64,000 nt of DNA from an uncultured bacterium (GTDB lineage: Bacteria; Bacillota; Clostridia; Lachnospirales; Lachnospiraceae). Numbering within the stretch: position 1 is the stretch's first letter; every line of letters starts with the position of its first letter. Below, in pieces: positions 1 to 64,000 of this stretch. Where the stretch lies: the NCBI GenBank assembly GCA_947647735.1, contig CANSLJ010000001.1, positions 186,001 through 250,000 of the forward strand. Reading direction: 5' to 3'. The position numbers and the translations under genes are program-made. The notes below the pieces were generated by a model that made no database searches, was not told where the DNA came from, and saw only the letters and a list, made by a program, of their open reading frames with translations.

Positions 1-32
1 CTTATGATAGGCACCAAATGATCAGAGGGAAA

Positions 33-1454
<1,422 letters not shown>

Positions 1455-1778
1455 TTAGAGTTTCTCTTCGATCAGTTTTACAACCCTGCCCAACTGTTTT
1501 GCAATATTGTATTCACTCATGATGGTCATCAGAGTATCCTGAGCATGTGTGAAAAGAATACTGGGGCGCACGGATTCATCCAGCACGGTCTTTTCGAGGA
1601 TCTTTGTCTGGGCGCGGTGCGCCTCAACCAGCTCCTTATGCGCTTCCTTTAATTTTGCATCATATTCTTCTCTGTTAAACTCATACAGTTTATCCAGCCC
1701 CTGATTCAACAATGTTCTCGCGTCACCGGCGTGCATGATGATCTCCATAGCGTGTTCGTTCATTTCTTCGATTGGCAT
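1455..1778 (-). CDS. celC: PTS lactose/cellobiose-specific IIA component
   Basis: A small all-helical PTS IIA protein (107 aa) of the lactose/cellobiose family. It passes phosphate from HPr to the IIB subunit. The conserved phospho-histidine is in VEAHRAQT (His54), and the N-terminal motif ending HAGDARTL is typical of the family. The start is backed by AGGAG 7 bases upstream. It lies 48 bp downstream of the IIC gene and 12 bp upstream of the glucosidase gene, so it is co-transcribed with both. The alternative name is chbA. Confidence 0.93.
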   Translation of the reverse strand: MPIEEMNEHAMEIIMHAGDARTLLNQGLDKLYEFNREEYDAKLKEAHKELVEAHRAQTKILEKTVLDESVRPSILFTHAQDTLMTIMSEYNIAKQLGRVVKLIEEKL

Positions 1779-1826
1779 AATATTCTCCTCTCCGTTTTTA
1801 GAATTTAAGTTGATTCCTGTCAGATG

Positions 1827-3074
1827 CTATGCTTCCTGTGCCTTTTCTTCCGCTTCTTCCTTCAGGCACTGGGCGTCATACACTTTGACAAAAGGAAGCC
1901 AGATGACAAAGGTGATAGCCAGATTCACCGCCAGAAGGACAAGTCCCATGATATCGTGATTCGTCAGCCATGCTGTGATCGGCATAGGCATATACCACAG
2001 CAGGAAGCTTTGGGACGGAATCGTGACAAGACCAATGCTGAAAGCGATATAAGTAACCGTCGGAATGATAAGGCCGCAGAGCCACATGGGGATCATCAAA
2101 AGCGGATTTAAAACGACCGTACCATAGACAACGGGCTCATTGATATTACAGATAGAAGGAAGGATACAGGTTCTTCCAAGGCTTTTCAGTTTGCCGGATT
2201 TGCACATAAAAGCCATAATAAAGCAGAGCATTAAAGTACATCCGGTACCGCCGAGCCATACCCATCCCTGGAACACTTCATTTGTCGTGATAAACATTGC
2301 CTTTTCGCCCGCCGCAACAAGCGCCGCATTATCCGCAAGGCCTTTTACTCCTACCGAATAGTAAATAGGTGTCAGCAGCCAGGGGCTTAAGCCGAAGGAG
2401 TAGAAGAATACCATAAGGAACATGATCAAAAGGAATCCGATATAGCTCTGCCCGATATTGATGAGCGGTTGAAGCATGGTATCGATGATCGCGTAAAGGT
2501 CAAACTTCAGAAGGCCGCTCAGGATAAAACCTGTTGCAACGATAACGACGATCGGCGCCATGGAATCGAAGCTGTCCACCAGGAATTTCGGCATTGCCGT
2601 TCCCTTTTTGAACAGGCTTCTTTTGCTGAATATTTTCATGATCAGTCCCACATAGAGGCCTGCAGCGATAGCGACAAACATACCGCCGGAGCCGATCCTG
2701 TCGGCGATCACCGCAAAATTGCCCGCCTCGTCAACAGCCCCGAGGCTCATCATAAAGAGCATTGCCACTCCCATGAGGCCCGCCTGCCTTTTGAATTTGG
2801 GAAGCTTGTATTTTTCCAGAATAAATGTCGGTATCAGGCAAGCCGTGAAGATGGAAGAAAGCCCGAATGTATAAGTGCTGAAATAGGAAAAATCCGGAAA
2901 ATTCGGAATAAAATCATTCAGGATCGATATCATTGTTACAAGGGAACTGATGATCATGACCGGCATGATGGCGATCATGGTGTCCTGCACAGATGCGATC
3001 CATGGGTTTTTGGCAATTTTACCGGCTTTGGGGGCAAATACGCTGCCCATCCAATCCATTAATTTATTCATCAT
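1827..3074 (-). CDS. celB: PTS cellobiose-type IIC permease
   Basis: The membrane channel of a cellobiose/diacetylchitobiose-type PTS (415 aa, close to family length, multiple hydrophobic helices). It binds the disaccharide outside and releases it inside during phosphorylation by IIB. The family hallmark NEPVVYG lies in the C-terminal half (about residues 310-320), in a stretch reading ICNINEPVVYG. The start follows AGAGGA. It is the second gene of the operon, 32 bp after celA. The substrate is inferred from family and from the GH1 partner; chitobiose or another beta-glucoside remains possible. Confidence 0.93.
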   Translation of the reverse strand: MMNKLMDWMGSVFAPKAGKIAKNPWIASVQDTMIAIMPVMIISSLVTMISILNDFIPNFPDFSYFSTYTFGLSSIFTACLIPTFILEKYKLPKFKRQAGLMGVAMLFMMSLGAVDEAGNFAVIADRIGSGGMFVAIAAGLYVGLIMKIFSKRSLFKKGTAMPKFLVDSFDSMAPIVVIVATGFILSGLLKFDLYAIIDTMLQPLINIGQSYIGFLLIMFLMVFFYSFGLSPWLLTPIYYSVGVKGLADNAALVAAGEKAMFITTNEVFQGWVWLGGTGCTLMLCFIMAFMCKSGKLKSLGRTCILPSICNINEPVVYGTVVLNPLLMIPMWLCGLIIPTVTYIAFSIGLVTIPSQSFLLWYMPMPITAWLTNHDIMGLVLLAVNLAITFVIWLPFVKVYDAQCLKEEAEEKAQEA

Positions 3075-3106
3075 TTTTGAAATCCTCTCTTTCGTGACAA
3101 TAATGT

Positions 3107-3415
3107 TTACTGTGCATTGATCAGTTCTAACGCCTGATCCAGAATTGCCTCACCGTTCATCTTGGCATAGTGCTGCTCTTCGATAAAACGGTATGGAACA
3201 CCGTAATGCCCTATTGTCTCAGCGAGATCCGCCTCCAGATATTTCAGATGAGGCCCGATCAGTACGATCGCTCTGCCTTCCACATAATCCTCCAGCTCGG
3301 TTTCGCCGATGGCATCCACCGTAATATCAAGTCCTCTCTTTGCCGCTGCCCTCTGTACATTCTGTGCTACAAAACTGCTGGAAGCCCCGCCCCCGCATAC
3401 TAATAAAAATTCCAT
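3107..3415 (-). CDS. celA: PTS cellobiose-type IIB component
   Basis: The cytosolic IIB subunit (102 aa) that carries the phosphocysteine and phosphorylates the incoming sugar. The P-loop FLLVCGGGASSSFVAQNV places the active cysteine at residue 7, as in family members. A GAGGAGG ribosome site precedes the ATG. It is the first gene of the operon, immediately downstream of the promoter and operator shared with the divergent licR-like gene. Confidence 0.93.
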   Translation of the reverse strand: MEFLLVCGGGASSSFVAQNVQRAAAKRGLDITVDAIGETELEDYVEGRAIVLIGPHLKYLEADLAETIGHYGVPYRFIEEQHYAKMNGEAILDQALELINAQ

Positions 3416-3460
3416 TTTGTTACCTCCTCGTGTTTTTCAATTTTTTAACTTTCTGCGATC

Positions 3461-3529
3461 ATTATACGGGACATTTTTATCCCCCTGCAAATATTATAAA
3501 TGCCGCAGGCCGGTAATTAAAATATTTGC
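3461..3529 (-). promoter_or_regulatory. cel operon promoter with a LicR-type operator dyad
   Basis: On the minus strand a perfect -10 TATAAT (3461-3466) is separated by 18 bp from a weak -35 TTGCAG (3485-3490). A dyad spans 3487-3529: 9-bp perfect arms GCAAATATT / AATATTTGC, extended to 13 bp with one mismatch, centred in the divergent intergenic region. The proximal arm overlaps the -35. A poor -35 with an abutting dyad suits activation by the divergently encoded PRD regulator. Regulator binding is inference. Confidence 0.65.
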
Positions 3530-3599
3530 GGACAGTCACTATATATTGTATATGTTATATGATTGTAATAAATTGACTTTGACAATGAGGAATAGAAAA

Positions 3600-5504
3600 A
3601 TGAGGCAGAACAAAAGCGGCCAGATTTTGGATTATTTCATTAGGAATACAGATCACTCGGTATCTTTAAAAGAACTGGAGAAAGAATTTGGCATCTCCGT
3701 AAGACAGATCAAAAATTATATAACCAGCATGAACAAAAAATGTGCACCGGATATCCTGTTTTTGCAGAATGAATCCGGAGGATACTATCTTTGTAAAAAT
3801 TATCGGGATTATATCCGGCTTTTTGCGGAGGAAGACTATTCGCCCAGGAACAGAGCTGCCATTATCCTGTCAGAACTTCTTTCTGCGGAGGAGGGGACGG
3901 ATATATTTGATCTGGCGGATATGTTATACGTAAGCCGCCCCACCGTGGAAGCCGATCTGAATAAGATCAGGAAGATCATTTCTGAGTTCCAACTGACACT
4001 GAGCGTCCATGATAATCTGATCCTGTTGAAAGGATCGGAAAAAAATAAGAGAAAACTGACTTCCAGCCTGATCACAAACAGCAAATATAACGGTTTTCGC
4101 ATCGCGAATAACCGATATCTGCGCGAAGATTATCAGGTGGAAAATATTGTCGATGAATTGAAGAGAATTTTTGAGGAGCGCCATTTTATCTACAATGACT
4201 ATTCCATAAACAATATTGTTCTGCACATTGTCATCACGATAGACCGGCTCAGAAACCACAATGAACTCATGGAAGTCCTGCCCTCCACCCTGGCGACGGA
4301 ACTGGAGATCCAGGTGGCGGATGATGTGATCGCCTATCTGGAAGATCATTTTGATGTGACATTTTCCAGGATGGAAAGACAAAATCTTATCCTGTTTTTG
4401 TCCTGCAATCTGGCGACGGTGGACTATCATTTTGCGGATTCGCAGAATCGAACTTTTTATATTTCCGAGAGATGTGAGAAACTTGTAAACAGGATATTGG
4501 GAGAAGTGGAAAATTATTATTATCTGGAGGGCTTTGATAATGTATTTATTTCACGTTTTTCCTTTCATATCAACAATCTTCTGCAGCGTATCGACAACCA
4601 TTTTTCAGTTAAAAATCCGCTGAAAGAAGAAATCAGGAATTCCTATCCGCTGATCTACGATATCGCGGTATTTATTGCAAAAATTTTGTTTGAAGAAACA
4701 GGGAAAATGATCGATGAAGATGAAATTTCTCTGATCGCACTTCATATAGGCGGATTTTTAGAAACAGTACAGAAAAACAAAAATAAACTGTCTGCCATAT
4801 ATGTTTATATTGATTATCATGGCTTTTACAAATATAATATTGAGAAAATACAAAAGAAATTTGAAAATATATTAAATATCAGTTACAGCATTTCCAGCGG
4901 GGACTATACAAAGACTCCTCTGGATGCGGATCTGATATTGACGGAAATTTTTCTCGGCACGGAGCATGAGATTCAGATTTCGCCCTTTGTAAAAAAGGAG
5001 GAACTGGACGTTATAGAAGAAAAAGCGGCCGGCGCTCTTCAGAAAAAGCGCAGAAACCAGTTTTTATCTTCCTTCCAGAAATTATTTCACAGAGATATCT
5101 TTTTCACAAATATACAGGGGAAGGATAAATATGATACAATAGAACTTCTCCTGAAACAGTTTTACGATCTGGACTATTATTACCCATCGTTTGTGGAAGA
5201 GGTTCTCGAAAGGGAACGAATGTCTTCCACCTGTTTTCACAATGGTATCGCGATCCCTCATGCCATATCGCAGGATGTCAAGAGAAGTTTTATAGCCATA
5301 TGCTGTTATGAAAAGAAAATACGATGGGACAACGACAATGTAGCGATCGCAATCATTATCGGAATATCCTATGCGGAGAGAAAAATATTCCGGGAGGTTT
5401 TCAATCAGCTGATGAGCCTGCTTTCCCTTGAGAAAAATGTTCTTGCGATAAGCAGATGCAAGAACTATGAGGAAGTGATCCGGTTTCTTGCGGGGGAGGA
5501 ATAA
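3600..5504 (+). CDS. licR: LicR/BglG-type PRD transcriptional activator with PTS-like domains
   Basis: A 634-aa PTS-regulated activator with the order HTH (about residues 1-60, SLKELEKEFGISVRQIKNYI), a second HTH/Mga-like segment (FDLADMLYVSRPTVEADLNKI), PRD1, PRD2 (with LIALHIGG), a IIB-like domain lacking a recognisable active cysteine, and a C-terminal IIA domain with GIAIPHA. The PRD and IIA histidines are the expected phosphorylation switches through HPr and the Cel IIB. The ATG at 3600 has GAGG 9 bases upstream; an in-frame ATG at 3585 and a long upstream open frame exist but lack a ribosome site and would overlap celA. It probably activates the divergent cel operon. The length fits LicR (about 640 aa). 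Confidence 0.88.
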   Translation: MRQNKSGQILDYFIRNTDHSVSLKELEKEFGISVRQIKNYITSMNKKCAPDILFLQNESGGYYLCKNYRDYIRLFAEEDYSPRNRAAIILSELLSAEEGTDIFDLADMLYVSRPTVEADLNKIRKIISEFQLTLSVHDNLILLKGSEKNKRKLTSSLITNSKYNGFRIANNRYLREDYQVENIVDELKRIFEERHFIYNDYSINNIVLHIVITIDRLRNHNELMEVLPSTLATELEIQVADDVIAYLEDHFDVTFSRMERQNLILFLSCNLATVDYHFADSQNRTFYISERCEKLVNRILGEVENYYYLEGFDNVFISRFSFHINNLLQRIDNHFSVKNPLKEEIRNSYPLIYDIAVFIAKILFEETGKMIDEDEISLIALHIGGFLETVQKNKNKLSAIYVYIDYHGFYKYNIEKIQKKFENILNISYSISSGDYTKTPLDADLILTEIFLGTEHEIQISPFVKKEELDVIEEKAAGALQKKRRNQFLSSFQKLFHRDIFFTNIQGKDKYDTIELLLKQFYDLDYYYPSFVEEVLERERMSSTCFHNGIAIPHAISQDVKRSFIAICCYEKKIRWDNDNVAIAIIIGISYAERKIFREVFNQLMSLLSLEKNVLAISRCKNYEEVIRFLAGEE

Positions 5505-5525
5505 AACAACAGAAAGGAACACACA

Positions 5526-7202
5526 ATGGAACGTTTTTCGGAACTCAAATATGTAAGGCCTGACGGCGAAGCACTCCTCGCTGATATCGGCAGATCCGCC
5601 GCCGCATTGAAAGAGAGCAAAAGCTATGAAGATGCCAGGAATATCTTTCTGGACTTAAACAGCCTGCAGGATCATTTCAACACGATGGAAGAGCTCGCCT
5701 CCATCCGCAGCAGCATCAACACGCTGGATGCCTTTTACGAAAAGGAAATGGAGTATTTCCATCATGTCAAACCGAAGATTTTTGTAGAAATGAAACAATT
5801 TCATGAAGTGTTTTTCAAAAGCCCTTTCCTGCAGGATTTTGAAAAGGAATTCGGCTCCCTGTATATCAAAAATGTACAAAGCCGTATACGCCTTGCCGCC
5901 GAGTGCAACGTGGAACTTCAGATAAAAGAAAGCATGCTTGTGCAGGAGTACCGCAAAACTGCCGCTTCTCCCCGGACAGAATTTCATGGAGAGACTTTAA
6001 ATTTCTACGGCCTTTTAAAGAAAATGCAATGTCCGGACCGGACGATCCGAAAGGAAGCAATGGAAACCTGGGCTTCCCTCTATGAATCCATCTCCGGAAA
6101 ACTGGACGAAATTTACAGCGAACTCATAGAAATACGCCTGAAAATGGCGGAAAACCTCGGCTTTCCCGGCTATGAGGAGATGATCTATCTGCAAAGGGGG
6201 CGCTACACCTACACCCCCGATGACACAGCGCTGTTCCGCGAACAGATCCTTCGCCATGTCGTTCCACTCTGCAGCGAATTATTCGGGCAACAGAAAGCGC
6301 GGCTCGGCGTTGAAAAACTTTATTATTATGATGAATCCCTGATGTATCCCGAGGGAAATGCCATGCCGAAAGGGACAAAAGATGAAATGCTCTCCCAAGC
6401 GGGGAAAATGTACCGTGAACTTTCCAGGGAAACCGGCATATTTTTTGACTATATGCTGGAGTATGATCTGTTTGATCTTGAAACAAAGCCCGGCAAACAG
6501 CAGGGCGGTTACTGCACGATCCTCCCGGAATACAAGGCGCCTTTTATCTTCTCAAACTTTAACGGAACGGACGCCGATGTGGATGTGCTGACTCACGAGG
6601 CGGGACATGCCTTTCAGGCGTTCGAATCCTCCCGCAGGGTTCCTCTCTCCGGGCAGACTGACGCTACACTGGAAGTCTGTGAGATCCATTCCATGACAAT
6701 GGAGTTTTTCACTTATCCCTGGATGGAACTGTTTTTCGGAGATCAGGCAGAGAAGTACCGCAGATCCCATTTATGGGGTGAGCTCCAGTTTATGCCCTAC
6801 ATCGCCTGTGTAGATGAATTTCAGCACCGTGTCTATCTTGAAAAGCTGACAGACAGTGCGGAACAGAGAAAAGTCTGGCGGGAGCTGGAAAAGAAATATC
6901 TCCCCTGGCGTGATTACGACGGCAATCCGTTTCTGGAACAGGGCGGATTCTGGATGCAGAAGCTGCATATTTTTGAATGTCCTTTTTATTACATTGACTA
7001 CGCGCTGGCGCGGATCGGTTCACTGGAATACTACTGCCGCATGACGGATGATTTTGAGTCCGCCTGGAGTGATTATCACCGCCTCTGCTGTGCGGGCGGC
7101 ACGAAGGGTTACCGCGAGCTCCTTGCTCTGGGGAATCTGAGCTGCCCCTTTGATGAAGGTACGGTGGAAAAAGTTATCGGGGATGTCAAAAAGTTAATAT
7201 GA
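5526..7202 (+). CDS. pepF: M3-family oligoendopeptidase
   Basis: A cytosolic zinc metallopeptidase (558 aa) of family M3B (PepF-like), expected to cut peptides of roughly 7-20 residues. The HExxH zinc motif is HEAGH at residues 357-361 and the third ligand is Glu386 in VCEIHSM. The start has AGAAAGGA 8 bases upstream. The gene lies 21 bp after licR on the same strand, so it is probably co-transcribed with it, although no functional link to beta-glucoside use is apparent. A strong hairpin terminator follows. Confidence 0.9.
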   Translation: MERFSELKYVRPDGEALLADIGRSAAALKESKSYEDARNIFLDLNSLQDHFNTMEELASIRSSINTLDAFYEKEMEYFHHVKPKIFVEMKQFHEVFFKSPFLQDFEKEFGSLYIKNVQSRIRLAAECNVELQIKESMLVQEYRKTAASPRTEFHGETLNFYGLLKKMQCPDRTIRKEAMETWASLYESISGKLDEIYSELIEIRLKMAENLGFPGYEEMIYLQRGRYTYTPDDTALFREQILRHVVPLCSELFGQQKARLGVEKLYYYDESLMYPEGNAMPKGTKDEMLSQAGKMYRELSRETGIFFDYMLEYDLFDLETKPGKQQGGYCTILPEYKAPFIFSNFNGTDADVDVLTHEAGHAFQAFESSRRVPLSGQTDATLEVCEIHSMTMEFFTYPWMELFFGDQAEKYRRSHLWGELQFMPYIACVDEFQHRVYLEKLTDSAEQRKVWRELEKKYLPWRDYDGNPFLEQGGFWMQKLHIFECPFYYIDYALARIGSLEYYCRMTDDFESAWSDYHRLCCAGGTKGYRELLALGNLSCPFDEGTVEKVIGDVKKLI

Positions 7203-7233
7203 CACCGATCACTTGTTTTGAACACTCTATCAT

Positions 7234-7264
7234 AGCAAAAGGCGGAAATCTCCGCCTTTTCTGC
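7234..7264. terminator. Rho-independent terminator, probably bidirectional
   Basis: A 10-bp perfect stem AAAAGGCGGA / TCCGCCTTTT with an AATC loop, flanked by AGC/GCT that extends the pairing after one bulged base. It lies 31 bp after the M3 peptidase stop and serves the opposite strand equally, where it follows the Rpn-family gene. Confidence 0.9.
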
Positions 7265-7312
7265 TATTACCCTTTAAATCCCTCCTATATTTCACGAATC
7301 GAAGCAAATCGC

Positions 7313-8185
7313 TCAAACTTTAAACTCTCTTCTAGCTTCCCCAACTTCCTCTGCTGTACAGCCACAGGTTTGGGCGATTACCTCGTTATCTGTTTCGCCT
7401 TTTTGTATTTCTTTGTAGATACGAAATATTATTTCTTTTCCCTTTTCTATTCCTTTTTCTATCCCGATTCTCTCCCCGTCTTCACGCAATACCTGATCGT
7501 ACACTTCCTGATCAAATTCGTAAATTCCCATCTCCACAATCTCCTTTTTATGTTTTCTAAAAAAACCTGAAAGAACATTCTCGGAAATGCACTCCTCTAC
7601 TGCCTCGGAAACCGCACTTTCCGTCCTCATTCCGGAAGCCTTTTTATCACGGGTTTTTTCCACAAAAATCATATACCCTCTCAGGCTTTCACACTTTTCT
7701 AATAATTCTTTATTATACCCTCTGTTAATATTAATAACAGTCACATTCAATTCCAGTTCCGTATCTTTTTCTTTCTTTGAAAACAGATCCGAAAGCTTGT
7801 AAACCTGTTTCTCCGGCTGCAATGCTGTTCCATTATAAAATACGACAAACTTTGGCGCCGGGACCAACACTTTACCGGTACTATGCAGCCTGCCCGGCGG
7901 TGCTATTTTTTTCAATTCTTCTACCAGATAATACAGATTCCGGAGCGGCATATTCGGATTGACGCTCGCCTGCTGTTCATAAAGATTTAATGTCGAATCT
8001 ATCACAAACGCGGCGTCATTTTTCATCTTCAGACAGATAGCCTCCTCCAGCGTAACTACTTCCAGATCCTCTTCGTTTTCATAAGATGTACCATTCATTG
8101 CATTGTACAGAGAAAGTAAATTTTTCTTCTCCCGATACAACAGACAGAACACGTTGTCCTTATGATTTCTCGCAACATTTGACAT
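7313..8185 (-). CDS. Rpn-family PD-(D/E)XK nuclease / putative transposase
   Basis: A 290-aa protein resembling the recombination-promoting nuclease (Rpn/YhgA-like) proteins that occur in many copies in Lachnospiraceae. The N-terminal half has the typical opening (RNHKDNVFCLLYREKKNLLSL) and the nuclease-core phrase VLVPAPKFVVFYNG. The C-terminal part has the Lys/Glu/Gly-rich stretch GIEKGIEKGKEIIFRIYKEI and a helical tail with two cysteines. Members cut DNA and promote RecA-independent recombination in other species; here that is inferred from family. The ATG at 8185 is preferred because AAAGGAGAG precedes it; an in-frame start 10 codons upstream is unsupported. The gene stands alone between terminators and spacer. 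Confidence 0.8.
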   Translation of the reverse strand: MSNVARNHKDNVFCLLYREKKNLLSLYNAMNGTSYENEEDLEVVTLEEAICLKMKNDAAFVIDSTLNLYEQQASVNPNMPLRNLYYLVEELKKIAPPGRLHSTGKVLVPAPKFVVFYNGTALQPEKQVYKLSDLFSKKEKDTELELNVTVININRGYNKELLEKCESLRGYMIFVEKTRDKKASGMRTESAVSEAVEECISENVLSGFFRKHKKEIVEMGIYEFDQEVYDQVLREDGERIGIEKGIEKGKEIIFRIYKEIQKGETDNEVIAQTCGCTAEEVGEARREFKV

Positions 8186-8191
8186 AATGAT

Positions 8192-8212
8192 CTCTCCTTT
8201 CCCGCAGGAGAG
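8192..8212 (-). promoter_or_regulatory. Hairpin masking the ribosome site of the Rpn-family gene
   Basis: In the mRNA a perfect 6-bp stem CTCTCC / GGAGAG with a 9-base loop places the Shine-Dalgarno AAGGAGAG in the 3' arm, ending 6 bases before the ATG. Such a fold would lower translation. A perfect GCATATTATGC palindrome lies next to it at 8212-8222. Confidence 0.5.
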
Positions 8213-8222
8213 CATATTATGC

Positions 8223-8536
8223 CATCTTCTTCTCCCCTGCTTTTTTCAATTAATTTCATGTGAATTTAAAGCAGGAATTGAGCCACTGTATTTTAGCGGC
8301 AATGCAAGCAAAGAGCAACGCGTTTGCGAGTCTCAATGCCTTTCGACTTGATATAGTTATGAATATAACCATTTGACGAAATATAAAGAATACATAATCA
8401 CAGGGTTTGTGAAACAGTTCCTGTGACATATATTTTTGAAATATATCTGCTTTACAAAACCATACCACAAATCATATATTTCCGCAAGCCTGTTTTTAGC
8501 TTTTCGTTATGCCGGATCGTCTGTGACTATCAGTCA
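8223..8536. other. Gene-poor spacer with small palindromes
   Basis: No convincing gene in about 310 bases. The stretch holds TCACAGG...CCTGTGA (8398-8426) with an inner GTTT/AAAC pair, an AT-rich inverted repeat just after it, and GTGACT-ATC-AGTCAC (8523-8537) abutting the acyltransferase stop. A 70-codon minus-strand reading frame (8256-8468) has no ribosome site and no recognisable family. The spacer may be the remnant of a small repeat linked to the Rpn gene, but that is speculation. Confidence 0.4.
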
Positions 8537-9631
8537 CTATTCACTCTGAGCCGATTTATTCTTACTCTTTCTCCCCGCCAAAACCGGAAAAAACCTGTTG
8601 ATCACTGCAATACAGACAACCTCCAGAACCAGAATGACCCCGACCACATTCACGAAGTAAAAAACCCGATTCCACCCCGGAATAAATTCATTAACCCTGT
8701 TTGCCAGATTCAGACCAAGATACAGAAAATAAAAATCAATATGAGTCGCCATAATGATCAGCGAATTCTTCCCGAAATAAGTGAGCGGCCTAAACGGCTT
8801 ACAGCTTTTACAGACAAGGAGAACGCCGGAAAAAGAAACCACCGCGGACAGATAAGCCAGAACGGGCATATCCCCGAAGATCAGGCTACGGAAATCAAAA
8901 TAGCCGTTTGCAACACTGACCGGAATTCCCAGAGCGAACAACACGATCCCTCCCGCAAGCTGCCCCACAGACGGAATCTCTTTCTCCCCCGTCCAGAATC
9001 CCCTGAAAAACTCATACAGAAAATAACCTGCACAGATAAAAGGCAGCCCGTAGACAGCCCGCAGAAATGTCCGCATAATGCAGAGCAGCGCGTACAGCGG
9101 CCGTTCCGACAAAAAATATCCGTCCCACGGTTTCAGCGCATCATTTGCAAAAAATGACAGAACTGTCATCATAATGCAGGCAGCCGCTGTCCACAGGAGC
9201 CCGTACCTCCTCTGCCCGAAGCTCTTTCGCAGAAAAACAAAAATACATTCCGATAAAAAGAGAGCCGGCAGAAACCAGAGCACGGAACTTCCCCAGAGCG
9301 TAAGCATATCGTTCAGCCCCATCCATACTTCCTCTATCTCAGATATCCCCATGATCACACGAAGAATATCCCGCAGGATGTAGATCAGGCTGAAACAAAA
9401 AAACGGCAGCAACAGAGAACGCGCCTTTCTACCCAGTATTTCCTTCCCGTTCTTTTCCGGCTCTCCGGTATAACCGACCAGCATCCCGGAAGCAAGAAAA
9501 AAAAGAGGCGGCGCAAAGGACGAGATCCAGAAAATAGCCTGCACCGGCACGGTCGTTGAATGCATGACAACTATGCCGAGAATGCCGATCCCCTTCACCA
9601 TATCCATATATTCCAAGCGTCTCTTTTTCAT
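8537..9631 (-). CDS. Acyltransferase family 3 membrane protein
   Basis: A polytopic integral membrane protein (364 aa, about ten hydrophobic segments) of the AT3/OafA-WecH group, which moves acyl groups, usually acetyl, from the cytoplasm onto surface glycans. The N-terminal signature RLEYMDMVKGIGILGIVVMH has the conserved histidine at the end of helix 1. There is no fused SGNH domain, so a separate SGNH partner might complete the reaction. The start has GAGGAAAA. It is the last gene of the export operon, 67 bp after a GT2 gene, and probably acylates that glycan. The acyl group and acceptor are unknown. Confidence 0.82.
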   Translation of the reverse strand: MKKRRLEYMDMVKGIGILGIVVMHSTTVPVQAIFWISSFAPPLFFLASGMLVGYTGEPEKNGKEILGRKARSLLLPFFCFSLIYILRDILRVIMGISEIEEVWMGLNDMLTLWGSSVLWFLPALFLSECIFVFLRKSFGQRRYGLLWTAAACIMMTVLSFFANDALKPWDGYFLSERPLYALLCIMRTFLRAVYGLPFICAGYFLYEFFRGFWTGEKEIPSVGQLAGGIVLFALGIPVSVANGYFDFRSLIFGDMPVLAYLSAVVSFSGVLLVCKSCKPFRPLTYFGKNSLIIMATHIDFYFLYLGLNLANRVNEFIPGWNRVFYFVNVVGVILVLEVVCIAVINRFFPVLAGRKSKNKSAQSE

Positions 9632-9660
9632 AACTTTTCCTCATTTGCGGGCATTCGCCG

Positions 9661-9683
9661 ATGGCTGCTCAGAACACAGCCAT
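9661..9683. other. Intergenic 7-bp hairpin
   Basis: Perfect arms ATGGCTG / CAGCCAT with a 9-base loop lie in the 67-bp gap between the GT2 and acyltransferase genes. With no T-tract it is not a classical terminator. It could be an mRNA processing or stability element, or chance. Confidence 0.3.
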
Positions 9684-9698
9684 ATCTTTCCGCACCGC

Positions 9699-11714
9699 TC
9701 ACACTTTCAGCGCATAGTCGCTTCTATCCAGCGAAAAATTAGGATTATAATAAGGATCGCCCTTTGCAAGCGCCTCCTTCCACTTCTCCCTGAAGCGCGC
9801 CGACTCCTCATCATAGCGCCTTGCCTTCTCGCCCGCATCATCCAGCCCTCTGGAGATGGACTCAAAATGATACAGCTCGCAGTAAGGATTCCAGACATTT
9901 AAAAGCCCTCTCTCCCTCAGCCGCAGGCAGAAATCCACATCATTCAGCGCTATGGCAAAACTCTCATCCAGCCCGCCCAGTTCTTCATAGAGGGCGCGCC
10001 TCATCATCAGACAGGCTCCCGTCACCGCTGTCACATTCTGCGCATAACAGAGCCGCCCCATATATCCCAGATTGGTCTGTGCCACTCGGTAGTGGGTATG
10101 TCCCGCCGTCCGGTGCGCTCCCAGTCCGATCACGATCCCCGCATGCTGGATCGTCTTATCACCGTAATAAAGCTTCGCCCCCACTGCGCCCACATCGCTT
10201 CGCTGGGCATACATCAAAAGTTCCTCCATCCAGTTGATGGAGATCACCTGCGTATCATTATTGAGAAGCACCAGATATTCCCCGTCCGCAAAGGAAACGC
10301 CGTAATTATTGATCTTAGAATAATTAAACACTCCCTCATACCGCACAACCCGGATATTCGCATACTTCCCAAGGCTCTTATAATATTCCTCTATCTCCGT
10401 CGTGACAGAATTGTTCTCCACAATGATGATCTCGTAGTTATCGTAGGTGGACTCCTTCAGGATCGACTCCACGCACCTCGACAGATCCTCCACATGATCC
10501 TTGTTCGGAATCACAATGGATAGCTTCGGATTCCCCTGCACCTCATATTTCACACGAAAGATCGTCTCAAAGGCTTTTGTGCTGACGATCTCAAAATTCT
10601 CAAACCCGTTTACCGTAAGGTGATCCGCCACAGCTCCCCTCGCCGCCTCGATGGCATAGCTTTTCGCGTTGATATCCGCCGCCACACTCGCCTTGTGAGA
10701 ACGCCAGTAATAAAGAAGCTTTGGCACATGCGCCACATGCTTTGCCCGGGAAGTGAGACGCAGTATCATATCATGATCCTGGCTTCCGTCAAATTGGGAG
10801 CGGAACAGCTCCATCCCCTCCAAAAGCCTTTTATCAAACACGCTGAAATGGCAGATATAATTGTTGGCGCGCAGATTATCGATCGCAAAATCAGGCTTGA
10901 AATGCAGCGTCAGCATATCATCTATGGTCTTGTTTCCCTTGAAGGTTGTCTCGTCACAATAAATATAATCCGCACCCTCATCGCAGATTTTCTTCATATA
11001 CTCATATAAAGCAGACGGATGCAGCACATCATCATGGTCAAAAAGACCGATGTAATCTCCCGTCGCCATCTTCAGGCACTCGTTGGTATTTCCCGAAATC
11101 CCCTCATTCTTCTCCAGCTTCCGGTAGCAGATCCGTGAATCTTTCTTCGCATATTCCTTACAGATCTCTCCCACGAAGCCATGCTCCCCGTCGGAACCGT
11201 CCGCCAGACAAAGCTGCCAGTTCTCATAGGTCTGGTTCACCACCGAATCCAGCATCTCCGTCAGAAACTTCCTCGGCGTATTATAGAGAGGCACTAAGAT
11301 GCTGAAACAGATCTGTCTGGAAAATTTTTCCTCCCGCTGCCTCTTCGCCTCCTCCGGCGAAGGGAAACTCGCGCTGCCATGCTGTGTCCGCGCCTGCTTC
11401 TCTATCATCTTGTTCCTGACCTTCCGGGCGATCCCCCTCGGTGAGCCGTAATTCCCCACCCGCTCCTTCGTCCGCTTCGTCCAGTGATAAAAGCTCCTCA
11501 GAGGTTTGGACAGCTTCCAGATACCGCTGCTCTTGATCCGCACCAGCTTACCCGATAAATCCTCCACCTGTGCATTGGCATCGGAGAGACGCCCTGCCAG
11601 CCGCGCAGACTTTTTCTTCTCCCTGAGATAAGCCTCCCGATAATAAACGAGCTGTTCTTCCTCCGATAACTCCTCCGGTATGATCTCTGCTACATTTTTC
11701 TGATTTTCTTCCAA
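9699..11714 (-). CDS. Large two-domain GT2 glycosyltransferase
   Basis: A 671-aa cytosolic glycosyltransferase with two GT-A (family 2) domains. The first, about residues 135-260, has FSILVPLYNTP and the metal-site region IGLFDHDDVLHPSAL. The second, about 395-640, has KLSIVIPNKDH, LVLLNNDTQVI and ALNDVDFCLRLRERG. Residues 20-85 form a charged, coiled-coil-like module shared with the next GT upstream. Enzymes of this layout extend rhamnan-type or other surface polymers. The start is TTG with AGGT about 9 bases upstream; no better ATG is near. It is third in a run of three large GTs after the methyltransferase-kinase. Donor and linkage are unknown; dTDP-rhamnose is plausible from the operon. 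Confidence 0.87.
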   Translation of the reverse strand: MEENQKNVAEIIPEELSEEEQLVYYREAYLREKKKSARLAGRLSDANAQVEDLSGKLVRIKSSGIWKLSKPLRSFYHWTKRTKERVGNYGSPRGIARKVRNKMIEKQARTQHGSASFPSPEEAKRQREEKFSRQICFSILVPLYNTPRKFLTEMLDSVVNQTYENWQLCLADGSDGEHGFVGEICKEYAKKDSRICYRKLEKNEGISGNTNECLKMATGDYIGLFDHDDVLHPSALYEYMKKICDEGADYIYCDETTFKGNKTIDDMLTLHFKPDFAIDNLRANNYICHFSVFDKRLLEGMELFRSQFDGSQDHDMILRLTSRAKHVAHVPKLLYYWRSHKASVAADINAKSYAIEAARGAVADHLTVNGFENFEIVSTKAFETIFRVKYEVQGNPKLSIVIPNKDHVEDLSRCVESILKESTYDNYEIIIVENNSVTTEIEEYYKSLGKYANIRVVRYEGVFNYSKINNYGVSFADGEYLVLLNNDTQVISINWMEELLMYAQRSDVGAVGAKLYYGDKTIQHAGIVIGLGAHRTAGHTHYRVAQTNLGYMGRLCYAQNVTAVTGACLMMRRALYEELGGLDESFAIALNDVDFCLRLRERGLLNVWNPYCELYHFESISRGLDDAGEKARRYDEESARFREKWKEALAKGDPYYNPNFSLDRSDYALKV

Positions 11715-11747
11715 TCGTAACTACCTGCTCTTTCCCTGCAACTCATA

Positions 11748-14195
11748 TCATTCTTCGCTTCTTATCACCACATCGCTGCGCTGATAAGATAATCTGTCAT
11801 GCGGCACATCCCTGTACAGCATTCCCACCTTGTAACTGCCGGCGGCGATATCCTCCCGCAGCACCCGGCACACAAACCCTGACAGCGCAATATTTTTCTG
11901 CTGCGGCAGGATCTCCTCCACATCCGGGCGGAGCCGCTCCTTCACCGGGATCCGATAATAAAAATCTCCCTGCTCCGCCTCCAGGATAAGCCATCGCTCA
12001 AACAGGCTGTTATCCTGCCAGAGCATATAGCACCACCCTTCAGCTTCCAAAATATCCGGCTCCTCCAGATAGATCTTATGCTGCTTCCCCGCACGTTCCA
12101 CCGTCAGCATCACGGCGCCTGTCAGCACCCTCTGCAAAACCTCTTTTCCCTCTTTTTTTTCGGGAACAGCCGTTAAAAGCAGCCGCTCATAAGGATATTT
12201 ATAACCGATATGATAATCCGGCGCATTGTCCGTAAGCTGTTCATTATAATAAGGATCAAATCTATGGAACTGCGGATGCTTCTCATAGAGGTTTGTTTTT
12301 TCCTGTATGAGCCTGTACCACTTTTCCTCCGACAGATCATCCAGACCCCGGCTTGCAGACTCATGGTGCAGCAGCACCGCATCGTTTCTGAGCACATTCC
12401 TGTACCCCGCCTCCGCCAGCTTAAAGCAAAGATCCACATCATTATAGGAAACCGCCATCTCCTCATCCAGGCCACCAACCTCCCCGTAGACGGATCTGCG
12501 GACGAGCAGACAGGCGGCTGTCACCGCTATCATATCATAGGTTACCGCATTGTACCCGTAATAATAGATCCTGTCATCCGGAAACGTCGTCAGCTTGTGG
12601 GACGGGCCGATATGCATATTGGTAACGCCCGCATGCTGTATCCTCTCCTCCTTCGGATACCAGAGCTTTGCTCCCACCGCCCCTGTGCCGGGCAGCGATG
12701 CCTGTCCCAGCATAATGCGCAGCCAGTTTCTTTCTATGATCTCCACATCGTCGTTGAGCAGCAGAATAAACTCTCCCCTTGCCTCCCGCTCTCCCGCATT
12801 GCACATGGCGGAAAAATTGAAATCCATGGGCTGATACAGATAACGTACCTCTGCTTTAACAGATTCCAGAAAGCCCTCAATAGTTTGACGGTTTTCCGCA
12901 CTGCTTCCGTTATCCACCACAATAAACTCCACACACTCCCTCAGTCCCGGCAGATATGTGCGCTCCAGAAAAGAGCGGATACAATTCTGCAAAAGTTCCG
13001 GATGATCCTTTGAAAGAATGACGACCGATACGGCAGGCGTCCCCTCTTTACTATAAAAAGTATATTCCGGCACCGGAGACCATACCTCCGGATGTAATGT
13101 CTGACAGGGAAAGCTTTCACAGCCCGCCCCTTTCAGAAAATCCTGTTTTATCTGTAAAAACTCTTTTTCATATCCCCAGAACTCAGGATTCGCCTCCCCG
13201 CGCATCTTCCCTGTCTCCAGATAATATTCCCTGTCCGCCGGCATCTCAAAATCCGCGGTACTGTTCCGATGATATAAAACCAGATCCAATCCTGCGATCT
13301 CTGGAGCAGGCATATCCCCGTTCGGCTCTTTTCGGTCTTCCCCGTAATAAAATCCCGTCCGCCATATTTTGTCTTTATCGTATACCACAGCCTCCGGTTT
13401 CACAAAATAAGGCTTTAACAGGCGCAGCACAAAATCATACAGATTCAGCCGCACATCCTCATGGCCGGACAAAGATACCCCCTCGGCCCACGCTCTGTCC
13501 ACCGCAAACCAGCTTCCGAAATAGAAAAAACCAAGCAGCGTATCCGGTGACCAGCAGGGCTTAAACCAGGGAAAACACCTTTTCCCCCCTGAAATATGAT
13601 CCTCCGCCCCGTAGAGCAGTTTCGTATCAGGATAGGAGGCAAGCCACTCTTCCACATAAAAAACCGCCTGCTCATCCAGCTCTCCGGGACGATCCGCAAA
13701 CAGAAGGATATCCGGCTGATCCCCGCCTTTCCCGTCCGCCGTACTCTCCATCAAGGAAGACAACTCCCTTATCCCCGAAAGCCTCTGATAAGGAACCACC
13801 AGACAGCTCCTGCGCCTTTTGCCCTTTTCCGCCGCCAGAGCCTCCCGATACCGCTCCCGCAAAAGCGGCTCCTCCTCCCTGATCCACTGACTGTAACTGT
13901 CCCTCTGACAATACAGCCTCTCCTGGTACGCCTTCGCAAATCCTTCCGGCGCAGCCTCCTTCTTTCCTCCGTGCTTCAGCACGGAAGCGATATGCCTCGC
14001 CTTCCCGTACCCTCGCGCAAACAGGGAAGAGACCTGAGACATCTTATAAAGCGGATTGGCACGGATTGCCCTGTACTTCTCCCCCAGCTCTTCCCGCTTC
14101 CCCTCCGCATCCGCCACTTTCCCGGCCAATACGGTATTTTTTTTCTTCTCCGCCTCATACGCCCTGCGATAATACTCAACCCAACTATATTCCAT
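11748..14195 (-). CDS. Large GT2 glycosyltransferase with shared N- and C-terminal modules
   Basis: An 815-aa protein. Residues about 1-65 repeat the charged YYRRAYEAEKKK...LAGK module of the neighbouring 671-aa GT. The middle holds a partial GT2-like segment (KPCWSPDTLLGFFYFGSWFA) without a clear nucleotide-binding start, so it may be a degenerate first domain. The complete GT2 domain (about 380-650) has VSVVILSKDHPELL, FILLLNDDVEI and SYNDVDLCFKLAEAG. A C-terminal beta-rich domain (about 690-815) is shared with the 750-aa GT upstream. The chosen ATG has GGTGATC upstream; a GTG four codons earlier would overlap the preceding gene. It lies 5 bp after that gene. Confidence 0.85.
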   Translation of the reverse strand: MEYSWVEYYRRAYEAEKKKNTVLAGKVADAEGKREELGEKYRAIRANPLYKMSQVSSLFARGYGKARHIASVLKHGGKKEAAPEGFAKAYQERLYCQRDSYSQWIREEEPLLRERYREALAAEKGKRRRSCLVVPYQRLSGIRELSSLMESTADGKGGDQPDILLFADRPGELDEQAVFYVEEWLASYPDTKLLYGAEDHISGGKRCFPWFKPCWSPDTLLGFFYFGSWFAVDRAWAEGVSLSGHEDVRLNLYDFVLRLLKPYFVKPEAVVYDKDKIWRTGFYYGEDRKEPNGDMPAPEIAGLDLVLYHRNSTADFEMPADREYYLETGKMRGEANPEFWGYEKEFLQIKQDFLKGAGCESFPCQTLHPEVWSPVPEYTFYSKEGTPAVSVVILSKDHPELLQNCIRSFLERTYLPGLRECVEFIVVDNGSSAENRQTIEGFLESVKAEVRYLYQPMDFNFSAMCNAGEREARGEFILLLNDDVEIIERNWLRIMLGQASLPGTGAVGAKLWYPKEERIQHAGVTNMHIGPSHKLTTFPDDRIYYYGYNAVTYDMIAVTAACLLVRRSVYGEVGGLDEEMAVSYNDVDLCFKLAEAGYRNVLRNDAVLLHHESASRGLDDLSEEKWYRLIQEKTNLYEKHPQFHRFDPYYNEQLTDNAPDYHIGYKYPYERLLLTAVPEKKEGKEVLQRVLTGAVMLTVERAGKQHKIYLEEPDILEAEGWCYMLWQDNSLFERWLILEAEQGDFYYRIPVKERLRPDVEEILPQQKNIALSGFVCRVLREDIAAGSYKVGMLYRDVPHDRLSYQRSDVVIRSEE

Positions 14196-14200
14196 AAAGA

Positions 14201-16453
14201 TCACCACTTACATCCAATCGCTATCGTCTCCGCACTAAATCCATACAGCTTCTGCCTCGAGCAGGCATCCTCCCAGAAATACCCGATCAGATACTCCCCG
14301 GCGGGCAGCGCATCCCGCGGGATCCACACGCTCACGCCGCAAAGGCCCGGGTGGTCGATATAGGGCAGATTTTCCTCAATGTCCGGCCTGTAACATTCCT
14401 CATAGGGAATCTTCCACATCCCCTTCTCCTCCATGCCCGGTTCTGTTCCTGAACTCATCGGCTTTAAGAGCAGGCTCTTTTCATAACGGCTGTTATCTAC
14501 GTTCACGGCGTAAGACCACCCCTGTATATAGTAATCCCCGCCGCCGCTCTTTCCCGTCCTCCAGGCACTCTCATCCCCGGTAAACTCCAGCCCCATGTAC
14601 AGGCATTCATTATGCCATACCGGATTCAGTTCCCCGTCGATCCGCAGCACTTCCGCTCTCTTTGACAATCTCTTTTCCTCAAAACGGCAGGCGGGCTCAA
14701 ACCCCCGGTCCAGAATATCCGTCACCAGCCTTTTGGAATAATACGCATCCCGATTCCACATCTCCGGATAAGTCTTATAGAGAAGATCCCGCTCCCTGTG
14801 CAGTCTTGCCACCTTCTCCTGCCCTGCGTCAAACCCGCGGCTCAAAGACTCATGGTGGTACAGAAAAGTGTGGTTGCAGCACACGTTCTGATAACCGGCC
14901 TTCAGCAGGTGAAAACAAAGTTCCACATCATTGAAAGCCACCTGCAGCCTCTCCTCAAATCCGGATACTTTCTCAAATACCTCTTTCCTGACCAGCAGAC
15001 AGGCGCCAGTCACCGCCGAGACATTCACGGCACATCTGTTGATCCCGTGATAATGTGCTTCCCGGTCCGACAAAAACTGCAGCTTATGGGCGGGCCCCAG
15101 ATGAATATTCGTGATGCCCAAATGCTGTATCTTATCAGAATCAGGATACAAAAGCTTTACGCCCACAGCGCCCACATAGTGCTTTGCCGCCTTCGATACC
15201 ATCAGGCGAAGCCAGTCTTCCCTGACGATCTCCATATCATCGTTAAGAAACAGCAGATACTTCCCCTTTGCTTCCTTTGCCCCCAGATTGCACATGGCGG
15301 AAAAGTTAAACTCCATCGGCTGATAGATGTAGCGGAAAGAATACTCCTCCTTCAACTGATCCCTGATCCGCAGGACCCTGTTCTTATTTTTCTCACTGCT
15401 GCCGTTGTCTATCACTATAATTTCTATATTTTTATAATCAGTCTGCTCCCGCAGGGAATGAATGCAGTTTGAGAGTACCGCCGGATTATCCTTCGACGGA
15501 ATGATAACAGACACGAGCCCCTGTCTTTCCTTCTCTCCCGGAATTTCCGCGTCGGAGTACAGATGCCCTCGCTTCACCCCGTCAAATTCCGCCTCCATCC
15601 CCCAGTCACTCTCAAAACACCTTTCAGGATCATGCTTCGGTAAAAACAATACCTTCTCGATATGTCCGGCTTCCCCCGCCTCATCGATACAGCACAGCAC
15701 AATTTCATACAGCAGCTTTTTCAGCCACAGTTCATCATCCGCCCCGCTTACGGCGGTTATATCGGTTCCACTTTCCGTACCGCCTGCGCCGGCTCCTGCT
15801 GTTCCACTTTCCGCTCCGTCTGCGCCGGCTCCTGCCGTTCCACTTTCTGTCCCACGCATGCGGGTTCCTTCCGTAGAAAGCAAAATCTTCTCTCCCGCCT
15901 GCTCCGCCAGCTCCCGTCTCACCGCAAACACGTTGCCAAAATAAAAAAAGGAGAGCAGCAAATCCGGAGACCACCCCGGCTTAAAATAACCATCCTCATC
16001 CCCGTAGGCGATCCCGCATGCCGGGTGCTCGGAAAAATAGCGCTCCGCTTCCGCTTCCGCCTCATCCGCAAGACAGGATGCATCCGGCGTGACGATCCAC
16101 AGATCTGCCCGCTCCTTATATGTTCCCTGTATCAAAGCACTTTCCGACGCCCCCGGAGACGCCAGAGCCCTTCCGCCAAATCCTGCACTCTTTTGCTCCC
16201 GCCGTGAAGCCTCCCCTGCCTCCATCGCAAATTCCGCAAACTCCTGCCAGGAAAGCACCGCCGTTGACAGACGCTCCGTTCCGGCTCTGTCTGCCCTCTC
16301 CTTCCATTGCAGAATCCCCGCCCTTTCCTCCTCCAGCAGTTTTTCCAGCCAAACGCCATAAGGAACGGCTTGCCCGGCAATCCGTTCCTCATATGATCGA
16401 TGTCTTCTTTGAACCAGCACTCTCTGTAAAGCTTTTTTCAGATAATTACTCAC
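14201..16453 (-). CDS. Large GT2 glycosyltransferase with a tandem-repeat insert
   Basis: A 750-aa paralogue of the 815-aa GT. It has an incomplete first GT-like segment (YFKPGWSPDLLLSFFYFGNVFA), a complete GT2 domain (about 315-570) with VSVIIPSKDNPAVL, LLFLNDDMEIV and AFNDVELCFHLLKAG, and a C-terminal beta domain with RPDIEENLP that matches RPDVEEILP in the paralogue. A Gly/Ala/Ser/Thr-rich repeat (about residues 200-230) interrupts the first segment. The GTG start has AGGAGG 8 bases upstream and overlaps the stop of the methyltransferase-kinase by 4 bp, indicating translational coupling. Its role is presumably polymer assembly on the cytoplasmic face. Donor sugar unknown. Confidence 0.86.
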   Translation of the reverse strand: MSNYLKKALQRVLVQRRHRSYEERIAGQAVPYGVWLEKLLEEERAGILQWKERADRAGTERLSTAVLSWQEFAEFAMEAGEASRREQKSAGFGGRALASPGASESALIQGTYKERADLWIVTPDASCLADEAEAEAERYFSEHPACGIAYGDEDGYFKPGWSPDLLLSFFYFGNVFAVRRELAEQAGEKILLSTEGTRMRGTESGTAGAGADGAESGTAGAGAGGTESGTDITAVSGADDELWLKKLLYEIVLCCIDEAGEAGHIEKVLFLPKHDPERCFESDWGMEAEFDGVKRGHLYSDAEIPGEKERQGLVSVIIPSKDNPAVLSNCIHSLREQTDYKNIEIIVIDNGSSEKNKNRVLRIRDQLKEEYSFRYIYQPMEFNFSAMCNLGAKEAKGKYLLFLNDDMEIVREDWLRLMVSKAAKHYVGAVGVKLLYPDSDKIQHLGITNIHLGPAHKLQFLSDREAHYHGINRCAVNVSAVTGACLLVRKEVFEKVSGFEERLQVAFNDVELCFHLLKAGYQNVCCNHTFLYHHESLSRGFDAGQEKVARLHRERDLLYKTYPEMWNRDAYYSKRLVTDILDRGFEPACRFEEKRLSKRAEVLRIDGELNPVWHNECLYMGLEFTGDESAWRTGKSGGGDYYIQGWSYAVNVDNSRYEKSLLLKPMSSGTEPGMEEKGMWKIPYEECYRPDIEENLPYIDHPGLCGVSVWIPRDALPAGEYLIGYFWEDACSRQKLYGFSAETIAIGCKW
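15766..15853. repeat. 36-bp in-frame tandem repeat, about 2.4 copies
   Basis: Units start at 15766, 15802 and 15838 (the last partial). Units 1 and 2 differ at only a few bases. Each encodes 12 residues of the type ESGTAGAGA-x-G-x within the GT at 14201-16453. Copy-number change would keep the reading frame. Confidence 0.88.
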
Positions 16454-18687
16454 AGGCGGAGCCTCCTTTTTGCTGCCCTTTCCACATCCAGCGCCATTTC
16501 CCTTCCGATCAGCGAACGCTCCATGCGAAGTTCCAATGCGTTCGTCTCCTCAAAAACCGCTCCCTGCAGAGAAATGATCAGATTCGGATCTTCTGTCGGA
16601 AAGATAAAACTTCCCGTATCATCCAGCCTTGTCCCGTTTGCCGTCAGCACCGAAGCCTTTCCGCTCCACATCAGGTCCCTGTCATTCCATTTCAGTTCCC
16701 TGATCCGCACCATACAGTCCGTAAACGCAGGATCGATCCTGATCTTCCGCACTCCCGCCTCCACAGGCAGCACAAGATGCAGTTCCTCTCCTTCTTCCGT
16801 CACCATCTCCCCCGCAAAGTAGGATGTCTCCTCCTGAAATCCCTGTCCTCTGTCCTCGTAGATCTGAATACACCGCTGATGCTCCTCCAGGCTTATCTTC
16901 GCCAGCACTTCCTCCGGCCTAAAACACCTGTGCCCGATCATATCGCGCAGTTCCACCATGGAACGATGATGTCCTGTCACAAAACGCTGAAAAGATTTTT
17001 CCTGTATCCGGTATTCTTCCGCCTCCTCATCGCTCACGCCAAGTTCCTGCATGATCCGGTCCAGATCCAGTTTATTCCTTTTGTTATCCTCCAGCAGATA
17101 ACAGTAAAAAGCCCGAAAAGCAAGCTCCTTTGTATCCATCTGTTTTCCAAAAGTCCACTCATAGTCGATCAGCGTCCAGATACTGTTGTTCAGCGCATCA
17201 AAAGGCTTTCCCGCATCCTTTGCGCTGATCAGGATATTGGAAAAGATCAGATCAAAATCCGCCACCGGCTCCTTGCTGTTATGATCGATCATCGACAGAT
17301 ATTTCCGGAAAAGTTCCAGAAAACCATCCATATCATCCTGTTCCAGGCGGGCATCCAGAAGTTCCGCCAGCGTAACGCCCTCTATATATTCCAGCTCCAC
17401 ATAGGGGCTCTCCCCCTCTTCCTTCACCAGCTTACAGCGGTTGATACGCAGCTCTCCGCCGGTATAGCGGTCCTTCAGCTTCCGGTAAGCCACATCCATA
17501 TTCCCGATATGCGTCTCCGCCTCTATTGATAACGGGCGTTTTCTTACCGCGAGAAGCTTCGGCAGATTGCTTTTCTCCTCCGGCGTCATGCCTTCCCTGC
17601 CCTCCATACCCGTCAGGCTCACCGGCAGAATCTCCGTCCGTATCTGATACTCCCGCTGCCTGTCATTGGAGTATTTTACATAACAGGTATCCGGCTTCTT
17701 CCCGATCACCGCCAGATAGGAATTCGCGTACAGGGGAAACAACCCTTCCCGCAAAATACTGTCAAAGACCTTTTTCTCATCAAACAGTATCATCCTCTCC
17801 CTGTCAAAATTCCGCATATTATTGGAAAGTTCCCCGATCTTCGGCTGATACTCATCCGAATACAGCGTTGTCATAAACTTGTAGTCCGGATAGGGATAAT
17901 AAAAAGCATACTCTTCCATTCCACAGTTCTCAAAGATCCTCTCCAGTCCGTTCCTCGTGAAAGTCCGCACCACGCCGCCGTCCGGATACCCTTCTATCCC
18001 CGCAAAATAAGTGCCCAGATGATCCTCCTTGCATCCGGCCCAATATTTCAATCCGAATTTATTTTCTATCGCAATGACAATATGCCCATCCTTTTTCAGA
18101 TGCTTTTTGATGATATGCAGAAAATTCTCAAAAGGAGTATCTCCCCCGATATAAGCCTGCGCATATTCAAACACGCCGATCAGACAGATATAATCATAAT
18201 CGCAGGGCAGCGCCGGCTCCACATCCTGAAAATTTCCCACATGGATCGTGATATTCTCACAGTTCATATGCCGGTAGGCGTTGATCATGCTCCGCTTCTT
18301 CGACAGGTCAACGCAGTCCACGCTCCCCGCCTTCCTCGAAAGAGCCCCTGTTATGGCGCCGCATCCCGCCCCGACTTCCAGAACCTTCATCCCTTTGTCA
18401 AGCGGCAGCCACTCCACAATATTCTCCCGCTGCCCGGACAGATGATACAGTATCTCCCAGCTCTTTCTCTCCTCAATAATGCGCGGATACTCCACCTCCG
18501 AATAATCCCTCGCGATCTGAAGCAGCTCGTCCTCCACCGCCCCATCACAATAGATATCCTCCCCGGAGTAATACGTCAAATCCAGATTCACCTTCCCGAT
18601 CTGTTCCGTCTTCTTATCTGCCATTCCATCCACCAACCACAATCTTATTTTCCAGTCCCCTATGATCCGATCTTCCGCTCTCGTCAT
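16450..18687 (-). CDS. Methyltransferase-kinase fusion, WbdD-like
   Basis: A 745-aa soluble protein. Residues about 95-220 are a class I SAM methyltransferase with motif I VLEVGAGCG (102-110), CVDLSKK and IVIAIENKFGLKYWAG. Residues about 330-560 look like a phosphotransferase/kinase fold: VELEYIEGVTLAEL (hinge-like), FDLIFSNIL (catalytic loop-like) and TLIDYEW (metal-site-like). A beta-rich tail of about 150 residues follows. The order recalls WbdD, which caps O9a-type polymannose by methylation and phosphorylation and thereby sets chain length for Wzt export. The neighbour on the promoter side is a Wzt-like ATPase with the matching C-terminal domain. An alternative ATG at 18624, with GGTGGA-like pairing, would give 724 aa. 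The capping role is inference. Confidence 0.75.
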   Translation of the reverse strand: MTRAEDRIIGDWKIRLWLVDGMADKKTEQIGKVNLDLTYYSGEDIYCDGAVEDELLQIARDYSEVEYPRIIEERKSWEILYHLSGQRENIVEWLPLDKGMKVLEVGAGCGAITGALSRKAGSVDCVDLSKKRSMINAYRHMNCENITIHVGNFQDVEPALPCDYDYICLIGVFEYAQAYIGGDTPFENFLHIIKKHLKKDGHIVIAIENKFGLKYWAGCKEDHLGTYFAGIEGYPDGGVVRTFTRNGLERIFENCGMEEYAFYYPYPDYKFMTTLYSDEYQPKIGELSNNMRNFDRERMILFDEKKVFDSILREGLFPLYANSYLAVIGKKPDTCYVKYSNDRQREYQIRTEILPVSLTGMEGREGMTPEEKSNLPKLLAVRKRPLSIEAETHIGNMDVAYRKLKDRYTGGELRINRCKLVKEEGESPYVELEYIEGVTLAELLDARLEQDDMDGFLELFRKYLSMIDHNSKEPVADFDLIFSNILISAKDAGKPFDALNNSIWTLIDYEWTFGKQMDTKELAFRAFYCYLLEDNKRNKLDLDRIMQELGVSDEEAEEYRIQEKSFQRFVTGHHRSMVELRDMIGHRCFRPEEVLAKISLEEHQRCIQIYEDRGQGFQEETSYFAGEMVTEEGEELHLVLPVEAGVRKIRIDPAFTDCMVRIRELKWNDRDLMWSGKASVLTANGTRLDDTGSFIFPTEDPNLIISLQGAVFEETNALELRMERSLIGREMALDVERAAKRRLRL

Positions 18688-18708
18688 CTGCTGGTTTTAC
18701 CACAGCCA

Positions 18709-18847
18709 GCCGCCTGAGGAAATAGATTTCCCATGAAGACTGTAGAAAAACGCCGGTACTTGGCGAGGTATTTTCGAGCCTAGTATCCGCTGCGTTTTTC
18801 TCCAAGCGGAAGCGCGTCTACATGGGAAATCTATTTCCTCAGGCGGC
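18709..18847. repeat. Long palindromic intergenic element
   Basis: Perfect 27-bp inverted repeats (18709-18735 and 18821-18847) enclose 85 bp that also pair internally: GAAAAACGC with GCGTTTTTC, and an imperfect CGG-TACTTGGC / CGGATACTAGGC pair nearer the tip. The whole 139 bp could form one long hairpin. It starts 7 bp after the wzt-like stop and ends 21 bp before the first possible start of the methyltransferase-kinase. No reading frame in it looks real. Confidence 0.9.
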
Positions 18848-18854
18848 GTCCCCT

Positions 18855-20168
18855 TTAAACAACCCGCACCACCGACTCCGGATCATAAAACCCCACCGTA
18901 TCCTTGTCGGAGATCACCGTCATATTCAACACATCGTACAGCCTGTGATAAACCGTAAAATCATCTCCCTCATAACCCGTCACCCCGAGCGAGAGCAGAT
19001 ACTCCCCTCCCTGCAGGTTCATATGCTGTGTAAAACTGATCTCCTTCACACAGCCCGCCTTCACAGGCTCCAAAAACGCCTTCTCCACCATCGTATTCGT
19101 GCCCGTGATCTCCGTGCCCTTGATATTCTTGACCGTAAAAGCAAAGATTGGCGCAGGACAATCCTCCGCAAAGGCAACCTTCATCCTGATCGTATACTCC
19201 TGCCCTTTGATGATCGCCGTAGTCTTTGTCCCCGCACCGTCCGTCAGACAGTACTCCTCAATCTGCGCCTTTTTGGAACCGTACTCCAGCAGCTCCGGAT
19301 TCACTCCCTGCTCCGCTTTTTTCTTTTTCTCCTCTTTCTTTTTCCTTGCATTCTCCGATACCTTTTCCCGGATATCCTCATCATGCAGCAGGCTCTCATG
19401 CTCCTTCTCATCCGGTATCTCGTACTGTCCGACCAGAACCTGCTTATAGGTATCGATCATCTCCTTCGGGCTGCCCTCCCCCAGCTTGATGCCCCTGTTC
19501 AAAAGCACTACCCTGTCACAATACTTGCTGATGCTGCTGAGATCATGGCTGACAAACACGATGGTCTTTCCCATCTCCTTGAACTCCTCAAACTTGTGGT
19601 AACACTTCGCCTGAAAAAACACGTCCCCGACAGAAAGCGCCTCATCCACGATCAGGATCTCCGGATCGATATTGATGGCAACCGCAAAAGCCAGCCTCAC
19701 AAACATACCGCTCGAGTAGGTTTTTACCGGCTGATACACATAATCCCCGATATCCGCAAAATCCAGAATATCCTGCAGCTTCTCATCGATCTCCTTCTCC
19801 GAAAAACCGATCATCATCCCGTTCAGATAGACATTCTCGATCCCGTTATATTCCATGTTAAATCCGGCGCCCAGTTCCAGAAGCGCAGAGATACGTCCGT
19901 TTACCTCCACTTCCCCCTTACTTGGCGAAAGCACCCCGGTAATGATCTTCAAAATAGTCGACTTCCCGGAACCGTTGGTCCCGATGATCCCCACACATTC
20001 CCCCTGGCGGATCTCCATATCGATGCCGTTTAACGCATAGTGCTTCTTATGCCTGACCTTCCTCGTCAGCCCCAGCGCCTCCCTGACCCTGTCTGAAGAT
20101 CTGTCATACAATTTATATATCTTTTCCACTCCTTTTACGGAAATTGCTATCGATCTCTTCTCTTCCAT
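18855..20168 (-). CDS. wzt: ABC polysaccharide exporter ATPase with Wzt C-terminal domain
   Basis: A 437-aa ATPase that powers glycan export with the permease encoded just upstream. Walker A is GTNGSGKST (63-71), the signature region is TYSSGMFVRLAF, and Walker B is ILIVDEALSVGD. These match the TagH/Wzt group. The extra C-terminal domain (about 290-437), rich in beta strands, matches the Wzt carbohydrate-binding type that recognises a modified chain end. An intervening Lys/Glu-rich linker is visible. The start has AGAGGA. It lies 32 bp after the permease gene. Together with the WbdD-like gene it suggests chain-end-gated export. Confidence 0.9.
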   Translation of the reverse strand: MEEKRSIAISVKGVEKIYKLYDRSSDRVREALGLTRKVRHKKHYALNGIDMEIRQGECVGIIGTNGSGKSTILKIITGVLSPSKGEVEVNGRISALLELGAGFNMEYNGIENVYLNGMMIGFSEKEIDEKLQDILDFADIGDYVYQPVKTYSSGMFVRLAFAVAINIDPEILIVDEALSVGDVFFQAKCYHKFEEFKEMGKTIVFVSHDLSSISKYCDRVVLLNRGIKLGEGSPKEMIDTYKQVLVGQYEIPDEKEHESLLHDEDIREKVSENARKKKEEKKKKAEQGVNPELLEYGSKKAQIEEYCLTDGAGTKTTAIIKGQEYTIRMKVAFAEDCPAPIFAFTVKNIKGTEITGTNTMVEKAFLEPVKAGCVKEISFTQHMNLQGGEYLLSLGVTGYEGDDFTVYHRLYDVLNMTVISDKDTVGFYDPESVVRVV

Positions 20169-20200
20169 AATTTCCTCTATCCATACATCTGCTCACTATT

Positions 20201-21205
20201 TTAAAGCACATCCGCAAAATGCACCTTCAGCCTCTTAAAGATCAGCGCCCCGATACCGAACACCACCACCGTAAAGATCCAGAAATACATCGTCGAATAA
20301 AAATCCTCAAAAAACCAGGTTTCCTCACAGATCGCGCTCCGATACCCGTTCACAATATATACCAGTGGATTTATCTTTATGATCGTATTCCAGATCGGCG
20401 GCTTGTCGTCCAGCACCGCAATGCTCCAGAGGATCGGCGTCGCCCACATTCCCACCTGCAATATGATGGAAATGATCTGTGTCAGATCCCGGAAGAATAT
20501 CACGATCGCGCAGGTCGTATAGGACAGCGCCAGCACCAGGATAAACGTACAGAAGCTGTAATAAATGATCTGTATCGTGTAAACCGTCGGATAATACCCG
20601 TAACACGCCGACACGATCAGAAGCACCAGCACGAAAAACAGATGAATGAACGTGGCGGCGATGATCTTGATGATCGGCAGGATACTGATCTTGAATACCA
20701 CCTTTTTCACCAGATAATTGTACTCTAAAAGCGCCGTTGTCCCATTGTTCAGCGCCTCTGAAAAATAAAACCAGGGACACAGCCCCGCCGCCAGAAACAA
20801 TACATACGGCATACTTGTGCCACTGGATAAAAACTGCGCTTTCGATCCCATAAAGTTTTCAAATACAAACCAGTACATCACCACCGTGACCACCGGCTGT
20901 ACAAGCGCCCATATGATCCCTAAATAGGAGCCCGCATACCGCTTCTTAAAATCATTTTTCGACAGCTTCCAGATCAGCCTCCTGTTCTCAAAAAGCTCCA
21001 CCGGAAGCACCGTAAGCTTATCATAAAATATGATAAAAACCGCACAGGAAGCCGCGATCAACACACAGGCTATGATCTTCTTGACCAGCTCTTCCTGCTG
21101 GTCCGCAAAGGGATTATGATGCAGCACGATGATCAGTGCCATGATCCCCGCCAGTATACAGAAAATGGCGATCCCCATCTTCTTGGAAATTTTCTTATGC
21201 TTCAT
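20201..21205 (-). CDS. wzm: ABC-2 type polysaccharide exporter permease
   Basis: A 334-aa integral membrane protein of the ABC-2/TagG/Wzm family, with two extra N-terminal helices ahead of the usual six. The core reads LIWKLSKNDFKKRYAGSYLGIIWALVQP, the amphipathic entry typical of the family. It forms the channel for a lipid-linked glycan, energised by the downstream ATPase. The start has AGGAGA. The gene follows rfbC by 14 bp. Confidence 0.9.
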   Translation of the reverse strand: MKHKKISKKMGIAIFCILAGIMALIIVLHHNPFADQQEELVKKIIACVLIAASCAVFIIFYDKLTVLPVELFENRRLIWKLSKNDFKKRYAGSYLGIIWALVQPVVTVVMYWFVFENFMGSKAQFLSSGTSMPYVLFLAAGLCPWFYFSEALNNGTTALLEYNYLVKKVVFKISILPIIKIIAATFIHLFFVLVLLIVSACYGYYPTVYTIQIIYYSFCTFILVLALSYTTCAIVIFFRDLTQIISIILQVGMWATPILWSIAVLDDKPPIWNTIIKINPLVYIVNGYRSAICEETWFFEDFYSTMYFWIFTVVVFGIGALIFKRLKVHFADVL

Positions 21206-21219
21206 TCTACAGCGATCTC

Positions 21220-21783
21220 CTACGCACCCATGGTCTCTTTATAGGCGGTAAAACCACCCCACTTTGTATCTTTCTCCGACAGGATGAGCTCCATCCCCTC
21301 CGGAACCGGCCACTCGATGCCGATCTCGGGATCGGCGTAATAAATCCCGCCCTCATCATTCCCGTGATAAAAATCGGAACATTTATAACAGAACTCCGCG
21401 GTCTCGGAGAGCACCAGAAAACCGTGGGCAAAATTCTTCGGGATAAAGAACTGCTTTTTATTTTCCTCCGACAGGATCTCCCCGTGCCATTTTCCGAACG
21501 TGGGAGAACCCTTCCGCAGATCGACCGCCACATCAAAGACCTCGCCCCGGATCACACGCACCAGCTTATCCTGCGGGAAGTTCTTCTGAAAATGCAGCCC
21601 CCGCAGCACACCCTTTCTGGAGGACGACTGATTATCCTGCACAAACACCTGATCGATCCCCGCCTCTTTAAAATCATTGTACTGATACGTCTCCATAAAA
21701 TACCCTCTGCTGTCCCCGAAAACAGCAGGCGTAATGATCTTAAGTCCCTCGATCTCACAGGTCTCTACTGTAATTTTTCCCAT
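21220..21783 (-). CDS. rfbC: dTDP-4-dehydrorhamnose 3,5-epimerase
   Basis: A 187-aa cupin-fold enzyme converting dTDP-4-keto-6-deoxy-D-glucose to dTDP-4-keto-L-rhamnose. The family core VLRGLHFQ gives the catalytic His64, and FDVAVDLRKGSPTFGKW is also typical. The ATG at 21783 has GGAG 9 bases upstream; a TTG five codons earlier overlaps that ribosome site and is not chosen. The final reductase gene rfbD is not in the window, so either it is elsewhere or the keto-sugar has another fate. Confidence 0.94.
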   Translation of the reverse strand: MGKITVETCEIEGLKIITPAVFGDSRGYFMETYQYNDFKEAGIDQVFVQDNQSSSRKGVLRGLHFQKNFPQDKLVRVIRGEVFDVAVDLRKGSPTFGKWHGEILSEENKKQFFIPKNFAHGFLVLSETAEFCYKCSDFYHGNDEGGIYYADPEIGIEWPVPEGMELILSEKDTKWGGFTAYKETMGA

Positions 21784-21807
21784 TTTCCAACACTCCAATC
21801 CCTATTT

Positions 21808-23142
21808 TTAGTAAGCCAGATAACTGATATCCAGATCCACCCTTCCTTCGATACCGTCCACGCTTCCCGAGGACGTGTACTGCCAGAAGTGATAATTTCC
21901 CGCATACACCGGACTCTCCCTGTACTCCGCCAGCCATATGATATGATCCTGCAGCATATCCATCCGCAGCCTCGTCCTGAACCAGTTCCTGCTGCCGTAG
22001 ATGCCACCGGTATACCCCGCATCCTCCACGGTCTGGCAGAACGCCTGACACACTTTCGTCCTGGTTTCCATATCCAGCCCGTCAGCACGTCCGTTTCCTC
22101 CGGCGCCTTCCGTATCGATAAAGATCGGGTAGGTCACCCTGTAATCTCTGCACAGCGCGATCGCCATACTGGCTTCCTCCACAGCCTCCACCTCGTTGGT
22201 CGCCTGCGTGAAGAAATATACGCCCACTTTCAGCCCCGCATTCAGCGCGCCCTGCATATTCTCCCTGAAATACGGATCTTCCACCAGCGCTCCTGTGGAG
22301 GACCCGCGGTAACCGCAGCGAATGATCGCATATGTAATACCCGCATTCCTCACTCTGTCCCAGTCGATACTGCCGTTCCACTTGGACACATCGATACCCA
22401 TCTGGCCTTCCTCGCCCAGTTCCCGCATATCCACGATCTCCGTATCGTCGGCGTCCTCCAGCGCATCCTTCTGTTCGGTATCCTCCTCCTCCGCGATGAT
22501 CTCCGCCTCTGTTTTCATCAGCAGCGTGATATCCGGAATCGCCGTATACTCCACCTTGTCCTTTACTGACACAAGTGTCGGTTTTGGCACCTCATAATCG
22601 GAGGCCTCCGTCAGCGTCACCTCATATTCACCGGCACTTAACCCGCTGATATAGATAACGCCGTCCTTATCCTGATCTTTATAACTTCCTCTGTCCTTCA
22701 AATTGATCACAAAGGGCACCCCGGTCACAACAGCACCGCTGCCGTCCAGAATCTGTATCCGCAGATCCTGCTCCACCGAAGTCGTCACAAAATAGAGGCT
22801 CTTTTCATTCGCCTCCAACAGCTTCTTTTCATAACTGGTGAGTTCCCTGTCAAAAAAGGTCTCATCCCGCAGAAAGGCACGCAGATCATCCCCGGTCTGC
22901 AGGGAGGGATCCGATCCGGCAAACCCTTCCTTCGCATAATTTCCCGGCTCATCTTCCGCCTCGCCGTCCTCCGTATCTCCCTCTACCAGAGCATCTATCT
23001 CGGAAGGTGCCTCCTCCTTTGCCTCCTCACCGGGCAGTCTCCTTTTGATCCTGGAGAAATTTCCCAAAGCCGCCACGACGACGACCAGCAATATCATAGC
23101 GATACTGATCAGAATAGCCCGTCTCTTTATCCTAGAGTCCAT
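21808..23142 (-). CDS. Membrane-anchored GH25 lysozyme-like protein
   Basis: A 444-aa type II membrane protein: a short basic N-terminus, one transmembrane helix (about residues 8-27), an acidic linker, a Cna-B/transthyretin-like domain (about 115-205, with [18 protein letters not shown]), another acidic linker, and a C-terminal GH25 domain (about 250-444). The domain has GIDVSKWNG and the catalytic Asp-x-Glu in IFIDTEG, so muramidase activity outside the cell is expected. The ATG at 23142 has AGAGG and overlaps rfbA by 11 bp. A larger GH25 paralogue lies two genes toward the promoter. It may open peptidoglycan locally for export or attachment of the glycan; that is inference. Confidence 0.88.
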
Positions 23143-24001
23143 TCGCAACCTCTGTCAGATATTTTCCGTAGTCCGTTTTCAGAAGCGGCTCCGCCAGCGC
23201 AAGAAGCTGCTCCTTCGTGATAAATCCCCTCTTATAAGCGATCTCCTCAATACAGGAGATATACAGCCCCTGCCGTTTCTGGAACGCCGCCACAAAGTCA
23301 GCCGCATCCAGCAGAGAATCATGATTTCCCGTATCCAGCCACGCAAATCCTCTGCCCATGGTCTCCACCTGTAGATCACCCCTACGCAGATACTCGTTAT
23401 TGATACTGGTGATCTCGATCTCCCCCCGCGCTGAAGGTTTTACATTTTTTGCGATCTCCACCACGTCGTTGTCATAAAAGTAGAGCCCCGGCACCGCATA
23501 ATTGCTCTTCGGCTTCTCCGGTTTCTCCTCGATGGAGAGCGCTCTGCCGTTCTCATCAAACTCCACCACGCCGTACTCCCTCGGATCTCTCACATAGTAC
23601 CCGAAGATCGTGGCTCCCTTTTCTCTCGAAGCCACCTGCAGCAGAAGCTTTGAGAAACTCTGCCCGTAGAAGATATTATCTCCCAGCACGAGCGCCACAT
23701 GATCCTTCTCGATAAACTCTTCCCCGATCAGGAAAGCGTCCGCCAGTCCTCTGGGCTGTTCCTGCACCGCATAGGAAAAAGACAGGCCGAGCTGCTCCCC
23801 GGTCCCGAACAGATCCTGAAATACAGGGAGGTCCCTGGGTGTCGAAATGATCAGTATTTCCCGGATGCCTGCCAGCATCAGCGTGGAAAGCGGATAGTAG
23901 ATCATCGGCTTGTCATAAACCGGCATGATCTGTTTTGAAATAGCTTTTGTCAGCGGATAGAGCCTTGTCCCGGCGCCGCCTGCAAGTATGATTCCCTTCA
24001 T
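23132..24001 (-). CDS. rfbA: Glucose-1-phosphate thymidylyltransferase
   Basis: A 289-aa nucleotidyltransferase making dTDP-glucose from glucose-1-phosphate and dTTP, the entry step to dTDP-6-deoxysugars. It has the N-terminal signature [11 protein letters not shown] (8-18), with [10 protein letters not shown] and [15 protein letters not shown] further on. The start has AAAGGA. It follows rfbB by 81 bp and overlaps the GH25 gene. Its product feeds rfbB and, through it, both rfbC here and the wecE-like gene in the other operon. Confidence 0.95.
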
Positions 24002-24082
24002 CGTTTTCCTTTCTGGTATCGCACGATATTTTCAGCAGTAATAGCCCTTACCGCGTGATCTCATCCTGCTTTCTTCTATTGA

Positions 24083-25162
24083 TTATACGTTATACATCTT
24101 ATTGTAATATTCCTGATAACTGCCGCTGGTCACGTTCTTCATCCATTCCTCATGCTCGAAGAACCATGCGATCGTCCTGCGGATCCCCTCTTTGAACATG
24201 GTCTCCGGCTCCCAGCCGATCTCCGCCTTAATCTTATCCGGCGCAATGGCATAACGCCTGTCATGTCCTTTCCTGTCCTCCACATAGGTGATCAGATCCT
24301 TGTTCACAAGCGCTTTTCTCGGATCGTCATCCGCCAGCATCTCCTGCAATGTCTCTATGATGATATTGATGATCTCAATATTCTGTTTTTCGTTATGGCC
24401 TCCGATATTGTAAGTCTCAAACAGCCTGCCCTGCTCCTGCACCATATCGATGGCTTTCGCGTGGTCCTCCACATAGAGCCAGTCCCTGACATTCTTTCCA
24501 TCTCCGTATACCGGAAGCTTTTTCCCCTGCAGCGCATTGTTGATGATCAGCGGGATCAGCTTCTCCGGGAACTGGAAGGGCCCGTAATTGTTGGAACAGT
24601 TGGTAATATTGGCAGGGAACTTATAGGTATCCATATACGCCCTTACCAACATGTCCGAACTTGCCTTGCTGGCGGAATAGGGGCTGTGAGGCGCGTAGGG
24701 TGTTGTCTCATAGAAATACTCTCCCTCATTCTCCAGAGAACCGTACACCTCGTCCGTGGAAACATGCAGGAATTTCTTTCCCTCCTGAAAGCTGCCGTTC
24801 GGTTTCTCCCATGCTGCTTTCGCACAGTTCAGCATAACGGCTGTCCCCAGCACGTTTGTCTTAACAAAAACCTCCGGCTCCCTGATGCTTCTGTCCACAT
24901 GGCTCTCCGCCGCGAAATGAACCACCCTGTCGATATCATTTTCCGCAAAGATCTTTCCGATCGCCTCTTTGTCGCAGATGTCCGCCCTGATAAAGGTATA
25001 ATTGTCCCTCTTTTCAACATCCCGCAGATTTTCCAGATTCCCTGCATAGGTCAGGGCATCCACATTGATGATGCGGATCTCATTATCATATTTTTTAAAC
25101 ATATAATGAATATAATTGGAACCGATAAATCCCGCTCCGCCTGTTACCAGATAAGTTCTCAT
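24083..25162 (-). CDS. rfbB: dTDP-glucose 4,6-dehydratase
   Basis: A 359-aa short-chain dehydrogenase/reductase-type enzyme making dTDP-4-keto-6-deoxyglucose. The NAD-binding motif is GGAGFIG (8-14), the catalytic Tyr-Lys pair is in YSASKASSD, and HVSTDEVYG is diagnostic. The ATG at 25162 has AGGAGG 7 bases upstream; longer in-frame starts are unsupported. It lies 17 bp after the large GH25 gene. Confidence 0.95.
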   Translation of the reverse strand: MRTYLVTGGAGFIGSNYIHYMFKKYDNEIRIINVDALTYAGNLENLRDVEKRDNYTFIRADICDKEAIGKIFAENDIDRVVHFAAESHVDRSIREPEVFVKTNVLGTAVMLNCAKAAWEKPNGSFQEGKKFLHVSTDEVYGSLENEGEYFYETTPYAPHSPYSASKASSDMLVRAYMDTYKFPANITNCSNNYGPFQFPEKLIPLIINNALQGKKLPVYGDGKNVRDWLYVEDHAKAIDMVQEQGRLFETYNIGGHNEKQNIEIINIIIETLQEMLADDDPRKALVNKDLITYVEDRKGHDRRYAIAPDKIKAEIGWEPETMFKEGIRRTIAWFFEHEEWMKNVTSGSYQEYYNKMYNV

Positions 25163-25179
25163 ACCATTCCTCCTGTTTC

Positions 25180-28113
25180 TCAATATCCCAGATAACTCTG
25201 GTTCATATCCACATGTCCGCTGATCCCCGGCACCGAGCCCTTTGAGCTGTACTGCCAGAGGTTATATCTTCCGCCGTAGCTGGGGGCTGCCGCATACTGT
25301 GCCAGCCAGATCTTATAAGAGCCAAGGGCGCCCGCATCGATCTTGCTGTTCAACCAGGTCTTGTTGGCATAAACCCCCGCCGTATAGCCGGAGTTCTGGA
25401 TCGTCGCACAGAACGCCTTGCAGACTGCGGTACGGGTCGCCTTGTCAATGCCGTCAGCCCTGCCGCCGCTGCTCTCCACATCCAGGAAGATCGGATAGGA
25501 TATCTTATATTTTTTCACCAGATCCAGCACCATGGAAGCCTCTTCCACCGCTTCCTTCTCATTTACCGCCTGCGTGAAGAAATATACTCCAACTTTCAGT
25601 CCCGCCGCATTTGCGCCTGAGATATTCGCCGCAAACTTCGGATCGGTGATCAGTGCGCCGGTGCTGGAGCCGCGATAGCCGCAACGGATGATCGCATAGG
25701 ATGCCCCGGAGGACTTCACGCTCTTCCAGTCGATATTGCCGTTCCATTTGGAGACATCGATTCCGAACGTACCGGAACTTGTCACCAGTGTGCCATCGCT
25801 GGCAAAAGTATATTTCGCCCCCTGGATCACCTGCTCTCCGGTCACATACTGATGGTTTTCCAGATAGTAGAATGTCTTTCCGTTGATATTCTGCCAGCCT
25901 GTGTACAGGATCTCCTGAGATTCCAGATAAAATTCATTGAATTTATAGTAGTCCGCATACACGGCTTTGCGGTATTTACCGTTCTCGTATACATAAACCT
26001 GATTGCCGTTCTTGTCCTTTAACAGGGAAGTGGTATCAAGGGCATAGTTATTCACCACTTTTACTGCGACTTTCGCCTCTTTTCCGTTGTCGCATTTGAT
26101 CACTACCTCCGTGTCTCCCAGCGCAACGCCGGTCACTGTCACAGTCTTATCCTTGGAGGTTACTGTAGCGATCTTTGTATTTGCCGATGTTACTGTCGTT
26201 ATCTTCGCGCTTTCCGGCACGGTTGTCACTTTGATGTCGGCAGTTTTCTGGATCTGCACCTGAATGGTGTTATGATCAACGGTGACACCTGTGTCAGTTA
26301 CGGTCACAGTACATTTCTGAATCACATCTCCTGCTGCTCCTGCAACCACTGTAATTGTTGCCGTTCCCGTTTTCAGTGCCTTTACTTTTGCTGATTTTGC
26401 GTCTCCCGTCACTGTCGCTACACTTGCATCTGAAGAATTCCAGGAGATTGTAGACTGGTTACTTGTTGCCGTAATGGTTCCCTCCGCCCCCACTGCCAAG
26501 GACATTGTTGTTGGATTAATTGTAAGGGTTGTTGCAACAACCGGCACAGTTTCTACTGTAACTGTACACTTAACAGGATTAACTCCATCCGCAGATGCTG
26601 TAACCGTAGTAGTTCCTGCTTTCACACCTGTGACTGTTCCATCCCCGCTCACAGATGCAATACCAGCATCCGCCGAGGACCAATTAATCGCGTCAATATT
26701 ACTGCTCTGCACGCCTATTTTTTTACTCTCATTTATTTTCACGGAGATAGAACCGTCAATAGAAAGTTCCTTCTTTGTCTCCGTCCCGGTCGTTCCCCCC
26801 TGATTATTCCCACTTATATCCTGCGTCATTAAATAATACCCGGCCACATCAATAGATGCCGTCGTCCCGGGCTCCCGGATCGTACTCTTATCAATTTTAT
26901 TATAGGAAACCGTTCCGCTTCCTGTCTGGGTAGATTTCACAAACGGCACCGTATCCGTCAGCTTGGATTCCTCCACTATCTCCGCAACGGCCGTATCCTC
27001 CACTGCCGCATTTACTTCCGCCTCCGTCTTGATCTCGTCCTTGACATCCACCTTCTTATAATCGATCGTTGCCTTTACATCCACACTCTGAACTTCTGTG
27101 GAAACCTTATAATCCGAATATCCCTCCCCGGTCAGTTCTATCATCTTCACTTTATAGGAACCGGCCTCGATATTCTCCTTATAGATCACGCCGTCCCTGT
27201 CATCATCCGTCCATGTCTCTGTTTTCTTGGAAGGCGTTGTCACCTCCACCTGAAAAGGCACATTCGCCACCAGCTTATCCGAAGCCGTGTTCACAAATTT
27301 GATCTTCAGATCCTTCACGATAGAAGTCATTTTCAGCGTGACATTAGCGCCCTGCACGGTCTCCGGCTCCACAACCTGCGTCTCCTCTTCTATTTCCGCC
27401 ACAGCTTCCTTCGCCAGCTGGGCGTCCGCCACTGCCAGAAGCCCGCTCTCACCGATGATCTCTATCCCTTCCAGCGAAGTACCTACCTCCGCAAAAGCGG
27501 CTACCGCCTTATCCGCATTCCTCGCCGCAATAAAGAGAGTCCCTGTCAGCACCGCAAAGATCAGCACTGCCACACCTGTAAAAGCGATCACCTTATCAAT
27601 AAGAGGAAGGTTCCGGAATGCAAGGACAGCGCCTGCCACACCCTTTTTCTTCCGGTAGGCTACAAAATCTTCGTCATCATCCTCATCGTAGTCTTCGTAC
27701 TCCCCGTCATCTACATAATACAGGTCTTCATCGTCCTCATCTTCGTAATCTTCTTCATCTTCTGTGGAATCCTCGTAATAATTTACATCATCGCCATAAT
27801 ATTCCTCTTCATAATATTCCCTGTCATCTACTCCTTCATCATCCTCATTTTCATAATATTCCTCTGGCTCCTCTGCCGCATAATACCCATCCCTCACATA
27901 TTCCTGGGCATCTTCTTCCTCATAGTACTCGTCCTCATAATATTCTTCCGGATCTTCGTCCTCGTAATATTCCCCCTCAGACTCATCCCCATAATACTCG
28001 TCATCATCATACTCATCTTCGTAATCATCTATATCAGGAAAATACTTTCTTTCTCTCGAAAGTTCCTGTTTCCCATTCCTCTTATGCTTCTTTCCTTTTC
28101 CCAACAAACCCAT
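25180..28113 (-). CDS. Large multidomain GH25 surface lysozyme with acidic cytoplasmic head
   Basis: A 977-aa type II membrane protein. Residues about 25-155 are extraordinarily rich in Asp, Glu and Tyr (blocks such as EYYEDEYYEEED), preceded by a basic tip and followed by KKK and one transmembrane helix (about 172-195), so the acidic part is cytoplasmic. Outside come a Cna-B/transthyretin-like domain (about 255-345, DDDRDGVIY), three Big2-type Ig-like domains (about 450-690), two cell-wall-binding-like repeats (TGWQNINGKTFYYLENHQYV, then YTFASDGTLV) and GH25 (about 783-977) with GIDVSKWNG and IFLDVES. It is first in the export operon, with its own good promoter. It probably remodels peptidoglycan around the exported glycan. 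The function of the head is unknown. Confidence 0.88.
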   Translation of the reverse strand: MGLLGKGKKHKRNGKQELSRERKYFPDIDDYEDEYDDDEYYGDESEGEYYEDEDPEEYYEDEYYEEEDAQEYVRDGYYAAEEPEEYYENEDDEGVDDREYYEEEYYGDDVNYYEDSTEDEEDYEDEDDEDLYYVDDGEYEDYDEDDDEDFVAYRKKKGVAGAVLAFRNLPLIDKVIAFTGVAVLIFAVLTGTLFIAARNADKAVAAFAEVGTSLEGIEIIGESGLLAVADAQLAKEAVAEIEEETQVVEPETVQGANVTLKMTSIVKDLKIKFVNTASDKLVANVPFQVEVTTPSKKTETWTDDDRDGVIYKENIEAGSYKVKMIELTGEGYSDYKVSTEVQSVDVKATIDYKKVDVKDEIKTEAEVNAAVEDTAVAEIVEESKLTDTVPFVKSTQTGSGTVSYNKIDKSTIREPGTTASIDVAGYYLMTQDISGNNQGGTTGTETKKELSIDGSISVKINESKKIGVQSSNIDAINWSSADAGIASVSGDGTVTGVKAGTTTVTASADGVNPVKCTVTVETVPVVATTLTINPTTMSLAVGAEGTITATSNQSTISWNSSDASVATVTGDAKSAKVKALKTGTATITVVAGAAGDVIQKCTVTVTDTGVTVDHNTIQVQIQKTADIKVTTVPESAKITTVTSANTKIATVTSKDKTVTVTGVALGDTEVVIKCDNGKEAKVAVKVVNNYALDTTSLLKDKNGNQVYVYENGKYRKAVYADYYKFNEFYLESQEILYTGWQNINGKTFYYLENHQYVTGEQVIQGAKYTFASDGTLVTSSGTFGIDVSKWNGNIDWKSVKSSGASYAIIRCGYRGSSTGALITDPKFAANISGANAAGLKVGVYFFTQAVNEKEAVEEASMVLDLVKKYKISYPIFLDVESSGGRADGIDKATRTAVCKAFCATIQNSGYTAGVYANKTWLNSKIDAGALGSYKIWLAQYAAAPSYGGRYNLWQYSSKGSVPGISGHVDMNQSYLGY

Positions 28114-28182
28114 ATAACTATGTAACCTTTCTGCTTTTTTTGCGGAATACCGCTATTTTCCCTTATACACAATATCTGTAAT

Positions 28183-28211
28183 ATTGTAGCACTATTTTCC
28201 CATTAATTCAA
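28183..28211 (-). promoter_or_regulatory. Promoter of the polysaccharide export operon
   Basis: TTGAAT, 17 bp, TACAAT on the minus strand, about 70 bp before the start of the large GH25 gene. A 7-bp dyad ACAATAT / ATATTGT (28169-28187) overlaps the -10, and the 10-bp direct repeat CTATTTTCCC occurs at 28153 and 28192. The spacing and boxes are good for a sigma-A promoter; the dyad as an operator is inference. Confidence 0.65.
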
Positions 28212-28268
28212 GGATTCCCTACAATTTCCAAAAGTTTGCATTTTGTCGATGAAAAAAAGGAAAAACTA

Positions 28269-28297
28269 TTGACTTTTCTGGCAAATACTGCCAAAAT
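28269..28297 (+). promoter_or_regulatory. Candidate promoter of the zinc-ribbon/recombinase island
   Basis: TTGACT, 17 bp, CAAAAT (weak -10). The spacer holds the dyad TGGCA-AATAC-TGCCA (28279-28293), flanked by T and A runs that extend its symmetry, as for a repressor site. It faces away from the export-operon promoter. Confidence 0.45.
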
Positions 28298-28344
28298 TTA
28301 ACTAACGTATTACAATAAATTTTTTGAAAAAAGGGGAATTTTTC

Positions 28345-28659
28345 ATGATGTACATGCATTATTGTAAGCGTTGCCAAAAGGTTCATATGTTAAACGGACA
28401 TAAGATGTCCTGTCCAAGATGCGAAACGTCTCTTGCTGAATTACAGATTTCCTATCTGGATTACACCAATATGTCCCGGGAAGAACGGGCTGCTTTCACT
28501 GTACGCCTGAAAGACCCTGAGCGGCTCGCAAGGCTCAGTACTACCTATCGGATGTACAAGTACAGCAAATGGTACAAAGAACTGATAAGCCAGACTCCGG
28601 ATAACATCTACCCGTTTGATACAAAAAGAAACCTCATTGGCCTCGCTGCAACCAACTGA
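28345..28659 (+). CDS. Small zinc-ribbon protein of unknown function
   Basis: A 104-aa soluble protein with CKRC near the N-terminus and CPRC about 20 residues later, the four cysteines of a zinc ribbon, followed by a helical, charged tail. I do not recognise a named family. The ATG at 28345 has AAAGGGG 8 bases upstream; an in-frame TTG seven codons earlier precedes the ribosome site. It is the first plus-strand gene after the divergent promoter region, 106 bp before the recombinase. It may bind nucleic acid or act as an adaptor, but this is only suggested by the ribbon. Confidence 0.7.
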   Translation: MMYMHYCKRCQKVHMLNGHKMSCPRCETSLAELQISYLDYTNMSREERAAFTVRLKDPERLARLSTTYRMYKYSKWYKELISQTPDNIYPFDTKRNLIGLAATN

Positions 28660-28723
28660 CAGACTTTCGAAAGATTGTCTCGCTTACTTAAAAACTGAAT
28701 ATGGAATAGACAATTCTCAAAAG

Positions 28724-28760
28724 GGCACTCATAATTAGTTAAAAAACTAAGGAGAGTGTC
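28724..28760 (+). promoter_or_regulatory. Leader hairpin over the recombinase ribosome site
   Basis: GGCACTC pairs with GAGTGTC (one G-T) around an inner perfect stem TTAGTT-AAAA-AACTAA. AAGGAG, the ribosome site of the integrase gene, sits between the two stems' 3' arms, and TTTTT then ATG follow. It could limit translation or act as an attenuator. A recombination site is also conceivable. Confidence 0.5.
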
Positions 28761-28765
28761 TTTTT

Positions 28766-29716
28766 ATGAATACTTTAAATGACTTTATCGAAAAATATCT
28801 GGAATACTGTAAATATAGAAAACGCCTGGATTCTAAAACGCTGAAAGCATACCAGATAGATCTGAAGCAGTACAAGGAATTCTGCGACAGTTTGGCCAAT
28901 GGATTTTCTAAGGACGCTGTAGACCACTTTATTACATATTTACACAAGCAATATAAGCCCAAAACTGTAAAGCGCAAAATTGCGAGCCTGAAAGCCTTCT
29001 TCCATCATATGGAATACAAAGAAGTAATTAAGGATAATCCCTTCGCGAAGCTGGATATCCGTTTTCGGGAAGCAAAACTTTTACCTAAAACAATTCCCTT
29101 CCATTCTATACGGACATTTCTGTCTACTATTTATATCCAAAAAGAAAAGGCACGTTCCGAATACCAACAACGATGCTGCATCAGAGATATCGCTGTCATC
29201 GAATTATTATTTGCCACCGGAATACGAATATCCGAGTTATGTGCGTTAAAGCCATCTGATATAGACCTGGAAAGCAGAAACATTCTGATCTATGGGAAGG
29301 GTTCCAAAGAAAGAATTCTGCAGATTGGAAATCAGGAAGTTCTTTCTGCCCTTCTCTTATATCAGGAAACTTTCCATGCGGATATTGAGTTTTGTGGATA
29401 TTTTTTTGTAAACAGGTTAAAGCACAAATTATCAGATCAGTCAGTCCGGCATATGATCAACCACTATGCGGCGCTAGCCGGAATCAGCCAGCATATTACC
29501 CCACATATGTTCAGACATTCCTTTGCCACGCTTTTGTTGGAGCAGGATGTGGATATCAGATATATACAACGGATGCTTGGACACAGTTCCATTAGTACGA
29601 CAGAGATTTATACTCATGTTTCTAATGTGAAGCAGAAGGATATTCTGGTACATAAGCATCCTCGGAATTTTATGGTGGTGGATGATTGTATTTCTACTAT
29701 CAATCAGTTATACTAA
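28766..29716 (+). CDS. Tyrosine recombinase (XerC/XerD-like integrase)
   Basis: A 316-aa site-specific recombinase with an N-terminal SAM-like core-binding domain (1-100) and a complete catalytic domain: Arg154 in TGIRISELC, Lys178 in YGKGSKER, His247 and Arg250 in HMFRHS, His273 in GHSS and Tyr282 in EIYTHV. All catalytic residues are present, so activity is expected. It is not beside an obvious prophage or conjugative element. Its place between two surface-glycan operons resembles recombinases that flip glycan promoters in other bacteria, but no invertible segment is evident here. A standalone mobile remnant is the alternative. Confidence 0.92.
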   Translation: MNTLNDFIEKYLEYCKYRKRLDSKTLKAYQIDLKQYKEFCDSLANGFSKDAVDHFITYLHKQYKPKTVKRKIASLKAFFHHMEYKEVIKDNPFAKLDIRFREAKLLPKTIPFHSIRTFLSTIYIQKEKARSEYQQRCCIRDIAVIELLFATGIRISELCALKPSDIDLESRNILIYGKGSKERILQIGNQEVLSALLLYQETFHADIEFCGYFFVNRLKHKLSDQSVRHMINHYAALAGISQHITPHMFRHSFATLLLEQDVDIRYIQRMLGHSSISTTEIYTHVSNVKQKDILVHKHPRNFMVVDDCISTINQLY

Positions 29717-29874
29717 ATGCAATAACGATCAGCAATGCATAGATTGAATCGATTGAGGGGAAGCTTATGGCAGGGACCGTTGTGATCTGGCAAGATGTTC
29801 TGTCGTTAAACTTTTCCTCTCTTCTATGAATCTTATTCCATATGCGGACAACAACATCACAGAAAGGTATAAAA

Positions 29875-31059
29875 ATGACAAATACAAATAGAAACTCACC
29901 TGAACATAAAAAAAGACGTTCCAGAGAACCGGAATGGATCGATTTAGAAGAACAGTCCTTGGACGATATTGTTGCTTTCGGACAGGATGATATATCGGAT
30001 GCTCCATCTGAAACCGCTCCCCAAAAGCGGTCAGCACCCGGAAAATCCTCCTCGCCAAAAAAACCTGCAAGAAAAAAAGCATCACCCAAAAAGAAAAAGA
30101 TGAAGATCAATTTCCATGTCGTCCTGCTTTCTCTGATGGCAATTGTTTTTGTGATCATCGCCTTTAAATTACTGTTCTGGGACAAAAGGGAACGTCAAAA
30201 TACGGAGCGGGAAAACGATACCACTCTCTCCTTTGACACAGAGCCCCTGGATTCCATCGTCCCGCTGGATTCCTCAGATACCAGCCAAAAAGAAAAGGAC
30301 GATGACCTGCGTATCCTGTTTCTGGGTAACGGCTCTCTTGCAGATGACAAAAACGCAGACACCAACCTGGCAAACATCGTGCAGGCAAAGACCGGCGCCA
30401 CGGTTTATAACTGCGCCATTCCCGGCTCTTATATGACAATGAAAAACGATACCTATAAAGATACCTTTATTTATGATGCGTTTTCTTTTTATAACCTGTG
30501 TACGATTTTTACAATTGATAACACGAAAACCATCTCCTGGGCGGAGCGTGATCTGGGCGGTTTCCCAGAAGATGTGAAAGAGTCTCTTGATCTTTTACAA
30601 TCTATTGACTATAACGAACTAGATGTCCTTTGCATTTATTATGATGGCGCAGACTATCTGGACGAACGAGGTTCCTATAATATCGACAAGGAATCTGATC
30701 CCACCCTGTTCTGTGGCGCATTGTCCGCCGGACTCGACTTGATCCAACAGTTCCTGCCTCATGTCAGGATTATTGTGATGTCACCCACTTATGCCTATGT
30801 GGTGGATAAGGATGGAAACTATACTTCCTCCTTTATGACGGATATCCTGGACGAGCCCATGTCCAACTATATCGGTCTCCAGTCACAGACCTGTATGGAT
30901 CACCATGTTACCTTTGTGGATAATTTTTATGGCAGTGTCTATGAGGAGATCGCAGATGACTATCTGAAAGACAATATCTTATTAAATGAAAAAGGCCATG
31001 CTCTTCTCGCAGACAGATTCTTGTATGCGCTGAATCGTTTTAAAGATTACGATTTCTGA
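29875..31059 (+). CDS. Membrane-anchored SGNH-fold protein lacking catalytic residues
   Basis: A 394-aa type II membrane protein: a basic Pro/Lys/Ser-rich cytoplasmic tail (1-78), one transmembrane helix (79-101), an acidic linker and an SGNH-like domain (about 143-390). It is homologous to the two intact SGNH proteins of the facing operon (shared YNCAI-x-GS and SPTY). However, the GDS block reads LGNGS, the GxND block reads YDGADYL and the C-terminal DxxH block reads DNIL, so the Asp/Asn/His positions are lost. It is probably a non-catalytic relative. The ATG at 29875 has GAAAGG upstream; an earlier ATG at 29842 is less supported. The 158-bp gap before it shows no clear feature. Confidence 0.75.
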   Translation: MTNTNRNSPEHKKRRSREPEWIDLEEQSLDDIVAFGQDDISDAPSETAPQKRSAPGKSSSPKKPARKKASPKKKKMKINFHVVLLSLMAIVFVIIAFKLLFWDKRERQNTERENDTTLSFDTEPLDSIVPLDSSDTSQKEKDDDLRILFLGNGSLADDKNADTNLANIVQAKTGATVYNCAIPGSYMTMKNDTYKDTFIYDAFSFYNLCTIFTIDNTKTISWAERDLGGFPEDVKESLDLLQSIDYNELDVLCIYYDGADYLDERGSYNIDKESDPTLFCGALSAGLDLIQQFLPHVRIIVMSPTYAYVVDKDGNYTSSFMTDILDEPMSNYIGLQSQTCMDHHVTFVDNFYGSVYEEIADDYLKDNILLNEKGHALLADRFLYALNRFKDYDF

Positions 31060-31103
31060 ACAGGCCTATTATGATTAGTTTGCAGAGGTACACTGCTATA
31101 TTA

Positions 31104-31868
31104 CTACAGCCCCAGATAAGCCCCATCCTGCAAATAAATCCGATAACCGGCTACCGTTTCCACATAATGGTAGTCGGTTTTTTCAAACCCCTCCTGCCCC
31201 GGCTTTGTCTCATGCAGAATAATATAATGACACCCCTGCTCCCCCGCCAGAGAAGCAATCTTTTCACAATCTACCTCTTCCTCCCTCATGGCATCATAGA
31301 GCGGATTATCATTCTCCCAGCGCTCCACCGCCATCTCTCTACCATAGGGCATACAGACATTGGCGGTATACTGCCTCACATAGGGCAGCATCTCATCGGG
31401 GAAGACAGCTCTCACTTCCCTGCCTTCCACAATAATAGCATCACAGACAAGTGCCACCGTTTGAGGCACATGGAACCGATTATAGGCAGGTCCGAAATAG
31501 GGGTTGTCATAGACATAATCCCCCGTTATGATGATGAAAGCACAGACAATCCCTACAGCCAACACGCTGAACCACCTTTTGGAACAGCTTGCAGCCAGCC
31601 GTACTCCCCCATAAGCAATCACCGCTGTCATCGGCACCAGCCACAAGATCCGGTAATATGTCTCCTCGTCCAGATACTGATACACTGCTTTTACAAACAA
31701 CGGAAAGAAAAAAAGAACTACTGTCACTGCAGAAGTATATAGCAGAATGATCCTTTTTATCCTGTCCTTTTCCACTACCATCAGATAAAGAAAAGAGACC
31801 AAAAAAAGCCCCGCAGCCCAGCCGTTTCCTATATAATTTTTAAACAGTACGATAATCTCATTCCACAT
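31104..31868 (-). CDS. Membrane protein of unknown function
   Basis: A 254-aa protein with four or five hydrophobic helices in the N-terminal 140 residues and a soluble, probably extracytoplasmic C-terminal part (CHYIILHETKPGQEGFEKTDY). That C-terminal layout is seen in many GT-C-like proteins, whose catalytic half is missing here. It follows the 380-aa membrane protein by 16 bp and could be its partner, making a split GT-C. It is the last gene of the 33-kb operon. No family was recognised. Confidence 0.65.
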   Translation of the reverse strand: MWNEIIVLFKNYIGNGWAAGLFLVSFLYLMVVEKDRIKRIILLYTSAVTVVLFFFPLFVKAVYQYLDEETYYRILWLVPMTAVIAYGGVRLAASCSKRWFSVLAVGIVCAFIIITGDYVYDNPYFGPAYNRFHVPQTVALVCDAIIVEGREVRAVFPDEMLPYVRQYTANVCMPYGREMAVERWENDNPLYDAMREEEVDCEKIASLAGEQGCHYIILHETKPGQEGFEKTDYHYVETVAGYRIYLQDGAYLGL

Positions 31869-31884
31869 TTTCCACGCTGTCTTT

Positions 31885-33027
31885 CTACTTCAAATTCAGA
31901 TACATCAACGCATACACAATCCCCGGCACACACCCCAAAAGTCCCTGCCACAAAACATGCGGCCTTCGATACAAAATAAACAACAAAAAGGCTGTCAATG
32001 TCACTAACATACCACACAAAAATCCCGCCATTGTACTGCAAAGACACCCCGCCATCATCGCAGCCATCAGCCAGAGTACATTCTGTATACCTGCCTTCCC
32101 CTGTTTCTTCACCTCTTCCGCTATCTCATACAATAAGAGAAGAAAAAATGGCAAAATCACATTCCCCAGTGCCGCCTTCCCCTGTCTTGTCCTTGTCAAC
32201 AGAAATGTAGAAGCAGGATAGATAGAATAATTCCCATATATCTGCAAAAGAGACACAAATATCATAAAGACTGGCAGCAGTGTCTCCTGCTTGACCCATT
32301 CCTTCCTTTCCTTTCCGATCACCACATCCCTGCACAACAGCCTCCCAATCTCCAGATAAAGCACATAGGTCACAGGGATCAACACCAGCGGCATCAAAGA
32401 ATGCGCTGCCACCGCCGCATTCACACCGCATTTTGCCGCAATAAAAGAAACCCAGATTGGAAAAGGTGCCAGCCCGTGCCGCATATCCAGCGTGGTCGGC
32501 GCTCCCGTATAGGAATCAATAGCGTACATCCCACCCCCCAGATTTGCCGCCGTGGAAATCGGAATATAATAAGCGTCATCCCCATCCGCATAGGCAAGCC
32601 TGTAAGCCTGCAACACCTGAAACAACAAGCTGGCAGCAAAAACAGCCCAGAGTGCCAAAATAACCATTCCTTCCCGGCTTTTCACTCTTCCCCATGCCGC
32701 TTTTCCCCGCACGGTAATATCGTCCCGCAAACCGCCTTTCAACCGTAGCCAGAATAAGATCGCCCCCGCGATCGTCAGGGTCAGGCAAACCAGTTCAAAA
32801 AAAAGTTCCACCTGCCAAAACTTCCCCGCCTTCAACACAAACGGCACCGCGATCAACTGAAAAACAGCCCACATCAAAATATAGCCCAGTCCAAAGGAAA
32901 ATCCCGGCGTCATTGTTCCCATTCCCGCATCCTGTTTCGCCGTTCTGCCAATCTCCAACGCAAAATATCCAATCCCCAGAGGCACCAACACCATCCAAAT
33001 CCCTAGCATTAACAATTTTATTATCAT
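31885..33027 (-). CDS. Polytopic membrane protein, possibly DUF6077-type
   Basis: A 380-aa protein with about ten predicted helices. The extracellular-loop stretch DGDDAYYIPISTAANLGGGM, with acidic residues just after an early helix, resembles the metal/substrate loop of GT-C glycosyltransferases. I associate this kind of protein with the DUF6077 group, tentatively. It lies between the GT39-like gene (15 bp gap) and the 254-aa membrane protein (16 bp gap). Together these two may equal one GT-C enzyme in length and topology. No catalytic claim can be made. Confidence 0.6.
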   Translation of the reverse strand: MIIKLLMLGIWMVLVPLGIGYFALEIGRTAKQDAGMGTMTPGFSFGLGYILMWAVFQLIAVPFVLKAGKFWQVELFFELVCLTLTIAGAILFWLRLKGGLRDDITVRGKAAWGRVKSREGMVILALWAVFAASLLFQVLQAYRLAYADGDDAYYIPISTAANLGGGMYAIDSYTGAPTTLDMRHGLAPFPIWVSFIAAKCGVNAAVAAHSLMPLVLIPVTYVLYLEIGRLLCRDVVIGKERKEWVKQETLLPVFMIFVSLLQIYGNYSIYPASTFLLTRTRQGKAALGNVILPFFLLLLYEIAEEVKKQGKAGIQNVLWLMAAMMAGCLCSTMAGFLCGMLVTLTAFLLFILYRRPHVLWQGLLGCVPGIVYALMYLNLK

Positions 33028-33042
33028 CTTTTATTCCATTTC

Positions 33043-34854
33043 CTACTTCCGAAACAATCGCACCGTATCCTGATGCACCGACTCCCGCACCAAATATTCT
33101 GCCGGTTCAAATCCATAACTTTCCACAAGATACCCTTCCACCGCCGCCTGATCAATGTTATTCTTCATAAGCACCACCAACTCCTGCTCGTTTTCCAAGC
33201 GCTTATCCGGAGAACGTGAAAAAAGCTCCTCCTCCGTCACCATCAAAGTCTCCTTATAGTTGGTAAACTCTACCAAATTCTGATAGTAGCCCACGCCCTC
33301 ATAAATACAAAGACAAGCTCTGTCCCCATACTCCCTGGACATAGCCTCCTGTACGCCATATCCCTCATATAAATAAGCAGGCTCCATCATCGACAAATTA
33401 GGGATCACGAGAAATGCCGCCAGCACAGGCAAAATCCCCTTATGCGAGAACGCCTTTAAATACCGCTTCAAGACATCCAAACTCTTCTGAAGAAGCACCC
33501 CCAGCAGAAGCGCCATCAGCGGAAATACAGGCATCAGATAACGATCCGCATAATAGGGCGCTATCTTCACCACCACCAGAAAATAGCCAATACATGGAAC
33601 ACAGATCATATAATATTCCCATCTGAAATCGCCGCGCAGCCTTCTTTCTTTTTTCCGCTCCACTTTCTTTACCTTCGCCAGCTCACTATCCTGCATCAGG
33701 CTCACAATCCCCCAGCAGGCAAGGGCAGCCACCACCACGAATAAAAAAATTCCCAGTCCCACGGCGCCGCCGAGCACCTCTTCCTCTATGATTGCCAGAA
33801 AATGAACCAGACGCTCTCCAAATCCTGAAAGCCCGCCGCCGAGGTTCTGCACCGACTCTACCCCGCGCTCACTATAAAGCACATCCGCCACAGAGAAGGG
33901 AAAAATACATAAGCCAAACAAAGCCGAAACCCCCATCGACCGGCAATAGTAAAATAGACTTTTTTTCTCTGTCTTCCAGAGATAAACCACAGTAACCCCC
34001 GCGAGAAAGAACATAAAGATCACAAAATAATATTGCGTTAAAAACCCACAGACTGTCACAAAAATAAGCAGTTTATTCTGTTTTTCCCACTGCCCTGTCC
34101 GCCTTTTTTTCATATGAACATAAAGAGCCGCCATACAAAAGAAGGTCAACATTGCATACATCCGTATCAGCAGCAGCGTAGCGATTCCTGCCATACTACA
34201 GCCATAAAGGATACTAACCGCCCATCCCAGTTGTTCTCCCTCCGGTAAAAATTCCCGGCAAACCTTCATCAACAGAACACAGATTCCCAATACCAGCACA
34301 AGATTGATACAGCATCCCATCCAAGGAGTAATCTGTCCTTGAAAAATGGAACTCACCGTATGGAGTGTCATAAAATGCAATGGCGGATGATTATCATCCT
34401 TCACATTAAAATAGACCGAAAGATAATTGAAACTATCCCTGCCGTCCGTCGTAATATAATCATGAAACTGCCCTGCCGTAATCCAGACCGGTTCCTCGTA
34501 AACATCCGCTTTATAGGAAAGCATTTTACTCTCCCCCCGATTTTTCAGCACATCCTTCACGTTCTCCGCCAGATTGGCAAAAGTCTCCCCCAGACTGTCC
34601 CCATAAATTTCATTTTTTACAAACTTCTCCAGCCTGCCCTCCGGCTGCGTTGTCACAATCCAGGGGGTAAATTCCGCATTTGCAAGTTCAAAGGACAGCA
34701 GTTCATCCATATGATAACCCTGTTTCTGAGAAATAAAAAAACAGCCCACCAGAAAGATCACTGCCAGCATACATAAATTCCACTTATTCTTTTTCAGAAA
34801 AAGCTTTCCTTTGCTCTGCCGAAAACTTTTGATGTTGCTCTCCTTATTCTGCAT
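33043..34854 (-). CDS. GT-C membrane glycosyltransferase (GT39/ArnT-like)
   Basis: A 603-aa polytopic enzyme. After the first helix comes a long outer loop, then DDNHPPLHFM, the Asp-x-His-Pro-Pro signature of PMT/ArnT-type enzymes that use polyprenyl-phosphate sugars. A C-terminal outer domain with a DRACLCIYEGVGYY segment follows the helices. It is expected to add a sugar to a surface acceptor on the outer face. It overlaps the SGNH gene by 11 bp, so the two are likely coupled. Substrate unknown. Confidence 0.82.
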   Translation of the reverse strand: MQNKESNIKSFRQSKGKLFLKKNKWNLCMLAVIFLVGCFFISQKQGYHMDELLSFELANAEFTPWIVTTQPEGRLEKFVKNEIYGDSLGETFANLAENVKDVLKNRGESKMLSYKADVYEEPVWITAGQFHDYITTDGRDSFNYLSVYFNVKDDNHPPLHFMTLHTVSSIFQGQITPWMGCCINLVLVLGICVLLMKVCREFLPEGEQLGWAVSILYGCSMAGIATLLLIRMYAMLTFFCMAALYVHMKKRRTGQWEKQNKLLIFVTVCGFLTQYYFVIFMFFLAGVTVVYLWKTEKKSLFYYCRSMGVSALFGLCIFPFSVADVLYSERGVESVQNLGGGLSGFGERLVHFLAIIEEEVLGGAVGLGIFLFVVVAALACWGIVSLMQDSELAKVKKVERKKERRLRGDFRWEYYMICVPCIGYFLVVVKIAPYYADRYLMPVFPLMALLLGVLLQKSLDVLKRYLKAFSHKGILPVLAAFLVIPNLSMMEPAYLYEGYGVQEAMSREYGDRACLCIYEGVGYYQNLVEFTNYKETLMVTEEELFSRSPDKRLENEQELVVLMKNNIDQAAVEGYLVESYGFEPAEYLVRESVHQDTVRLFRK

Positions 34855-35716
34855 GCATTTCCCCGCTTTCCTGCCACTGTTTGATCAGATGGGCCGCCAG
34901 ATTTTCAGCATAAGCCCTCCGCCCCTTTTCTGTCAGATGGGTCGCATCCTCCAGATATACCGCACCGTTATGAATGGAAATCCCCAACCCATCATAATTA
35001 TCTATGAACAGATAGCCATACGCCTCCGCAATCCGCCCTGCAGACAACGCATAGTCCTCGCCGGTTCCCGCTCCATAATCATAGGTTGTACTCTCGTGGA
35101 TCACCTGCCCATAGGAATATCCCTGACAATAAGTAGGCGATAGGATCACAATTTCTGCATTAGGACAGCTCTCTCGAAGCAGTTCTATAGAAGTGCAGAG
35201 CGCCCCCTCATAGGTGGTAACATCATAACAGTTATCTGGATTTCTCCGCTTCACAGCTCCAAAGTAATCATTTAGTCCATAAGCGATCAATACATAATCC
35301 ATGTCGGAAAAAGTCACATTTTGCAGGACATCTGTCATTTCAGCATCCGCCGGAAAGTCAATTTCACGTTTTCCTGCAATATATTCTGCCATGACAAACA
35401 GCCCGTAATCATCCGCCGCCGCCCGGCTTCCCTTTATAGCACAGTTATATACTGTAACATTCTCAAGTTCCTTTTCCAGAAGCGCCGCAATGCCGGTCTC
35501 CCCCCGCTCCAGATCCCAGATACTATCACCCAACACCAGGATCTCCACATTCCCCCGCTCTTTTATTGCCCGCCGCTTTTCCTGCCCAGCTATCAATCCC
35601 CGCGCACCAACGATGGCAAGCACGCAAAAAATCGTTCCTGCCATCAAAATAAAAACACTAAAAATACGCTGTTTTAATGCCACCAACTGCAAACTGCCCG
35701 CCATCTCATTCTTCAT
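34844..35716 (-). CDS. Membrane-anchored SGNH/GDSL hydrolase or acyltransferase
   Basis: A 290-aa protein with one N-terminal transmembrane helix (about 20-42) and an extracytoplasmic SGNH domain. The catalytic serine is in LGDSIW (Ser65), the Gly-Asn block is YGLNDYF, and the Asp-His pair is DATH near the C-terminus. The SGNH fold includes esterases and O-acetyltransferase domains. With an AT3 membrane acyltransferase in the same operon, a split PatA/PatB-like O-acyl transfer system is possible, as is deacetylation. AGGAGG precedes the ATG. It overlaps the neighbours by 4 and 11 bp. Confidence 0.82.
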   Translation of the reverse strand: MKNEMAGSLQLVALKQRIFSVFILMAGTIFCVLAIVGARGLIAGQEKRRAIKERGNVEILVLGDSIWDLERGETGIAALLEKELENVTVYNCAIKGSRAAADDYGLFVMAEYIAGKREIDFPADAEMTDVLQNVTFSDMDYVLIAYGLNDYFGAVKRRNPDNCYDVTTYEGALCTSIELLRESCPNAEIVILSPTYCQGYSYGQVIHESTTYDYGAGTGEDYALSAGRIAEAYGYLFIDNYDGLGISIHNGAVYLEDATHLTEKGRRAYAENLAAHLIKQWQESGEMHAE

Positions 35717-37335
35717 GAAAAGACCTCCTGAGCTGCCTCTAAAAAGTCTCTGTTTCCCTTATAGTCATAGATCACATATCCACTCCCCCGGAACACCTCC
35801 TGGCCTGCCTGCAAAATCCTGCTTCCGGCAAGCACTCCCTCTTCCTCCTCCGTCAAAAGCAGAAAAACTTTCCCCTGTGCATAATCCGGCTCATAATACT
35901 GCTGTATGGAAGACCAGTGAAATAGAGAAAAACCGCCGTCATCCTCTCTGTGCAGATTGGCAAGTTCCACCTTCCCGTCTGACAACTCCTGTATAATATT
36001 GGCGTTCCAATAAGTTGCATAACCAAAAGTATAGCCTTTCTCCACCAGTTCCTGCGCTATCACTCTTCTCTCTGCGTTCTTATCCGTTGTCATCATAGAC
36101 AGCCCCGTTTTCGCCGTAGCAAAAAACAGGCAAAAGACCAACAAAAACGCCACAACATACCTGTCTAAAGGATTCCTCTCAACCTCAAAATAGAAAATTC
36201 CCAGCGGAATCAATAAAATAACAGTTGTAATATAATATCTTGGAACTAATGTACTGTTTGTAAAAACAAAAACAAAACTATTGAGCAAAAAACTGCTGTA
36301 AAATAGCAGCACTACAAACCGTTTTAAGGGTTGTTGCTCCCTTCGCTCTTTCAGTGCGATATATCCCAATAGCATCAGCAATACAAACGCTATGATAGAG
36401 ATCATCCCCCGTAAAGACAATACACTCTTTCCTGGAATATAGCCAAAAAGCATCAGAAGCGAGCCAAAAGCATCCTGCAGCCGCTCTGTAAAAACCCCCT
36501 GATAAACATCAATAAAATTAGTACTTTCATAAGTCTGAAAACTGTAAGTGCGGCTTACATAGAGCACATTAATCCCATATCCCGTCACACATCCGAAAGC
36601 ACCCAACAGGGAAACAGCCAAACGCCTCAGTCTCTCCCCGCCAAAGACTGCTTTCACATTTTCCCTGCTGACCTCTTTCCGCAAGTTCTCGAAAGCCTCA
36701 TCTCCTGCCAGATGCCAGACCGAAGCAAGTACCAGAGGACACTGCAGCACCAGCATATAACGAACACCTGAAACACCGCAGATCAACGACAATCCCAAAT
36801 AAATTCCCCATAAAATATACAGAGAAACTGTTCTTTTCCTGTTTCCAACAAGCCGCAAAAACAACCCCAGATAAAAAAATAGAATGATCACATGGGACAT
36901 ATAGGTATTTCCCATATGCATATGCAGCATCATAGTCTCTGAAAAGGGAAGCAGCAAAACTACGCCTCCCAGTATCTTCTTGTTTTTCTCTACCGGCAGC
37001 TCCCCCATCATATAAAAATAAGACAGCAACAGCAAAATATAAAAAATAACATTTGTTATCATTCGTATTACATGCCAGCTATCGAAAATATGAAACAATG
37101 GCCCCATAATCAGATGAGTATACAGAAACCGAAACTCCGTAGAGTAGTACCAGCCTGTAGAAGCAAACAGCCTCCCTTCCTCCGCAAGCAGCTTAGAGAA
37201 CATCATTTCCGCCGCCATATCTGAATCCAGCCAGTTTTCCAGATAAAACGCATTCCAAAAAAGCAGCGCAAGAAAAACGCCTGCCAATACAATATATGGA
37301 TAATATTTTCTGATCAGCTTTCCTCCTTTTGACAT
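35713..37335 (-). CDS. Large polytopic membrane protein, GT-C-like
   Basis: A 540-aa protein with about eleven helices, an early outer loop with LDSDMAAEMMFSKLLAEEG (acidic pair after helix 1, as in GT-C enzymes) and a soluble C-terminal domain. It is likely a lipid-sugar-dependent glycosyltransferase, but no named family was recognised. The ATG at 37335 is chosen because GGAGG lies 6 bases upstream; a start 10 codons earlier lacks one. It overlaps the preceding gene by 22 bp and the SGNH gene by 4 bp. Confidence 0.68.
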   Translation of the reverse strand: MSKGGKLIRKYYPYIVLAGVFLALLFWNAFYLENWLDSDMAAEMMFSKLLAEEGRLFASTGWYYSTEFRFLYTHLIMGPLFHIFDSWHVIRMITNVIFYILLLLSYFYMMGELPVEKNKKILGGVVLLLPFSETMMLHMHMGNTYMSHVIILFFYLGLFLRLVGNRKRTVSLYILWGIYLGLSLICGVSGVRYMLVLQCPLVLASVWHLAGDEAFENLRKEVSRENVKAVFGGERLRRLAVSLLGAFGCVTGYGINVLYVSRTYSFQTYESTNFIDVYQGVFTERLQDAFGSLLMLFGYIPGKSVLSLRGMISIIAFVLLMLLGYIALKERREQQPLKRFVVLLFYSSFLLNSFVFVFTNSTLVPRYYITTVILLIPLGIFYFEVERNPLDRYVVAFLLVFCLFFATAKTGLSMMTTDKNAERRVIAQELVEKGYTFGYATYWNANIIQELSDGKVELANLHREDDGGFSLFHWSSIQQYYEPDYAQGKVFLLLTEEEEGVLAGSRILQAGQEVFRGSGYVIYDYKGNRDFLEAAQEVFS

Positions 37336-38597
37336 AACAGGCCTCCGATTGATGCCAAATACCAAATAAACAGGACTGGCAATACTAATTTATAATCAAT
37401 GGGAAGATTACTTCGCATCGTGTACCACAATGTATACAGAATCACCGTAAAGCACAGCAGCTTACCTGGCTTACAAAGCCCTCCGAAAAACCCCCATAAC
37501 AACAAACTTCCCAAAAGCAGAAATGGCAGTTCAAAAATCCCGTACCGGTAATAATATTTCACAAGCACAGGCGTATGGGACTTCATCCTCCCATAATTCC
37601 ACGCTGTCAACGAGACACCTTTTCCCTGCAAATTATTCTCTATTGTAAAAGGTATCAGGAAATGATCTCTGAAATCTCTGCCAATTTCCAACACCGTTTC
37701 CTTACTCCGATCCATCAGACAGCGATACCCCATCTCCAGACAGAGTTTCGTTGCCTTTCCAGTTCCATAGGTTTCTACCATAGCCGGGTAAAACTCTGCT
37801 TCCAAAAGATCAATCCGTTGGCAGAGGCGCACCGCATCTTCCTCCGGCAGGACTGTCTTTACTTCCTCATCCCAAAAAAAGTAATTGGAGGCAAAGTTCG
37901 GCCAGACAAAGCGGGACACCGCTGCCGTCCCAAGATTGTTTTCCCGGTAAATCTTACGTGCATTTGGAAACGCACTATTTAATCCTATGTTCATCAAAAA
38001 GATGATACATGCCACTCCAAACACCGCCAGACAAAAGTTGAACTTTCCGCCTGTCTGTTCCTCTTTTGGTATTGAAATCTGCATATTTTTGTCTTCCTCC
38101 TTCTTTCTTCCTCTCAGATAGAAAGCGTAGCCAGACAATAACAATATGCCCCCCAGCCATAGCCCATCGGGACAGATAATTCCGTATAAAAAATAAGCCC
38201 CCAGCAAAAGACAGACTCTCCCTTTTGTCACTCCTTGTTCCATAATCTCCAACAAAGATCCAGACATCCATAAAAAGCAGGACAGGGATAGTGACCACAC
38301 CAGTCTCGCCATATGCATCTGCAAAAGATAAGGAACTGTCAAAAGAAAAGCACAGATATACCCTCTCAAAAACTCCTTCCCCTGATGCCCTAAAAATCCT
38401 AATTTTCCTATAAAATACCATGTGGAGATCCCTGCCAAAATAAGCTGTATCAAAGAAGTCACACCAACCGGAACAACAGAAATATAATGCTCCATAAACT
38501 TTTGTTCCACAGAAAAATTGCTCACAAAATAGGCGCAGCCAAGTACAATCTGCACTCCCATCAAAATATACAGCAGCCAGGTAATCGTTCTTCTCAT
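37314..38597 (-). CDS. Polytopic membrane protein of unknown function, GT-C-like
   Basis: A 427-aa protein with about nine helices and a long outer loop (about 235-345) carrying NYFFWDEEVKTVLP and DFRDHFLIPF. No N-terminal Asp-x-Asp-type loop is obvious, so it may be an accessory or diverged member rather than an enzyme. The start has AGGAAAAG. It overlaps the GtrB-like gene by 4 bp and the 540-aa membrane protein by 22 bp, which points to a shared pathway with those genes. Confidence 0.62.
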   Translation of the reverse strand: MRRTITWLLYILMGVQIVLGCAYFVSNFSVEQKFMEHYISVVPVGVTSLIQLILAGISTWYFIGKLGFLGHQGKEFLRGYICAFLLTVPYLLQMHMARLVWSLSLSCFLWMSGSLLEIMEQGVTKGRVCLLLGAYFLYGIICPDGLWLGGILLLSGYAFYLRGRKKEEDKNMQISIPKEEQTGGKFNFCLAVFGVACIIFLMNIGLNSAFPNARKIYRENNLGTAAVSRFVWPNFASNYFFWDEEVKTVLPEEDAVRLCQRIDLLEAEFYPAMVETYGTGKATKLCLEMGYRCLMDRSKETVLEIGRDFRDHFLIPFTIENNLQGKGVSLTAWNYGRMKSHTPVLVKYYYRYGIFELPFLLLGSLLLWGFFGGLCKPGKLLCFTVILYTLWYTMRSNLPIDYKLVLPVLFIWYLASIGGLLCQKEES

Positions 38598-39529
38598 TCT
38601 TCTTTTCCTGTCGTCTCCCGCACTACATACTGCGGCGCATCATTCAAACTAATATAAATACGACCGATATATTCGCCGATCAGCCCCAACATCAGCATCA
38701 TCATACCACCGATAAACATGATCGCCGCCATGGTAGAACTCCATCCAATAGGAACAATCGGATTGATCAGTTTTTTGATGATGGTATAGATTCCATATAA
38801 AAATCCAGCAAAAGCACAAAAAGCGCCACAGGCAGTAGCCACCCTGAGCGGCTTAATAGAAAACGCTGTAAAGCCGTTAAACCATAATCCAAACAGCTTA
38901 CCCAATGTATACCCGGAAGTGCCAATCTCTCTCTCCCTATGGGAAACCTCCACATTGGTAATATTTTTGGTGGTACGAAGTACCAGCCCGATCACATAGG
39001 GATAGCTGTTTCGGTATTTCGTCATCTCATCTATCACAAACTTCCTTGCCGCAAAATAACTGGAGATATACAACTCCTTCGGCTTTCCCAACATAAAACG
39101 AGTCATCAGCTCATTGACTTTGCTGCCGAAATTGCGGAAAGTGGAGTGCTGTTTGTGGGTATATTTTGCATAGACCACATCATAGCCCTCCTCCAGTTTA
39201 TCCAAAAGCCTTCCCACCTCATCCGCCGGTGTCTGTCCATCGTCATCCAAACATACCGTAATATCGCCGCTGCAATAGTGAAACCCCGCCATCAATGCCG
39301 CATGCTGTCCAAAATTCCTGGCGAGATTAACCCCGATAATATGTGCATCTGCCTTCGCCACCCCCCTGATCACCTCAAAGGTATCATCCGCCGGAAAATC
39401 ATTCACCAGGATCACCTCATACGTGTATCTGTCCGCCAGACGAGACATACTTGCCTTTATTTCTTCCACTACCTTACCAATCGTAAGGGCAGAACGATAA
39501 CATGGAATTACAAAACTGATCTTTTTCAT
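38594..39529 (-). CDS. GtrB/ArnC-like polyprenyl-phosphate glycosyltransferase
   Basis: A 311-aa GT2 enzyme with a cytosolic GT-A domain (FVIPCYRS; DDDGQTP at about 97-103) and two C-terminal transmembrane helices, the GtrB/ArnC/DPMS layout. It transfers a sugar from a nucleotide donor to undecaprenyl phosphate, making the lipid donor used by GT-C enzymes. The start has AGAGGA. It overlaps the GNAT gene and the membrane-protein gene by 4 bp each. The sugar could be the Fuc4NAc-type product of the wecE/GNAT pair beside it; that is inference. Confidence 0.87.
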   Translation of the reverse strand: MKKISFVIPCYRSALTIGKVVEEIKASMSRLADRYTYEVILVNDFPADDTFEVIRGVAKADAHIIGVNLARNFGQHAALMAGFHYCSGDITVCLDDDGQTPADEVGRLLDKLEEGYDVVYAKYTHKQHSTFRNFGSKVNELMTRFMLGKPKELYISSYFAARKFVIDEMTKYRNSYPYVIGLVLRTTKNITNVEVSHREREIGTSGYTLGKLFGLWFNGFTAFSIKPLRVATACGAFCAFAGFLYGIYTIIKKLINPIVPIGWSSTMAAIMFIGGMMMLMLGLIGEYIGRIYISLNDAPQYVVRETTGKEE

Positions 39530-40065
39530 TGTTTCCTCTCTCCGGAATTCAAAAGTCCCATCAAAACCACATCCCGATAAACACCATCAATACAAACTTC
39601 CTCTCTCAGGTAGGCCTCCCTCTCAAAGCCCGCCTTCTCATAACTCCTGATTGCCGCCATATTATCCGAAAAAGCCCGCAAAATAATTTTGTGCCACTTC
39701 TCCACCCTGAACCCATACTCACAGGCAAGCTTACAGACCTCCGAGCCGATCCCCTTGCCTACAGCATCGTCTTCCCCGATGAAAATCCCATACTCCGCCT
39801 TATGGTGCTCCTCACTGATATCCCGAAAATAGACACTCCCCACAGGCCTGTCCATCTTCTTTTCGCAGATGATAAACTGAATCACCTCACCAGTTTCCAC
39901 CCTGTTCCTAACCCAGTCAAGATGCCCCTCCCGCGTAAACGGCTTCTGATAGATAAAGTTATTTCTCACTCGTGGATTATTCCGCCAACTCACAATCCTG
40001 TCTGTATCTTCTATTGCCATCGGACGGAGATAAACCTTCTCCCCTTCTATACAAATCTTCGCCAT
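39526..40065 (-). CDS. GNAT acetyltransferase, WecD/PseH-like role
   Basis: A 179-aa GCN5-type N-acetyltransferase of the RimJ-like branch used on amino sugars (YLRPMAIEDTDRIVSWRNNP; acetyl-CoA site about 95-125 with VGKGIGSEV). In the cluster it could acetylate the 4-amino group of dTDP-Fuc4N made by the adjacent wecE-like gene, or be the PseH step of the pseudaminic-acid route encoded 8 kb upstream. Position favours the first and family similarity allows both. It overlaps the GtrB-like gene by 4 bp. Confidence 0.82.
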   Translation of the reverse strand: MAKICIEGEKVYLRPMAIEDTDRIVSWRNNPRVRNNFIYQKPFTREGHLDWVRNRVETGEVIQFIICEKKMDRPVGSVYFRDISEEHHKAEYGIFIGEDDAVGKGIGSEVCKLACEYGFRVEKWHKIILRAFSDNMAAIRSYEKAGFEREAYLREEVCIDGVYRDVVLMGLLNSGERKQ

Positions 40066-40107
40066 CTTCTCTTATCCCTTTGTGACATACCCGATCTGCT
40101 GGTACCA

Positions 40108-41235
40108 TCACCTGTAAAACTCCTTAACCTGCTCGCAGATATAGTCCACCTTCTCCGGCTCCAATCCGTAATACATCGGCAGCCTCGCCAAGCGCTCACT
40201 CTCTTTCGTCGTATAGGCATCCTCCCCGGAAAACCGCCCAAACTTCTTTCCAGCAGGTGCACTGTGCAGCGGAATATAGTGGAATACTGATAGGATTCCC
40301 TTCTCCTTCAGGAAGGAAATCAGCGCTGTCCGCTCTTCCAGATCCTTCGCCTTAATATAGAACATATGGGCATTATGCGTACACCCCTCCGGAATCACCG
40401 GAAGCTCAATCTTTCCCTTTTCCATCAATGGCGTCAATTCTCTCTTATAATGCTCCCAGCTCTCCATACGATCTTCAAAAATCTCATCTGCCAACTCCAA
40501 CTGAGCATAAAGATAAGCGGCATTCATATCGCTGGGCAGATAAGAAGAACCAAAATTCACCCAAGTGTACTTATCAATCTGTCCACGGAAAAACTTACTT
40601 CGATTCGTTCCTTTTTCCCGGATGATCTCCGCCTCCTCTATGTCCTTCTCCCGCTGGATCAGAAGCGCTCCTCCCTCACCCATACTGTAATTCTTTGTCT
40701 CATGGAAACTAAAGCACCCAAACGTACCGATTGTCCCGAGCTGTCTGCCCTTGTAAGTAGACAAAATCCCCTGCGCTGCATCCTCGATCACCGCCAAATT
40801 ATGGCGTGCGGCAATATCCATAATCGTATCCATCTCGCAGGCAACACCCGCATAGTGGACCGGCACGATCGCCTTCGTTCTCTCTGTGATTGCCGACTCG
40901 ATCTTCGTCTCATCTATATTCATTGTATCCGGCCTGATATCTACAAACACTGCCTTTGCTCCCCGCAACACAAATGCATCCGCCGTGGAAACAAAGGTAT
41001 AGGATGGCATGATCACCTCATCCCCCTCCTGAATATCTGAGAGCAGCGCCGCCAGCTCTGTGGCGTGGGTACAGGAAGTTGTCAAAAGACACTTTTTCGC
41101 CCCTGTCCTTCTTTCGATCCACTCGTTACACTTTTTCGTGAACTCACCATCTCCGCAGATCTTCTGGGCTTCCACCGCCTGTTTGATATAATCCATCTCC
41201 TTACCCGTATAGGGCGGTACATTAAATCGAATCAT
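40108..41235 (-). CDS. wecE: dTDP-4-amino-4,6-dideoxygalactose transaminase
   Basis: A 375-aa PLP aminotransferase of the DegT/DnrJ/EryC1 family, equal in length to WecE. It closely follows the E. coli WecE pattern: GKEMDYIKQAVE at the start, VPVHYAGVACEMDTIM, FSFHETKNYS with the PLP lysine, and REKGTNRSKFFRGQVDKYTW-like segments (here with RGQIDKYTW). It would convert dTDP-4-keto-6-deoxyglucose to dTDP-Fuc4N. Its substrate would come from RfbA and RfbB of the other operon. The ATG at 41235 has AAGGAGA; a longer frame overlapping the upstream gene is unsupported. Confidence 0.92.
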   Translation of the reverse strand: MIRFNVPPYTGKEMDYIKQAVEAQKICGDGEFTKKCNEWIERRTGAKKCLLTTSCTHATELAALLSDIQEGDEVIMPSYTFVSTADAFVLRGAKAVFVDIRPDTMNIDETKIESAITERTKAIVPVHYAGVACEMDTIMDIAARHNLAVIEDAAQGILSTYKGRQLGTIGTFGCFSFHETKNYSMGEGGALLIQREKDIEEAEIIREKGTNRSKFFRGQIDKYTWVNFGSSYLPSDMNAAYLYAQLELADEIFEDRMESWEHYKRELTPLMEKGKIELPVIPEGCTHNAHMFYIKAKDLEERTALISFLKEKGILSVFHYIPLHSAPAGKKFGRFSGEDAYTTKESERLARLPMYYGLEPEKVDYICEQVKEFYR

Positions 41236-41254
41236 AATATTTCTCCTTTTCCAA

Positions 41255-43153
41255 TTAACGATAAACCACAAACATTTCATTCTCAAATGTTTTTTCATAT
41301 CCCTGCTCTATCATATGATCATAAAGCATAAACCACTTCTCATTGATCTTATAATAGGCAAGTTCCGCCTCTGTCAGTTCAGCACCCTGCATCCATCTCT
41401 CCGGGCCGATTCCCAGAATAATCAACGGTCTTTCCCTCTCCGGCGGCCGCTCCTGCAGCCTCTCCATATCCTCTGCCATCACCTCATAGTTATAAGATGC
41501 AAGATCTGGCCAGGAGGTTGAAATAGCCGGCGGCATATCCAGCATATAGGAAATACCCGGTATCTGCCCATATAAAACGACATCTCTGTGAGAAAGCCCT
41601 TCCATCTCAATATATTCGGTCAGCCCCTCCACCGCCTCAGCCAACGGCGCATTGGTAACCATTCCTTTCAGTATAGCATTCTTTTCAATCTTTGTATCTC
41701 TTTTTTGTCCACTCATCCCGTCCCGGAACGTAAACACTGCCCCGAACAGCAGACACTGCAGGCTCACCACACCAAGAAAAACTGCCAGCATCGCCCTGAT
41801 CGGAAAGAAGGAAATAACAATCTCTGCCCTGCTCACAACCATACCGCCGGCTTCATACAGATTTTTCAAAAGCCTCCAAAAAATAGATAGCCCAAAAGGA
41901 AAAACCAAAAACATATTATTCATGTTAGGATAGAGGTGATTATTGCTGCCAAGAGGCGTCATTGCAATTAAGATCAATGTCATGGACGCCATCAGCTTTT
42001 CATTGCGGGTAAAATTTCCTGAAAACAATACAAAGATCCCGGCCGCAATCACAATGATCAAAAATACTGCCACCCATTGAAACATACTCTCATATGTGTA
42101 GTATTTTACATTAAAAACGCCCAGTCTGTACCACCAGCGAAACAGCACCAAGATCCCGCCAAGAAAAACACCCTTACCCAGCAGGGCTATTGCTTTCCAG
42201 CCCATCCCCGCCCTGTCTGAAAACAGGCAGGTATGTTCCCTGGATTCTTCTTGTGAACCCCGTCTTTCAAAACAATTTCCGACCAGTCCGCACACAGTCG
42301 AAATCAAACACCCTGCCAATACCAGAACTGCCATATGAAACAGCCATTTTGCACTGAACTTATAATCCAGAAGTACTGTCAGCACCATCGAAACTGCGCT
42401 ATAATCCGAAGCCTCCGACGGCATCCGCATCAACCGCGCGATCCCCTCCATATATTCAGACAGGCCATACCGCACCGCAACATGTAGCAGAACAAGCCCT
42501 GCTCCGGCCAGATACCCGAGCAGGCAAACCCCTGTCTCCCGCACCACATCCTTTACACGTTTTCGCTGCAGCACGCCATAATACCACAGGCACAATATAA
42601 GTGACGCCTCTGTCAAATTGGGAAACCGCACCAACACGTTCATTCCCAACAAAATTCCTGCCAGAAAAAGCAGCACCCTTTTTTCCTTCACCAACCCCAG
42701 ATACAAAACCACAATGCCGGTATTAAAGAAAAAATAAGTCATATAATTATAAAGGATGGTAGTCGGACACCAGCATAAACTGATTGCCAAAAGTTCCCCA
42801 AAGAAGACCAAAGTACTTTCCATATGGATCACTTTTGTAAAGAATAAGTACAAAATTACCGCCGTGGCACTGATAAACAACGCACTATAGAAATTTAATC
42901 CCATAAGTGTATTTCCGCCAGGCAATTCCGTCAGAAAATGTCCCGTCACATTTGCCAGATAAGTACTAAAAAGCCACATAGGGTTTATGCGATCCAGAAA
43001 ACGGTAATTTCCGGCACTGTAAGCACCGTCTGTCACTTCCACCCCCAGCCAGATATGCCGTAATGGATAAAGTACCAAAATGACAAGAAAAAGAATATAT
43101 AAAATTTTGCTCCATCTCGATTTTTGCTCGATCATATTTTGTTCCACTTCCAT
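41255..43153 (-). CDS. Large polytopic membrane protein, GT-C-like
   Basis: A 632-aa protein with about twelve helices. After helix 1 comes GVEVTDGAYSAGNYRFLDRI, an acidic outer loop in the GT-C position, and the C-terminal 150 residues form an outer domain ending EQGYEKTFENEMFVVYR. It probably uses a polyprenyl-linked sugar. I do not recognise the specific family. It ends 19 bp before the wecE start and lies 35 bp after the AT3 gene. Confidence 0.66.
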   Translation of the reverse strand: MEVEQNMIEQKSRWSKILYILFLVILVLYPLRHIWLGVEVTDGAYSAGNYRFLDRINPMWLFSTYLANVTGHFLTELPGGNTLMGLNFYSALFISATAVILYLFFTKVIHMESTLVFFGELLAISLCWCPTTILYNYMTYFFFNTGIVVLYLGLVKEKRVLLFLAGILLGMNVLVRFPNLTEASLILCLWYYGVLQRKRVKDVVRETGVCLLGYLAGAGLVLLHVAVRYGLSEYMEGIARLMRMPSEASDYSAVSMVLTVLLDYKFSAKWLFHMAVLVLAGCLISTVCGLVGNCFERRGSQEESREHTCLFSDRAGMGWKAIALLGKGVFLGGILVLFRWWYRLGVFNVKYYTYESMFQWVAVFLIIVIAAGIFVLFSGNFTRNEKLMASMTLILIAMTPLGSNNHLYPNMNNMFLVFPFGLSIFWRLLKNLYEAGGMVVSRAEIVISFFPIRAMLAVFLGVVSLQCLLFGAVFTFRDGMSGQKRDTKIEKNAILKGMVTNAPLAEAVEGLTEYIEMEGLSHRDVVLYGQIPGISYMLDMPPAISTSWPDLASYNYEVMAEDMERLQERPPERERPLIILGIGPERWMQGAELTEAELAYYKINEKWFMLYDHMIEQGYEKTFENEMFVVYR

Positions 43154-43188
43154 ATATTATCCAGCCCAGGACAAACTGCGGACTTCTG

Positions 43189-44319
43189 CTAGTCTGCCAC
43201 ACCGTTTACCATATCATCCACCCGCCTCAAAGCCAGGTCCAACCTGCCGCCTGCAAGCAGCTTTCCTACCCCTTTAAATAAAAGGCAGCGAACATAATCC
43301 ACCGCAAGTCCGATGGCCATCACAATCAATATCGCTGCCAGCCAATGCCCCAGCAGGGACAATACTGTATCACATCTATCAGCGCCCAACCAGAAGGGCC
43401 ACTTATAGCGGATATTAATCTGTTCATGTAATAAATATACTCCAAAACTACATGGTGCGATCTTGCAGATAAAGTTCATCCCTTCCCCAAATTCCCAGTT
43501 TTTAAATACATAAAACAGGGCCGCAGCCGCGCTGATTGTCAATAAATGATTATACCCGTAAGGCGACTCAATAAAATTTTCAAACTGCCCCGTAAAAAGA
43601 TAGGCTCTCCGGATCAGCATCGTCAACAAATACATTCCAAAGCAGGCTCCAATATAGCAGAGCAGCGCCCTGTTTCCCTTTCCTTCTTCCTGCTCCAGAA
43701 AAGGTATCCCATAAAGCCGAATATACGCAGCAATCAGATAAACCACCATAAACCAGTAAGCATCATACCCAAGATTATCCAACTCCAATCGTACCGGAAT
43801 TATCGTTTTACTCAGAGACTCCATTATCAGCAATATCACGATGGCCGCCTGAAGCTGCTTTTTCTTCATCGTATGCACCGCCGCGTTCAGCACTGGTGTA
43901 AACAAAAACATCAGTACATATGCCGACACAAACCAATAATGCAGCATATTGGTCGGAAAAATACATTGCAATATATTGTAAAAAGTAATTTCGCCCACCG
44001 GCAAAATTCCCGCTATTATCAGTATTGCCGGCAAAAGGCAGGTGTAAAACATCACCTGCAGCACAAGAGAAATCACACGTTTGCAGCGAAATCCTGTTTC
44101 CACCAAAAAATAGCCGCTGATCAGCACATACACATCCACCGCCGCAATAGAAAAACTCTCCAGAATCCATGCAAGATGCCCTCTCGCAGAAAGAGGTCCC
44201 GTCAGTTTCTCCAGAAGTTCTCCCTTCGCCAGATAATGGAGCGACACTACCATCATCATCGCCAGAAGCCGAAGCACTTCAATATTCACCATTCGTTTTT
44301 TATGTTGTCCTGCTCTCAT
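43189..44319 (-). CDS. Acyltransferase family 3 membrane protein
   Basis: A 376-aa AT3 protein with ten or so helices. The N-terminal signature VNIEVLRLLAMMMVVSLHY holds the conserved Arg and His of the family. It is expected to O-acetylate or otherwise acylate the glycan made by this operon, perhaps with the separate SGNH proteins. It overlaps the GtrB-like gene by 20 bp, so translation is coupled. Acyl donor and target unknown. Confidence 0.83.
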   Translation of the reverse strand: MRAGQHKKRMVNIEVLRLLAMMMVVSLHYLAKGELLEKLTGPLSARGHLAWILESFSIAAVDVYVLISGYFLVETGFRCKRVISLVLQVMFYTCLLPAILIIAGILPVGEITFYNILQCIFPTNMLHYWFVSAYVLMFLFTPVLNAAVHTMKKKQLQAAIVILLIMESLSKTIIPVRLELDNLGYDAYWFMVVYLIAAYIRLYGIPFLEQEEGKGNRALLCYIGACFGMYLLTMLIRRAYLFTGQFENFIESPYGYNHLLTISAAAALFYVFKNWEFGEGMNFICKIAPCSFGVYLLHEQINIRYKWPFWLGADRCDTVLSLLGHWLAAILIVMAIGLAVDYVRCLLFKGVGKLLAGGRLDLALRRVDDMVNGVAD

Positions 44320-45229
44320 CTTCCGTCCTTCTGCGGATAATATACCGCGGCCTTCCTTTCACTTCTTCATAGATCCGCGCCAGATAATGCCCGATCACCC
44401 CGAGACTTATCATGATAAACCCACCAATGATCAATATCAGCAGGATCACTGTCGTAAATCCTTCCACGGCAGTCCCCATCAGATACTTCACCAATGTCTG
44501 CATCGCCAAAATCACACTGAATATAATAGAAACCATTCCCATCACTGTCACCATCTGCAACGGTATCGTACTGAACGAAGTCACATTGGAAATGGCATAT
44601 TTAGTCAGGCTTCTAAAAGACCACTTGCTGCTGCCATAAGCCCTCTCCTGTACCTCATACTCCACCTTCGCCGAACGAAATCCAGCCCAGAAGGACAGCG
44701 CACGAAAAAAAGTGTTCCGCTCCCCCAAACTCAGCAGCACATTGACTACCTTCCTGTCAAGCAGCTTAAAATCAGAGGAGGAACGCATGTCCATCCGCAT
44801 CATTTTACTCATGATCCCATAAAATAAACCCGCAGACATCCCATGAAAAATGCTCTCCCTGCCCCGGCTCTTTTTGATCCCCTCCACGACTTCATAACCA
44901 TTCTGCCAAAGCTGATACATTTCCGGTATCACCTCCGGCGGATGCTGCAGATCGCAGTCCATCACAATACAGGCATCGCCAAACGCCAGCTCCAACCCTG
45001 CAAAGATCGCCGCCTCTTTTCCAAAATTTCTGGAAAACTCCGCTCCCCGTATCCTCCTGTCCCGCTCTGCCAGACGACAGACTTCCTCATAAGTGCCATC
45101 CACAGAACCGTCACTGATAAAGACAAGCTCAAATGAAATCTTCGCCTCCTCCAATATCCCGGAAAGCGTCTCCGCCGTCCTCTCTATATTCTGTTTTTCA
45201 TTATATGCCGGTAAGATAATCGATAACAT
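44300..45229 (-). CDS. gtrB: GtrB-like polyprenyl-phosphate glucosyltransferase
   Basis: A 309-aa GT2 enzyme with IVMDCDLQHPPEVIPEM, the hallmark of GtrB (bactoprenol glucosyltransferase), and two C-terminal transmembrane helices. It would make undecaprenyl-phosphate-glucose. The next gene toward the promoter is a GtrII-type transferase 8 bp away, the usual partner that puts the glucose on a surface glycan. The start has AGGAGA. It is the second such enzyme in the operon, so two lipid-linked sugars are probably made. Confidence 0.9.
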   Translation of the reverse strand: MLSIILPAYNEKQNIERTAETLSGILEEAKISFELVFISDGSVDGTYEEVCRLAERDRRIRGAEFSRNFGKEAAIFAGLELAFGDACIVMDCDLQHPPEVIPEMYQLWQNGYEVVEGIKKSRGRESIFHGMSAGLFYGIMSKMMRMDMRSSSDFKLLDRKVVNVLLSLGERNTFFRALSFWAGFRSAKVEYEVQERAYGSSKWSFRSLTKYAISNVTSFSTIPLQMVTVMGMVSIIFSVILAMQTLVKYLMGTAVEGFTTVILLILIIGGFIMISLGVIGHYLARIYEEVKGRPRYIIRRRTEDESRTT

Positions 45230-45237
45230 CTGTTCTC

Positions 45238-46842
45238 CTATTCCGTCTTAATGTAAAGAACCCCGTCCACAACCTTCATAGAGTTCTCCTGCGGAAAACT
45301 GTTGAGCGCCCGGTATTCCTCTGTGGTATAGATTCTCTCCATCTCCTCATCCGGCACCAGATTCATTGTAACTCCAAGATAATGTTTCATAAATGCCTGA
45401 TAATTTGTATCTGTATAGACAAGATAATCGCCAGTCATCCCAATCATATTACTTGTCACAGCCCCGGTAATATCCGTCTCCGGTAAATTTTCCTGATTCT
45501 GTACTCCTATCATCGCCACCGGCATCCCCGTATAATACCCTTCCGTCTGTTCCATCCGGTCCGCCATCCTCAGACAATATGCATAGGTCTTCTCATACTT
45601 TTTCTGCAAATTGAAATAAGCAATATTATCCGTCACCCCATAGTGTAAAATCAACGATACCGCCGCGATCAACACCAGCCACTGGAAAACGATATTGCAA
45701 ATCACAGTCGGTTTTTTCAATACTTTTGCATCTCGTCGATGAAGTGGTGAAAACTGCCCTGAAAGTTCTGTCTGCATAAAACCATAGCGCAGCAAAAAAC
45801 CGAGCAGCAAAATCGGCAATAAACACCACTGATACCGCATCAACAAATGATATGTCACCTCCGGAGATATCAACAAAATAACATTGAAGGCCACCGGGAT
45901 CAGCACAATGACAGCCAGACAGATTGGATAAAAATACCATCTTTTAAAATATCCCCGCCGAATCACCAGTCGGATCAATAAAACAAACGCCGTCACAGCA
46001 AGCAAGCCAAAGGCGGCAAAAGATATCATATTATTATACAACACATTTCCTTTTCCTGTAAATGCCAGGAAATCCTGATAGATATGCATCAGCTTTTCCG
46101 TCAGGGATAATCCCCCTCCCGAGGCCATCCCGCTGATGCCCTGATAGGTGTCCAACTCTTTTCCCTGAATCTTCAAAAGGATCTGAAGTATCACATAATA
46201 AAGCCCAACGCCGATCAGTCCCATATACAGATAATGCAGTATATTTTTCAACTTCCTCTCCACTGAAACTTCACTGAGCAGGATCATGAGACATCCATAT
46301 ATGCTGAGTAAAATAGCAAAGGACAGATAAGACTGATAAGTCCCCATACTGAATGCCAGGCAGACACCTCCAGGAAGGAATCCCCACTCCCATCGTTTGG
46401 TCAATGCTGCGGCCAGAAAAACAAGACACAATGCCAGCATATAGCCATCCGCTGTAAAGATATAGGCATAAGTGGAGGCAAGTGCCGGAAAACTGACGAG
46501 CAGCCCGGACAGCACCATAATACCCAGTTCATTTTTAATCTCCAAAAATTCTGTCAGCGCCGCTCCGCCGATTCCCAGAAAAAATAAAGAAAATAAACCG
46601 ATTACCCAGGGCAGCGAAAAATAGGAAGAAATTCCACAGGCCGCCATTAAAAACCACCTGCCGGAAGTGATCATATTTTGGTCAAAATACATGCTTGAAA
46701 GCCCGTCATGGTTCGGGTAATCCCCTGCCATCACCGGAAAATGGATCAAAAGTCCTAAAATGAATACTGTCCAGAACGCAGTTTTCCACTCTTTTCGTAT
46801 ATTTGCCTTCAGATAATACCATATTTCTGCTGGTGTCCTCAT
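45238..46842 (-). CDS. GtrII-type membrane glucosyltransferase
   Basis: A 534-aa polytopic protein matching the GtrII glucosyltransferase domain: GDYPNHDGLSSMYFDQNMITSG after the first helix, with the Asp-rich outer loop, and further helices including FTADGYMLAL. It would transfer glucose from the GtrB lipid product to a glycan outside the cell. The C-terminal part is an outer soluble segment. The start has AGGAGA and overlaps the SGNH gene by 4 bp. Confidence 0.87.
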   Translation of the reverse strand: MRTPAEIWYYLKANIRKEWKTAFWTVFILGLLIHFPVMAGDYPNHDGLSSMYFDQNMITSGRWFLMAACGISSYFSLPWVIGLFSLFFLGIGGAALTEFLEIKNELGIMVLSGLLVSFPALASTYAYIFTADGYMLALCLVFLAAALTKRWEWGFLPGGVCLAFSMGTYQSYLSFAILLSIYGCLMILLSEVSVERKLKNILHYLYMGLIGVGLYYVILQILLKIQGKELDTYQGISGMASGGGLSLTEKLMHIYQDFLAFTGKGNVLYNNMISFAAFGLLAVTAFVLLIRLVIRRGYFKRWYFYPICLAVIVLIPVAFNVILLISPEVTYHLLMRYQWCLLPILLLGFLLRYGFMQTELSGQFSPLHRRDAKVLKKPTVICNIVFQWLVLIAAVSLILHYGVTDNIAYFNLQKKYEKTYAYCLRMADRMEQTEGYYTGMPVAMIGVQNQENLPETDITGAVTSNMIGMTGDYLVYTDTNYQAFMKHYLGVTMNLVPDEEMERIYTTEEYRALNSFPQENSMKVVDGVLYIKTE

Positions 46843-47708
46843 TTATCTTTCTCCTCTCCCAGTTTCTCCGCCAGAAACCGGGCATACGCCTGACGCCCTT
46901 CACTGCTCAGATGCATCCCATCCTCCGTATACTCCATCACATTCGTCTTATCCATGCCAAACTCGTAAAATACATCGATCACATCAAGTCCATACTCCGC
47001 CGCAATCCCCTTTTCCACTTCCACATATTTCTCCAGCGTTCCGCCGCCAAAATCTTCCTCAGTACAGAATCCGCGATCCACAACATGACAGAAGGCCGGC
47101 GTAATCAGAACAATCCTCAGATTCGGATAATTCTGCTGAAACAGCTCAATCGAATATCGGAGAGCACCGCCGTAAGTATTCACATCCAATGGATCTTCCG
47201 GATTATCTGTTTTTTTGCCAGCCATATAATCATTCACACCAAACTCAAGCAGCAAAATCTCCGTCTGCGTCAAATCTGCCTTCTCAAGCCCGCCCAGCGA
47301 CTCCTCAAAATACCAGGCCCTTGTCTGACTCGCCGCCAGGTCCGCTTTCTGCACACCAAAGTCCTGATGGCAGACAGCCTCCGCCAACGCATATAAATTC
47401 AGCGACTCCTCATGATAGGAATACCTGTCCGCATGTTCCCCCGCACTGGCAAGATTTCCGCCAAAAGCGGCATTCAGCATGGGAACTCCCGTGTATTCCT
47501 CAAAGCAGAGATGTACCGCCATCCCCTCACGCTCTTTTCCAATGATACTGTCTCCCAATGCAACGATTCGCCACGATTCATCCGCTCTCTCCGCTTCTGC
47601 ACTCTGACAGCCAAAATAAAGTATAACCCCGGCAATCACAAAAGCCATAAATATACTCAGAAGATTCCTATGCCTTATCATTTTTTCAAGATATTTCCCT
47701 TTTCCCAA
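46839..47708 (-). CDS. Anchored SGNH/GDSL hydrolase or acyltransferase
   Basis: A 289-aa protein with one N-terminal hydrophobic segment (about 15-35, ending in YFGCQS, possibly a lipoprotein site) and an SGNH domain. The serine is in LGDSIIG (Ser54), the Gly-Asn block is FGVNDYM, and the Asp-His pair is DGMH. It is related to the 290-aa SGNH protein of the same operon. The start is uncertain: a TTG at 47708 has GGAG 6 bases upstream but overlaps pseG by 23 bp, while an ATG at 47681 (280 aa) has a weak site. It may deacylate or O-acylate the glycan. Confidence 0.8.
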   Translation of the reverse strand: MGKGKYLEKMIRHRNLLSIFMAFVIAGVILYFGCQSAEAERADESWRIVALGDSIIGKEREGMAVHLCFEEYTGVPMLNAAFGGNLASAGEHADRYSYHEESLNLYALAEAVCHQDFGVQKADLAASQTRAWYFEESLGGLEKADLTQTEILLLEFGVNDYMAGKKTDNPEDPLDVNTYGGALRYSIELFQQNYPNLRIVLITPAFCHVVDRGFCTEEDFGGGTLEKYVEVEKGIAAEYGLDVIDVFYEFGMDKTNVMEYTEDGMHLSSEGRQAYARFLAEKLGEEKDK

Positions 47709-48753
47709 ATAGTTCTCCTAACTCTTCCGCCAGCCGATCGGCCCCCTGCCCATCCACAATGTGCCGCATAGCAAAACTGATCTTTTGCCGCAATTCCCTC
47801 GAGCCGCACAATACTTCAACTTCTTTTTCCATAAAATCCAACACCTTTTCCGGGTAAATCGAAAAGTCCCCGGCGTTTAACACCGGTGTCAGCTTACCAA
47901 AGCTCTCCATATTTCTGCGCTGGTTTTCCGCAAAATAAAATCCTACCGTCGGCACTCCTACACTGCAGAGCTCATACAGAGTACTTCCCGCCGCTGAAAC
48001 CGCTATATCACACTTTTTCATAATTTCTGACATATCTGTCACATTTTTATGTATCTGCAACCTCCTGTTTTTCTCTGCAAGCATCTCCAACCTATCCGTA
48101 TCCAGGCAGTAAGGCCCACAGACAATATGCCAGACCAGATCCTGTGCTTTCTCCTTCGGCAATTTTACCACTCTTTCCGCCAAAGTAAGCGCCATATGGC
48201 AACTATCGCCGCCTCCGGTAGTCACCAGAATATGTTCCACCCGTTCCCGCACCTCATATTCAGTGTTTCTGAACTGCTTTCGCAAAGGCATATACTCACA
48301 GCCAAGAAACAGCCTTGTATCCGCCGGATAATCCTGCTCATATCCTAAAGTCTTTCCATAAATATTATAATTAACCAATCCATCACAGGGATATACCGCC
48401 CTCTTTTCATCATCCATCAAAATAACTGTCGCGGAAAGTCTCAAATTTTTCAAATAAAACTCTGTCACAAAATAACTGTCCACCAAAATTCGGGGAAGTT
48501 CCACTCCTTCACCACCGGTGGTTCCCATAAAAAGTGCCATCAACTGAGGCAGCTCCACTTCCATCTCATCATAATAGGTAAACAGAATCTTTACCGCAAA
48601 CCCTCTATCCTCTATCAGTTTCACCGGCTTGTCATCCGCTGTCAAAAACAGTACATCCTCGCCCCGCTCCCGCAATGCTTCCGCGATTGTCAAACAGCGC
48701 ATCACATGCCCCATACCAATCTTTTCATTTCCATCCGCCCTGATGTAGAACAT
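47686..48753 (-). CDS. pseG: UDP-2,4-diacetamido-trideoxy-altropyranose hydrolase (PseG-like)
   Basis: A 355-aa GT-B-fold hydrolase that removes UDP from the 6-deoxy-diacetamido sugar before condensation by PseI. The N-terminus IRADGNEKIGMGHVMRCLTI has the conserved GMGHxxR catalytic histidine of PseG, and the nucleotide site AAGSTLYEL is typical. The ATG at 48753 is chosen; a 20-codon upstream extension lies over the pseI gene and is not needed. It follows pseI directly. Its presence argues for a pseudaminic- or related nonulosonic acid rather than sialic acid, which would use NeuC. Confidence 0.88.
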   Translation of the reverse strand: MFYIRADGNEKIGMGHVMRCLTIAEALRERGEDVLFLTADDKPVKLIEDRGFAVKILFTYYDEMEVELPQLMALFMGTTGGEGVELPRILVDSYFVTEFYLKNLRLSATVILMDDEKRAVYPCDGLVNYNIYGKTLGYEQDYPADTRLFLGCEYMPLRKQFRNTEYEVRERVEHILVTTGGGDSCHMALTLAERVVKLPKEKAQDLVWHIVCGPYCLDTDRLEMLAEKNRRLQIHKNVTDMSEIMKKCDIAVSAAGSTLYELCSVGVPTVGFYFAENQRRNMESFGKLTPVLNAGDFSIYPEKVLDFMEKEVEVLCGSRELRQKISFAMRHIVDGQGADRLAEELGELFGKREIS

Positions 48754-48809
48754 ATCCCTCACACCTTTTTTGAATCTGTCTTCTCTTTTCACTCCGCGCA
48801 TCCGCCAGA

Positions 48810-49898
48810 TCAATCCAGCCCAAGTTCATCCTTCCTTGCTTCCATCCCTTCCACATAGGAAAAGCGCATAGGCGTCCCCATCTCCAGATCCTGCAGCGCC
48901 CTCTTTCCCAATATTTCCTCAAAATACTTTGTGTGCAGCCCAAATCCCGGGCGAATTGAACGCATATTTTCCGGTGTAAAGTGATCTCCTGCTTTGATAT
49001 CCCTTGTCACAAACAAAGACCGGGAATGTTCCCTCTCCCTTCTCTGTTTTTCCGACAACTCATAAGTCTCTCTGCCAAGAGCCTGCTCCACGATGCGGAC
49101 CCCCTCACACATCGCCCTGAACTCCTCCGGTTCCATGGAAAAAGCGGCATCGGCTCCTCCATCTTTCCGCTTTAACGTCAGATGTTTCTCTATTACATGA
49201 GCGCCGATCGCCGCAGCGCCCACAGCCACCTGATACCCCATCGTATGATCTGAAAGTCCGGTAAGGCAGTCATAGGTCTCAGCCATAGCTGGTATCATCT
49301 TTAGATTCACTGCGGAAGGCGGTGCCGGATAAGCGGAAGTACACTTCAATAAGATCACCTGATCATTGCCCTCCTCCCGACAGGTCTCCACCGCCAACCT
49401 GACATCCTTCTCATATGCCACACCTGTCGCCATCAAAATCGGTTTCCCAAGCTTTGCGATCTTGCGCAACATTGGAATGTCATTCAACTCAAAAGAGGCA
49501 ATCTTATAGCAGGGCACCTGCATCTCTTCCAGAAAATCCACCGCCGAATGGTCAAAAGGAGCTGAGAAAAAAGCAAGTCCTGCTTTTTCTGCCTCCTCCT
49601 TCAACTTTGGCTGCCACTCCCAAGGCGTATATGCCTTTTCATAGAGCTTATGCAATGTCGTTCCATCCCAGAGTGTTCCCTGGTTGATCTGGAACCAGGG
49701 TTTATCGCTGTCAATCGTGATCGTATCAGCGGTATAGGTTTGTATTTTCACCGCATCAGCCCCTGCCCGTTTCGCCTGATGAATGATCTCCACCGCTCTG
49801 TCATAATCCATATTATGGTTGGCTGACATCTCTGCTATGATAAAGACAGGATGCCCTTCCCCGATCTTTCTTCCCGCTATTTCAATCTCTTTTCTCAT
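48810..49898 (-). CDS. pseI: Pseudaminic acid synthase (PseI/NeuB family)
   Basis: A 362-aa enzyme with a TIM-barrel NeuB domain (1-270) and a C-terminal SAF/antifreeze-like domain (about 295-350, RSLFVTRDIKAGDHFTPEN). It condenses a 6-carbon sugar with phosphoenolpyruvate. IAEMSANHN and SAPFDHSAVDFLEEM are PseI-type variants rather than sialate-synthase (IAEIGVNHNG) ones. The ATG at 49898 has GGAGG 10 bases upstream, and a GTG two codons earlier is possible. It starts 2 bp after the HAD gene stop. Confidence 0.92.
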   Translation of the reverse strand: MRKEIEIAGRKIGEGHPVFIIAEMSANHNMDYDRAVEIIHQAKRAGADAVKIQTYTADTITIDSDKPWFQINQGTLWDGTTLHKLYEKAYTPWEWQPKLKEEAEKAGLAFFSAPFDHSAVDFLEEMQVPCYKIASFELNDIPMLRKIAKLGKPILMATGVAYEKDVRLAVETCREEGNDQVILLKCTSAYPAPPSAVNLKMIPAMAETYDCLTGLSDHTMGYQVAVGAAAIGAHVIEKHLTLKRKDGGADAAFSMEPEEFRAMCEGVRIVEQALGRETYELSEKQRREREHSRSLFVTRDIKAGDHFTPENMRSIRPGFGLHTKYFEEILGKRALQDLEMGTPMRFSYVEGMEARKDELGLD

Positions 49899-49900
49899 AA

Positions 49901-50599
49901 TCACTCTGCCTCCAGTGATACCTCTGTCAGTAAATGCACCGTTCGGTCCGCCTCATACCCTTTCTCTGCCGTCCGCCACATATGCAGTCCCTCCGGCCTG
50001 ATGATGCGCACAGTCTTCATCCCGAGCTTTCTTGCGCCGATAAAATCCTTCAACGGATTATCCCCGATATAAACAGCCTCCTCCGGCCTGCACCCCAGTT
50101 TTTCCAGACAATACACATACACACCCACATCCGGTTTTCTGAGCCCTAAATCGTAACTGGCAAGCACCACATCCAGCCTTCCGTCAAGCCCTAAGGCCCG
50201 AATCTTGTTATGTTGTACCTGAGCATTTCCATCCGTGATCAATCCCGTTTTTATATGCTTTCTTTCCAGCTCTTCCAGAAACGCTTCTCCGTCGGGATAC
50301 AGGGAAAGAACAGGCTTTGTCCCCCGGTATATCTTTACAAGCTCCTTCACCGGGATATCCACATCATAGCGCTCACAGAGCCTGTTGAAGATCTCCCCTC
50401 TGCCCTCCTCCTCCATCAGTTCTACCATCTGTCTGAACAGACCTTCCGGCGTTTTGTCTCCCGCAACAGAAACCGTCTCCGCCTTCCTGTCGGCCAGATA
50501 TTCCGCCATCACCTCAGCCACACTCCGAAAAGACTGATCCACAAAATCGCGTTCCCGATATAGCGTATCATCCAGATCAAATATTACTGCTTTTATCAT
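49901..50599 (-). CDS. HAD-superfamily phosphatase
   Basis: A 232-aa HAD hydrolase: motif I FDLDDTLY (Asp8 and Asp10), a helical cap, GLITDGNAQVQ, then the Lys/Asp motifs RKPDVGVYV and VYIGDNPLKDFIGAR. It acts on a phosphorylated small molecule. Here it lies between the ATP-grasp gene (48 bp) and pseI (2 bp), and could be the phosphatase for a nonulosonic-acid 9-phosphate or for a product of the ATP-grasp enzyme. The ATG at 50599 has AGGG upstream. A longer start is unsupported. Confidence 0.85.
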   Translation of the reverse strand: MIKAVIFDLDDTLYRERDFVDQSFRSVAEVMAEYLADRKAETVSVAGDKTPEGLFRQMVELMEEEGRGEIFNRLCERYDVDIPVKELVKIYRGTKPVLSLYPDGEAFLEELERKHIKTGLITDGNAQVQHNKIRALGLDGRLDVVLASYDLGLRKPDVGVYVYCLEKLGCRPEEAVYIGDNPLKDFIGARKLGMKTVRIIRPEGLHMWRTAEKGYEADRTVHLLTEVSLEAE

Positions 50600-50647
50600 A
50601 TTCATCCCTATTCTGCATAAATTCCGTCGCAAATGCCCGGACTTATG

Positions 50648-51670
50648 CTATTTTTCTATTTCTGCCGCCCCCTCATACACCGCTCTTGAATAACGCAGCA
50701 TCGTTAATTCCCTGATTTTTTTCCCTCTGAAAAATGTCAGATCCGGCTTATCCGCCGCCTTCAGTCCACCATTTTGGTAACCTGCGGTAAATTTCTCTCC
50801 CATTTTTTCAAGCGCCTCCGCATAGTCTGCCCCTGCCGCAAAGGCAAGAGGCACTCCACCGCCGAATCGAGGATTCACCTCAATAAACTGAATACCTGTC
50901 CCGTCTTCCGATAAAAAACATTGTATTGTCATCGGACCACAGACACATCCTTCTTCATTCAATGCCGCCAGCAGACGCCCTGTTTCTTCCATCACATATT
51001 CCTGCAGATCTATCCGGCTCTTTGACACCTCCCCGGAAATCACCTCCAGTCTGACTCTCGGCACAATATAGACCGGCTCTCCGGAAAAATCACAGAGTAC
51101 ATCTATCGTATACTCCCTGCCCTCCACGCACTCCTGTACCAGCGGATTCCCTGCATACTCATAAAAAAATGCTAACTCTTTCCTGTTTTTTGCCCGATAT
51201 ATCCCTTCGCTTCCCATCCCATTTACGGGTTTCAAAATAAAAGGATAGTCCGCCTCTTTTCCTGCAATGATTTCTTCTATCTCCCCCGAAGACAATGTCT
51301 TCGGCGCAGGAATGTCATGCTGCTCAAAAAAAACTGCTGTCTTTCTCTTATCTCCACAGATAGCAAGTACCGCCTCATCTGACAGTACAACCTTCACCCC
51401 GATCTGCGCAAACTGCCCTCTCATCTTATCTAAGACATCAAACTCCGGTTCGTATAAAGGTACAAGCAGAGAAACTTCCTCCTTCTCACAGATTGCAAGA
51501 AGCGCCTCCACATATCCTTCCTCTTTACATCTCGGGATTCGATAAAAAGCATCCACAAACCGCTTTGCCGGATTTTCCACAGAGGCATCCACTCCAATCA
51601 CCCTGAAACGGGTTTTCAGATGTTCAATCAGTTCTATTCTCTTTCCAATCGATGTCAATAATAAATTCAT
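50648..51670 (-). CDS. ATP-grasp ligase of unknown substrate
   Basis: A 340-aa CarB-like ATP-grasp enzyme: N-terminal Rossmann-like preATP-grasp domain (LLLTSIGKRIELIEHL), ATP-binding (YPFILKPVNGMGSEGIY; PLVQECVEGREYTIDVL) and the metal-binding FIEVNPRFGGGVPLA. Such enzymes join a carboxylate to an amine or thiol through an acyl-phosphate. It overlaps the pseF stop as ATGA with GGAG in front, so it is translationally coupled to the CMP-sugar step. It may attach an amino acid or other acyl group to the sugar, but no substrate can be assigned. Confidence 0.82.
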   Translation of the reverse strand: MNLLLTSIGKRIELIEHLKTRFRVIGVDASVENPAKRFVDAFYRIPRCKEEGYVEALLAICEKEEVSLLVPLYEPEFDVLDKMRGQFAQIGVKVVLSDEAVLAICGDKRKTAVFFEQHDIPAPKTLSSGEIEEIIAGKEADYPFILKPVNGMGSEGIYRAKNRKELAFFYEYAGNPLVQECVEGREYTIDVLCDFSGEPVYIVPRVRLEVISGEVSKSRIDLQEYVMEETGRLLAALNEEGCVCGPMTIQCFLSEDGTGIQFIEVNPRFGGGVPLAFAAGADYAEALEKMGEKFTAGYQNGGLKAADKPDLTFFRGKKIRELTMLRYSRAVYEGAAEIEK

Positions 51671-52374
51671 CTGCACTCCATGCTTTCCCGCTGTCGCATC
51701 GCCCTATACTTGATCTCCGCGATCTGCCAATCCGACTCGTTATCGATATCCTGCACTTCCATCTCACTCACCACAAAGGGCAGTATCTTCCCCAGCATTA
51801 GTTTCTTATTCCTCTGAAAAGCCTCTGTTTTGAAACAGTAAAACTGCCCCACATCATGATATTCCTTTTCCAGATCCTGAGACCTGCTGTCAATATATTC
51901 CAGATTACCAAACTGCAGCAAGCCATCTCGAATCACCATAGCCCGCTTCGGTGGATAGGAAAATTCTACCACCGGAATCAACGTATCCGCATCCCCCGAG
52001 AGCAGTTTTTCCACAGCACTTTTCAATTTTCCTGCCGTCACAAAGGGCGCCGTCGGGTAAATACAACAGCCCAGTTCAAAATGTTCCCCCCGCTTTTCGT
52101 ACTCCTCCAGTACCTCCAACAGCACATCATTTGTACTGGCAAAGTCTCCTGCTGTCTTTTCACTGCGGAAAAAAGGAACCCTCGCCCCATATTCCTTTGC
52201 CAGATCCGCTATCTCTCTATCCTCCGTAGATACCATCACCTCATCAAAAATTCCACTCTGCAATGCCGCTTCTATGGAATAAGCCATAATTGGTTTTCCT
52301 AAAAACTGCCGAATATTCTTTCTCGGAATTCTCTTGCTGCCGCCTCTGGCGGTAATGATCGCTACATTTCGCAT
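51667..52374 (-). CDS. pseF: CMP-nonulosonate cytidylyltransferase (PseF/NeuA family)
   Basis: A 235-aa enzyme activating a nonulosonic acid with CTP. The signature IITARGGSKRIPRKNIRQFL opens the protein, and VMVSTEDREIADLAKEYGA and a C-terminal DIDNESDWQIAE are family features. With pseI and pseG in the same block, the likely product is CMP-pseudaminic acid or a close relative. The start has AGGAGA. It lies 6 bp after the 493-aa membrane protein gene and overlaps the ATP-grasp gene. Confidence 0.91.
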   Translation of the reverse strand: MRNVAIITARGGSKRIPRKNIRQFLGKPIMAYSIEAALQSGIFDEVMVSTEDREIADLAKEYGARVPFFRSEKTAGDFASTNDVLLEVLEEYEKRGEHFELGCCIYPTAPFVTAGKLKSAVEKLLSGDADTLIPVVEFSYPPKRAMVIRDGLLQFGNLEYIDSRSQDLEKEYHDVGQFYCFKTEAFQRNKKLMLGKILPFVVSEMEVQDIDNESDWQIAEIKYRAMRQRESMECR

Positions 52375-52380
52375 AATCTA

Positions 52381-53862
52381 CTACATCTCCTGTTCTCTTT
52401 TCTTTAACATAGATACGGTACACCAGAGCAGCAACAGCACACTTGCCGCCGTCAGTCCATACCATATTCCATCCGCCCCGTGAGCCTGCAATCCCGATGC
52501 GAGAACCGGCAATGACTCCTCTCCCTCAAGAGGCACCCAAATTTCCTCCCCGCCTCTCACTCGCACAAAATCAAAATAATATAACAGGTTCGCGATCAGA
52601 TAGGAGGCAGAAAAAACGCCCGCAGCAGCCAGGCCCAAACCGTAAATTTTACCATAAAAGGCGCCATACTTTTTTAAGGTCATCCGATAAGTGATACATC
52701 CCAGCACCGAAAATGCAAGAAGCGCTGCCTGCAAAAAATGCCAGGGAGCCTGTATCATGGAAACCAAAGAGGAGGTCAATCCTGACCACTTTAAAACGAA
52801 ATCCCAGGGAAAGCAGAGCGTCCCAAGCAGACAGGCAAAAACCCCCAGACCGAGCGCTGCAAATCCGCTTTTCTTCTCCTCTTTTCCAAACTCCTCCCCA
52901 TACACAAAAATCAAATAACAAAATACCATGATCGCCGCAAGAAAGACTAATCCAAGCCCCACCGGCGCCGCTGCTCCTACACCCTGTACGCCAAATTCAC
53001 GGTTTCCACCCGCCTGATAAAATCCCATAAAGAGCTGTACAATCTGAACTCCCTTGTCCTGAATCGGCACGCCGGAAACAGGGTTCACAACAAAGCCACC
53101 AATCCGTATATATTGCAGCATAGCATAAAGATAATTGATATTGAACAATAAAAAGGCTGCCACAGCCATTCCCAACTGTTTCCATACCGTTGCTTTTCTC
53201 AAACTCTTTGCGTATATCAGCACAAAAGCGAGAAAAAACAAAGCCGTTATCCCAAAGCTCAGTATATGACTCCTCAATACACCAGAAAATCCAACAGAAA
53301 GCCAGAGCCACCCCATCTTCCTCTCTTCCTCTTTCCGAAAAATCAAACAGATACCAGCCAACACAAAGGGCAGGAATATCAGCGCAATCACTTCTCCTAA
53401 TTCCGCCTCCGCATAGAGCAGAAAAACACGATAGATTGACATGGTATACAGTGCACTCCCCAAAAGTCCTGTATAGTCATCCTCAAACACTTTCCTGAAC
53501 GCTGCATAAGACCCGAACGCTGTCGCTGCGTTCACCAGGATCAAAAACAATCTATAACTCATCTGTACATTCACGCCAGCCATCCTGAGAAACGCCGGAA
53601 TATACAAAAAAGTATCTCCATAAAAGAAAGCAAAGGAAAACCCATGCGGGTCCACCCAGTCAGGTTTTGCCCAGAGCACGATGCCCGCTTCCCTTAACCC
53701 ATCCTTCAGCGCGTCAATCCGCAGAAGTTGATACTGCAGGTCAGCCCCCCACAGTAAAAAATCTGTAAAAAGTGGCAGCGACGCCAGAAATGTCAGCAAG
53801 AGACAACCCAGCACGATATTGATTCTTTTCTCATCCCATTTTCCCTTTTTCATCCGCTTCAT
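52381..53862 (-). CDS. PTPS-related membrane protein, GT-C-like (short paralogue)
   Basis: A 493-aa polytopic protein of the 6-pyruvoyl-tetrahydropterin-synthase-related membrane family, whose enzymatic role is unproven but whose topology is GT-C-like. After helix 1 comes LWGADLQYQLLRIDALKDGL, matching ADLNGHLQRLEGTKDALL in the 781-codon neighbour, and FYGDTFLYIPAFLRMAG also matches. It lacks the N- and C-terminal outer domains of its two paralogues upstream. It overlaps the next gene by 4 bp. Confidence 0.75.
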   Translation of the reverse strand: MKRMKKGKWDEKRINIVLGCLLLTFLASLPLFTDFLLWGADLQYQLLRIDALKDGLREAGIVLWAKPDWVDPHGFSFAFFYGDTFLYIPAFLRMAGVNVQMSYRLFLILVNAATAFGSYAAFRKVFEDDYTGLLGSALYTMSIYRVFLLYAEAELGEVIALIFLPFVLAGICLIFRKEEERKMGWLWLSVGFSGVLRSHILSFGITALFFLAFVLIYAKSLRKATVWKQLGMAVAAFLLFNINYLYAMLQYIRIGGFVVNPVSGVPIQDKGVQIVQLFMGFYQAGGNREFGVQGVGAAAPVGLGLVFLAAIMVFCYLIFVYGEEFGKEEKKSGFAALGLGVFACLLGTLCFPWDFVLKWSGLTSSLVSMIQAPWHFLQAALLAFSVLGCITYRMTLKKYGAFYGKIYGLGLAAAGVFSASYLIANLLYYFDFVRVRGGEEIWVPLEGEESLPVLASGLQAHGADGIWYGLTAASVLLLLWCTVSMLKKREQEM

Positions 53863-56213
53863 TCCGCTTTCGCCTCCCCTGCATTCATTTTCCGATATGC
53901 CGCTTTATTTTCCCGCTTATTATAACAAGATATCCCCCAGAAACATAACAATAACAACCACAAAATCACCGAAACCGCATTTCCGGTCTTCCAATAACCT
54001 TTTCCAACAAAATCTATCACAACACTGCCCGAAAAATCAGGTGGTATTTCCACTCGCAACACATTGTTCTCCCCGGGAAGGGCCGCCAGCAATTCTCCCG
54101 TTTCTCCATTCGTCACCCGATACCCTGGATAATATAGGAGGTTACACTCCACATAGCTCTCTGATGAAGAAGCATTTTCACACCAAAATTCCACATGGCC
54201 ATTCTCTCTCTCATATGCCCTCAGCACAATGCCATCCCCCGAAACAGCCTTTGTGTATGGCAACGCCGATATATCTGTCTCCGCCGGCAGATATTCACCA
54301 TTTCCGATCATCCCCGATCCCATAGCCGCCGCTTCCCGAAAATCTGACCAGCTTCTCCCCTGCACCTCATGATTCAGATAAAAACTACTTCCCCAAACCG
54401 TAAGAATCAGCACGGCCACGGCAAAACACATTCCTCTTCGCCCGTTTTCTTCCTCCTTCAGCATAGAAAACAGACCGCACCCCAAAAAAGTCAACGATAT
54501 CGTCACGATCACCAGAAAACGATAGGGAAACTGGATACTGTACACCACCTTCTGTAATCCCTCGGAAAGCGCACTGACCGCATCCCAGGGAAAAATATTC
54601 AAACTCATAAACATGGCCAACATTCCTGCTGCTGCTGCAGTTCTCACCATAGGATATTCCTGAAATTCCTGCATTTTTCTGCTTCCTATGCCCTTTGCCC
54701 GCAAATACAGAAAACAGAAAAATATCACTGCAAGTGCTGCCCCCATGCCGTATGCTCTGACATACTGCATCCCTGATACATACATATAGGAAGATCTGCC
54801 CTTCCACGGAAAAAACCAGAAAAGCTGTGTCGGATAAAGTCCTAATATCTGAATCGGATTCCCTGTGTCAAACACATTTAGGTTCGCTCCCAGGGAGTAA
54901 TCCAGAAACGGTATCAGATACCATAGGCTGAGTCCTATCGCCAAAAAAGCAGCTTTCACAAATGTCAAAAACGTACTTCTCCGGAAAAAGCGCCTTAGAC
55001 ACAGCAGACAAATTATGACTGTAAATGCCGTCACAAACTCCAGGCTCAACACATGGGAATATAGCACTCCCATATACCCAAAGGCCAACAAAAGCACCGT
55101 CCTATGGTCTCTGACTTCCTTCTCATCCTCCGAAAATACCCTTACCAATCCCCAACAGATCAACGGCAAAAATGTCATCGCGATGAACTCCCCTACCGCA
55201 ACCCTGTCATATATATTGTAAAGCCTGTACAGTGACAACGTATAAACCGCACTCCCCCACAGGCCGATCCGCCTGCTCCTGAAAATATTCTTAAAACTGA
55301 AATAGGAAAGAATCACTGTCAACAGATTAATAAACGCAACATCTGCCTTAAAACAGAATGAGAGATCAAATCCCATCACCCTGAGTAATACTGCAGGCCA
55401 CAGAAACACCTCCGGATACATAATAGACATCGGATATCCCATGCCAAACATGCAGTAGGATTCCATCCTTGCCGGGAAATGCCCGAGCTCCCATTCCCTC
55501 GCAATTCCCTCTATCCGATTCAAATGGAAATACACATCATCCCCCAGATGCGTATAATCCGTCAACAAATTCGTACACGCCAGCAGGAAGATCCCCAGAA
55601 GGGCAAACAGAATCTTCCTCTCTATTTCTCCCGGCCTTTTCTCTTCCCTTAAGGCAAAGACCCACAACAGGATATCTATCAGCAGAGAAAACAGTATCAC
55701 AAAGAAAAGCGCCATGCTGTATTCCTGCCTCGTATGCACTACCCTAAAATCCGTTATCCTAAGTGTACCGTTTCCGGTGTAAAGTACTTCCGCCCTCAGA
55801 TCCTCCGCATCCTCCAACAGCATAAAACGATAAGAGACCTCATTCTGAATATTGGAAGGGCGCAATGACACAGCATTTTCATATAATTTGCGATATCCCA
55901 CTGATTCTGAGGAAACTCTGCTCACCTGTTCCGCATCCGTATCATAAGCAATCCATACCTCATAGACACCCTTCTTCAATCCGGGCAGTTCCATTGAAAG
56001 AAAGCTATTCTCTGACGCCGCTGCAACCTCATCGATATAATATGATCCGTCTGCCCCCCTGCTTCCACCATACAGCTTCACAGGCTGCTCTCCTGCCCGA
56101 TAACTCTCCTTTTCCCCGTTCAGTCCCAGAAAACAGAACAGCATAAGAAAAAGCTGAATCAGCACCAGTATGCTAAACACTATTCTTTTTTTTCCAAAAC
56201 TCCATTGTTTCAT
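53859..56213 (-). CDS. PTPS-related membrane protein with outer beta domains
   Basis: A 784-aa protein: helix 1, an outer beta-rich domain (about 30-165), about twelve helices with GDDVYFHLNRIEGIAREWEL in the GT-C-type loop, and a C-terminal outer domain with VECNLLYYPGYRVTNGETGE. The last matches LPLLYYRGYQARDLKTGE in the paralogue, so both carry the same outer module. The ATG at 56213 has GGA 8 bases upstream; the open frame extends 47 codons further into low-confidence sequence. Probably a lipid-sugar transferase; this is inference. Confidence 0.75.
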   Translation of the reverse strand: MKQWSFGKKRIVFSILVLIQLFLMLFCFLGLNGEKESYRAGEQPVKLYGGSRGADGSYYIDEVAAASENSFLSMELPGLKKGVYEVWIAYDTDAEQVSRVSSESVGYRKLYENAVSLRPSNIQNEVSYRFMLLEDAEDLRAEVLYTGNGTLRITDFRVVHTRQEYSMALFFVILFSLLIDILLWVFALREEKRPGEIERKILFALLGIFLLACTNLLTDYTHLGDDVYFHLNRIEGIAREWELGHFPARMESYCMFGMGYPMSIMYPEVFLWPAVLLRVMGFDLSFCFKADVAFINLLTVILSYFSFKNIFRSRRIGLWGSAVYTLSLYRLYNIYDRVAVGEFIAMTFLPLICWGLVRVFSEDEKEVRDHRTVLLLAFGYMGVLYSHVLSLEFVTAFTVIICLLCLRRFFRRSTFLTFVKAAFLAIGLSLWYLIPFLDYSLGANLNVFDTGNPIQILGLYPTQLFWFFPWKGRSSYMYVSGMQYVRAYGMGAALAVIFFCFLYLRAKGIGSRKMQEFQEYPMVRTAAAAGMLAMFMSLNIFPWDAVSALSEGLQKVVYSIQFPYRFLVIVTISLTFLGCGLFSMLKEEENGRRGMCFAVAVLILTVWGSSFYLNHEVQGRSWSDFREAAAMGSGMIGNGEYLPAETDISALPYTKAVSGDGIVLRAYERENGHVEFWCENASSSESYVECNLLYYPGYRVTNGETGELLAALPGENNVLRVEIPPDFSGSVVIDFVGKGYWKTGNAVSVILWLLLLCFWGISCYNKRENKAAYRKMNAGEAKAE

Positions 56214-56263
56214 GCTGATGTTCCATCCCTGATGTGCTGCCCTGCCTGTCGCAGCTATCCTCT

Positions 56264-58555
56264 TTAGCCCGGGCAGCGATTTTCTCCCGTGCTTCTTCCC
56301 TTCTTCATCACGCCTTTCAAACAGCATAGCAGAAAAATGCACCATGCTGCCCACGCCGCCAGTTCAGACATCCGCCAGTACCACGGACTAACAAAGGAAG
56401 TATAAAGCGTTCCTCTATAATTTGCCGGCAATTCTACTCTCACCACATGATTCTCACCATCCACCCCTGTAAAAATCTCTCCAGTTTTCAGATCCCTCGC
56501 CTGATATCCCCGATAATACAAAAGGGGCAGTTCCACATAGCCATCCCCTGCACTGCTATTTTCACAGGTAAGCTCTATTCCCGCATGATCTTTCTTAAAT
56601 TTCTGAACGGAAACTCCCTCCGAACAAATCACTCTTCCAGCTTTTAAAAGACTCTCGTCTGTCCCCAGCGGCAGATACTCTTTTCCTGAAAGATAAGAAT
56701 TCCCAAAGGATTCCTCCTCATAAATTTTGTAAAAAGCAGAATCCGCTAAAAGCCCGCTAAAGTACATCCCCGATACAAGAAAAAGCGTAACCATTGTTCC
56801 CCCCGCATAGAGCCACATTCTCTTTTTCCTGCCATTCTCATATTCCAACAACAAAACGCAACCGCCGACCAGAGAAAGGAACACTGCCGCTATCACATAA
56901 ATCCTTGTCGGATACTGTATCGCCGAAACCCCCTTTGCCACAAATCCCCCCAGGCTCTGCAGCTTACTCCAGGGAAAACATACACTTGCCATATACAGGG
57001 AAATCACAGAAAGAACCGCTGAAAAAATCCCCAGGGACTTCACAGCTCCCCTCTTCTGTCGCCGGATCTGTCCGGTCAGACAGAGATACCCATAGTAGAA
57101 CAGACCGATCAACAGCGCCGCCCCTATCGTAAAAGGAATCTCCCTCTGCATTCCAGAAGACATATCATGATCCGCGGAACCCGACAGCGCAAATATCCCA
57201 AAAAGCTGTGGCAAAAGACTCCCGTACCCTTGTATCTCCCTGGTATATACCTGTTCCCCTGTAATGATCAGTTTCTGAGTTGCCATAAAATCCAAAAACG
57301 GCACAATAAACCAGAGATTCAACAGAATAATGGCCAAAAATGCCTTTCCGACTTCCAGAAGCGTCCCCTTTCTCATCACCCGCTTTATGAAGACAACCCC
57401 AATGATCAGACTGAACACAGCCGTCATCTCACAGGTCAGTATATGGCTCTGTATAATGCCTGTAGCGCTGATCGTCAACAAGATCCAGATCCTTTTATAA
57501 TCTTTACTTTCTGTCTCTTCCGATAGAAGTCTCCATACTCCATAGGCAAGCAACGGCAAAAACATAGCCGCCGTGTACTGCCCCAAATGATCCTTCAGAT
57601 ACATCGTCACGAGTCGATATATATTCAACGTATAGAGCGCAGCCGCAAAAAGCCCGATCAATCGGTTTTTGAAAATCCTGCCGAAGCTCTCACAGGCAAT
57701 CACCACAGTCCCTACATTCACCAGAAACTTATAGATCAAATAAGCCGCTCCCAGCGGAAACCCCATCATACGCAAAAAAGCCGGAATAAAAAGAAACGTA
57801 TCACAGTAAAATACACCGGAAGCATATCCATAACCCTGCAGCCAATTCGGATGTATCCTCACTGGAAACTGCCCTGCCAAAAGCGCATCCTTTGTCCCCT
57901 CCAACCGCTGCAGATGGCCATTTAGGTCCGCCGATGCAATCTCATACCCCGTCAGCAGAGGCACAGAAGATGCCAAAATAAGCACCACCATTCCAAAAAG
58001 GATGCCGCGCCGTTCCATCTCCCTCTCCCAGGACTGATTTGCTGCCGATTGCCCCAGAGCCTGCTTTTCCCTGCGGTACGACAATATATCCCATATCAAA
58101 AAGCCGGTCAAAAAGGTCACCAGAAAAGCCCTTGCGCCCAGATTCGTTTCCGCCAGCTCTGCACTCTGTATCACCACCTCACTGGATGCATCACAGATTA
58201 CTTTGACCTGTAAAGAATCTGTTTTTTCCAACAGCCAAAAATACATCTCTGTCTCTGTCAGTCCACTGTACAACATACAGGCATTCGCCAAAAGACCATC
58301 AAAAGACATCCCCTCCATCGCCTCCACATCCCAGGCATTGGCCATATCATCCTCTGTCACATAAGAAAGATGGGCCTTATAAACACCTGGACGCAGGGAA
58401 AGAGGTTCGCTGCTAAAAACAGTACGCCCCTCCCCGCTCTCCCCAGCGGTGAATGCTGTGCTTTCTATATTCCATGTTTTATCTTTTCCCAACAGTCCTA
58501 TCATACATACAATCAGTACAATAAGCTGCAGGAGATATATCCACTTTTTTTTCAT
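56264..58555 (-). CDS. PTPS-related membrane protein with outer beta domains
   Basis: A 763-aa paralogue of the preceding entry with the same order: signal-anchor helix, outer beta domain (about 25-145), twelve or so helices with SADLNGHLQRLEGTKDALLA, and a C-terminal outer domain with YVELPLLYYRGYQARDL. The ATG at 58555 (MKKKWIYLLQL) is chosen as the natural start of the anchor; its ribosome site is weak. A GTG at 58609 would add 18 residues. It lies 82 bp downstream of a GT2 gene. Confidence 0.74.
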   Translation of the reverse strand: MKKKWIYLLQLIVLIVCMIGLLGKDKTWNIESTAFTAGESGEGRTVFSSEPLSLRPGVYKAHLSYVTEDDMANAWDVEAMEGMSFDGLLANACMLYSGLTETEMYFWLLEKTDSLQVKVICDASSEVVIQSAELAETNLGARAFLVTFLTGFLIWDILSYRREKQALGQSAANQSWEREMERRGILFGMVVLILASSVPLLTGYEIASADLNGHLQRLEGTKDALLAGQFPVRIHPNWLQGYGYASGVFYCDTFLFIPAFLRMMGFPLGAAYLIYKFLVNVGTVVIACESFGRIFKNRLIGLFAAALYTLNIYRLVTMYLKDHLGQYTAAMFLPLLAYGVWRLLSEETESKDYKRIWILLTISATGIIQSHILTCEMTAVFSLIIGVVFIKRVMRKGTLLEVGKAFLAIILLNLWFIVPFLDFMATQKLIITGEQVYTREIQGYGSLLPQLFGIFALSGSADHDMSSGMQREIPFTIGAALLIGLFYYGYLCLTGQIRRQKRGAVKSLGIFSAVLSVISLYMASVCFPWSKLQSLGGFVAKGVSAIQYPTRIYVIAAVFLSLVGGCVLLLEYENGRKKRMWLYAGGTMVTLFLVSGMYFSGLLADSAFYKIYEEESFGNSYLSGKEYLPLGTDESLLKAGRVICSEGVSVQKFKKDHAGIELTCENSSAGDGYVELPLLYYRGYQARDLKTGEIFTGVDGENHVVRVELPANYRGTLYTSFVSPWYWRMSELAAWAAWCIFLLCCLKGVMKKGRSTGENRCPG

Positions 58556-58637
58556 ATTCGAGATCTTAAACTCCCTATCCAGGATTATTTTACACCTGTT
58601 ATAACCCACATAATAATCCCACGCACTATGCAGATAG

Positions 58638-59654
58638 TTACCGTCTCCATCGTCTCCAGGTATTCAAGGCAATATAATAACAGTAAAATCCGATATTGCT
58701 CTTCTGATGAAGCCTCGCCAGTCTTCTCTCTTCCTCACCGATCTCACTCAGATAATAGGGATTATCCTGAAAATCAGGGAAATATTTTTTCATCCCGTCC
58801 CTAAGTTCAGCGAGGAAAGAAAGCTTTCTGTGTCTGACACCTGACATGTAAGAAAACAATGTAGTAATATAGTAAGTCTCCGCAAAACGAAACTCTATTT
58901 CCGGTCGATATTTTGTCAAAAACCCTCGACTGCTGCACTCCATCACCATCAATTCCCCGGCTTTCATCCGATCTCTGCATTTCTCTTCCGAGATATGATG
59001 CACCGTGGATACATTATGCTGGTAATAATAGTAAAGTGGCTCATCTATCTTCTCAAATCGCCTGCAGTACAGCATCCAGACCGTCCCTGCACAATTATCC
59101 TCATAGAAAATTCCCTCCGGAAAATTCAATCCATTTTCCCGGATCATACTACCCCGATACACCTTTATGACCATGCTGCCCGGACGCATCACCAATTTCC
59201 GATGCTGCTCTTCATCACAGATGCCCGTTTGATCACCGGTATTATTCTGAACTATCTTGCCGACTTCCATCGTATGTTCCGATACCAGCGAATAATCACA
59301 TCCCACCACATCCGCACCGGTTTCTTCCGCCTTCCCGATCAGTCTCTCATAAAAATCTGGCACTACCCAGTCATCGCTGTCCAGAAACCCAATCCACTCG
59401 CCGCAGGCAGCCTTCAATCCCTCATTTTTAGCTCCACCCTGCCTCCTGTTATCTTCATAGTGAATCACCTTGAAGCGTTCCGGATAATCTATCTCATAAC
59501 GCCTTAAAATCTCCAGAGAATGATCTGTGGAAGCATCATCCACCGCAATGATCTCCATATCCTTCAATGTCTGATGTATCAGTGAATTCAGGCAATATTC
59601 CAATTTCCCGCCCGCCGCCATATTATATACTGGCACGATCACGCTGCATTTCAT
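58638..59654 (-). CDS. GT2 glycosyltransferase
   Basis: A 338-aa soluble GT-A enzyme (SVIVPVYNMA; the DxD-like IGFLDSDDWVVPDFYERL at about 85-102). It resembles capsule and teichoic-type chain GTs that act on the cytoplasmic face. The C-terminal half is helical and ends in a basic stretch. The start has AGGAGA. It lies 35 bp after the 507-aa membrane protein gene. Donor unknown; it may build the lipid-linked oligosaccharide moved by the ABC flippase upstream. Confidence 0.87.
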   Translation of the reverse strand: MKCSVIVPVYNMAAGGKLEYCLNSLIHQTLKDMEIIAVDDASTDHSLEILRRYEIDYPERFKVIHYEDNRRQGGAKNEGLKAACGEWIGFLDSDDWVVPDFYERLIGKAEETGADVVGCDYSLVSEHTMEVGKIVQNNTGDQTGICDEEQHRKLVMRPGSMVIKVYRGSMIRENGLNFPEGIFYEDNCAGTVWMLYCRRFEKIDEPLYYYYQHNVSTVHHISEEKCRDRMKAGELMVMECSSRGFLTKYRPEIEFRFAETYYITTLFSYMSGVRHRKLSFLAELRDGMKKYFPDFQDNPYYLSEIGEEERRLARLHQKSNIGFYCYYIALNTWRRWRR

Positions 59655-59689
59655 CCCATTTTTCTCCTGATATATTTTCTATATCTATT

Positions 59690-61213
59690 TTATTTACTGT
59701 GTTTTCCTGGCCATCTATCAAAAATACTCCCCGGCATCTTTGTCAGCCCGATCACTGCACATGGCAGCATATACACCATATAAGGAAAGCTGTATCTTGT
59801 TTTAGCTTCCCATATCAGACTAAACAGTACACCCCCGATCAAAATAATCTCTGGCAATAACATATAAAACGGTTTCTTCATTCTCCAACAATACCAGAAA
59901 AACAGACAGGTGCCTATATATAACAGCCATTGATACTCATTCAAAAACATTAAAAGAATCTGTTTCAGCTCCCCATAATAAATGCTGTTAACAAAATCTC
60001 CCGGATCCTGTTCAAAATCATGATTTGCCAAAAGCCCCTGCCAAGTGGGTTCCTCCCACTGTGTCAAAAGCTTCTCTTTAAAATAGGCTTTCCAATCAGC
60101 ACTCCCCTCACGGAATGCAGCCATTCGAACACGCAGATAGTCTTTAGAAAACTCTGACGCCTTCTCCTTATTATAGTCATTCAATGCATAGGCATAATAA
60201 TCATGAAGATTACTCCATCCCGCCGGCTGGCTTCCTTCGTCATGTACCCCCATTGCGATTGTGCTGACAATAGGTGTCCCCTGATCCAACTTGATACCGG
60301 AACGCTCTTCATAAACCTTTTCTATCCCCTTTCTGGTGCCGATCGGCGCTGCTATGATAAGTACCAGCAATAGCATCTTCGTCCAATCTTTTCTCTCCAC
60401 GCCATATATCACCAAAACAATACATGCCGCAATGATTATGATCCAAAAATTTCCTCTTGTAAATACTCCCAATACAGCGCACAATACAATCGGCAGGATC
60501 AGCTTCTTTTGCCCTTCTCGAATAAAAGCGATCAGCAGCCACACAAATACCATGCCTGCCATCACTGAAAATATTTCCCCATACACAAACGGTGTATATA
60601 AAAATAACGGAAAACAGGTCGATGCAAGTATACAGTAAAAAACACCGGCTTTTCTTTTGCCACCAAAGTTTTTCACAATCTTGTAACCGGCCAGAATAAT
60701 GATGGGTATACATAATACATTACAGTACTGTATGACATGATAATCTCTCATTCCGCATAATGTAAAAAGTCCACGAAATACAACTGCAAGTTCAAGCTGA
60801 TAGGTATATGTCCCGAAATACTGATCCGGTCTCAATATCTCATAATTTCCATCCATCAGGGAATATGCGCCTTCCACAACCCATCTCTGATCTGTACACG
60901 GCTGAGCCCGCACAATGGAAACCCACCAAATTCCCAATATAACAGAATATAACATGGTAAAAATCAGGAAAGCTTTCTCGGCTTTATCTTTCATCTTCTC
61001 CGACATATTCTTCCCGATACAGCCGGCACCGTATATTGCAATACAACACACCAACAAGATAATAATATGGACAAATAAATTATCCCTTTCGATTTCAAAC
61101 AACTCATAATATTCGGGGACAAAATGATACGTATATCGAAAACTATACCACGTCAGATATCCAAAAATCACAAGCCCTATTATTGTCACAATACCTGTGA
61201 GTATCCTTTTCAT
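59690..61213 (-). CDS. Polytopic membrane protein, GT39-like
   Basis: A 507-aa protein with about twelve helices and an outer loop RWVVEGAYSLMDGNYEILRPDQYFG that resembles the donor-side loop of GT39/GT83 enzymes. The segment CNVLCIPIIILAGYKIVKNF fits the conserved helical core. The ATG at 61213 has AAGGGAGA; a longer frame of 16 codons overlaps the ABC gene and is not preferred. It lies 16 bp after the flippase gene. A lipid-sugar transferase or polymerase role is possible. Confidence 0.7.
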   Translation of the reverse strand: MKRILTGIVTIIGLVIFGYLTWYSFRYTYHFVPEYYELFEIERDNLFVHIIILLVCCIAIYGAGCIGKNMSEKMKDKAEKAFLIFTMLYSVILGIWWVSIVRAQPCTDQRWVVEGAYSLMDGNYEILRPDQYFGTYTYQLELAVVFRGLFTLCGMRDYHVIQYCNVLCIPIIILAGYKIVKNFGGKRKAGVFYCILASTCFPLFLYTPFVYGEIFSVMAGMVFVWLLIAFIREGQKKLILPIVLCAVLGVFTRGNFWIIIIAACIVLVIYGVERKDWTKMLLLVLIIAAPIGTRKGIEKVYEERSGIKLDQGTPIVSTIAMGVHDEGSQPAGWSNLHDYYAYALNDYNKEKASEFSKDYLRVRMAAFREGSADWKAYFKEKLLTQWEEPTWQGLLANHDFEQDPGDFVNSIYYGELKQILLMFLNEYQWLLYIGTCLFFWYCWRMKKPFYMLLPEIILIGGVLFSLIWEAKTRYSFPYMVYMLPCAVIGLTKMPGSIFDRWPGKHSK

Positions 61214-61229
61214 AAATCTCCCTTTTGCC

Positions 61230-62975
61230 TTACCGTTTTTTCTCCAGCACTGCTTTTCCATTCTCCACCCGGTAGATCATATCGCACTTCTCTATGGTCT
61301 GCAGTCTGTGGGCAATGATGATCAGTGTCTTTCTTCCGTGCAGGCTGTTGATAGAATCCATGATCGCCGCCTCCGTATCATTATCCAGCGCGGAAGTCGC
61401 TTCATCCAAAATCAATACCTCCGGATCATAATACAGGGCTCTGGCAATACCGATACGCTGCCGCTGACCGCCGGAAATACGAATCCCACGCTCACCAATA
61501 CTTGTATTTACTCCCTCCGGAAGACTTTTTACAAACTCATCCAACTGCGCTTCCTTCAGTACTTCCCAGAGCCTGTCCTCATCAATCTCCTCCTCCGCAA
61601 TACCAAACGCTACATTTTTGCGGATCGTATCATCCAGCATAAAAATCATCTGGGGAATATATCCCACATTTTTCAACCAGCTTCTGTAATTTTCCTTGAT
61701 ACTAACGCCGTCCGCGTATACACCGCCTGTCTGTATCTCCAAAAGGCCCAGCAAAATATCCACCACCGTAGTCTTCCCCGCACCGGAAGTCCCCACAATG
61801 CCCACCGCTGCGCCCACCGGAATCTCCATATTGGCATGATCAAAAATAAGAGGTTCCGCATTCGGATAATGATACGTGATATCTCGCAGTTCAATACTCT
61901 TTTTCACCGGCAGCTTTTCTTTTGCCACATCCGCAAAACTCATATCTGTATTTTCCCCGGAAATCTCATCCTGCAGATTATCGCTGACCCCCATAAAGAA
62001 AGGCTGGTAAAATGCCATGGAAGTAAGTTGATTGTTGATCCTGTTGGCACAGGGCATCATGCGCACAGCCGCCACCACAAAAGCTGAAAGTACAGCCGTC
62101 ACTTCCTTTACGCTCTCTCCCTGGCTTACCAGTATCATCATATACCCCACCAGAGACGCAATACAGACCGTCTCGATCAGGAGTCGGGGAATACTGTTGT
62201 ACAGTGTGTATTTCTGCACCGCATTCACATAACCTCTGCCGCACTTGATGTATTCCTCAGTAAAATACTGCTCTTTTCCGGCAATTTTTACCTCCTTAAT
62301 GCCCTGCACCGTCTGCGATATCCATTTAAACAGCCCACTGTAAAAATCCTGATTTTCCTGCCCCGCCTTATTCATAATCGGCTTTACCACCTTTTTAATG
62401 ATAAGCAAAGTGGCAAGAAGCGGCACTGCAATGACCACTGTCATTTTCCAGTCCGAAACTACCATCACACCAAGCAGCACCACAAAAACAATGATTTCCG
62501 AGATCAATTGCAGCAGAGATAAGATCAGCGCATACATATTATTCACATCAGAGGTAATATTCCTCTGAATGATGGCCGTGTCTGCATTCAGATAAAACTC
62601 ATAGCCTTTCCTAAGGTAATTTTTCATCATTCGCTCAGAAGTTCTGAACTGGTTTGTATATACAAATCGATACATAAACTTCATTTGCCAATAAAGGTAG
62701 ATGTTTTTAATGACAAAAATCAGAATCAGCGCTGCCATCATGAAAAGTGCAAACTGTGTCACACTCTGCATATGCAGCGCCTCATATATTTTTCGTACAA
62801 TATCATATTTCTGGATGGAGCTCTCATCAATGACCACGCCCACCACGGGAATGACCATGGATACACTACAAGCTTCAAGAATGGCGCCGAAGATCATCAT
62901 CAGGACCATAAGGAACATGGTGTTCTTTTGTTTCTTATCCAGCAATACGTTTAGTTTTTTCAGAATGTCCTGCAT
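61230..62975 (-). CDS. ABC flippase, PglK/MsbA-like
   Basis: A 581-aa half-transporter with six helices (1-320) and an ATPase domain (about 340-580): Walker A GTSGAGKTT, signature ISGGQRQRIGIARAL, Walker B VLILDEATSAL. Such proteins flip lipid-linked oligosaccharides or lipids. In this operon, which has no Wzx-type flippase in the window, it is the best candidate for moving the lipid-linked glycan outward. The start has AAGGAG. It follows the GT52-like gene by 16 bp. Confidence 0.88.
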   Translation of the reverse strand: MQDILKKLNVLLDKKQKNTMFLMVLMMIFGAILEACSVSMVIPVVGVVIDESSIQKYDIVRKIYEALHMQSVTQFALFMMAALILIFVIKNIYLYWQMKFMYRFVYTNQFRTSERMMKNYLRKGYEFYLNADTAIIQRNITSDVNNMYALILSLLQLISEIIVFVVLLGVMVVSDWKMTVVIAVPLLATLLIIKKVVKPIMNKAGQENQDFYSGLFKWISQTVQGIKEVKIAGKEQYFTEEYIKCGRGYVNAVQKYTLYNSIPRLLIETVCIASLVGYMMILVSQGESVKEVTAVLSAFVVAAVRMMPCANRINNQLTSMAFYQPFFMGVSDNLQDEISGENTDMSFADVAKEKLPVKKSIELRDITYHYPNAEPLIFDHANMEIPVGAAVGIVGTSGAGKTTVVDILLGLLEIQTGGVYADGVSIKENYRSWLKNVGYIPQMIFMLDDTIRKNVAFGIAEEEIDEDRLWEVLKEAQLDEFVKSLPEGVNTSIGERGIRISGGQRQRIGIARALYYDPEVLILDEATSALDNDTEAAIMDSINSLHGRKTLIIIAHRLQTIEKCDMIYRVENGKAVLEKKR

Positions 62976-62991
62976 ATGGGTAACTCCTTGG

Positions 62992-64000
62992 TTATTCTCT
63001 CTCTATAATACCGATCCTCTTATTCTGGTTGTGGATCTCGGGATCTTCATATTTGTCCATAAATTCATCTCCAAGACGAATCAACTTATCCGCAAAACAA
63101 ATCCCCTTTAAGTCTGTAAAAACAGTTACCACTTGCTCAAAATGGAGATTCTCAAAAAAATTCAGCATCTCCATGGGAACCGTGGCGTCGAACATAGGGT
63201 AGCCCGGAAAAACTTTGCGGTAGTCCAGTTCATCCCGGGGATGGGGTTTTATGAATATCTGACCCTGTTTTTCGTATTCTGCCACAATGTCTTTGAATAT
63301 CTGTTCCCGAACGTCCAGCGTGCAGAGAGGATCTGTGAGGATCAAGATCTTATCCCGTTTCTGTTTGTCCCTCCCTGCATCTTTTCCGTCCGGTTTCGCT
63401 GAATTTTCAGTTATTTCTTCTATTTCGGGTGGTGTTATTTCTGCACCGCACTCCTCTATCTTCTTCAACAGGCCGTCCATATCCCTGACAAAAGCCCGTA
63501 AAATGATATCCTTATCTTCTCTTGTCAGGGCATCCACCAGTTTCTGCCTTGGCACTTCCCTATAATAAGGGCAGGGCATGGTGATAGCAGAAATACTGTT
63601 GACTTCCATGTCAAGGCAGTACTTTCCATATCCATTCTGAACGAAGATCAGATTCAGCTTTTTGGACAAAAAGGCTTTCAGACCGAAATGGCCTCTGTTA
63701 TCATATCTTGCCGCATCGAAATGAACAAGGCAATTCAGACCGTCCTCCATCGCATGATAGTAGATTTTGTTCTGATTCAGGTAATAACCTATCGGATCGG
63801 AATCGCAAAACACATAAATTTCCCGGTATTTTCTAAAATCTACCGGGATAAAAGGCGCCTCCAGCTTTGCATAGCGTTTCGTAAAACGGATGCGCTGCCA
63901 CATATTAAAAATAATATTTCCTTTGTCCTGTCTAAAAGCCGTAAGTTCGGGAAAGTAATCCTCCCGCTTTTCATCAAAAGAAATTACATCAACAAACAGT
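62992..64000 (-). CDS. GT52/polysialyltransferase-like glycosyltransferase (5' end beyond window)
   Basis: The reading frame stays open to the right edge: codons ahead of the ATG at 63903 read through FPELTAFRQDKGNIIFNMWQ without a stop, so the true start is outside. At least 336 residues are present. The C-terminal half has IFIKPHPRDELDYRKVFPG, the His-Pro region of GT52 and polysialyltransferase families that use CMP-sialic or related acids, and FTDLKGICFADK. With pseF, pseI and pseG in the operon, it is a good candidate for the enzyme that adds the nonulosonic acid. Donor specificity is inference. Confidence 0.75.
   Translation of the reverse strand, partial: LFVDVISFDEKREDYFPELTAFRQDKGNIIFNMWQRIRFTKRYAKLEAPFIPVDFRKYREIYVFCDSDPIGYYLNQNKIYYHAMEDGLNCLVHFDAARYDNRGHFGLKAFLSKKLNLIFVQNGYGKYCLDMEVNSISAITMPCPYYREVPRQKLVDALTREDKDIILRAFVRDMDGLLKKIEECGAEITPPEIEEITENSAKPDGKDAGRDKQKRDKILILTDPLCTLDVREQIFKDIVAEYEKQGQIFIKPHPRDELDYRKVFPGYPMFDATVPMEMLNFFENLHFEQVVTVFTDLKGICFADKLIRLGDEFMDKYEDPEIHNQNKRIGIIERE

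What the first reader, a model, noticed from the sequence alone, without database searches (positions are those of the whole stretch)
16450..20168. WbdD-like methyltransferase-kinase beside a Wzt with carbohydrate-binding domain in a Gram-positive-type locus
Seen: a fusion of SAM methyltransferase and kinase-like domains next to an ABC ATPase with an extra Wzt-type C-terminal domain. Known: in E. coli O9a, WbdD caps the chain and the Wzt C-terminal domain recognises the cap. Inference: this organism may control polymer length by chain-end capping, a mechanism described mainly for Gram-negative O antigens. The beta-rich tail of the fusion differs from WbdD's coiled coil and may serve as another ruler or docking module.
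Basis: partly seen in the sequence, partly recalled or inferred. Interest (0 to 1): 0.72.

Follow-up and report, generated by a model that had tools for sequence, protein, structure and literature searches.

The report
Sugar-chain capping enzyme beside its exporter
A gut bacterium of the Lachnospiraceae carries a methyltransferase-kinase next to a sugar-chain exporter, resembling an enzyme that Klebsiella uses to put a methyl-phosphate stopper on the end of rhamnose chains; if the function holds, many Gram-positive gut bacteria finish and export surface sugars this way.

Summary
Window 16450-18687(-) encodes methyltransferase, kinase fold and beta-rich tail; 18855-20168(-) encodes Wzt with a strong Wzt_C domain. 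The kinase part has no Pfam kinase match, but its model (pLDDT 91) matches kinase-fold proteins, and K383, D479, N484 and D508 are invariant in 40 of 40 sequences, including forms split into two genes. The closest characterised enzyme is not WbdD but the Klebsiella O7 terminator ORF6 (methyltransferase, kinase, Ig-like CBM, coiled coil, two glycosyltransferases), which puts methyl-phosphate on O3 of a terminal rhamnose. Through a proxy of ORF6, the methyltransferase HMM scores 173 bits against 8-13 for WbdD; kinase profiles match at 98.6% against 4%. In 74 of 80 selected named loci Wzt with Wzt_C lies directly upstream. Gram-positive chain capping is not new (WsaE methyl cap; C. difficile phosphate cap), but my searches showed no report of this enzyme type in Firmicutes. 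The variation here: the terminator ends without ORF6's coil; a coil-like segment with a shared motif sits on a separate glycosyltransferase. Reaction, cap and substrate are inferred.

The parts
16450..18687 (-). Methyltransferase-kinase-beta tail protein (745 aa), proposed chain terminator
   Evidence: ORF; Pfam; model; alignments
17683..18615 (-). Methyltransferase module, residues about 25-335; Y46, Y81, G106, G108, Y175 stand at the SAM-binding positions named for O7 ORF6 (Y28, Y66, G91, G93, Y158), D127 at E112
16870..17682 (-). Kinase-fold module, residues about 336-606; K383, D479, N484, D508, E510, W511 invariant
16453..16869 (-). Beta-rich tail, residues about 607-745, at the position of the Ig-like CBM of O7 ORF6
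   Evidence: DSSP of models; the tail's own fold was not searched apart
18855..20168 (-). Wzt, ATP-binding subunit with C-terminal cap-recognition-type domain
   Evidence: the only Wzt_C match found in this 87%-complete assembly
18882..19286 (-). Wzt_C domain (residues 295-429)
   Evidence: Pfam Wzt_C E 1.6e-41; conserved in the window plus 79 named loci and in 17 loci of other layout
20201..21205 (-). Wzm, ABC-2 permease
   Evidence: Pfam ABC2_membrane E 5e-16
21220..21798 (-). rmlC, dTDP-L-rhamnose pathway
   Evidence: NCBIfam TIGR01221 over cut-off, E 5.2e-73
23132..24001 (-). rmlA
   Evidence: NCBIfam TIGR01207 over cut-off, E 1.9e-148
24083..25183 (-). rmlB (rmlD lies on another contig, C13)
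   Evidence: NCBIfam TIGR01181 over cut-off, E 1.5e-145; rmlD
14201..16453 (-). GT2 glycosyltransferase (750 aa), ORF overlaps the end of the terminator gene by 4 bases
11748..14207 (-). GT2 glycosyltransferase (819 aa)
   Evidence: Pfam
9699..11714 (-). GT2 glycosyltransferase with two matched stretches (671 aa), counterpart of the GT part fused to the kinase in some genomes
   Evidence: Pfam; fusions L057, L058, L060, L061, L063
11490..11714 (-). N-terminal coil-like segment with SGIWKLSKPLR motif, proposed docking and ruler element
   Evidence: weak, home-made coil score

Best explanation
The 745-aa protein is a chain terminator of the Klebsiella O7 ORF6 type. GT2 enzymes extend a lipid-linked polymer containing L-rhamnose in the cytosol. 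The kinase module phosphorylates the non-reducing terminal sugar, probably rhamnose, and the methyltransferase module then methylates that phosphate, which stops growth. The Wzt C-terminal domain recognises the capped end and Wzm-Wzt exports the chain. The beta tail probably holds the growing chain. Chain length is probably set by docking of the terminator on the coil-like N-terminus of a separate glycosyltransferase. Shown here: domain order, predicted kinase and methyltransferase folds, invariant catalytic residues, gene context and kinship with O7-like proteins. Inferred: the reaction, the cap, the rhamnose end, export dependence, the tail's role and the ruler.
For: Kinase fold with complete K/D/N/D set. 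Same module order as ORF6: methyltransferase, kinase without a Pfam match, beta domain (against PMC11231755). ORF6 proxy P. asturiensis L153: all six SAM-site residues at the published numbers, and an Asp at 443 against the published catalytic D441. Kinase profile of six O7-like proteins matches the window family at 98.6%, E 1.2e-15. Fusions L060 and L063 join methyltransferase, kinase, tail and GT2s in the order of ORF6. Wzt with Wzt_C within 400 bases upstream in 74 of 80. rmlA, rmlB and rmlC in the cluster, rmlD elsewhere. Same gene order wzm-wzt-terminator-GT in E. coli HS, O9 type.
Against: No biochemistry and no glycan structure for this host. The ORF6 sequence itself was not held; a proxy was used. 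The single-sequence test of the kinase is weak: the wider kinase HMM reaches the proxy at 23.6 bits and does not list the Citrobacter homolog. The WbdD profile is shallow (3 sequences), which lowers its score. The SAM-site acidic residue is D in 52 and E in 29 of 81. The tail fold was not searched alone and its HMM barely reaches the proxy (E 0.19). The coil claim rests on a crude score (terminator 0.41 and Wzt 0.40 also reach the 99.9% background of 0.39) and on a motif in 38 of 50 partners. Wzt is not within 400 bases in 5 of 80 loci with upstream sequence, nor in L035, L053 and L059, and no Wzt with Wzt_C was in the stretches read for L060, L067 (contig end) and L071; L060 is one of the two full fusions.
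Confidence: 0.73

Rival explanations
1. WsaE-like direct cap: the methyltransferase O-methylates the terminal rhamnose itself, as in Geobacillus, and the kinase module acts on something else or only binds.
For: WsaE has an N-terminal methyltransferase and GT modules, and the cap is 2-O-methyl rhamnose (PMC2943079).
Against: Kinase catalytic residues are among only nine fully invariant columns of 410, and in 20 of 20 loci of varied layout the kinase is in the same ORF as the methyltransferase or the next one (these loci were picked from hits to the fused query).
Confidence: 0.1
2. Phosphate-only or cyclic phosphate cap, as in the C. difficile SLCT-11 S-layer glycan, with the methyltransferase acting on another group.
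For: A 2,3-cyclophospho-rhamnose end was reported in a clostridial glycan with an ABC transporter in its locus (PMC6254364).
Against: The enzyme behind that cap was not named in the passages seen; O7 ORF6, with the same module order, makes methyl-phosphate, though conversion to the methylated product was incomplete in vitro.
Confidence: 0.1
3. The enzyme decorates inner or side-chain sugars and does not end the chain.
For: A Lachnospiraceae rhamnan is said to carry other phosphate decorations (poly-glycerol-phosphate on the R. gnavus polymer, PMC12413058).
Against: Usual neighbour of a Wzt with Wzt_C (74 of 80), a domain known from cap-dependent exporters (PMC9445017; PMC11231755).
Confidence: 0.07

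Closest known systems
Klebsiella pneumoniae O7 ORF6 terminator (PMC11231755)
   Same: Methyltransferase, kinase without recognisable sequence family, then beta/Ig-like domain; beside wzm-wzt with rhamnose genes; SAM-site and catalytic positions correspond through the proxy L153; kinase profile match 98.6% with O7-like proteins
   Different: Here the terminator ends after the beta tail, with no coiled coil seen and no fused GTs; a GT2 with a coil-like N-terminus is a separate protein; host is Gram-positive
WbdD of E. coli O9a / Klebsiella O3
   Same: Methyltransferase then kinase, same gene order after wzm-wzt; WbdD entries are Foldseek ranks 1, 2, 3 and 5 for the whole model
   Different: Little sequence kinship (MT 7.7-13.4 bits, kinase profile 4%); WbdD has a coiled coil, and the section of PMC3482155 that I read describes no beta domain; substrate mannose
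WsaE of Geobacillus stearothermophilus S-layer glycan
   Same: Gram-positive, rhamnan, N-terminal methyltransferase, Wzm/Wzt export, proposed end cap (PMC2943079)
   Different: No kinase described in the passages seen; 2-O-methyl cap; sequence not held, so not compared
Aquifex aeolicus Wzt (8dku, 7k2t; 7k2t named as its structure in PMC9445017)
   Same: Best PDB match of the window Wzt, strong over the ATPase part (258 bits)
   Different: C-terminal domain match is weak (13 bits, domain E 0.33); that transporter recognises a 3-O-methyl cap (PMC9445017)

Membership tests
K. pneumoniae O7 ORF6-type terminator | N-terminal class I methyltransferase with the SAM-site residues of ORF6 | tested here: met
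   Pfam; fold; positions through the P. asturiensis proxy (the acidic residue is D or E)
K. pneumoniae O7 ORF6-type terminator | Kinase-fold domain after the methyltransferase with catalytic Asp, unlike WbdD in sequence | tested here: met
   fold; residues; profile match to O7-like proteins, not to ORF6 itself
K. pneumoniae O7 ORF6-type terminator | Ig-like CBM after the kinase | tested here: inconclusive
   Beta-rich domain in that position; fold not searched apart; HMM to proxy E 0.19
K. pneumoniae O7 ORF6-type terminator | Coiled coil (ruler) in the same protein | tested here: not met
   No helix after the tail except 729-744; coil score 0.41 against WbdD 0.67, by a crude home-made score. 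So filed as a variant, not as a full ORF6 member; other family members (L060, L058) carry the SxSWRxTKPLR-like motif after the tail
K. pneumoniae O7 ORF6-type terminator | Adds methyl-phosphate to the terminal rhamnose | not testable with these tools
   needs enzyme assay or glycan NMR
WbdD family (E. coli O9a) | Methyltransferase-kinase related in sequence to WbdD | tested here: not met
   MT 7.7-13.4 bits in three WbdDs; kinase profile 4.3% (shallow WbdD profile)
WbdD family (E. coli O9a) | Same two-domain fold order | tested here: met
   Foldseek ranks 1, 2, 3 and 5 are WbdD entries, E 9.6e-10 to 1.5e-8 over 478-531 columns, but TM 0.17-0.18 (query) and rmsd 17-20 A, so the domain arrangement is not the same
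WbdD family (E. coli O9a) | C-terminal coiled coil | tested here: not met
   (crude score)
WsaE-type methylrhamnosyltransferase | Methyltransferase fused to two rhamnosyltransferases | tested here: not met
   Window protein has a kinase fold and no GT module; the WsaE sequence was not compared
Cap-dependent Wzm/Wzt exporter | Wzt with C-terminal Wzt_C domain beside a capping enzyme | tested here: met
   Wzt_C E 1.6e-41; adjacency 74 of 80; that the neighbour caps is inferred
Cap-dependent Wzm/Wzt exporter | Domain binds the capped end and is needed for export | not testable with these tools
   needs binding and export assays

The most novel reading that the evidence does not exclude
A large share of Lachnospiraceae, a major gut family, end a wall or surface rhamnan in one conserved (methyl)phosphate cap despite varied glycosyltransferases; the terminator has been freed from its ruler, which sits in trans on a polymerase, and methyltransferase and kinase move between fused, split and polymerase-fused forms.
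Probability: 0.45. Interest if true: 0.68.

Novelty: new variant of a known kind. Interest (0 to 1): 0.56.

Why it matters
If true, the polymerase-terminator-export quality control worked out in Gram-negative O antigens also sizes surface sugars in common gut commensals. That would make their chain length, export and surface epitopes testable and suggests a chemical end group to look for in rhamnans such as those of R. gnavus, which act on immune cells in vitro (PMC12413058, passages; whether R. gnavus carries this enzyme was not tested). The natural gene splits also ask how a terminator without its own coil measures length.

Tried and rejected
WbdD membership was tested by HMM and profile-profile comparison and dropped on sequence grounds, although the fold comparison ranks it first for the two-domain model. 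Pfam, NCBIfam and PHROGs gave no kinase for the window protein; among 40 members of A2, APH matched 2, best E 0.0055. PADLOC gave mad2 E 8.7e-19 over the methyltransferase only (residues 78-211) and PD-T4-6 E 0.0055; a defence role was not pursued because the locus is a glycan cluster.

PDB sequence searches with the profiles gave only weak kinase matches in the rows shown (E 0.02-0.5, 0.16-0.19). The VIA list for kinase plus tail showed no WbdD among its 50 rows; that does not exclude it.

The phylum search tallies 240 of 398, but most listed rows hit glycosyltransferase residues at the end of the model (two GT-fused rows in A1) or a short methyltransferase stretch; only 12 genomes (own, 3 of the same family, 8 others) have a methyltransferase match at E <= 3.1e-63. 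Of these 8, L188 (G516) has wzm, Wzt with Wzt_C, then methyltransferase and kinase genes; L189 has both enzymes but no Wzm or Wzt in the stretch read; L192 and L193 have Wzt with a weak Wzt_C match near an ORF6-like protein (L193 runs off its contig before any GT); L190 and L191 have Wzt without a Wzt_C match; L194 and L195 were unclear.

The coil score is home-made: WbdD 0.67, window GT 0.50, terminator 0.41, Wzt 0.40, background 99.9% 0.39 (windows from three window proteins); L192, which reads as a coil by eye, scored only 0.44, so it is weak evidence. Twelve of 50 partner GTs lack the exact motif; the six of them that were printed carry variants of it. L066 (short kinase match) was left out when A2 was built, 39 of 40 relatives being used.

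The 80 named loci are the best 80 of 590, and fall into 73 clusters at 90% identity. L125 is the one whose kinase is in a second ORF; it accounts for the gap at each site, where 82 rows gave 81 letters. I did not look into whether L125 is two genes or a broken frame.

Papers: PMC11231755 part 1 of sections 11 and 13 plus passages; PMC3482155 abstract and section 4; PMC2943079, PMC6254364, PMC9445017, PMC12413058 and PMC13121745 passages only. A report of this enzyme type in Firmicutes was sought (listings of 8-25 open-access papers each) and not seen; subscription papers and preprints are not covered.
Full report
Observation. The 745-aa product of 16450-18687(-) matches Pfam methyltransferases at residues 93-257 (E down to 1.2e-8) and no kinase family; the 437-aa product of 18855-20168(-) matches ABC_tran and Wzt_C (E 1.6e-41). 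Best PDB sequence matches of the latter are 8dku and 7k2t (Aquifex Wzt; 7k2t is named so in PMC9445017), strong over the ATPase part and weak over the C-terminal domain (13 bits, domain E 0.33). Wzm (20201-21205) and rmlC, rmlA and rmlB lie upstream, three large GT2 proteins downstream. rmlD is on another contig, and this is the only Wzt_C found in the 87%-complete assembly.

Which family. PMC11231755 describes K. pneumoniae O7 ORF6: methyltransferase, a 223-residue kinase domain without sequence family whose nearest fold was AmiN, an Ig-like CBM, a coiled coil and two GT2 modules; it phosphorylates O3 of the terminal rhamnose and then methylates the phosphate (incompletely in vitro), and D441A abolishes phosphorylation. 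Orthologs listed there are alpha- and gammaproteobacterial and cyanobacterial, with a homolog in Methanoculleus. I did not hold that sequence. A 1457-aa Pseudomonas asturiensis protein found by similarity to the window protein (33.8% over residues 46-325; locus L153) has Y28, Y66, G91, G93, E112 and Y158 exactly at the ORF6 numbers and an Asp at 443, followed by IDVEWE, a stretch weakly like the window tail (E 0.19), a charged stretch that reads as coil by eye, and two GT2 stretches. I use it as proxy. The window-family methyltransferase HMM scores it 173.0 bits, the Citrobacter homolog 174.3, and three WbdDs 7.7 to 13.4. The kinase profile of six O7-like proteins matches the window-family kinase at 98.6% (E 1.2e-15, 186 columns); the window-family kinase profile matches WbdD (3 sequences, shallow) at 4.3%, in the register that pairs D479, N484 and D508 with D351, N356 and D369. 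As single sequences the O7-like kinases are weak: 23.6 bits for the proxy, no listed match for Citrobacter.

Distribution and architecture. In the same family (f1), 165 of 299 genomes match at E <= 1e-3, weak cross-hits included, and about 105 rows, own genome included, are at E <= 1e-60 by eye. Twenty neighbourhoods chosen for high similarity (L032-L051) all have the fusion with Wzt and Wzt_C upstream, 598 bases away in L035. Twenty chosen for odd layouts (L052-L071) have the kinase module in the methyltransferase's ORF or the next one in 20 of 20, L067 starting inside the methyltransferase at a contig end; 17 of these 20 have Wzt with Wzt_C in the stretch, not adjacent in L053 and L059, and L060, L067 and L071 have none. 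Some have the kinase fused to GT2 modules (L057, L058, L061), and L060 and L063 join all parts. Of the best 80 of 590 named loci (73 clusters at 90% identity), 79 have all three modules in one ORF, 74 have Wzt with Wzt_C within 400 bases upstream, one has no upstream sequence, and 5 have it further off or overlapping an ORF start that looks over-extended (L117); 73 have a homolog of a window GT within 6 kb downstream and 5 more have under 2.5 kb of sequence there. Wzt_C is strongly conserved in the window plus 79 named loci and in 17 others, for example R409 in 80 of 80 and 17 of 17, as one would expect if the cap is the same while the GTs vary.

Where the ruler might be. In ORF6 and WbdD the coil is in the terminator (PMC11231755). 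The window terminator ends with one 16-residue helix. The motif SRSWRMTKGYR of WbdD, SISWRITKPLR of L060 and SRSWKVTRPLR of L058 recurs as SGIWKLSKPLR near the N-terminus of the separate GT at 9699-11714, after a coil-like stretch. The motif pattern is in 38 of 50 strong homologs of that GT and in 0 of 80 terminators. I infer that the GT carries the docking and ruler part; the coil score is crude and barely separates the terminator from background.

Known versus new. End capping with proposed Wzt recognition in Gram-positives is on record: WsaE's 2-O-methyl cap (PMC2943079), and a 2,3-cyclophospho-rhamnose end in C. difficile SLCT-11, for which the authors speculated on a role like that of the O9a phosphate (PMC6254364). 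I saw no report of an O7-type methyltransferase-kinase in Firmicutes in five searches of open-access papers. I therefore rate it a new variant of a known kind. The reaction, the cap and the polymer are untested here. On checking I lowered the main confidence by 0.01 and raised the phosphate-only rival by 0.01, for the loci without adjacent Wzt and the incomplete methylation of the O7 product in vitro.

Noticed in passing
window 21808-23148(-) and 25180-28113(-): Two GH25 lysozyme-type proteins (one with Big_2 repeats; a SpaA-like match in the other is below cut-off) are interleaved with the rhamnose genes; a homolog of the smaller one is in 15 of 20 loci L032-L051 (my count). Role unknown, perhaps wall attachment or remodelling.
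   Followed up: partly
window 38594-53862(-): A second glycan cluster with NeuB, a cytidylyltransferase, a PylC-like ATP-grasp, a HAD hydrolase, DegT aminotransferase, GNAT, a GDSL lipase and GtrII: looks like a nonulosonic-acid-type pathway.
   Followed up: no
window 61230-63903(-): An ABC exporter (ABC_membrane plus ABC_tran) next to a protein matching GT52 and polysialyltransferase families.
   Followed up: no
window 28766-29716(+): A tyrosine recombinase (Phage_integrase) between the two glycan clusters on the opposite strand; possible switching was not examined.
   Followed up: no
window 53859-58609(-): Two large proteins (831 and 781 aa) without any Pfam match at E <= 1e-4.
   Followed up: no
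L154 8923-10872: The Citrobacter plasmid homolog has FEREW where most others have I-D-x-E-W, so the second metal-binding Asp appears replaced by Glu.
   Followed up: no
L157 9000-9266: An E. coli blood isolate has only the 3' end of wbdD left, next to an IS1 element (annotation).
   Followed up: no
window 16450-18687(-), residues 78-211: The methyltransferase part matches the PADLOC model mad2 at E 8.7e-19, a hint that this defence model may pick up glycan-locus methyltransferases.
   Followed up: no
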